From the NCBI GenBank assembly GCA_016219145.1, contig JACRCG010000188.1, forward strand, positions 1 to 36,498: DNA of 36,498 nucleotides, read 5' to 3'. The translations under genes were made by a program, and so were the position numbers. Each line of letters opens with the position of its first letter. The first letter of the stretch is position 1. The notes under the pieces were generated by a model that was not told the origin of the DNA, ran no database searches, and saw only the letters and a program-made list of their open reading frames with translations. Shown here one piece after another: positions 1 to 36,498 of the stretch. The DNA comes from Deltaproteobacteria bacterium (GTDB lineage: Bacteria > Desulfobacterota > Desulfuromonadia > Geobacterales > Pseudopelobacteraceae).

Positions 1-198
1 AAAATTGGAAATGTAAAAGCCCCAGGAGACCTGATCTCTCATATTTGTGACAATCAGCCCTTCATTCAGCTGCTGCACATAGGCAACAGCTCCGATGGCC
101 ATCAGGCCCAGCAAAAAAAGGACCCAGCAGTAATAGGCCTTGCTCCCTTTGGAAATCAGCACCAGTGTGCCCATATAAAAGTGCCAGATGTTTTTCAT
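1..198 (-). CDS. NrfD/PsrC-like integral membrane subunit of a quinone-interacting oxidoreductase (N-terminal part only; runs off the window)
   Basis: Reverse strand reads MKNIWHFYMGTLVLISKGSKAYYCWVLFLLGLMAIGAVAYVQQLNEGLIVTNMRDQVSWGFYISNF; hydrophobic helix and QVSWGFYI-type N-terminus, directly downstream of a 4Fe-4S subunit. Confidence 0.7.
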   Translation of the reverse strand, partial: MKNIWHFYMGTLVLISKGSKAYYCWVLFLLGLMAIGAVAYVQQLNEGLIVTNMRDQVSWGFYISNF

Positions 199-218
199 GG
201 TTGCTCCCTGATGGTGAA

Positions 219-1145
219 TTAGGTTGCGTAGAAATAGTAGAACTTGGGCTGCGTGTTGAGATCTTCCTTGAAAATGAAGACCCGTTTGTTTTCAATCAGA
301 TAGCGGATCTCGCTCTCCGGGTCGAGCAGGTTGCCGAATTTGCGGGCGCCGACCGGACAGGCTTCTGCACAGGCCGGGTAACGGCCAGGCTGTTCGCGGG
401 TGCGCTGAATGCAGAAGGTACATTTTTCCACCACCCCTTTTGGACGAGGGCGATTACCAAGATAGTGCGTATTCGGATTTATCTCGGCAACGGGGATTTC
501 CGGTTTGGCCCAGTTGAAGTGTCGTGCACCGTAGGGACAGGCGGCCATGCAATAACGGCAGCCGATGCACCAGTTATAATCGACGACTACGATGCCGTCA
601 TTTTCTTTCCAGGTGGCCTGAACCGGGCAGACCTTGGTGCAAGGCGGTTTCTCGCACTGCTGGCACTGAACCGGCATATAGAAATGCCCTTTTTCAGGGA
701 CTGTGGCGGGATTGTAGTAGTGTTCGGCATGTGACAGGTCGATGCCCTTTTCCTTGTCCAGCTGCATGACCCGGATCCATTGTACCTGCGGGCTGCGAGA
801 CTGGTTATTCTCTTTAACGCAGCCATAGACGCAGCGCCGACAGCCGATACAGCGTGACAGATCAAGGCCGTAACCGTAGCGGACTCCTTCAATCGGTGGA
901 GTAGTCTTGACGGTGATCTGCTTGCCGTATTTTTTGCTGTATTCCTTTTCCAGGCGAGCAATCACACCTTTGAGTTCATCTTTTGAAAGTTCGCGAAAAT
1001 GCTTCTGGAAGAATTCCTCCCAGACGGATGCCGAAGCATCTCTGCCGGGCAATACAATCAGGCCGATTCCGGCTGCCAGGCTCTTCAATACCTTTCGGCG
1101 AGACTTATGCAGGACGTGATTATCACATTTTTTTGTATCTGACAT
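219..1145 (-). CDS. Tat-exported 4Fe-4S ferredoxin-type oxidoreductase subunit (HybA/DsrO/NrfC-like)
   Basis: Twin-arginine signal KSRRKVLKSLAAG; repeated cluster motifs CIGCRRCVYGC, CQQCEKPPCTKVC, CIGCRYCMAAC, CTFC...CAEAC. Confidence 0.85.
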   Translation of the reverse strand: MSDTKKCDNHVLHKSRRKVLKSLAAGIGLIVLPGRDASASVWEEFFQKHFRELSKDELKGVIARLEKEYSKKYGKQITVKTTPPIEGVRYGYGLDLSRCIGCRRCVYGCVKENNQSRSPQVQWIRVMQLDKEKGIDLSHAEHYYNPATVPEKGHFYMPVQCQQCEKPPCTKVCPVQATWKENDGIVVVDYNWCIGCRYCMAACPYGARHFNWAKPEIPVAEINPNTHYLGNRPRPKGVVEKCTFCIQRTREQPGRYPACAEACPVGARKFGNLLDPESEIRYLIENKRVFIFKEDLNTQPKFYYFYAT

Positions 1146-1182
1146 GAATAATGCTCCCTGGTTTACGAATTGTTGTTCCGGT

Positions 1183-1794
1183 TCAGTGCTGGGTTTTGCC
1201 AGGTCTATCCGGCGGTGGCATTGGTTTTAGCGCTTTAAACTTCGGATCATGCGGGTTGTGGCAGTGAACGCAGAGCAGGTATTGCTTGTCACCATTCCAG
1301 TCACCGGTCCGTCTGCCATGGACGCCCACCTTCCAATCGCGGAACTTGTCGCCGTGGCATTGGCCGCACAAGCGGTATGACTCGGTAAAATCAACCAGCT
1401 CGCCCGACACCAGTCTTAATTTATCCCGGTTTACCAGGTTGTGGCAGTCCGTACACCAGCGCTGGCCTTCGGCATGATGCAGAACTATTTCAGTGTGGAA
1501 TTCGGTCAGGGTCCTGCGTTGCGGATTGGGGGGCATGAAGTTGTGACACTGACTACAGGGGAAGACCCCCTCGGTAAAAGGGGGGCGTGGCACTGCAAAG
1601 GTTTTTTCCTTGGGTCGGTTCTTGATATCGTAGGCAGGCTGTGGTTCCGCAGCTGATTTTTCAGTCACCACCAGCTGCCCCGAACGGTTGAACTCCTTTA
1701 CTCTGGCTGCATACACCAGCTCCGCAGACAGACACACTACCGACAGCAGAGCGAGTAGAACAAGCTTGTGACAGGCAAAACGGCGTGTTTTCAT
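1183..1794 (-). CDS. Tetraheme c-type cytochrome subunit, exported
   Basis: ORF track starts at 1833; ATG at 1794 preceded by GAGG is preferred (MKTRRFACHKLVLLALLSVVCLSAELVYA signal peptide). Four CXXCH motifs: CSQCH, CTDCH, CGQCH, CVHCH. Same strand as the Fe-S and NrfD-like subunits. Confidence 0.85.
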   Translation of the reverse strand: MKTRRFACHKLVLLALLSVVCLSAELVYAARVKEFNRSGQLVVTEKSAAEPQPAYDIKNRPKEKTFAVPRPPFTEGVFPCSQCHNFMPPNPQRRTLTEFHTEIVLHHAEGQRWCTDCHNLVNRDKLRLVSGELVDFTESYRLCGQCHGDKFRDWKVGVHGRRTGDWNGDKQYLLCVHCHNPHDPKFKALKPMPPPDRPGKTQH

Positions 1795-1873
1795 CTCGAC
1801 CTCAATGTTGTTTGATGGGGTATGCTCCTGCAATCAAATATTCTTTACCAATTGAATCGTTTTCCGCACCATA

Positions 1874-1902
1874 GTGATATGAAAGTCTGCCACTTTTGTC
1901 AA
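1874..1902 (-). promoter_or_regulatory. Candidate sigma-70-type promoter for the tetraheme/Fe-S/NrfD operon
   Basis: Minus strand TTGACA (1902-1897), 17-nt spacer, TATCAC (1879-1874). Confidence 0.4.
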
Positions 1903-2105
1903 TACAAAAACGAATTTATAAAATGCAGTTTTGGAGTCGGTATTTTTGTTGTAATTTTTTCGTAGAGCGCTTTGATAGTCCAAGGCGATATCCATGATTG
2001 GCACATGACAGCTTGATTCATTTCAAAACCTTGTGTATGGTTATCCGGGAGCAGATCGTATTTTTTCTGTCCATAAAGCGTACTAACTCAAGAATGGAGG
2101 GGCTT

Positions 2106-2420
2106 ATGAATCAGGTTGCAGTGGGTATGTTTATAATGACCTGTGTGATGTTAGCGGGTAACGCCCTGGCAATTCAGCCAGGAAAAACGGTGACCTGGAA
2201 CACATCTAACGGCAAGGTTGTCTTCGATGGGAAAAATCATGCCGATGCAAAAGTCAAATGCCTGGAGTGCCACTCAAAAATCTTTAAAATGAAAAAGGGT
2301 TCGACCGAGATGAAAATGGCTGACCTGCATGCCGGTAAATTCTGCGGAAAATGCCACAACGGTACCAGAGCGTTTGACACCAAGGACAAGGACAATTGCG
2401 AGATCTGTCACAAGAAATAA
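2106..2420 (+). CDS. Small periplasmic triheme cytochrome (c7/c3-like)
   Basis: Start ATG 2106 after GGAGGGG; signal peptide MNQVAVGMFIMTCVMLAGNALA; CLECH, CGKCH, CEICH motifs. Confidence 0.85.
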   Translation: MNQVAVGMFIMTCVMLAGNALAIQPGKTVTWNTSNGKVVFDGKNHADAKVKCLECHSKIFKMKKGSTEMKMADLHAGKFCGKCHNGTRAFDTKDKDNCEICHKK

Positions 2421-2576
2421 TTGCCCTGCGGAGCCGCGACAGGCCCGGATTCATTCTACATACGGTGACAACGAATTAAGATGTTTGAATAGCGAAGAGG
2501 GGAAGCATACAGTGCCTCCTCTCTTCTTTGTTCATGGAGTGACTCTGGCAGAAATCTGCATCCGATCACATTTTTT

Positions 2577-2622
2577 TTGACAAACATAATATCTTGGGGT
2601 ATCTGTACCGTATACAATATAC
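2577..2622 (+). promoter_or_regulatory. Candidate promoter with overlapping palindrome upstream of the NapC/NirT cytochrome
   Basis: TTGACA (2577-2582), 17-nt spacer, TATCTG (2600-2605), then GTATACAATATAC (2610-2622) over the predicted transcription start. Confidence 0.4.
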
Positions 2623-2794
2623 AGTATGAAGCATCCCACAAAATCCCCTTAGCGCTTCATAAAGCTCACAGTAACATCTGTTTTTATCCCGGTCGGCATG
2701 CTGGCGAACTGGTTTTCAGGAATGATCCGAAGTTCCGTTTTTCCACATTTGCGCATCGTCCGGCACTTATTTTTTGTCAGAACAAGGAGAGGTC

Positions 2795-4336
2795 ATGGCT
2801 AAAAAGAAAGCCGAAGTAGGATATGTATACAACCTTATCAGCCTGGTAGGTCTCATTATTGCCATTGTAGGCGCCGGTCTGGTCGTCACCTTCTTTGCCT
2901 ACGAAGTGATTACCGGCAAGGAAAAGCCGTACTTGGGGATATTGACCTATTTTGTTTTCCCGGGCCAGATCGTATCCGGCATACTGATAATGATAGGCGG
3001 TATTCTGTTTCATCGCAACAGACAGCGCAAGCGCAAGCAGGAACTGGATATGCCGCAGTATCCGCGTATCGACCTGAACGATCCTCACAAGCGTCGCCTG
3101 ACGATATTCTTTGCCCTGGCAACGATTGCGTTTACTACTCTGATTGCAATGGCATCTATCAAAGGCTTTGAATTTACCGAGTCACCGGTGTTCTGCGGTG
3201 AGTTGTGCCACGTGCCGATGGGGCCCGAGAATACAGCATGGAGAACATCTCCGCATGCCAATATCCGTTGCGTTGAATGCCATGTCGGCCCAGGCGCAGA
3301 CTGGTATTTAAAAGCCAAGATCAATGGAACCCGCCAGCTCTACGGTGTCTTGACCGGACACTATGAGGCTCCGATCGGCGTGCCCATCGCGGATCGCAGA
3401 TCGGCCTATGAAACCTGCGCCCACTGCCACTGGATAGACCGGCGCGTTCTTGATCGTCGCAAAGTCTTTACGCACTTTGCACCAAACGAGGAGAACACAC
3501 CGCGTGAAACCGCACTTTACCTGAAATTTGGCGGTACCTTCCGCGAGCCGAACACCAGCGGTATTCACTGGCATACCAAGCAGTATATTGAATACATCCC
3601 TCGCGGTGAAAAGCATGAGGATATTCCTTACGTAAGTTTGACAACTCCGGACGGCAAGCTGGTCGAGTATCTGAGCACCGAAAAACCGATGACCAAGGAT
3701 GAGATCGCAAAGGAAACTAAAAACAAGCGTCGAATGGACTGTATCTCCTGCCACAGCCGCCCGGCCCATATCTATCGTTCGCCAAGTACCGAACTGGATG
3801 ACTATCTCAAGTCCGGTACCATTGACAGTAAACTGCCCTTCATCAAAAAAATTGCTCTGGAAGTGTTGGAGAAGCCCTACAAAACAAATGAAGAGGCGTT
3901 GCAGGCCATTGAAAACGGTATTGAAGGTTTTTACGTCAATAAATATCCGAAGTTGTCGGATGAAAAGGCCCAGGCTGTCAAAAAAGCTATTATCGAGGCG
4001 AAGCTTATCTATAGCGAAAACTTCTTTCCGCGCATGAAAGTGAACTGGACCACGTATCCCAACAATATCGGTCATTTGTATTTCCCGGGTTGTTTCCGCT
4101 GCCATGACGGCAAACACAAATCAGCGGAAGGGCGGATAATATCAAAAGACTGCAACCTCTGCCATACTCTGGATAGCCAAAAACAGGAAAATGTCAAAGG
4201 CGGTGAACATGTGAACAAATTCACCCATCCGGTTGATATCGGTGATGAGTTCCTGAAGACAAACTGCAGTGAATGCCACGGCGTCAGTGTCAGTCAGCAC
4301 GATAAGGAAAAAACGATAGGTCCGGCCAAACACTGA
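2795..4336 (+). CDS. imcH: NapC/NirT-family inner-membrane multiheme cytochrome, ImcH-like
   Basis: ATG 2795 after AAGGAGAG; three predicted TM helices; seven heme motifs (CGELCH of CX3CH type, then CVECH, CAHCH, CISCH, CFRCH, CNLCH, CSECH). Heme number, size and topology fit Geobacter ImcH as I know it; symbol is provisional. Confidence 0.75.
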   Translation: MAKKKAEVGYVYNLISLVGLIIAIVGAGLVVTFFAYEVITGKEKPYLGILTYFVFPGQIVSGILIMIGGILFHRNRQRKRKQELDMPQYPRIDLNDPHKRRLTIFFALATIAFTTLIAMASIKGFEFTESPVFCGELCHVPMGPENTAWRTSPHANIRCVECHVGPGADWYLKAKINGTRQLYGVLTGHYEAPIGVPIADRRSAYETCAHCHWIDRRVLDRRKVFTHFAPNEENTPRETALYLKFGGTFREPNTSGIHWHTKQYIEYIPRGEKHEDIPYVSLTTPDGKLVEYLSTEKPMTKDEIAKETKNKRRMDCISCHSRPAHIYRSPSTELDDYLKSGTIDSKLPFIKKIALEVLEKPYKTNEEALQAIENGIEGFYVNKYPKLSDEKAQAVKKAIIEAKLIYSENFFPRMKVNWTTYPNNIGHLYFPGCFRCHDGKHKSAEGRIISKDCNLCHTLDSQKQENVKGGEHVNKFTHPVDIGDEFLKTNCSECHGVSVSQHDKEKTIGPAKH

Positions 4337-4360
4337 CCTTCCCTGCTGACAAGCTTAATC

Positions 4361-4397
4361 AAAAAAACCTCCCGGATATTTCCGGGAGGTTTTTTTG
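4361..4397. terminator. Bidirectional intrinsic terminator between convergent imcH-like and trxB-operon genes
   Basis: AAAAAAACCTCCCGGA-TATT-TCCGGGAGGTTTTTT hairpin with A/T tracts on both sides. Confidence 0.9.
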
Positions 4398-4428
4398 ATT
4401 GTCAGGCTGCCGGGTCAAACGGCAACTG

Positions 4429-4625
4429 CTACAACTCCTCAAACTCGTCTGGCTCACACGCCTCCGGAGACGCTTCCTCCTCATCTTTTTCTTCAAGATC
4501 GGCGTCATCTTCTTTAAGCCTGAGAATAAACTGCTGATTGTCGCGCAAGGTTCTCTGTACTTCAGCGAGCAGTTTCTGCATGGATTCGGCCTCGGCTGAA
4601 AGGCTATCCCCGGCAATCCTGTCCA

Positions 4626-4626
<1 letters not shown>
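4429..4626 (-). CDS. Small acidic hypothetical protein (65 aa), translationally coupled to trxB
   Basis: MDRIAGDSLSAEAESMQKLLAEVQRTLRDNQQFILRLKEDDADLEEKDEEE...; start overlaps the trxB stop as TAATG. Confidence 0.6.
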
Positions 4627-5609
<983 letters not shown>

Positions 5610-5641
5610 TTACCAGTAAACAGTCTGTTTGCCAAGTATGT

Positions 5642-5670
5642 TTGACCCTTGCCTGCCACTCTGCTAGTAT
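5642..5670 (+). promoter_or_regulatory. Candidate sigma-70-type promoter of the threonine ammonia-lyase gene
   Basis: TTGACC (5642-5647), 17-nt spacer, TAGTAT (5665-5670), 30 nt before the ATG. Confidence 0.4.
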
Positions 5671-5699
5671 TCGCCCACAATTAAACCGGAGCACGAAAA

Positions 5700-6905
5700 A
5701 TGTCTCTAAACAATCTTATCGTTGATGCTTATGACAGGCTGAAAAAACGTGTCCGCCGCAGCGAGCTGATTTACTCGCATTATTACACCGAAAAAATCGG
5801 CCTGCCGCTTTACTTCAAATGTGAAAATCTGCAACGCACCGGCTCCTTCAAAATTCGCGGGGCTCTTAATTTCATGACGGCTCAGCCCCGTGAGTTCCTG
5901 AAAAAGGGTGTTATTACCGCGTCAGCCGGGAATCATGCCCAAGGCGTGGCTTTTTCTGCCGACCTGCTGGGTGTAAAGGCCACCGTCTTCATGCCTGAGA
6001 TAACGCCGCCGCAGAAAGTGCAGTCAACCCGGGACTACGGCGCCGAAGTGGTGTTGACCGGCAGGAATTTCGACGAGGCCTGTCTGGCGGCAGAGGCCGA
6101 ACAAAGCTCTTCCGGGGCACTTTTTGTCCATCCATTTGATGATCAGCTGGTTATGGCAGGACAGGGAACTATCGCGCTGGAGATACTGGACGAACTGCCC
6201 GATGTGCGCAACCTGATCATCCCGGTCGGCGGCGGTGGCCTGATTGCCGGCATGGCGACTGCGCTCCGCGCCAGGTCGCCCCATATTCGTATCATTGGCG
6301 TGGAATCCATGGCGGCCCCTTCCATGTCGGCCTCCTTCGCGGCGGGCAAGCCGGTCGAGAAGCCGGTCAGCATAACGCTGGCCGACGGTATTGCCGTCAA
6401 ACGGCCCGGAAAGCGGACTGTCCCGGTCATCTGTAGTTTGGTCGACGAGATTGTCCGGGTAGAGGAGGAAGAAATCGCGTTGGCTATTGTCGGCTTGCTG
6501 GAGAAGACCAAGATGCTGGTCGAAGGCGCCGGAGCGGTGACGCTGGCTGCGGTGTTGAACAAGGGAATTCCAAGGCTGGAGGGGAAGACGGTCTGCCTGC
6601 TGTCGGGTGGAAACATTGATGTCAAGACCATCGCCCAGGTTGTCGAACGGGGCCTGATCGCCGGCGGGCGCTATCTCAAGCTGACGGTGGAGCTGGATGA
6701 TCATCCCGGCGCACTGGCGACTCTGGCCGAAAACATTGCTGCAACACGGGCCAATATTTTCCACATAACTCATGACCGCCGCTCCAAAACGCTGGCCATC
6801 GGCCGCACAGACGTATCACTGGAGCTGGAAACGCGCGGCTATGATCACATCAGGGAAGTGGTCGATTTTCTGCAAGCAAAAGGGTACAACCTGACCGTCA
6901 TATAA
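5700..6905 (+). CDS. ilvA: Threonine ammonia-lyase with C-terminal ACT-type domain
   Basis: PLP motif CENLQRTGSFKIRGALN; GGGGLIAG loop; C-terminal LKLTVELDDHPGALATLAENIAATRANIFHI ACT-like segment. Confidence 0.9.
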   Translation: MSLNNLIVDAYDRLKKRVRRSELIYSHYYTEKIGLPLYFKCENLQRTGSFKIRGALNFMTAQPREFLKKGVITASAGNHAQGVAFSADLLGVKATVFMPEITPPQKVQSTRDYGAEVVLTGRNFDEACLAAEAEQSSSGALFVHPFDDQLVMAGQGTIALEILDELPDVRNLIIPVGGGGLIAGMATALRARSPHIRIIGVESMAAPSMSASFAAGKPVEKPVSITLADGIAVKRPGKRTVPVICSLVDEIVRVEEEEIALAIVGLLEKTKMLVEGAGAVTLAAVLNKGIPRLEGKTVCLLSGGNIDVKTIAQVVERGLIAGGRYLKLTVELDDHPGALATLAENIAATRANIFHITHDRRSKTLAIGRTDVSLELETRGYDHIREVVDFLQAKGYNLTVI

Positions 6906-6909
6906 AACC

Positions 6910-8304
6910 TCACCAGGCTTTAGGGCGCTTCTCCGGCCGCACTATTTCAAACTTGTCCAGGCGGTACTGAAGAGTCTTGTAACTCATTCCCAGCAACGGC
7001 GCCGCCTTGCCTATGATCCAGTCGGCCCGCTCCATCGCCTTGATGATCAGCCCTTTTTCCAGCTCTTCAAAAGCAATTCCCTCCGGCGGCAGATCAAAAT
7101 GTATTCCACCGGCCAGCGAACCGCTGGCGGAGATCTCCATCGGCAGGTCATCCGGTTCAATATAGTTGCTCTCGGCCATCAGTACCGAACGTTCGACAAC
7201 CGATTCCAGTTGCCGCACATTGCCCGGCCAGGAATAGTTCATCAGCATTCTGAGGGCCGGCTTCGAGATGCCGTCAATCTTTATGCCGGAGCTCCTGCTG
7301 TACTTCTCAACAAAAAATTCGGCCAGAATTTTTATGTCACTGCCGCGTTCCCGCAAAGGCGGCAGGTTTATGCGGATCACGTTCAGGCGGTAGAACAGGT
7401 CTTCACGAAAGGTCCCCCTTTTGATCTCCTGCTCCAGCTCCTTGTTAGTGGCAGATACAAGTCGTACATCCAGCGGGATGTTGACCTTGCCCCCCACCCG
7501 GCGGATTTCTCTTTCCTGGATGGCCCGCAGCAGTTTGGCCTGCATGGCAACATTCATTTCGCCGATCTCGTCCAGAAAAACCGTGCCTCCGTTAGCGGCT
7601 TCAAAAATGCCTATTTCTCTGGCGTTTGCCCCGGTGAAACTCCCCTTTTCATGGCCGAACAGTTCACTCTCGATCAGGGTATCCGGGATGGCTGCACAAT
7701 TGATGGCCATGAACGGCTTTTCGCGGCGCGGGCTCCCTTCGTGAAGAGCCCGGGCGATCAGCTCCTTGCCGGTTCCGGATTCTCCCACGATCAAAACGGT
7801 TGAGGTCGAAGGAGCTATCTTGGCGACCACCCGAAAGACTTCCTTCATTTTAGGGTGCTCGCCCTGCATGTTCGGTATGGTCTTGATTGATTCGATCCGC
7901 TTCTGCAGAACCCGGTTTTCGCGCAGCAGGCCGATGCGCTCGAAGGCGCGCCGCAGTGTCAGTACAAGGTTGTCCCGCTCCAGCGGCTTTTCCAGATAAT
8001 CAAAGGCCCCTTTCCGCATGGCCTCCACCGCCGAATCGACCGAACCGTGGGCCGTCATCATGATAATGCATTGCTGGGGATCGTCGGCCAGAACCTTTTC
8101 CAGCAGATCGAGGCCGCTCTGGCCCTGCATCTTCAGGTCGGTCATGATCAGGTCGAACTCGTTTTTTTCGAGTTGCTCCAGTGCTTCACGGACACCCGGC
8201 ACATCCATCACCAGGTAACCCTCTTTTCTGAGGATCAGGTTAAGTATATCCCGCTGCCCTTTTTCATCATCTACTATCAGTATGCTGCCTTGTGTGCCTG
8301 CCAC
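6910..8304 (-). CDS. Sigma-54-dependent two-component response regulator (NtrC family)
   Basis: Receiver domain (ILIVDDEKGQ...DLIMTDLKM...YLEKP), AAA+ GESGTGKELIARALH, GSFTGA loop, Fis-type HTH at C-terminus. Confidence 0.95.
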   Translation of the reverse strand: MAGTQGSILIVDDEKGQRDILNLILRKEGYLVMDVPGVREALEQLEKNEFDLIMTDLKMQGQSGLDLLEKVLADDPQQCIIMMTAHGSVDSAVEAMRKGAFDYLEKPLERDNLVLTLRRAFERIGLLRENRVLQKRIESIKTIPNMQGEHPKMKEVFRVVAKIAPSTSTVLIVGESGTGKELIARALHEGSPRREKPFMAINCAAIPDTLIESELFGHEKGSFTGANAREIGIFEAANGGTVFLDEIGEMNVAMQAKLLRAIQEREIRRVGGKVNIPLDVRLVSATNKELEQEIKRGTFREDLFYRLNVIRINLPPLRERGSDIKILAEFFVEKYSRSSGIKIDGISKPALRMLMNYSWPGNVRQLESVVERSVLMAESNYIEPDDLPMEISASGSLAGGIHFDLPPEGIAFEELEKGLIIKAMERADWIIGKAAPLLGMSYKTLQYRLDKFEIVRPEKRPKAW

Positions 8305-8354
8305 GCTCAGATCCCCTGTTCAGGGACTCGGTAAATCAGCATTTACCAAGTCCC

Positions 8355-9770
8355 TTATGTAGTTTTTTCCGGTTTCAAAGGCAGCGTTACGGTAAAGAGA
8401 GTCCCTTTACCCGGCTCGCTGTCGACCCGGATCTCGCCGCCGTGTTCCTTGATGATGCGCTCGGTTATGGCCAGCCCAAGACCGATTCCCAGGTCTTTGG
8501 TGGTAAAATAAGGCTGAAATATCTTGCTGATATCCTCAGGCGATATGCCAACGCCCTGATCAGCGAAGGTCAGAATCGCCTGCCCCGGCTGCTGTTCAGC
8601 TCCAAGGGTTATCCTGCCCCCATCCGGCATGGCCTGCGCGGCGTTGCTGACAAAATTCAGGATGCAGTTGCGCAGTAACTCCTGGTCGATCCACAAGGGC
8701 GGAAGGTCTTGAGGAATCTGCCGCTCCATGGTTATGTGCTGCTCTTGCAGACGCCCGTGCAGTACCGGCAAAACCTTGTTCAGCAGCTCTTCGTAGTTGA
8801 CCAGCGCACGGCGCAGTTTAAGCGGTCGGCCATAATTCATGAAATTGATCACCATGTAATTGGCGCGACGAACCTCTTCCTTGATCTTATCGGTAAGCTC
8901 CTCCAGTTCGGCGCACTTGTCCCCGCAGACAGGCAGCATCTCGGCCTTGAGGTGGTCGATGGCCAGGCTGATATAGTTGAGCGGATTGCGGATCTCATGG
9001 GCGATACCGGAGGCCAGCTGCCCCACGCGCGAGAGATGTTCGGCCTCGTAGAGCCGCTTTTCCAGGGCTTCCCGTTCGCGCAGTTTCTCGACCATGTTGT
9101 TGAAGCCTTCCGCCATCTCGCCAATCTCGTCATGACTCTCCACCGGAATTGTCACCGACAGGTCTCCGGCGGATATTCTTTTAAAGTCAAGCACCAGATT
9201 TTGAATCGGAGTAGTGTAATGCCTGGCCAGGAAAATAATCAGAGCGATTCCGACCGCAAAGACCATTCCGGTTGCGAACAGGCGACGGATAAAATTGGCG
9301 CGCTGGATGTCACGGATATTGTCCAGCAGCATATTGATCTGGACATAACCTAGCTGTTCGTCGCCGACAATTACCGGAACAACCACCTCGTAAGGTTTCT
9401 GGGACAACACAGTGCCGGAGCCGGGCCGCTGAACGGCGTGGATCCCTTTTTCAAGCTTCTTGAACTCACGTTTCTTGCCGATCTTTTCCGGATCGGAGGA
9501 ATCGATGATTTCACCTTCCGTGTTGATGATGTTGATTTCGTTGATGCCCTTTTCACGAGCCTTGGCCAGATAATCCATCAGCCGGGATGTTTCCGCATCC
9601 GAGGTAAGATCCTCGATACTTATCTGAATTGCCTTGGATATTTCCTGTGAGCTCTCCTGAATTTCATTCACAAGGGCGGTCTGGGCGAACTGGTTGAGAC
9701 TGAAGAGTGTCAGCATGGCCAGAACCAGCAGGGAGAGCATGATTATGACAAGCTTGGCGTTGAGCTTCAT
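8355..9770 (-). CDS. Membrane sensor histidine kinase (HAMP, HisKA, HATPase), partner of the adjacent NtrC-family regulator
   Basis: H-box ASGIAHEIRNPLN; N/G1/G2 boxes (NFVSNAAQAM, ADQGVGI, LGIGLGLAI); two TM segments. Confidence 0.93.
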   Translation of the reverse strand: MKLNAKLVIIMLSLLVLAMLTLFSLNQFAQTALVNEIQESSQEISKAIQISIEDLTSDAETSRLMDYLAKAREKGINEINIINTEGEIIDSSDPEKIGKKREFKKLEKGIHAVQRPGSGTVLSQKPYEVVVPVIVGDEQLGYVQINMLLDNIRDIQRANFIRRLFATGMVFAVGIALIIFLARHYTTPIQNLVLDFKRISAGDLSVTIPVESHDEIGEMAEGFNNMVEKLREREALEKRLYEAEHLSRVGQLASGIAHEIRNPLNYISLAIDHLKAEMLPVCGDKCAELEELTDKIKEEVRRANYMVINFMNYGRPLKLRRALVNYEELLNKVLPVLHGRLQEQHITMERQIPQDLPPLWIDQELLRNCILNFVSNAAQAMPDGGRITLGAEQQPGQAILTFADQGVGISPEDISKIFQPYFTTKDLGIGLGLAITERIIKEHGGEIRVDSEPGKGTLFTVTLPLKPEKTT

Positions 9771-9973
9771 GGCGGCCTTTGTGAAGAGAATGTTGAGGGC
9801 GGATTATATAGCACTGTTATCGGTGAAACAAGTGCTAACACCTGTAGTGCCGCAATAACAAAGTTCCGCTAAAGACGTCTTTATTTTTCAAGACCTGACC
9901 ACTAGAGATTTCCGTGCCGCAAGTTGGATGTTCGTTATTCGTATTTGACTTCTTGACTGACCACAAATTAAGC

Positions 9974-9992
9974 TGTACAGTAATCCTGTACA
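9974..9992. promoter_or_regulatory. Perfect palindrome TGTACAG-TAATC-CTGTACA: probable YefM/YoeB operator
   Basis: 19-nt palindrome with two TGTACA cores; overlaps the -10 of a TTGACT-N17-TACAGT promoter (9953-9981). Confidence 0.7.
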
Positions 9993-10010
9993 TAAAAAGG
10001 GGGTGTTGAT

Positions 10011-10289
10011 ATGCTTCAAACAACCTATACCAATGCGAGAGCCAATTTCGCCGGACTTTGTGACGAGGTAACAGAAAATCGAGAGATCGTTCTCATTCGT
10101 CGTCGCAAGGGTAACAATGTAGCTATGATTGCTGCTGATGAACTGCAAAGTTTGGTGGAAAGTTCTCACCTGATGCGTTCTCCCAAAAATGCCGAAAGGC
10201 TTCTTTCTGCACTAGAACGCGCATTGAGGGGGGCTGGCACTGCATCTTCAGTGAAATCCCTTCGTTCCGAGGTTGGTCTTGAAGAGTAA
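10011..10289 (+). CDS. yefM: Type II antitoxin, Phd/YefM family
   Basis: MLQTTYTNARANFAGLCDEVTENREIVLIRRRKGNNVAMIAADELQSLVES; followed by an overlapping YoeB-type toxin. Confidence 0.9.
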   Translation: MLQTTYTNARANFAGLCDEVTENREIVLIRRRKGNNVAMIAADELQSLVESSHLMRSPKNAERLLSALERALRGAGTASSVKSLRSEVGLEE

Positions 10290-10548
10290 ACAGCGGGACA
10301 CTGTATTTCAGCCGGAGTTCCGTGAAGATTTACGTCACTGGGTGCAGATTGATCGAAAAGTCGCGTTGCGGGCTTTTGATTTGATTGAAGCAATCGTCCG
10401 TGATCCATTTACTGGCATCGGCAAGCCAGAACCGCTCAAATACCTTTCGCCTGGCACTTGGTCGAGACGCCTCACACAAGAACACAGAATTGTCTATCTT
10501 GTTCGTGACGACAGAATCGATTTTCTTCAAGCACGGTATCATTATTGA
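10279..10548 (+). CDS. yoeB: Txe/YoeB-family mRNA interferase toxin
   Basis: FQPEFREDLRHWVQIDRKVALRAFDLIEAI...GKPEPLKYLSPGTWSRRLTQEHRIVYLV...ARYHY; terminal HY and EHRIVYLV typical of YoeB. Start is TTG at 10279 (GAGG upstream) or 10273 (ORF track). Confidence 0.9.
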   Translation: MKSKQRDTVFQPEFREDLRHWVQIDRKVALRAFDLIEAIVRDPFTGIGKPEPLKYLSPGTWSRRLTQEHRIVYLVRDDRIDFLQARYHY

Positions 10549-10630
10549 GTCTTTTTACTGAGACCCCTAAAGACTCCGCCTTGTTTGCTTCTTGTGCTGC
10601 AAAGGCCAGCTGGTAGCTAACACCCACAAC

Positions 10631-10662
10631 AAAAAAAGCCCGGCTTGAGGCCGGGCTTTTTC
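10631..10662. terminator. Bidirectional intrinsic terminator between yoeB and gltD
   Basis: AAAAAAAGCCCGGC-TTGAG-GCCGGGCTTTTT. Confidence 0.9.
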
Positions 10663-10681
10663 TCAGTGTACACAACATTCG

Positions 10682-12163
10682 CTAGGGCAGTTCCGTACTC
10701 CCCATCAGGTAGCGATCGCACTCCCGCGCCGCGCCGCGCCCTTCGTTGAAAGCCCATACCACCAGGCTCTGACCGCGACGGCAGTCACCGGCGGCAAAAA
10801 CTCCCGGGATGCTGGTAGCGTACTTCTCAAAATCGGCTTTGATATTGCTGCGCTGATCCTGCGCCAGGCCCAATGAATCAATCAGCTGCCGCTCCGGTCC
10901 CAGAAAACCCATCGCCAGCAGCACCAGCTGAGCCGGACGCACCTGCTCGGTGCCAGGCACCGGCGTCGGGACAAACTGCCCTTTTTCGTTCTTCTCCCAG
11001 ATGACCTCAACCGTATGAACAGCCTTGACCGCGCCATCCTGATCGCCTTCAAAACGTGTGGCGGTCGTCAGATACACGCGGGGATCATCACCGAATTTCG
11101 CGGCGGCCTCTTCCTGCCCGTAATCCACCTTGTGGGTCTTGGGCCATTCCGGCCAGGGGTTGTCGGCGGCGCGCTGGTCGGGTGATCTGGGCATGATCTC
11201 AAGCTGGCAGACACTCGCGCAACCGTGGCGGATCGAAGTGCCAACGCAGTCTGTGCCGGTGTCACCGCCGCCGATAATGATGACATCCTTCCCTGCGGCA
11301 GAGATGAAATCGTCACTCCCGTTCAGGAGCGACCTGGTATTGGCGGTCAGAAACTCCATCGCGAAATGGATTCCTTTAAGATTACGCCCCTCAATCGGCA
11401 GATCACGAGGCAGGGTCGCGCCGGTCGTTACTACTACGGCATCGAAATCTTTGCGGAGCTTTGCCGTCGGATAATTGCTGCCACCTATCTCGGTATTGCA
11501 GACGAAGGTAATCCCTTCCGCCTCCATCAGCTTGATACGACGGAGAACAACCTGGCGTTTGTCGAGCTTCATATTGGGAATGCCGTACATCAGCAGACCG
11601 CCCGGCAAGTCGGCGCGCTCGAAAACAGTGACGCTGTGCCCGGCTTTGTTGAGCTGGGCGGCGGCGGATAGCCCGGCCGGGCCGGAACCGACTACTGCTA
11701 CTTTCTTGCCGGTGCGGACAGTCGGCGGGGCAGCGCTGACCCAGCCCTGCTCGAAGCCGCGTTCAATAATACTGACCTCGATGTTCTTGATCGTAACGGC
11801 CGGATCGATACTGGCCAGAGTGCAGGAACCTTCGCAGGGGGCCGGGCAGACGCGGCCGGTGAATTCCGGAAAATTGTTGGTTTTGAGCAACCGGTCCAGA
11901 GCCTGACTCCAGAGATTGCGATAGATCAGGTCATTCCACTCCGGTATCAGGTTGTTGATCGGGCAGCCGCTGGCCATGCCGCTGATCAGCACACCGCTGT
12001 GGCAGAACGGCACGCCGCAATCCATGCAGCGGGCCCCCTGAGTGCGCAGATCTTCATCCGGCATATGCAGGTGGAATTCGTTCCAGTCGTTGATACGCTC
12101 CAGTGGCGCCCGGTCAGCCGGCACTTCGCGCTTATATTCCATGAATCCGGTTGGTTTTCCCAT
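10682..12163 (-). CDS. gltD: Glutamate synthase small subunit
   Basis: [31 protein letters not shown] start at 12163; [12 protein letters not shown]...[11 protein letters not shown] cluster motifs; [18 protein letters not shown]. Track extension to 12313 reads through a repeat and is not real coding. Confidence 0.95.
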
Positions 12164-12185
12164 GATAGTTTCCCTGTAAATAAGA

Positions 12186-12255
12186 GTTCGTGGTTCGTGG
12201 TTCAAGGTTCGAGGTTCGGTGTTCAACCAGAAACCCTGAACTCTGAACCCTGAAC
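12186..12255. repeat. Ten in-register 7-nt units forming an inverted array between gltB and gltD
   Basis: GTTCGTG GTTCGTG GTTCAAG GTTCGAG GTTCGGT GTTCAAC CAGAAAC CCTGAAC TCTGAAC CCTGAAC. Confidence 0.9.
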
Positions 12256-12260
12256 CGCTT

Positions 12261-15200
12261 TCAATGCCCGACCATATGCGAGTTTTCCTCAAAAGCCGCA
12301 GCCAGGGCATCATCGCCGCTCAAGCCGGCCGCCTTGGCCCTCTCCAGCGCCTGCAATACCCGCTTGTAATCCATCGGCAATACTTTTACAAATCGTGAGC
12401 GGCTGTTTTCCCAGCTGATCAGCAGCATCTTCGCCCTCGAACTCCCGGTGCATTCGGCATGTTTTTCAAGCATCGCCCGGAGAGCATCCGAGTCAGCCTC
12501 GTCAAGCTGCTCCAGACCGACCATCTCGGTATTGCATCGAGCGGCAAAATCACCGTCCTCGTCGTACACGTAGGCGATTCCGCCACTCATTCCGGCAGCG
12601 AAGTTGCGGCCGGTCCGGCCGAGGATTGCCACTGTGCCGCCGGTCATGTACTCGCAACCATGATCGCCAACCCCTTCCACAACAGCGTTGACACCCGAGT
12701 TGCGCACGCAGAAACGCTCGCCGGCCAGGCCGTTGATATAGGCAGTTCCGCTGGTGGCACCATAGAATGCCACATTGCCCACGATGATATTATCCTCGGC
12801 CTTGAAAGTTGATCCCTTGGGCGGATAGACCATGATCGAACCGCCGCTCAGCCCTTTGCCCAGATAGTCATTGGCATCGCCCGACAATTTCATCGTTATG
12901 CCGCGCGGTATGAAGGCCCCGAAACTCTGTCCGGCCGATCCGTTGAAAGTCAGGCTGACCGTGTCGTCCGGCAGACCCGCCGCACCGTGGCTGCGGGTAA
13001 TTTCGTTGCCCAGGATCGTTCCGACAACGCGATCAACATTGGTAATCGGCAGCTCGGCAGAGACCTTTTCGCCCCGTTCGATGGCAGGCCGGCAAAGATC
13101 CAGCAGCCTGGTTATGTCGATAGACTTTTCCAGGCCGTGATCCTGCTGTTCCGTGTTGTAGCGCCCTACATTCAGGCCGACTTTAGGCTGATGAAGGATG
13201 TTGGAGAAGTCGAGACCCTGCGCTTTCCAATGCTCGATGGCCTTATTGGCTTCCAGCACATCACAGCGTCCGACCATTTCATTCAGGGTGCGGAAACCGA
13301 GCATTGCCATGATTTCTCGAAGCTCTTCCGCAACAAAACGCATGAAGTTAACGACATACTCAGGCTTGCCGCTGAAATTCTTGCGCAGTTCCGGATCCTG
13401 GGTCGCCACGCCGGTCGGACAGGTGTTGCTGTGACAGACCCGCATCATGACGCACCCCAGCGTCACCAGCGGCGCGGTGGCAAAACCGAACTCCTCGGCC
13501 CCCAGCAGGGCGGCAATAGCAACGTCCCGGCCGGTTTTGAGCTGACCGTCGGCTTCGATAATGATCCGGCTGCGCAGGTTGTTCAAGAGCAGGGTCTGGT
13601 GCGTCTCGGCCAGGCCGAGCTCCCAGGGGAGGCCGGCATGCTTGATGCTGGAGATCGGAGAAGCTCCGGTGCCGCCGTCATAGCCGCTGATCAGAACAAC
13701 ATCGGCGTGAGCCTTGGCAACCCCGGCCGCAATTGTGCCGACACCGACTTCTGACACCAGTTTGACGCTGATACGGGCCCGGCGGTTGGCGTTTTTCAGA
13801 TCGTGGATCAGTTCAGCCAGATCCTCGATCGAGTAGATGTCGTGGTGCGGCGGCGGCGATACCAGCCCGACCCCCGGTGTGGTGTGGCGGGTCTTGGCAA
13901 TCCAGGGGTAGACCTTGTGACCGGGCAGTTCGCCCCCTTCGCCAGGTTTGGCCCCCTGCGCCATCTTGATCTGCAATTCGCCGGCATTTGTCAGATATTC
14001 ACTGGTAACGCCAAAGCGCCCCGAAGCAACCTGCTTGATGACGCTGTTCTTGGAATCGCCCTGTTCGTTGGTCCAGGTGAAGCGTTCCGGATCCTCGCCC
14101 CCTTCACCGGTATTTGATCTTCCGCCGATGCGGTTCATCGCGATCGCCAGCGCCTCATGCGCCTCCTTGCTGATCGAGCCGTACGACATGGCGCCGGTCT
14201 TGAAGCGCTTCATGATCGATTCAGCCGGTTCAACCTCCTCCAGCGGCACGGAGGGCATGTTGTCCTTGAAGTCCAGCAGACCGCGCAGCGTGTAATGCCG
14301 CTCGCTCTGTTCGTCGATCAGGGTGGAGAAAGCCTTGAACTCCTTGTAATCGCCGGTGCGGGTCGCCTTCTGGAGCGAGGTGATCGTCAGCGGATTGTAC
14401 TGATGCTCTTCGCCGTCCTTGCGCCACTGGTAGACGCCGCCCGGCGCCAGTGCGACTTCGGCGGCAACCCTGACCGGATAGGCCCGGGCATGCCGCTCCA
14501 TCAATTCCCGGGCGATGCCGTCAATATCAGTTCCGCCGATGCGTGACGGAGTCCAGGTGAAATAGCGGTCAATGACACTCTGGTGCAGGCCGAGCGCCTC
14601 GAATATCTGGGCGCCGCGATAACTCTGCACGGTGGAAATCCCCATCTTGGCCATGGTTTTGACCACACCCTTGATAGAGGCTTTGATAAAGTTCTTGACC
14701 GCTTTCTTGTGATCCAGATCAGGAAGCATACCCTGCAAAATCATGTCATCCAGCGTCTCAAAGGCCAGATAGGGATTGATGGCGTTGACGCCGTAGCCGA
14801 GCAGCACCGCAAAGTGGTGTACTTCGCGAGGTTCGCCGGACTCAAGAATCAGCGAGACCCTGGTGCGTGTGCCGCTGCTTACCAGATGGTGGTGCAGCCC
14901 GGAAACCGCCAGCAGGGCCGGGATAGCGGCATGATCCTTATCCACGCCCCGGTCGGAGAGAATCAGGATGTTGCTGCCGGAACTTATTGCGACGTCAGCT
15001 GATGCGAATACCGTTTCCAATCCTCGCTCCATCGCTGCTGCACCACGATTCACCGGGAATAGCAGTGAAAGCGTAGAGGCTTTAAATCCCGGACGTTCAA
15101 TCTGGCGCAGTTTCTCAAGCTCCTGATTACAGAGCAGGGGATGGTCAAGCTTGATCATCCTGGCATTTGCAGCAGTCGGCTCAAGCAGGTTGCCTTCGGA

Positions 15201-16865
15201 GCCGATTAAAGTGGTGGTAGAAGTGACCATCTCTTCGCGAATCGGATCGATCGGCGGATTGGTAACTTGGGCGAAGAGCTGTTTGAAGTAATTGTAAAGC
15301 AGCTGATTCTGATTTGAGAGTACCGCCAGCGGCGTGTCTGTTCCCATGGAGCCCAGCGGCTGGATACCGTCACGGGCCATCGGCCCCAGAACAACCCGCT
15401 GGTCCTCGAATGTATAGCCGAAGGCCTGTTGGCGCTGGACCAGAGTGCTGCGGTCCGGCATATGCACATCGGAAGTGTTTGGCAGATCTTCCAGCCGGAT
15501 ATGGTTCTCCTTCAGCCACTCTGCATACGGGTTGGCGGCAGCCAGTTCCCGCTTGATCTCCTCGTCCGGCACAATCCGTCCCTGCTCGGTATCAACCAGG
15601 AACATCTGTCCCGGCTGAAGGCGTCCCTTGTGCAGGACACGTTCCGGTTCAATGTGCAGGACGCCGGCCTCTGAGGCCATGATGACCAGATCATCGCTGG
15701 TTATATAATAGCGGGAAGGGCGCAGTCCGTTTCGATCCAGCACCGCGCCGATACTTCTGCCGTCGGTAAAGGCAATTGCAGCAGGGCCGTCCCAAGGTTC
15801 CATCAGACAAGAGTGATACTCGTAGAAGGATCTCTTCTCGTCACTTATGTCCGTTCGATTTTCCCATGGTTCCGGCACCATCATCATGACAGCGTGCGGC
15901 AAAGACAGGCCACTCATAACCATCAGTTCAAGACAATTGTCAAACATGGCAGAGTCCGAGCCCCTGGTATTGATAATCGGCAGAACCTTTTTCATGTCAT
16001 CACCAAAAAGAGTGCTTGCAAAATGGTTCTGGCGGGCATTCATCCAGTTGACGTTGCCGCGCAGGGTGTTGATCTCGCCGTTATGAGCCAGGTAGTGATA
16101 GGGATGGGCACGATCCCAGCTGGGAAAGGTATTGGTGGAAAATCGTGAGTGTACCAGGGCGATGGCGCTCTCCATGGCCGGGTCGCGCAGCTCGGGATAA
16201 TACTGGTCAACCTGCACCGGCATCAGCATGCCTTTGTATATAATGGTACGGGTAGATATGCTGCAGACGTACCATTGGTCATCAACTCCGGCGCGCCGGA
16301 TTTCATTGGTCGCCCTCTGATTGATGACATACAGCTTGCGGTTGAAAGCATTCTCATCGATGCAGTCGATCGGGCGCTTGAAGAACATCTGCCGCACCAT
16401 CGGCTCCCCTTCCCAGGCGGTATTCCCCAGAGAAGAGTTGTCGGTCGGGACGTTGCGCCAGCCAAGCAGCTCAACTCCCTCTTCGACCAGGATTTTTTCC
16501 AGAATATGGCGGGCAGCGTTACGCTCGGTTGCTTTCTGAGAGGTAAACACCATCCCTACGCCGTAATGAAACGGTTCTGGCAGATAAATGCCAAGCGGCA
16601 CACAGACTGCGCGGAGAAAACTATCCGGCATCTGCATCAGGATACCGGCTCCATCACCGGTATTAGGTTCACATCCGCAGGCGCCGCGATGATCAAGATT
16701 GGTCAGCACGGTCAACGCCTGGCGGACAATTTCGTGCGACTTTTTCCCTTTTACGTTCACGACAAACCCTATACCGCAGGCATCGTGCTCAAACTGTGGA
16801 TCGTAAAGTCCCTGTTTTTCGGGCGCTCGGTTGTTTTTCATGTGATTGCCTTTTATCTGTTTCAT
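12261..16865 (-). CDS. gltB: Glutamate synthase large subunit
   Basis: N-terminal [11 protein letters not shown] amidotransferase motif; FMN/Fe-S region [28 protein letters not shown]-terminal domain. Alternative start ATG 16841 has a better ribosome-binding site (AAAGG). Confidence 0.97.
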
Positions 16866-16898
16866 TTGATTGTGTTGCCAGCAAGTCCGTATACATAA

Positions 16899-16913
16899 GC
16901 AGAGAACGTGCCA
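16899..16913 (-). promoter_or_regulatory. Near-consensus sigma-54 (-24/-12) promoter for gltBD
   Basis: Minus strand TGGCACG-TTCT-CTGC versus consensus TGGCACG-N4-TTGC (one mismatch), about 35-60 nt before the candidate gltB starts. Confidence 0.75.
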
Positions 16914-17212
16914 TTACTGTTCCAGACACACAATTTGAGTCTAACTCACAAACTATCAAGGTGTTGTCCAGCTCACCTGCACCTGTTCCGTCATGCAGCA
17001 TCTAATCTCTGTGCCGCTCTGTGTTTGTTTTGTACACATCAGAGTAGCCATACTATCAGAGGCCTTTTGCCTCAGGCGCAAAGGCTCACCAAGCCAGATA
17101 ACGCTCTGGATTTACTTTGTTTGCAGCTGATGTAGCAGACATAAATATGCATACTTTTTATGCGTGTTTCGACGATGACTGACTACATTTTATACTTATG
17201 ATCATTTATTAG

Positions 17213-18649
<1,437 letters not shown>

Positions 18650-18673
18650 TTCAGAGCAGCAAGTATACCACAA

Positions 18674-18706
18674 TAAAAAAGCCCGGCATCTTGCCGGGCT
18701 TTTTTA
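18674..18706. terminator. Bidirectional intrinsic terminator between gdhA and the 3-hydroxybutyrate dehydrogenase-like gene
   Basis: AAAAAAGCCCGGCA-TCT-TGCCGGGCTTTTTT. Confidence 0.9.
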
Positions 18707-18727
18707 GCTTCAACCACACATACTGCA

Positions 18728-19519
18728 TTATTGCGCCGTCCAACCTCCATCAATCGGAATAGCCGTTCCGGTAATCTGATCGGCCGCCGGGGAGCAGAGA
18801 AAGATCGCCAGTTGGCCAAGCTGTTCGATCGATACAAACTGCTTTGAAGGCTGTTTCTCGGCCAGCAGATCCCGCCCGCCCGCCTCGATATCAACTCCCA
18901 GCGCCTGAGCCCTGGCGATGATCTGCGGCTCGATCAGTTCCGTTCTGGTCCAGCCGGGGCAGATGGCATTGCTGGTTATACCGGAGCCGGCTGTTTCCAG
19001 CGCCACAACCTTGGTCAGGCCGACCAGACCATGCTTGGCGGAAACGTAGGCGGCCTTGTTTGCAGAAGCAACCAGACCGTGAACCGAGGCGATATTGATG
19101 ATCCGGCCCCAGCCGCTCTGGCGCATATATGGTATGGCATGGTGGATCGTGTAAAAGCTGGAAGAAAGATTGATGGCGATGATGGTTGCCCAGCGCTCGG
19201 GAGGAAACGCCTCAATCGGGGAAGTATGCTGGACTCCGGCGTTATTTACCAGAATATCTATGCCGCCGAAATTTACAGTGCTGGTTTTTACCAGCGCGGC
19301 GATTTCGTCCGGTCTGGTCATGTCGGCGCCGTGGAATCCGGCCCTGATCCCGAATTCGGCTTCGAGCTCAGAACGGACAGCTTCTATTTTAGCCGGGTCG
19401 CCCAGGCCGTTCAGCATGATGTTGCAGCCCTGCCCGGCCAGGGAGCGGGCGATTCCTAGCCCGATGCCGCTGGTTGAGCCGGTTACAAGTGCGGTTTTTC
19501 CTTTTAACATCTCGATCAT
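18728..19519 (-). CDS. Short-chain dehydrogenase, 3-hydroxybutyrate dehydrogenase-like
   Basis: TGSTSGIGLGIA cofactor motif; NNAGVQHTSPIEAFPPERW; YVSAKHGLVGLTKVVALETA; resembles BDH1-type bacterial enzymes. Confidence 0.88.
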   Translation of the reverse strand: MIEMLKGKTALVTGSTSGIGLGIARSLAGQGCNIMLNGLGDPAKIEAVRSELEAEFGIRAGFHGADMTRPDEIAALVKTSTVNFGGIDILVNNAGVQHTSPIEAFPPERWATIIAINLSSSFYTIHHAIPYMRQSGWGRIINIASVHGLVASANKAAYVSAKHGLVGLTKVVALETAGSGITSNAICPGWTRTELIEPQIIARAQALGVDIEAGGRDLLAEKQPSKQFVSIEQLGQLAIFLCSPAADQITGTAIPIDGGWTAQ

Positions 19520-19548
19520 CCTCCACTTACCCCATGCTGTAAAAAGCT

Positions 19549-20733
19549 TTAGATATCACGCTCAACCACCATCGCAATACCCTGCCCGCCGCCGATACAG
19601 AGAGCTGCCAGGCCTCGCCGCAGACCGCTCCGCTCCATCTCGTGCAGCAGCGTCACCAGTATCCGGGCTCCGCTGGCGCCGACCGGATGCCCCAGGGCTA
19701 TGGCGCCCCCATTCACATTAACCTTGCGGCTGTCCAGACGCAGCTCGCGGATTACCGCCAGAGACTGCACTGCAAATGCTTCATTAAGCTCAACCAGATC
19801 GATTTCTTCAAGCTTCAGGCCTGCCTTGGAGACAGCCTTGCGGATCGCCTCAACCGGTCCCATCCCCATGATGCGCGGATCGACTCCGACGGAGCCCCAT
19901 CCGGTGATTCTGGCCAACGGCCGGCAGCCGGCCTTTATAGCTGCTCCCTGCTCCATCAGAAGAACTGCGGCCGCGCCGTCATTGATGCCGGACGAGTTTC
20001 CGGCGGTAACAACGCCATCTTTCTTAAAGGCCGCCCGCAATTTAGCCAGGCTCTCCATGCTGGTGTCGCCGCGCGGGTATTCATCTTCCGTTACTACAAC
20101 TTCTTCACCGCGTTTACCCGGAACCGGCACAGGAACTGTCTCACGACTGAATACTCCCTCTTCAAGCGCCTTGGCTGCCTTCTGCTGTGACTGCAGGGCA
20201 AAGGCGTCGGCCTCCTCGCGGGATATCCGGTACTGATCGGCAATGTTTTCGGCGGTGATCCCCATGTGGATATCGTGAAAGGCGTCTGTCAGGGCATCTT
20301 TGAGAAGGGTGTCCTCCAGGACGCCGTTCCCCATCCGGTAGCCGCTGCGGGCCTTGTCCAGCAGATAGGGCGCCCGGCTCATGCTCTCCATCCCGCCGGC
20401 CACGATCATATCCGCTTCTCCGGCGGCAATTGCCAGTGTAGCAAGTGCAATGCTCTTCAGCCCGGAACCGCACAGCTTGTTAACGGTGTAGGCCGGCACG
20501 TGTTCCGGGATTCCTGCTCTGATTGCGGCCTGACGGGCAGGATTCTGGCCGCAGCCGGCCTGCAGAATCTGTCCCATGATGACCTCTTCGACGCACTCTG
20601 CGGATAGCCCGGCCCGTTGGATAACTTCGTTGATAACCAGTTGGCCCAGCCCGGACGCCGGAACAGAGGCCAGCGAGCCGCCGAAAGAGCCGATCGGAGT
20701 CCGGGCGGCCGATACAATTACAACGTTGCGCAT
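19549..20733 (-). CDS. Acetyl-CoA C-acetyltransferase (thiolase)
   Basis: NKLCGSGLKSIALA active-site Cys, NVNGGAIALGHPVGASGAR, CIGGGQGIA. Confidence 0.95.
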   Translation of the reverse strand: MRNVVIVSAARTPIGSFGGSLASVPASGLGQLVINEVIQRAGLSAECVEEVIMGQILQAGCGQNPARQAAIRAGIPEHVPAYTVNKLCGSGLKSIALATLAIAAGEADMIVAGGMESMSRAPYLLDKARSGYRMGNGVLEDTLLKDALTDAFHDIHMGITAENIADQYRISREEADAFALQSQQKAAKALEEGVFSRETVPVPVPGKRGEEVVVTEDEYPRGDTSMESLAKLRAAFKKDGVVTAGNSSGINDGAAAVLLMEQGAAIKAGCRPLARITGWGSVGVDPRIMGMGPVEAIRKAVSKAGLKLEEIDLVELNEAFAVQSLAVIRELRLDSRKVNVNGGAIALGHPVGASGARILVTLLHEMERSGLRRGLAALCIGGGQGIAMVVERDI

Positions 20734-20783
20734 ACGGAGATCCTCATTTTAAAAGCATCGAGAAATTTCAGAAAAGCATTTGA

Positions 20784-20906
20784 AACACAGAGCAACGGAG
20801 CAACTGAGTAAAATCTGAGAATTGATCTATTAGAAAGCCTCTTTGGAATTCACCTGGTAGTGAACCTCAAGATTTTGATTTCTCTGTTGCTCCGTTGCTC
20901 TGTGTT
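20784..20906. repeat. Inverted repeat, 25-nt arms, in the ctfB-thiolase gap
   Basis: AACACAGAGCAACGGAGCAACTGAG (20784-20808) and CTCTGTTGCTCCGTTGCTCTGTGTT (20882-20906), one mismatch. Confidence 0.9.
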
Positions 20907-20920
20907 ATTCCTGCCTGGTT

Positions 20921-21553
20921 TTACGCCATAATCAGAACAGGCTCAGTGCAGGCCTGAATATCCTCCGGCGTGTAGCCCGGAGCGGTTTCAACCAGACGCA
21001 ATCCCTGCGGGGTGACATCCAGTACGGCCCGGTCGGTTATGATCCGGTTGATTACCCCCTTGCCGGTTAAAGGCAAGGTGCAACTGTTCAGTATCTTGGT
21101 TTCACCATGTTTGTTGCAATGCTCCATCAGCACGACAATTTTTTTGGCGCCATGCACCAGGTCCATCGCGCCCCCCATTCCCTTGACCATTTTGCCTGGG
21201 ATGACCCAGTTGGCCAGGTCGCCCGCAGCGGAGGCTTCCATCCCCCCCAGAATTGCCAGGTCAATATGCCCGCCGCGAATCATGGCGAACGATTCGGCGC
21301 TGCTGAAGGTACTGGAACCGGGGATCATGGTGATGGTCTCCTTGCCGGCATTGATCAGATCCGGGTCAAGTTCTTCTTCGGCCGGGTAGGGGCCGATGCC
21401 GAGCAGCCCGTTCTCGGACTGCAGCACCACCGTTTTCCCTGCTGGAATGTAGTTGGCTACCAGGGTCGGCATGCCGATGCCCAGGTTGACATAATATCCG
21501 TCTTCTATTTCACTGGCGGCCCGTTGGGCCATCTCTTCTCTCGTAAGTGCCAT
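20921..21553 (-). CDS. 3-oxoacid CoA-transferase subunit B
   Basis: [33 protein letters not shown] with catalytic Glu (SENG). Confidence 0.93.
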
Positions 21554-21566
21554 TGGCTGCTACCTC

Positions 21567-22259
21567 CTATTTCCGCACCGTGCGGCGCTCAATCCGTTTT
21601 TCGTGGCCGGTGCAGGCAATGATGCGCTGCACATAAACGCTGGGTGTATGAATCTGATCCGGGTCAAGTTCGCCGGTTTCCACCAGCTCTTCGACCTCGG
21701 CAATCGTAATCCGCCCGGCGGCGGCCATCATCGGATTGAAATTGCGAGCGGTCTTGCGATAGACCAGATTACCGAAGCGATCACCCTTCCAGGCTTTGAT
21801 AATCGAATAATCCGCTCTCAAACCGCTTTCAAGCAGATATTCCTTGCCGTCAAAGATGCGCGTCTCGCGGCCATCGGCGATCGGGGTGCCAACCCCGGCG
21901 GGGGTGTAGAAAGCCGGAATCCCGGCGCCACCGGCCCTGATCCGCTCCGCCAGGGTTCCTTGCGGCACCAGCTCCACCTCCAGTTCTCCCGCCAGATATT
22001 GGCGCTCGAACTCTTTGTTCTCGCCGACATAAGAGGAAACCATCTTCCTGATCTGCCTGTTCTGGAGCAGGATGCCGAGACCCCACTCGTCCACGCCACA
22101 GTTGTTGGAGATCACGGTCAGATTTTTTACCCCCGACTCGCGGATCCCCTGGATCAGTTTTTCCGGAATCCCGACCAGCCCGAAGCCACCGGCCATGATA
22201 CTGGCACCGTCGCCGATCCCTTCCAGTGCTTCTTGAATGCTTGTACAGACTACTGCCAT
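21567..22259 (-). CDS. 3-oxoacid CoA-transferase subunit A
   Basis: GASIMAGGFGLVGIPEKLIQGIRESGVKNLTVISNNCGVDEWGLG. Track extension to 22331 reads through a repeat; ATG at 22259 preferred. Confidence 0.93.
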   Translation of the reverse strand: MAVVCTSIQEALEGIGDGASIMAGGFGLVGIPEKLIQGIRESGVKNLTVISNNCGVDEWGLGILLQNRQIRKMVSSYVGENKEFERQYLAGELEVELVPQGTLAERIRAGGAGIPAFYTPAGVGTPIADGRETRIFDGKEYLLESGLRADYSIIKAWKGDRFGNLVYRKTARNFNPMMAAAGRITIAEVEELVETGELDPDQIHTPSVYVQRIIACTGHEKRIERRTVRK

Positions 22260-22286
22260 GTTATTGCCTCCAGTTTTTATAAAATA

Positions 22287-22457
22287 GAACGCGGATGACG
22301 CGGATTGAGCGGATTTACACAGATTTAACACAAGAAGAATTTATGGCAATGCCCATTTACACTCGTCTGTTTCCGGTTTTTTATTGTTTTAACAATATGT
22401 GTCAGGGTTAAAGATTAAAATCCGTCTTTATCCGCTCAATCCGCTTCATCCGCGTTC
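22287..22457. repeat. Inverted repeat, 28-nt arms built of GCGGAT-type 9-10-nt units, between livM and the CoA-transferase
   Basis: GAACGCGGATGACGCGGATTGAGCGGAT (22287-22314) and ATCCGCTCAATCCGCTTCATCCGCGTTC (22430-22457), one mismatch. Confidence 0.92.
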
Positions 22458-22490
22458 CATTGCCTTTTATTTTTATCCTTTATCGTATTC

Positions 22491-23432
22491 TCAGAGCGAC
22501 TTTTTCAGCAGCCTGCCAAGCTCTCCGACAAACCCGCGCCGGAACAGCAGCACGCAGACGACAAACGTAACACCGATAATGACCGTTATCCAGGAGCCGA
22601 CCGAACTCAGTTCAGACTGGAGTGTCACCACGGTAAATGCCCCTGCCAGCGGGCCCAGCACCGTACCTACCCCGCCCAGCAGGGTCATCAGTACGACCTC
22701 TCCCGAACTGTGCCAGCTGACATCCGTCAGCGATGCCAGCTGGAAAACCAGTGACTTCAGTGATCCGGCCATTCCGGAGAGCGCCGCAGAGATCACGAAA
22801 GCCATCAGCTTGAAGCGGTCTACATTGTATCCCAGTGAAACGGCGCGCGGTTCATTCTCTCTGATCGCCTTCAGCACCTGTCCAAAGGGGGAATTGATGG
22901 CCCGGTGGATCATCCAGAAGCCCAGGCAGAACATGATGAAAACAAAGTAATACAGGTTGAGCGGCAGCGGACTCGTCCCGACTGTGAAGGTCTGGTTCAG
23001 ATCGATCAGCCCGAAAAGATTGCCGCGCGGAATGCCTTGCAGCCCGTCCTCGCCACCGGTAAAGGGGGCCTTGAGCGCCACAAAGTATACTATCTGGGCC
23101 AGAGCCAGAGTAACCATGGCAAAGTAGATCCCCTGGCGCCGGATGGCCAGGCTGCCGACGACATAGCCCAGCAGGGCGGCGAAGAGCGTGCCTCCCAGAA
23201 CTCCCAATTCAGGTGTGAGTCCGCTGACCTTGACCAGATGCCCGGTGATATATGAGGCGCCCCCGAAAAAGGCGGCGTGCCCGAAAGAGAGCAGTCCGGT
23301 GTAACCGAGCAACAGATTGAAAGCGCAGGCAAACAGCGCGAAGCAGAGCAGCTTCATCATGAAGATCGGGTAAACGATAAAAGGCGCCAGCAGGCCGAGA
23401 ATTATCAGGACGATCCAGACGGTCTTGTTCAT
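22491..23432 (-). CDS. livM: Branched-chain amino acid-type ABC transporter permease LivM
   Basis: LLGYTGLLSFGHAAFFGGASYITGHL; multiple TM helices; LLGGVGTVLGPLAGA. Confidence 0.92.
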   Translation of the reverse strand: MNKTVWIVLIILGLLAPFIVYPIFMMKLLCFALFACAFNLLLGYTGLLSFGHAAFFGGASYITGHLVKVSGLTPELGVLGGTLFAALLGYVVGSLAIRRQGIYFAMVTLALAQIVYFVALKAPFTGGEDGLQGIPRGNLFGLIDLNQTFTVGTSPLPLNLYYFVFIMFCLGFWMIHRAINSPFGQVLKAIRENEPRAVSLGYNVDRFKLMAFVISAALSGMAGSLKSLVFQLASLTDVSWHSSGEVVLMTLLGGVGTVLGPLAGAFTVVTLQSELSSVGSWITVIIGVTFVVCVLLFRRGFVGELGRLLKKSL

Positions 23433-24338
23433 TTACGACTCCCTGCCGAACAGGCCGGCCGGCTTTACAAGCAGCACGATGACCATGATCAGAAAAATTA
23501 CCGTACTGGAAGCCGGCGCGTAAACCACCTTGGTGAACCCCTCCACCATTCCGAGCAGCAAACCGGTGACAATCGACCCCATGATCGAGCCCATACCCCC
23601 GATGACCACTACGGCAAACACCACAATAATCATCTCGGCCCCCATGACCGGACTGACCGAGTAGATCGGCGCGGCCAGTACACCGGCAAAGGCTGCCAGG
23701 GCTACGCCATAGCCGTAGGTCAGAGTAATCATCAGCGGGACATTAACGCCGAAGGCCTTCACCAGCTCCGGGTTTTCGGTGCCGGCCCGCAAGTATGAGC
23801 CAAGTTTTGTCCTCTCAATCACAAACCAGGTACCGAAACAGACTACCAGAGAAACGGCGATCGCCCAAAGCCGGTATTTCGGAAACATCATGAAGCCCAG
23901 ATTGACCGCGCCGTTCAATATTTCCGGCTTGGCCTCGTAAGGATCGCCGGAGACGTTAAAATAATTGGTGAAGACCCCTTGAATGATCAGAGCCAGGCCG
24001 AAGGTAAGCAGCAGGCCGTACAAGTGGTCAAACTTGTACAATCTGCTCAGCATTGTTTTCTCGATTACTATGCCGATTGCTCCAACCACCAGCGGCGCTA
24101 CTATCAGGGCGGCCCAGTAATTGAGATGGAAATCCGGCATGCCGATCAGAACTCCCAGCTTGGTGTAGCCCAGGAGCGCCACGTAGGCTCCCAGCATATA
24201 CAGTGCTCCGTGGGCAAAGTTGACAATGTTCAGCAGGCCGAAAATCACCGCCAGACCAAGACTCAAGATGGCGTAAAAAACGCCGTTGTTGAGACCCAGC
24301 ATGACCTGCGACATAACCGTCTGAAAGGATATTTCCAT
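23433..24338 (-). CDS. livH: Branched-chain amino acid-type ABC transporter permease LivH
   Basis: LGLNNGVFYAILSLGLAVIFGLLNIVNFAHGALYMLGAY; GGMGSIMGSIVTG. Confidence 0.93.
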   Translation of the reverse strand: MEISFQTVMSQVMLGLNNGVFYAILSLGLAVIFGLLNIVNFAHGALYMLGAYVALLGYTKLGVLIGMPDFHLNYWAALIVAPLVVGAIGIVIEKTMLSRLYKFDHLYGLLLTFGLALIIQGVFTNYFNVSGDPYEAKPEILNGAVNLGFMMFPKYRLWAIAVSLVVCFGTWFVIERTKLGSYLRAGTENPELVKAFGVNVPLMITLTYGYGVALAAFAGVLAAPIYSVSPVMGAEMIIVVFAVVVIGGMGSIMGSIVTGLLLGMVEGFTKVVYAPASSTVIFLIMVIVLLVKPAGLFGRES

Positions 24339-24372
24339 GACCAGCTCCTTCGTTTGCCTCTGTTAAAATTCC

Positions 24373-24434
24373 GTAGGGGCGATCCTTGTGATCGCCCCTT
24401 GTCGGATGTGGGCGAATACAAGATTCGCCCCTAC
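24373..24434. repeat. REP-like paired-hairpin intergenic element between livK and livH
   Basis: GTAGGGGCGATCCTTGTGATCGCCCC...GGGCGAATACAAGATTCGCCCCTAC; two hairpins in inverted orientation. Confidence 0.93.
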
Positions 24435-25648
24435 TTCTTAACCAATTCGCAGGTGCTTTCGGATAGAGGCATGAAGGCATCGGCGGCCGGAACTGTCTTG
24501 ACTATCTTGAGCAGATCCCACTCACCCTTTGATTCGGCAGGTTTCTTGACTTCCATCAGGTACATGTCGTGTACCATGCGCCCGTCAGCTCTGATCTTGC
24601 CGTTTACTGCAAAGAAATCGCTGATATTCATGGATTTGAGCTTCGCCATGACCGCGTCGGAATCGTCGCTGCCGGCAGCCTTGATGGCTTTCAGGTAATT
24701 CATTGTGGCTGAATAGGCGCCGGCCTGATCCATGGTCGGCATGGCTTTGTGGATGGCGTAGTAACGGTTGGAGAAATCGCGGGTCGCCTTGTCACGATCC
24801 CAGTAGAAGCCGGATGTATACTGCATTCCCTGCGCTACGTTCAGGCCGAGACTCTTTATGTCGGTATCAAATATCAACAGGCCGACCAGTTTCTGGCCTT
24901 TCTTGTCGATGCCGAACTCTCTGGCCTGTTTTATGGCGTTGATGGTGTTGTCGCCCGCATTGGCCAGGCCTATTATCTGGGCTCCGGATGACTGGGCCTG
25001 AAGCAGGTACGATGAAAAATCGGTGGTGGCGAGAGGGTGACGTACCGATCCGAGTATTTTCCCGCCCAGCTTGGTTACAAATTTAGAAGTATTCCCCTCC
25101 AGAGAGTGGCCGAAGGCGTAGTCCGCAGTCATGAAGTACCAGCTCTTGCCGCCGCTGGGGACAACAGCTTCCGCTGTAACCTTACCCAGGGCGTAGGTGT
25201 CATAGACATAGTGGATACCATAAGGAGTGCAGGCCTTGTTGGTCAGGTCAGTACTGGCAGCGCCGGTGTTCATGGTGATTTTCTTCTTTTCTCCGGCCAG
25301 TTTCTGAACTGCCAGGGCGCAGCCGGAATTCAGCAGGCCGGTGATCATATCCACTTTTTCATTGTCAAACCACTCTCTGGCCTTGGCCGAGGCGATGTCG
25401 GCCTTGTTCTGATGGTCGGCGCCAATAACCTGGATCGGTTTGCCGAGCACCTTGCCGCCGAAATCCTTGACAGCCATCTCGACAGCGACCTGAGTCCCTT
25501 TGCCACCCAGGGCGGAATATGGCCCCGACATGTCGGTCAACACCCCGATTTTTACTACATTGTCAGAAATACCGGCCGCGATGGCCAATGTGCCTGACAG
25601 TATTACAACTGCCGCTGATGCAACCACTTGAAGCAGAACTTTTTTCAT
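24431..25648 (-). CDS. livK: ABC transporter periplasmic substrate-binding protein, LivK-type (type I PBP)
   Basis: Signal peptide MKKVLLQVVASAAVVILSGTLAIA; IGVLTDMSGPYSALGGKGTQVAVEMAVKDFGGKVLGKPIQVIGADHQNKAD. Confidence 0.9.
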   Translation of the reverse strand: MKKVLLQVVASAAVVILSGTLAIAAGISDNVVKIGVLTDMSGPYSALGGKGTQVAVEMAVKDFGGKVLGKPIQVIGADHQNKADIASAKAREWFDNEKVDMITGLLNSGCALAVQKLAGEKKKITMNTGAASTDLTNKACTPYGIHYVYDTYALGKVTAEAVVPSGGKSWYFMTADYAFGHSLEGNTSKFVTKLGGKILGSVRHPLATTDFSSYLLQAQSSGAQIIGLANAGDNTINAIKQAREFGIDKKGQKLVGLLIFDTDIKSLGLNVAQGMQYTSGFYWDRDKATRDFSNRYYAIHKAMPTMDQAGAYSATMNYLKAIKAAGSDDSDAVMAKLKSMNISDFFAVNGKIRADGRMVHDMYLMEVKKPAESKGEWDLLKIVKTVPAADAFMPLSESTCELVKK

Positions 25649-25674
25649 GCTGTTCCCCTTTCTGTTTACCCAGA

Positions 25675-26391
25675 CTATACGCCAAGGTATCGGTTAAGTT
25701 TCTCCATGCTGGAGCCAAGCTCATCTCTGGTTATCATTTCCGCGATGGCACCGTGATCGATGACATAATGGCGGTCGGCCAGGTTGGCGGCGAAATGAAA
25801 ATTCTGCTCCACCAGAATTATTGTAAGTCCCTTCTCCTTCAGCTGTCCGATTACCCGTCTCAGTGTCTGAACAATTACCGGCGCCAGCCCCTCGGTAATT
25901 TCATCCAGCAGCAGCAGCCGTGCTCCGGTTCGCAGAATCCGCGCCATGGCCAGCATCTGCTGCTCGCCGCCCGACAGACGGGTCCCCATGCTGTTTTTCC
26001 GCTCCAGCAGATTGGGAAACATGTCGTAGATTTCGGGAAGTGTCATGCCGCCGCTTTTTACAACCGGCGGCAGCAACAGGTTTTCCTCGACCGTAAGGCT
26101 GGAAAAAATGCCGCGTTCTTCCGGACAGTATCCGATTCCCAGATGGGCGATCCTGTGGGTCGGCATCCTGACCGTTTCCACTCCGTTGATCATGATTGAG
26201 CCGCTGCGGCGGCCGACCAGCCCGATGATTGATTTCAGGATTGTGGTCCGGCCGGCTCCGTTTCTTCCCAGCAAGGTGACCACCTCACCGACTCCGACCT
26301 TCAGGTCGATGCCGTGCAGGATGTGGGATTCTCCGTAAAAAGCATGCAGGTCAGTTATCCGCAGCATCTCGTTATGTACAGATTCAGTCAT
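25675..26391 (-). CDS. livF: ABC transporter ATP-binding protein LivF, with Walker A Lys replaced by Arg
   Basis: LLGRNGAGRTTILKSIIGL; LSGGEQQMLAMARIL; LLLLDEITEGLAP. ATG 26391 overlaps the livG stop and has GGGGAG upstream. Confidence 0.92.
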   Translation of the reverse strand: MTESVHNEMLRITDLHAFYGESHILHGIDLKVGVGEVVTLLGRNGAGRTTILKSIIGLVGRRSGSIMINGVETVRMPTHRIAHLGIGYCPEERGIFSSLTVEENLLLPPVVKSGGMTLPEIYDMFPNLLERKNSMGTRLSGGEQQMLAMARILRTGARLLLLDEITEGLAPVIVQTLRRVIGQLKEKGLTIILVEQNFHFAANLADRHYVIDHGAIAEMITRDELGSSMEKLNRYLGV

Positions 26392-27136
26392 GAGCACTCC
26401 CCATATACGCTTCCAGCACCTGCGGATTCTGTGAAACCTCTGCGTAGGGCCCTTCCGTAAGAATAGCGCCGCGCTGCAAAACCGTTATCCGGTCCGCCAG
26501 AGTTGCGACGACCTTCAAATTATGCTCAACCATCAAGATGGTTCGATTGGCGGAGACTTTCTTGACCAGCGCCGTTATTTTGTCAACATCCTCAACTCCC
26601 ATACCCTGAGTCGGCTCATCCAGAAGCATCAGCTCCGGGTCCAAAGCCAGCGTCGTGGCTATTTCCAGGGCGCGTTTGCGTCCATAGGCCAGCTCGCCGG
26701 TGATCTGGTCGGCATACTCCGCCAGGCCGACTGATTCAAGCAGTTCCATGGCCTGACCGTCCAGTTGTTGCAGGATTTTATCCGACTTCCAGAAGTGGTA
26801 GGAGACACCCAGTTTGCGCTGCAATGCCAGGCGGACATTCTCGCGCGGTGTCAGGTTTGGAAAAACGGCCGATATCTGGAATGAGCGGATCACGCCGCGC
26901 AGTGCGATGTCGGCCGGCTTCTCTCCGGTAATATCGGTGCCGTTGAAGTGAATTGTCCCTTTGGTGGGCGTCAGAAATTTTGTCAACAGGTTGAAAACGG
27001 TGGTTTTTCCGGCTCCATTCGGCCCGATCAGGGCATGGATATGGCCGCGCTCTATTTTCAGATTAACGGCTGACACCGCTGTAAAGCCCTTGAAATCTTT
27101 AGTGAGATCGTTTGTTTCCAGAATATGATCTGACAT
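26384..27136 (-). CDS. livG: ABC transporter ATP-binding protein LivG
   Basis: LIGPNGAGKTTVFNLLTKFLTPTKG; ELAYGRKRALEIATTLAL; LMLLDEPTQGM. Confidence 0.93.
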   Translation of the reverse strand: MSDHILETNDLTKDFKGFTAVSAVNLKIERGHIHALIGPNGAGKTTVFNLLTKFLTPTKGTIHFNGTDITGEKPADIALRGVIRSFQISAVFPNLTPRENVRLALQRKLGVSYHFWKSDKILQQLDGQAMELLESVGLAEYADQITGELAYGRKRALEIATTLALDPELMLLDEPTQGMGVEDVDKITALVKKVSANRTILMVEHNLKVVATLADRITVLQRGAILTEGPYAEVSQNPQVLEAYMGSAHD

Positions 27137-27203
27137 TTTTGTCCGCTCCTGGCAGGGAAAAACTTATCGACACGTGCATCAAATAAACCTTAAAACGGCT
27201 GTT

Positions 27204-27324
27204 ATCACACAAAGCTCACCAAGATAATCAGGAGATTATCAAAGCGAATAATAGAACCCTGCGGGTAACGGCTTAAACCCACATAAGCTTCTGATTTCTT
27301 TGTGTTCTTTGTGCCTTTGTGAGA
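27204..27324. repeat. Degenerate inverted element in the livG leader (ACACAAAG/CACAAAG-type units)
   Basis: TCACACAAAGCTCACCAAGATAATCAG on the plus strand versus TCACAAAGGCACAAAGAACACAAAGAAATCAG on the minus strand. Confidence 0.5.
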
Positions 27325-27366
27325 GCCAACTGCTTTTTCAGGATAAAACATGTTTTTGTTGTAGTA

Positions 27367-27381
27367 GCAATTCCAGTGCCA
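27367..27381 (-). promoter_or_regulatory. Sigma-54 (-24/-12) promoter upstream of livG
   Basis: Minus strand TGGCACT-GGAA-TTGC versus consensus TGGCACG-N4-TTGC (one mismatch). Confidence 0.8.
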
Positions 27382-27487
27382 TACCTGCTGAATGCAAGTT
27401 CGTATTCTGCTAACCTCTCGTTTAATAAGATTAAATTGCTACAGACAATTGCAAAACAGGGTAATGGAATAGGTGTGCTGACAGGGC

Positions 27488-27509
27488 ATATTCCAGGATA
27501 TTGGAATAT
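27488..27509. promoter_or_regulatory. Upstream activator site 1
   Basis: ATATTCCA-GGATAT-TGGAATAT, perfect 8-nt arms. Confidence 0.7.
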
Positions 27510-27604
27510 ATTGCTGGTTGTGTCAGATGTAATGTTATGGGGCCAAAGAAAGCGCTGAAATATAACATATTGAACGAACGTGCTATTTTGGTATCAGCGA
27601 GGGC

Positions 27605-27626
27605 GTATTCCAAAATATGGGAATAT
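27605..27626. promoter_or_regulatory. Upstream activator site 2
   Basis: GTATTCCA-AAATAT-GGGAATAT, same ATTCCA-N6-TGGAAT architecture with one mismatch in the core. Confidence 0.65.
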
Positions 27627-27644
27627 ATTCCAGAATTGTGGAAG
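27627..27644. promoter_or_regulatory. Upstream activator site 3
   Basis: ATTCCA-GAATTG-TGGAAG, same architecture, centre 20 nt from site 2. Confidence 0.65.
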
Positions 27645-27650
27645 ACCTGG

Positions 27651-29078
27651 TTACTTGCCGATATCGTACTGGCCCGCCTTGGCGTACAGCGATGACTTGC
27701 TGATTCCCAGTCTGGCGGCGGCAGCCTGTTTATCCCCTTTTTCCTCGCGGATTGCGGAACGGATCGCCTCTTCTTCGGCCAGCTGGGTGATGTACTTCAG
27801 GCTGCGGCAAATATCGGGTGACGACGTACCGACTCCCTTGACCAGCGCAAAGGGGAGGTCCCGTTTTGTAATCGTATTGCCGGTTTTGACATACAGGGCC
27901 TGTTCGAGCACGTTACGAAGCTCTCTTACATTGCCGGGCCAGCCGTAGCTTTTGAGTATTTCGGCCGCATCCGGCTCAACCCCGTCCACCGGAATGCCGG
28001 TCTCTTTTTCCAGCTGCCTGAGGTGAAAACGGATCAGAAGCAAAATATCGTCCGGACGGTTGCGCAGCGGCGGAATATCCAGCATGACCACGTTAAGCCG
28101 GTAATACAGATCATGGCGGAACATCCCCTGTTTTGCCAGCGTTTCAAGATCGCGATTGGAGGCGGCGATGATGCGCACATCGACAAGCTCGGGCTGTTCC
28201 GCGCCGACCGGCTCGATCTCCTTTTCCTGCAAAACCCTCAAGAGTTTGACCTGCATGGTCAGCGGCAGTTCGCTGATCTCGTCCAGAAAGATCGTTCCTC
28301 CGTCAGCCAGCGCGAACTTCCCTTTTTTCCCTTTTTTCAGCGCGCCGGTAAAGGAGCCCTCCCGATAGCCGAACAGTTCCGATTCGAAGAGGGTTTCCGG
28401 TATTGCCGCGCAGTTGACCTTGATAAACGGCCCAAGCGCCCGGTGGCTGGCGTTGTGAATGGCATGAGCAAAAAGTTCCTTGCCGGTTCCGCTCTCTCCT
28501 TTCAGCAGCACGGTGGTGGTACTCATCGCCACCTTGCGGCCCAGCTCCTTGACCCACTCCAGCTCTTTGCTGATTCCGACTATGTGGTCGAATGAGTATT
28601 TGGCGCTCAGGTGATTGCTGAGCTCTCTTTTGTAAAATTCGAGTTCGGTTTTCAGTTTTTTGAAGTTTTCGGTGAAGGTAAACAGATCCTCAATATTCTG
28701 GAACATGATCTTGCCGACCACCGCCACAACTTTCCCGTTTTCGAAGATCGGAATCCGGCTGCAGATCATCTCGTGCCCGCCGATCTTCTGCAGCTGGGCG
28801 ATCTCGGCCACCCCGCTTTTGGCCACCAGGTGCATGCGGGTGTTCTGGATCACTTCGGTGACATGCCTGCCGACCAGCTTGTCGATAGTCGTATCAAGGA
28901 AACGGGCATACGCTTCATTGATCTTCAGGATATAACCTTCGGCGTCGGTGATAAGCAGCCCTTCGTAGGCGTGCCCCAAGGCCTCCTCCAGCATGGTCTG
29001 CCCTTTTTCGGCCAGCACGGCGCGCTTTTTGAGCGCCAGCAGCAGGTTATGAACCCAGCCCTGTCTGTGTATGATCAT
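27651..29078 (-). CDS. PAS-domain sigma-54-dependent transcriptional activator (enhancer-binding protein)
   Basis: PAS segment YEGLLITDAEGYILKINEAYARFLDTT; GESGTGKELFAHAIH; GSFTGA; C-terminal HTH DKQAAAARLGISKSSLYAKAGQYDIGK. ATG 29078 after GGAGAC. Confidence 0.93.
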   Translation of the reverse strand: MIIHRQGWVHNLLLALKKRAVLAEKGQTMLEEALGHAYEGLLITDAEGYILKINEAYARFLDTTIDKLVGRHVTEVIQNTRMHLVAKSGVAEIAQLQKIGGHEMICSRIPIFENGKVVAVVGKIMFQNIEDLFTFTENFKKLKTELEFYKRELSNHLSAKYSFDHIVGISKELEWVKELGRKVAMSTTTVLLKGESGTGKELFAHAIHNASHRALGPFIKVNCAAIPETLFESELFGYREGSFTGALKKGKKGKFALADGGTIFLDEISELPLTMQVKLLRVLQEKEIEPVGAEQPELVDVRIIAASNRDLETLAKQGMFRHDLYYRLNVVMLDIPPLRNRPDDILLLIRFHLRQLEKETGIPVDGVEPDAAEILKSYGWPGNVRELRNVLEQALYVKTGNTITKRDLPFALVKGVGTSSPDICRSLKYITQLAEEEAIRSAIREEKGDKQAAAARLGISKSSLYAKAGQYDIGK

Positions 29079-29097
29079 GGTTGTCTCCGGAAACTGA

Positions 29098-29847
29098 TCA
29101 TGCCTCGCCTGCCTCAAACAGCACATTCCGTTTTAATCCGGAGCGATGCAGGACATATTTGAACACAGTGGCAAGCACTCCCAAACCATACTGTACACTT
29201 GGCCAGAAGCTGATCGAAGATGCCTCGGGGAAATACTTTGTGGGACAACTGATCTCGCCGATTCGGAAGCCAAAGGCAACTGTCTGCACCAGCATCTCAT
29301 TATCAAAGACAAAATTGTCGGAGTTCGTTTGCAGCGGTAATGTCTCAAGCACCTTACGGCTGAAGGCGCGGTAACCGGTGTGATATTCAGAGAGCTTGGC
29401 ACCCAGGAACAGGTTTTCAAAAGCGGTCAGGAAACGGTTGGCAACGTATTTATAGCGCGGCATTCCGCCTTTCAGCGCACCGCCACCCAGTATGCGGGAG
29501 CCGAGAACGACGTCATAATGACCGGAGGTGATCATGCAGGCCATGGCGGTCACAAGTCGCGGTGAATACTGGTAATCAGGATGAACCATGACGATTATGT
29601 CGGCTCCCAGTTCCAGCGCCGCCCGGTAACAGGTTTTCTGGTTGGCGCCATAGCCGCCGTTGACCGGATGGATAATGGTCCTGATACCAAGCTCTTCCGC
29701 CACTCGGGCCGTGTTGTCGCTGGAAGCGTCATCAACCAGCAAGACCGCATCGACATACTCATGCGGAAGCTCCGCATAGGTCTGACGCAGAGTTTTTTCG
29801 GCATTGTACGCCGGCATGACGACAACCAGTTTTTGTCCTGATATCAT
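29098..29847 (-). CDS. Family 2 glycosyltransferase (dolichyl-phosphate mannosyltransferase-like)
   Basis: [45 protein letters not shown]. Confidence 0.88.
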
Positions 29848-29905
29848 TCAACCCCCGGAAAAAGTATTATCGCATCTGATCTTGCAACTCTTTGGCTGCA
29901 CTCTC

Positions 29906-32900
29906 TCAATGACAGGAACGCGCACACTTGTCCAGCTCCGACTTCAGCCGCTGGGCGGAGAGTACCAGGCTCTCAAGGCGCGCTTCGACTACCTGGGGGA
30001 AGGCGTTGCCGTCACTTTCTATGGCGAGGAAAGGGAGTGGCAGCTCGTTTTTGTTATCAGCCCAGAAAGGGCCGCTGTGGCGGGAAAAATTCTTTTTTTC
30101 ATCAATCAGCCGATGGTTCAGAATTGATTCGGCAATCCGGCAGGGCATGCAGCCGAACGGACCGATGCTGATCACGCCGTGGGTGTCATCGCCCACTTCG
30201 GTCAGGACCGAACTGACCGTCAAAATAGTTTCGCCGCTCAGAGCCGGATTGATAAGGGCTGAGCCGCGTTTCACCAGATCCGCAACATCTATCTCGCAGG
30301 GGTGGTAAAAACCGCTCAACAGCAGGCGCTTCCTGATCTCGGCTTCGTCTTTGCGCATGAATATATTTTTCAGACGAGTATAGAGACGATCTCCAAGAGA
30401 CGATCTGCTGGAATGTCCTTTGAGCACGTTGTAATCGGTGTAGTATATCCATTCCGTAAGCGGGGCGACGCGTGTCAGCACCCCCCGCTCTGCCAGCTGT
30501 TCGACCAGATACTGCCGGGAGAAGCCGTCCCGGCGAACATAAATCTCACCGGTCAGGTTTATCATGATCGCCTCTCCGATCGGATATTTCTTTCCGCATC
30601 GGGCCAGAGCATTCATCTCCTGCTCCAGTACCTCCAAAACCTCCCTGAAGCTGCCGGACTCAAGGCTGGTCATGATGCGCGCCTTGCCCTGCTCGTACAC
30701 CGCCAGCGCCTCAGCCCGATTTACAGCAACAGTCAGTATCCCGGCGTAGACTTCATCCAGCCCGTCGCTGATGCTGAAAGCCTGCCAGACCCGCCGGGTG
30801 AAGACGGTTGACATCCCGCCGTAACCGTTTTCACAGGAGAGGTTCAGCTGGGCAATGTTGCCGATACGGTGCTTTTTGATATAGGAGGACATGAAGATGC
30901 TGTACTGGCCGAACCGGCAGGGACCGTCGGTATCGGGCATGAACAACACCAGCACCTCGTCATCGATCCTATTTTCTTCCAGGTAGCGCAGCAGTGAACC
31001 GGAGGTCAGAAGCAGCGGCAGACATTCCTTGCAGGTGGCTTCTCCCTTGCCGAGCATAAGTTCCTGCTGGCCGGGAGGGGGGAGCGCCTCGGCCCGGATG
31101 CCGATGTAGCGGAATGCAGCCGCCAGCCCCTTGGTGGCGGTATCTCCCATGGATGGGATCAGCACCCGGACTTTCGGATCGGTCAGCTGATATTCTTCTC
31201 CCGAACCGGTGCGGACAGTCATGCCGACTTTATTCATGAGCAGGCGTGCCGGAGAGAAAGGCTCCTCTGCCGGTTTCGGCAGGTTCAATTCCCTGAAGCC
31301 CCTGACAACATCCAGAAAAGCCTCGATGCGGGTATCTACCCCGGCGTCGGCCGTATGGGCATCCAGCTCAAGAGTCAATGACGGTTTCTGCCCCATGGTA
31401 TTACGGAAGTAACCGGTAATGAAGGAGTCCGGCCCACAGCTGAAGTTGGTGATGTAGACGCCGTAGAGGTTTGGTTTGTTGAGGATGAAGTTGGCCGCCT
31501 TTAAAATCCTCTGGCCGGAGGCCCAGTACATCCACCTGTTTTTTTCCGGAGCAGAGTCGGGGATCGGAAGAAAATCGTATGGAATGATTTTGGAGCCGCG
31601 GGTGGCAAACTTGTGCGGAATCCCCATATTGCCATACCTGCTGAAGGCGTTGTATGAGCGTCCGAACAGAACAAAGGCTGTCTCATGCTCTTTCAGTTCA
31701 GCCATGAAACGTCGGCCATGCTCCTTCATCTCGGCCAGCATAGCCAGCAGCACCAGCCAGGCATCGTCAAAGGCGCGCCCTGACTCACGGGTCGAAAAGC
31801 CGAGCTGACGACCGATTCCGGCAAAAGTCTGACGGAGCTTTTTGTGGTTGTCAAAAGTCAGCACCGCCGTAAGCAGTCTTGGCGCTAGCTGGTCATGAAA
31901 GGCCGCTTTCAGATAGTATGGTTCGGCCTGGACAAAGGGGCAGCTGCAGCCGCTCTCACCGCTGTTGTCAATAGTGGAGCTGATAACATGCGGAATGAAC
32001 ACGTAGTCCGGTTTTTTCTGGAGAAGGCTGCTGATCATGCCGTGACTCAAGACCACCGGATAACAGAATGGCGCTCCGGCAGCCTCCAGTCCGCGCTGGT
32101 CAACACAGTCGCCCAGAATCACCTCGGCCCCCAGATTGCTGAAAAAGTGGGCATACAGCGGATAATAGCTGTTGGAAAAGAGCGAAGCGGGGATGCCGAC
32201 CCTGACCCCGCCCTGTTTGACAGCCTTGGGGGCATAGGCGCCAAAGACCAGCTCCTCGTGCAACCGGACCAGATCAAGCTGGTTGGTGTCGAAAACGTTT
32301 TTGGAGCCGATCAGGTTGTAATATTTGTTGCAGGCCCCGCCGAAAGGATAGATTTTCCCCTTGACGGTTATGCGCGCCACCGAACATTTCCGGTCGCATT
32401 TTTCAGCGCCCCCGGCACAGATGAAGGGTTCCCCGTACTGAACCTCTCTGGCCGACAGTTCTGCCAGATCAAAGCGGCCGCGCTGCAAAAGCCCCTTTTC
32501 AATCTTTCTCTGCGCTTCCAGAGCAGCTCCGAAAGCCCCCATCAATCCGGGCTCGGGCGGCACGATGATCTCCTGGCCGCAGAGCTGGGCCATGGCGGCC
32601 GGGACGGCACTGTTGTAGCAGACCCCCCCCTGCATGAAGATCTTCCTCCCTACCGGCCGATTCCCTTTGACCCGGTTCAGGTAGTTCTGGCAGATCGAAT
32701 ACACCAGTCCGGCTACGATGTCTTCGCGCCCGATCCCCTCTTGAACGGCTGTCTTGATATCGCTGCCGATAAAGGCGGCGCACTGGTCATTGAAGTTGGG
32801 GGGCGAGCTGGAGGTAAAGGCGATGTCGGCAATATCCTTGGTCCCGATCCCGAGAGATTCACAACAGGCTTCCTCCAGAAATGAGCCCGTACCGGCCGAG

Positions 32901-34165
32901 CAGGCTTCGTTCATGGCATAATCGCTGGCTACCCGGTTGGTGATATAGGTATACTTGGCGTCCTGACCGCCGATTTCAAAAATGGTCTCCACTTCAGGAT
33001 CAAAATGGATCGCTGCGGTTGCGTGAGCCACAATCTCGTTGATGACCCCCTCGCTTAATGCATGCAGTCCGGCGATCTGGCGTCCGCTGCCGGTCACTCC
33101 CAGGCCGATGATATCGAGGTCGCTCCCCTCCGGCGACTGGGCCAGAATCTGGCGGTAACACTCGCGGCTGGCCCTGATCGGATCGCCGTTGGTTCGCAGA
33201 TAGACACTGGCCGTGATGGCATGATTATCAGCTCTTATAAGCACCGCCTTGGTGGTGGTGCTGCCGACATCGAGGCCGCAGATGTATTCGCCGTCGTAGA
33301 ACTCACCCCGAGGGACCGATTTGAAGGTAACTCCCGAGCCGGATATATTCAGAGCCGGAAAGGTCGGGAAGGAATGATAGGAGGGGGAAACCAGTTTTGA
33401 CGTGTCGGTGATGACGCTGCCATGCTCTTCCGCCCAGAGCAGCGCCCCCAGGGCTTCAAAGTGGAGCGCTTCCGCCGGCACGATGGTATCGGGGTAGGTT
33501 TCGCGCACGTACTCCAGCACCACCCTGTTGCTGCTGACACCACCGACCAGTAATATCTTCCTGGCCTGAGCCTTTTGCAGAAGCTCAACGATCTTGCCGG
33601 CCATCATCCGGCAGAGTCCGGCAGCGACTTCGCCCTTGTCCTTGCCCTTGTTCAGGGCGTGGGTGCAGTCACTCTTGCAGAACACCGAACATCTCCCCGC
33701 CAACGGATAGGAGTCGGAGCCGGCGGCCCGCTCGACCGCCTCTTCGATGGCCAGCTCCATCCTTTTGATCTGCTGAAAAAAGAACTCGCCGGTTCCGGAG
33801 GCACACTTGTTACCGGTGTGAACTCCGCGAATATTACCCTTGCTGTCGAGCATATAGACCAGGAAGGTTTCGCCGCCGGCCGAGACAATGCAGTCGATTC
33901 CCGGATACTGCGCTTGAATCCTGCGGTAGGCAAGTTCAACCGCTTCAGGTTCCGAGACGGTCGGGATGGTGATCAGTTTTCTGAATTTTCTGCCGGTAAA
34001 GCCGATTGCAGCGGGCGGGATGGATGCAAAAAAATCGTTCAAGGCCCCCATGACCCTGCCGTCATGGGTTATTCGCAAACAGGCAACTCCTGTTTCAGTT
34101 CTCTGTGCAATGCTGATTGTGCTGGCGCCAAGACAGACGCCGTATGCTTTTTGCATGGTGGCCAC
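29906..34165 (-). CDS. Large acyl-CoA dehydratase activase fusion (two BcrAD/BadFG-type ASKHA domains, DUF2229-like and HgdB-like C-terminal regions)
   Basis: Two activase modules: GVCLGASTISIA...GNKCASGTGEFF and GLDVGSTTTKAV...FEIGGQDAKYTYI...NEACSAGTGSFLEE; cysteine motif CAGGAEKCDRKC; GIPASLFSNSYYPLYAHFFSNLGAEVILGD. GTG start at 34165 or ATG 34156. Confidence 0.88.
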   Translation of the reverse strand: MATMQKAYGVCLGASTISIAQRTETGVACLRITHDGRVMGALNDFFASIPPAAIGFTGRKFRKLITIPTVSEPEAVELAYRRIQAQYPGIDCIVSAGGETFLVYMLDSKGNIRGVHTGNKCASGTGEFFFQQIKRMELAIEEAVERAAGSDSYPLAGRCSVFCKSDCTHALNKGKDKGEVAAGLCRMMAGKIVELLQKAQARKILLVGGVSSNRVVLEYVRETYPDTIVPAEALHFEALGALLWAEEHGSVITDTSKLVSPSYHSFPTFPALNISGSGVTFKSVPRGEFYDGEYICGLDVGSTTTKAVLIRADNHAITASVYLRTNGDPIRASRECYRQILAQSPEGSDLDIIGLGVTGSGRQIAGLHALSEGVINEIVAHATAAIHFDPEVETIFEIGGQDAKYTYITNRVASDYAMNEACSAGTGSFLEEACCESLGIGTKDIADIAFTSSSPPNFNDQCAAFIGSDIKTAVQEGIGREDIVAGLVYSICQNYLNRVKGNRPVGRKIFMQGGVCYNSAVPAAMAQLCGQEIIVPPEPGLMGAFGAALEAQRKIEKGLLQRGRFDLAELSAREVQYGEPFICAGGAEKCDRKCSVARITVKGKIYPFGGACNKYYNLIGSKNVFDTNQLDLVRLHEELVFGAYAPKAVKQGGVRVGIPASLFSNSYYPLYAHFFSNLGAEVILGDCVDQRGLEAAGAPFCYPVVLSHGMISSLLQKKPDYVFIPHVISSTIDNSGESGCSCPFVQAEPYYLKAAFHDQLAPRLLTAVLTFDNHKKLRQTFAGIGRQLGFSTRESGRAFDDAWLVLLAMLAEMKEHGRRFMAELKEHETAFVLFGRSYNAFSRYGNMGIPHKFATRGSKIIPYDFLPIPDSAPEKNRWMYWASGQRILKAANFILNKPNLYGVYITNFSCGPDSFITGYFRNTMGQKPSLTLELDAHTADAGVDTRIEAFLDVVRGFRELNLPKPAEEPFSPARLLMNKVGMTVRTGSGEEYQLTDPKVRVLIPSMGDTATKGLAAAFRYIGIRAEALPPPGQQELMLGKGEATCKECLPLLLTSGSLLRYLEENRIDDEVLVLFMPDTDGPCRFGQYSIFMSSYIKKHRIGNIAQLNLSCENGYGGMSTVFTRRVWQAFSISDGLDEVYAGILTVAVNRAEALAVYEQGKARIMTSLESGSFREVLEVLEQEMNALARCGKKYPIGEAIMINLTGEIYVRRDGFSRQYLVEQLAERGVLTRVAPLTEWIYYTDYNVLKGHSSRSSLGDRLYTRLKNIFMRKDEAEIRKRLLLSGFYHPCEIDVADLVKRGSALINPALSGETILTVSSVLTEVGDDTHGVISIGPFGCMPCRIAESILNHRLIDEKKNFSRHSGPFWADNKNELPLPFLAIESDGNAFPQVVEARLESLVLSAQRLKSELDKCARSCH

Positions 34166-34318
34166 CCGCTAACAGAATTCATCAATAACTCAAACAATGA
34201 ACTGCTGCTGGAAAAGAGGAAAGTCCAGTCAGTGCGCCTGATTTTGCAGGCTTGCTTTTGGTTGACATTTCATGGAATATGCCTTTTCTGATCAGTCAGT
34301 GCTTGAAGGAAAAAGCAT

Positions 34319-34633
34319 TCAGGCCGCCTTGAGCAGATGTATCCCCTTTAACTCCTGCCGGTAATCCTGCTCGGCGCTCCAGAGATCGAGCGCCACCTGG
34401 GCGTTCATCCAGAAGCGGGATGAATTGCCAAAAAGCAGTGACAGGCGAAGAGCCATGATCGAAGTGAGGGAGCGGCGCCCGTTTAGCAGTTCATTGACAG
34501 TCTGCCTTGATACTTTGAGCGCAGTTGCCAGAGCGGAGACGGAAAGCCCGTAATCAGGCATGAAGTCTTCGCGCAGTATCACGCCGGGATGGGTGGGCGG
34601 GATCAATCGTTTTTTTGTATTTGCTATTGCCAT
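34319..34633 (-). CDS. higA: HigA-family antitoxin (XRE HTH)
   Basis: IPPTHPGVILREDFMPDYGLSVSALATALKVSRQTVNELLNGRRSLTSIMALRLSLLFGNSSRFWMNAQ, typical HigA/VapI. Confidence 0.92.
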   Translation of the reverse strand: MAIANTKKRLIPPTHPGVILREDFMPDYGLSVSALATALKVSRQTVNELLNGRRSLTSIMALRLSLLFGNSSRFWMNAQVALDLWSAEQDYRQELKGIHLLKAA

Positions 34634-34646
34634 ATTGCACCTCGCT

Positions 34647-34928
34647 TCAATGATAATCTGTGATTTCGACAGCATAAGCATCGCCATCCTCAAAGACAAA
34701 ACATACGCGCCACTGCTCGTTTACAGATATGGAGTGTTGCCCCGCCCGATCATCCTTCAAAGCATGAAGCCTGTTACCGGGGGGGATTTTCAGATCATCA
34801 AGTGTAGTCGCATAATCCAAAAATTCCAGACGCCGCAAGGCTCGCTGAATAATATCCGCTGGCAGGCGCCTGGAACGCCCGGTCAGATAGACAGTTTCGG
34901 TATGCTTGTCGGCAAATGTTTTGATCAT
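34647..34928 (-). CDS. higB: HigB-family RelE-like toxin
   Basis: MIKTFADKHTETVYLTGRSRRLPADIIQRALRRLEFLDYA...PPGNRLHALKDDRAGQHSISVNEQWRVCFVFEDGDAYAVEITDYH; toxin-first order. Confidence 0.93.
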   Translation of the reverse strand: MIKTFADKHTETVYLTGRSRRLPADIIQRALRRLEFLDYATTLDDLKIPPGNRLHALKDDRAGQHSISVNEQWRVCFVFEDGDAYAVEITDYH

Positions 34929-34937
34929 GATGCGAAT

Positions 34938-34966
34938 AATGTAATGCGTAACGTGACAGCTGTCAA
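34938..34966 (-). promoter_or_regulatory. higBA promoter with operator palindrome
   Basis: Minus strand TTGACA (34966-34961)-N17-TACATT (34943-34938); palindrome TGACAGCTGTCA (34954-34965) overlaps the -35. Confidence 0.65.
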
Positions 34967-35136
34967 GCGCGATAATATGATTCTACTGCTAACCAGTTTT
35001 GATTGGGAAAAGAGGAAAATACCGGATGGATACTATGTGAGGGTCGATTGCAACTACAGCGGATGCAATTAAGCAATGGTAATTTAACCGTTTTTGAGTA
35101 TAATCCACCTCATTTAATAACAACACTGAGGCGAAG

Positions 35137-35535
35137 ATGTCGCAAGCACTGGTAAATCCCGATATTTTACGCTGGGCAAGAGAACGTTCTTACCTTGGCG
35201 TGGATATGCTTGCCCATAAAATCGGAACCAGGGTTGAGAAGGTGCTTGCCTGGGAAATGGGCGAAGCTCTTCCAACCTTCAAGCAGGCTCAGAAACTTGC
35301 ACATACTGTCCACATTCCTTTTGGTTATCTTTTCTTGCCGGTCCCTCCGGCGGAAACAATTCCTATCCCAGACTTGCGTACAATCGGTGATTTTAAAGCT
35401 GGAAAATCCAGCCCTGAATTTCGCGACCTTATCGGTGATGTGATGCGGAAAAGGGAAGCGGCGGCTTTGTTGGGTACAAGCGTGGGTACTCTGGAGGCGA
35501 TGGGCAGTTTTGTTTTGGAATCAGAGGGCATTTGA
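35137..35535 (+). CDS. Short XRE-type protein matching only the N-terminal part of XRE-ImmA/IrrE fusion regulators
   Basis: NPDILRWARERSYLGVDMLAHKIGTRVEKVLAWEMGEALPTFKQAQKLAHTVHIPFGYLFLPVPPAETIPIPDLRTIGD; stops at 132 aa with no HEXXH protease domain. Confidence 0.75.
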   Translation: MSQALVNPDILRWARERSYLGVDMLAHKIGTRVEKVLAWEMGEALPTFKQAQKLAHTVHIPFGYLFLPVPPAETIPIPDLRTIGDFKAGKSSPEFRDLIGDVMRKREAAALLGTSVGTLEAMGSFVLESEGI

Positions 35536-35591
35536 TTTTCTTATAACTTTCAGTAGGATAGTGGCCAGGGTCGCTTCTTCAAAATGTACTT

Positions 35592-36245
35592 TTGAAATTT
35601 GAAGAAACGACCTTTCTATTTCGTGTTGTTGTCTTAGCTGGCGGTTTGAACCTTGAACATAAACTCATGACACATAAAGATATTGAAACTCTCTTTCTAC
35701 GGTTAGCCCGTCTAGTTCATGCTTCACAGGAAAAAGCAGGAACAGGAACAGCATGGGACTACTCCTTTCCCAATGGGGAGACACATCGCTATATTTTCCG
35801 CAATATCCGGTCGCATATAGAAATAGAAGACTGCGTGAGTAATCTCCTGATATGGATTTGGAACACAAAAGACTACCTGAAACTGCGCTTGGAAGCGAAG
35901 GTGCTTGATCCAAAACTTGTTGAACAATTCATAAACAATGATTCAAACCTTCTTGTCTGCCGAGACCTTGCCATCCAGTTAAAACACGGTAAAGCTGACT
36001 TAAGTCGGAGCGGCAAGTTCCCAAGACTTGGTGAAGTCAGTTTCTCTGCTCCGCAATCAGCAATTAGCACATTCACCTTTAAAGCATTTGAGGTGGATAT
36101 TGATATTGGCAACCCGAATGAAATTGAGTACAGAATTCCAATACTCGACAAAGATGGAAACGAGTTTGGAGAAGCCTTCGAACTCATCACATCATCGATA
36201 AGCGGACTTGAGAAACTTCGAGACGATATTGAGGGGATAAAATAA
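35592..36245 (+). CDS. Hypothetical protein directly upstream of the MmeI-like gene
   Basis: Open frame of 217 aa; stop TAA (36243-36245) immediately followed by ATG of the next gene. Start uncertain (35592 in the track, or ATG 35667, MTHKDIETLFLRLARLVHAS). Confidence 0.7.
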   Translation: MKFEETTFLFRVVVLAGGLNLEHKLMTHKDIETLFLRLARLVHASQEKAGTGTAWDYSFPNGETHRYIFRNIRSHIEIEDCVSNLLIWIWNTKDYLKLRLEAKVLDPKLVEQFINNDSNLLVCRDLAIQLKHGKADLSRSGKFPRLGEVSFSAPQSAISTFTFKAFEVDIDIGNPNEIEYRIPILDKDGNEFGEAFELITSSISGLEKLRDDIEGIK

Positions 36246-36498
36246 ATGCCGCTTTCCTGGAATGAAATACGCGATCGAGCTTTTGCTTTTACCCGCGAGT
36301 GGGCGGACGAAATCTCGGAAGACGCGGAAGCCAAGAGCTTTTGGGACGGTTTCTTCAATGTCTTCGGCATCACCCGCCGCCGGGTGGCATCGTTTGAAGA
36401 GCCGGTCAAAAAGGGCGATGGCCACGGCGGCTTTATCGATCTGCTCTGGAAAGGGGTGCTGCTGGTTGAGCACAAGTCGCGCGGCAAGGATCTCGAAC
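36246..36498 (+). CDS. MmeI-like (Type IIL) fused restriction endonuclease-methyltransferase, N-terminal fragment (runs off window)
   Basis: MPLSWNEIRDRAFAFTREWADEISEDAEAKSFWDGFFNVFGITRRRVASFEEPVKK...GFIDLLWKGVLLVEHKSRGKDL; D-X9-EXK nuclease motif (D-LLWKGVLLV-EHK). Confidence 0.85.
   Translation, partial: MPLSWNEIRDRAFAFTREWADEISEDAEAKSFWDGFFNVFGITRRRVASFEEPVKKGDGHGGFIDLLWKGVLLVEHKSRGKDLE

Follow-up and report, generated by a model that had tools for sequence, protein, structure and literature searches.

The window analysed here, a stretch of 36,498 nucleotides from a Deltaproteobacteria bacterium (contig JACRCG010000188.1), carries on its minus strand a gene for a sigma-54 activator of the PAS-AAA+-Fis-HTH type, a control region with three palindromic sites and a -24/-12 element, and a run of genes for a Liv-type ABC transporter, a 3-oxoacid CoA-transferase, a thiolase and a 3-hydroxybutyrate dehydrogenase. 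The coordinates of these features are given in Table 1.

Table 1. Features of the activator gene, its control region and the genes that follow it (positions are those of the window)
Feature	Positions	Strand	Remarks
PAS-AAA+-Fis-HTH sigma-54 activator	27651..29078	-	ORF reaches 29126; conserved start MIIH at 29078; L1 loop GSFTGA, not GAFTGA
Candidate UAS site 1, distal pair member, ATTCCAGAATTGTGGAAG	27627..27644	.	1 mismatch to ATTCCA-N6-TGGAAT; inner dyad TTCCA-N6-TGGAA exact; conserved in orthologs
Candidate UAS site 2, distal pair member, ATTCCAAAATATGGGAAT	27607..27624	.	1 mismatch; 20 bp from site 1; conserved in orthologs
Candidate UAS site 3, proximal single site, ATTCCAGGATATTGGAAT	27490..27507	.	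0 mismatches; 117 bp from site 2; conserved in orthologs
Conserved block ATTAC-N3-GTTTTGC, between site 3 and promoter	27451..27465	-	
Putative sigma-54 -24/-12 promoter, TGGCACTGGAATTGC	27367..27381	-	follows site 3 at 125 bp; start predicted near 27355
Degenerate copy of the conserved TATAAAT-N2-GTTTTAT block, at/after predicted start	27342..27358	-	
livG-type ABC ATPase	26384..27136	-	first operon gene in the window
livF-type ABC ATPase	25675..26397	-	
livK-type periplasmic binding protein	24431..25648	-	Peripla_BP_6
livH-type permease	23433..24338	-	
livM-type permease	22491..23432	-	
3-oxoacid CoA-transferase subunit A (scoA)	21567..22331	-	TIGR02429 over cut-off
3-oxoacid CoA-transferase subunit B (scoB)	20921..21553	-	TIGR02428 over cut-off
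Acetyl-CoA acyltransferase/thiolase (thl)	19549..20733	-	TIGR01930 over cut-off
3-hydroxybutyrate dehydrogenase (hbdh)	18728..19519	-	TIGR01963 over cut-off

We placed the likely start of the activator at 29078 rather than 29126, because the ortholog alignment begins at MIIH. The protein matched the PAS_9, Sigma54_activat and HTH_8 families, with an AAA+ sigma-54 interaction domain that includes the Walker A motif (PF00158, E 2.4e-68) and a Fis-type HTH (PF02954) at residues 451-483. The Walker A sequence GESGTGKE was found in the window activator and in all aligned orthologs except L040 (GESRTGKE), and ISKSSLY[AS]K was present in every ortholog with a readable C-terminus. The sigma-54 contact loop (28341-28358, minus strand) reads GSFTGA in the window and in its nearest sibling (L074), versus GAFTGA in all other ortholog loci scanned. 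The genome has a single rpoN-type (sigma-54) gene. The window encodes a second sigma-54 activator (6910-8304), which we rejected as the binder of the palindromes since it belongs to the response regulators, has a kinase of its own and is not linked to the operon in relatives; together with this HAMP/HisKA kinase it occupies positions 6910-9770 and adjoins glutamate synthase genes (10682-16865). On its upstream side, the PAS activator stands behind genes for a glycosyltransferase and a BcrAD_BadFG/DUF2229 protein (29098-34165), where many relatives have instead a large opposite-strand gene (family F19, a UvrD/PcrA-like helicase by sequence), and this side has therefore been rearranged.

The genes downstream of the control region read as an operon of the form [usp]-livGFKHM-scoAB-thl-hbdh, in which a universal-stress-protein gene (usp) comes first in most relatives. 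In the window the usp gene has been lost and the livG leader is long (about 219 nt), partly because it carries a dispersed repeat, TTCTTTGTGTTCTTTGTGCCTTTGTG (27296-27321), at the position where relatives have usp. We counted 36 copies of this repeat (up to 3 mismatches) in the 2.85-Mb genome, against no match for the control. No terminator-like sites were found on the minus strand between 18500 and 29950, and gaps of 159 nt before scoA and 187 nt before thl could leave room for further promoters. The initial annotation had suggested that control might extend to the CoA-transferase, thiolase and dehydrogenase genes, and this is supported by the relatives, which keep them behind livM in unchanged order, nearly without gaps in several loci. 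Judging by its contents, the operon is likely to serve the uptake and degradation of 3-hydroxybutyrate, acetoacetate or another short-chain acid of this kind.

Direct reading of the control region confirmed the three palindromes and the -24/-12 element at the coordinates first proposed for them, as well as the proposal that the palindromes start right behind the activator stop codon (27651-27653), from which site 1 is separated by 6 nt. The ATTCCA-N6-TGGAAT architecture said to be shared by all three is exact at site 3, while sites 1 and 2 each depart from it by one base. With up to one mismatch, these are the sole matches to ATTCCA-N6-TGGAAT across the 36.5-kb window, and at least three such dyads within the 288-bp control region occurred in 0 of 5000 dinucleotide shuffles (shuffle mean 0.015). 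With its members two helical turns apart, the distal pair is well suited to bind two activator dimers cooperatively. The window copy of the system could be weakened, given the GSFTGA loop of the activator and the mismatches in two of the three outer dyads.

The promoter element TGGCACTGGAATTGC is the sole exact TGGCAC-N5-TTGC in the window and has, as had been noted, one mismatch to TGGCACG-N4-TTGC, at position 7. Taken alone it is weak evidence, since -24/-12 matches with up to one mismatch are within chance for the window (4 observed vs 3.4 expected). It has GG at -24, GC at -12 and standard spacing between them, and its counterparts in 15 close loci lie 122-125 bp from site 3. As we required both GG and GC when choosing the ortholog promoters, the conservation of these dinucleotides is by construction; this does not apply to the distances, which were not imposed. 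We rejected a fixed fourth half-site downstream of site 3 because the spacing between the two was too variable among loci, and no conserved IHF site match (up to one mismatch) was found across loci between the candidate UAS and the promoter.

We searched for orthologs of the activator in 100 related genomes and in a genome collection, with neighbourhoods of up to 20 kb. About 20 orthologs were found (66-94% identity), all in Geobacter-like bacteria, the next group being well apart at about 47% identity or less. In these neighbourhoods the activator is followed by the same operon, mostly with usp first, and sometimes SDR or other genes intervene. Geobacter argillaceus (L054) is one of the relatives that carry the locus. 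Conservation beside the orthologs, the check proposed in the initial annotation, was strongly positive: 21 of 22 ortholog loci retain the three TTCCA-N6-TGGAA sites together with a -24/-12 element, and the layout is thus real, since it persists in some 20 relatives. The distance between sites 1 and 2 is 20 bp, or 21 bp in four loci. Between sites 2 and 3 it is 114-117 bp in the 15 loci with at least 82% identity, where site 3 lies at the above distance from -24; in the six more distant loci the corresponding values are 122-145 bp and 101-135 bp.

It might be supposed that the palindromes arose by chance or belong to a selfish or repeat element, in view of the unremarkable statistics of the -24/-12 match and of the dispersed repeat nearby in the livG leader. 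Against chance, we counted 60 sites with up to one mismatch across the loci, where shuffles gave a mean of 0.33 and a maximum of 3. Within each genome the sites are, unlike the leader repeat, essentially unique, and they are conserved while their spacers diverge (column identity of 0.96 for half-sites, 0.63 for N6 spacers and 0.54 for all other positions), so that we regard an origin of this kind as refuted, with a negligible probability.

A further alternative is that the sites mainly have a role in autoregulation or at the activator gene's 3′ end, with the livG operon transcribed from a sigma-70 promoter of its own. The closeness of the sites to the activator stop codon in the window would fit the first part, and one sigma-70-like match (9/12) that overlaps site 3 would fit the second. 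However, the sites track the operon promoter and not the activator 3′ end: where SDR or convergent genes put 0.9-4.3 kb between sites and activator (L077, L078, L080-L083), the distance to -24/-12 is kept. A search upstream of the activator gene turned up no exact sites, and the number of sigma-70-like matches (8) is what chance would give (7.8 expected). This explanation is accordingly very improbable in our view.

The specificity of the motif was examined by genome-wide pattern search. The tandem pair of sites (up to 2 mismatches) occurs in 14 of the 19 ortholog genomes, each time solely at the activator/liv locus, and is absent from 20 genomes of the same genus that lack an activator ortholog; matches to the pair with 3 mismatches at other places in the genomes do not exceed the background. 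Of the exact ATTCCA-N6-TGGAAT sites in the 19 ortholog genomes, 24 out of 27 are at the activator/liv locus. Given the unique pair and this concentration of exact sites, the activator looks dedicated to one operon. The dyads that accompany the orthologs are missing beside the paralogs: 12 of these (39-46% identity) and 2 distant homologs, all with other recognition helices, had no sites (up to one mismatch) within 1.8 kb of the gene end. A recurring near-match, TTCCATTACTGTGGAAAAAAGTGGAATATTGTGGAA, was seen in many congeners (G004:C18, G031:C13, G015:C15, G025:C23 and others); it may represent a DnaA-box cluster at the replication origin.

The transporter follows the same distribution. Orthologs of livK are present in 19 genomes, 18 of which also have the activator, with one exception each way among the 100 genomes (G049 and G038; Fisher p about 1e-17, uncorrected for relatedness). 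In G049 the liv genes are present, no activator ortholog was found, and no TTCCA-N6-TGGAA occurs upstream. Its liv cluster (L174, about 2750-3058) has a different dyad, TTGATCAATAAATTGATCA, together with TGGAAC-N5-TTGC upstream of livG, possibly a regulator swap. In G038, a genome that is 78% complete, the activator is present and no sites were found, which may reflect an assembly gap, because a second, partial activator copy (95% identical) ends at a contig edge. In assembly ES-bin-228 (L065, L040) the two activator copies are 95% identical over 570 bp and one of them is cut by a contig end, which points to either duplication or strain mixture. The proposal that this activator drives livGFKHM is supported by these distributions, as the tandem pair is confined to activator-bearing genomes, stays with the operon promoter and is missing where the liv genes occur without the activator.

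The initial annotation had called the control region complete, and this was an overstatement because two more conserved blocks sit in the same promoter. One, TTAC-N3-GTTWT, lies downstream of site 3 in the ortholog promoters; the other, TATAAAT-N2-GTTTTAT, lies at the predicted start and is nearly private to the operon promoter (9 of 13 exact matches in 15 genomes). These blocks may form a second operator. They also suggest that another factor may act here, and one could go further and take the palindromes themselves for the operators of some other transcription factor, for example a repressor, with the activator working elsewhere or through other sequences. We find this improbable: the activator is the sole regulator consistently beside the operon, the sites are confined to genomes that bear it and are missing from the liv cluster of G049, and they lie 100-260 bp upstream of -24/-12, the usual range for UAS (PMC6615313). 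Tentatively, and with rather low confidence, we also consider a composite switch, in which a split enhancer (the pair plus the single site, with spacings of about 115 and 123 bp) would be combined with a second factor bound to the two blocks, one upstream of -24 and the other at the start. If this were true, two signals would together gate the uptake of ketone-body-like compounds in relatives of Geobacter.

Very probably, then, the adjacent one-component PAS-AAA+-Fis enhancer-binding protein binds the three sites and activates the sigma-54 promoter of an operon for the uptake and catabolism of short-chain acids of the 3-hydroxybutyrate/acetoacetate kind. Such a layout matches a standard sigma-54 unit, in which a one-component activator binds to upstream UAS, the DNA loops, and ATP drives promoter opening at -24/-12. 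The signal sensed by the PAS domain would be cytoplasmic and most likely a short-chain acid, or its CoA ester, of the 3-hydroxybutyrate or acetoacetate type, and activator dimers would dock through their Fis-type HTH on TTCCA-N6-TGGAA at the distal pair and the proximal site. The docked dimers would then assemble the AAA+ hexamer, which is predicted to loop to the RpoN-RNA polymerase at 27381-27367 and to open the promoter at the expense of ATP. The resulting transcript would span livGFKHM-scoAB-thl-hbdh.

Several known systems resemble this arrangement. In Escherichia coli, AtoC is the sigma-54 activator of the atoDAEB genes, which include a CoA-transferase and a thiolase for acetoacetate and short-chain acids, and it acts from an upstream palindromic UAS (PMC3118216). 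The window system is similar in its predicted sigma-54 control of CoA-transferase and thiolase genes and in its upstream palindromic sites. However, AtoC is a two-component response regulator with the sensor AtoS and its 40-bp inverted palindrome is of another sequence (PMC3118216), whereas the window activator has a PAS domain and no receiver. We rejected an identification as AtoC (NF008469), as the protein scored 340 bits against a cut-off of 714 and had no Response_reg match. The closest functional parallel is HbcR (PA2005) of Pseudomonas, an RpoN-dependent activator of (R)-3-hydroxybutyrate catabolism that is itself activated by (R)-3-hydroxybutyrate (PMC10482368; PMC13390443). The likeness considered here is one of function, and the window operon differs from the HbcR system in that a Liv-type ABC transporter forms its first part.

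The best NCBIfam model by score was that of PrdR, the activator of proline reductase in Clostridia, with 433 bits over residues 40-488, spanning the PAS, AAA+ and HTH parts. Here too an identification (NF041552) was rejected, the score being far below the cut-off of 795 and both the UAS motif and the target genes being different: the UAS of the PrdR group is TGT-N10-12-ACA (PMC6615313), as against TTCCA-N6-TGGAA in the window. Comparative genomics of Clostridiales (PMC6615313) and Desulfovibrio (PMC4641369) describes activator genes beside their target operons and several palindromic UAS, most of them 100-250 bp upstream of -24/-12, a design like that of the window in a different lineage. TTCCA does not appear in the main text of either study, nor TGGAA in the main text of PMC4641369. 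A search of the main text of open-access papers found no description of TTCCA-N6-TGGAA or its variants. The system is of an ordinary, well-known type, while its operator motif is one for which we found no description.

The general understanding of how such systems work is unchanged by these results. They assign a defined operator motif, and a single operon as dedicated target, to one of the PAS-type sigma-54 activators that are numerous and mostly uncharacterised in Geobacter-like bacteria, and the system could find use as a sensor for its ligand. A Liv-type transporter would thereby be tied to catabolism of the 3-hydroxybutyrate/acetoacetate type.
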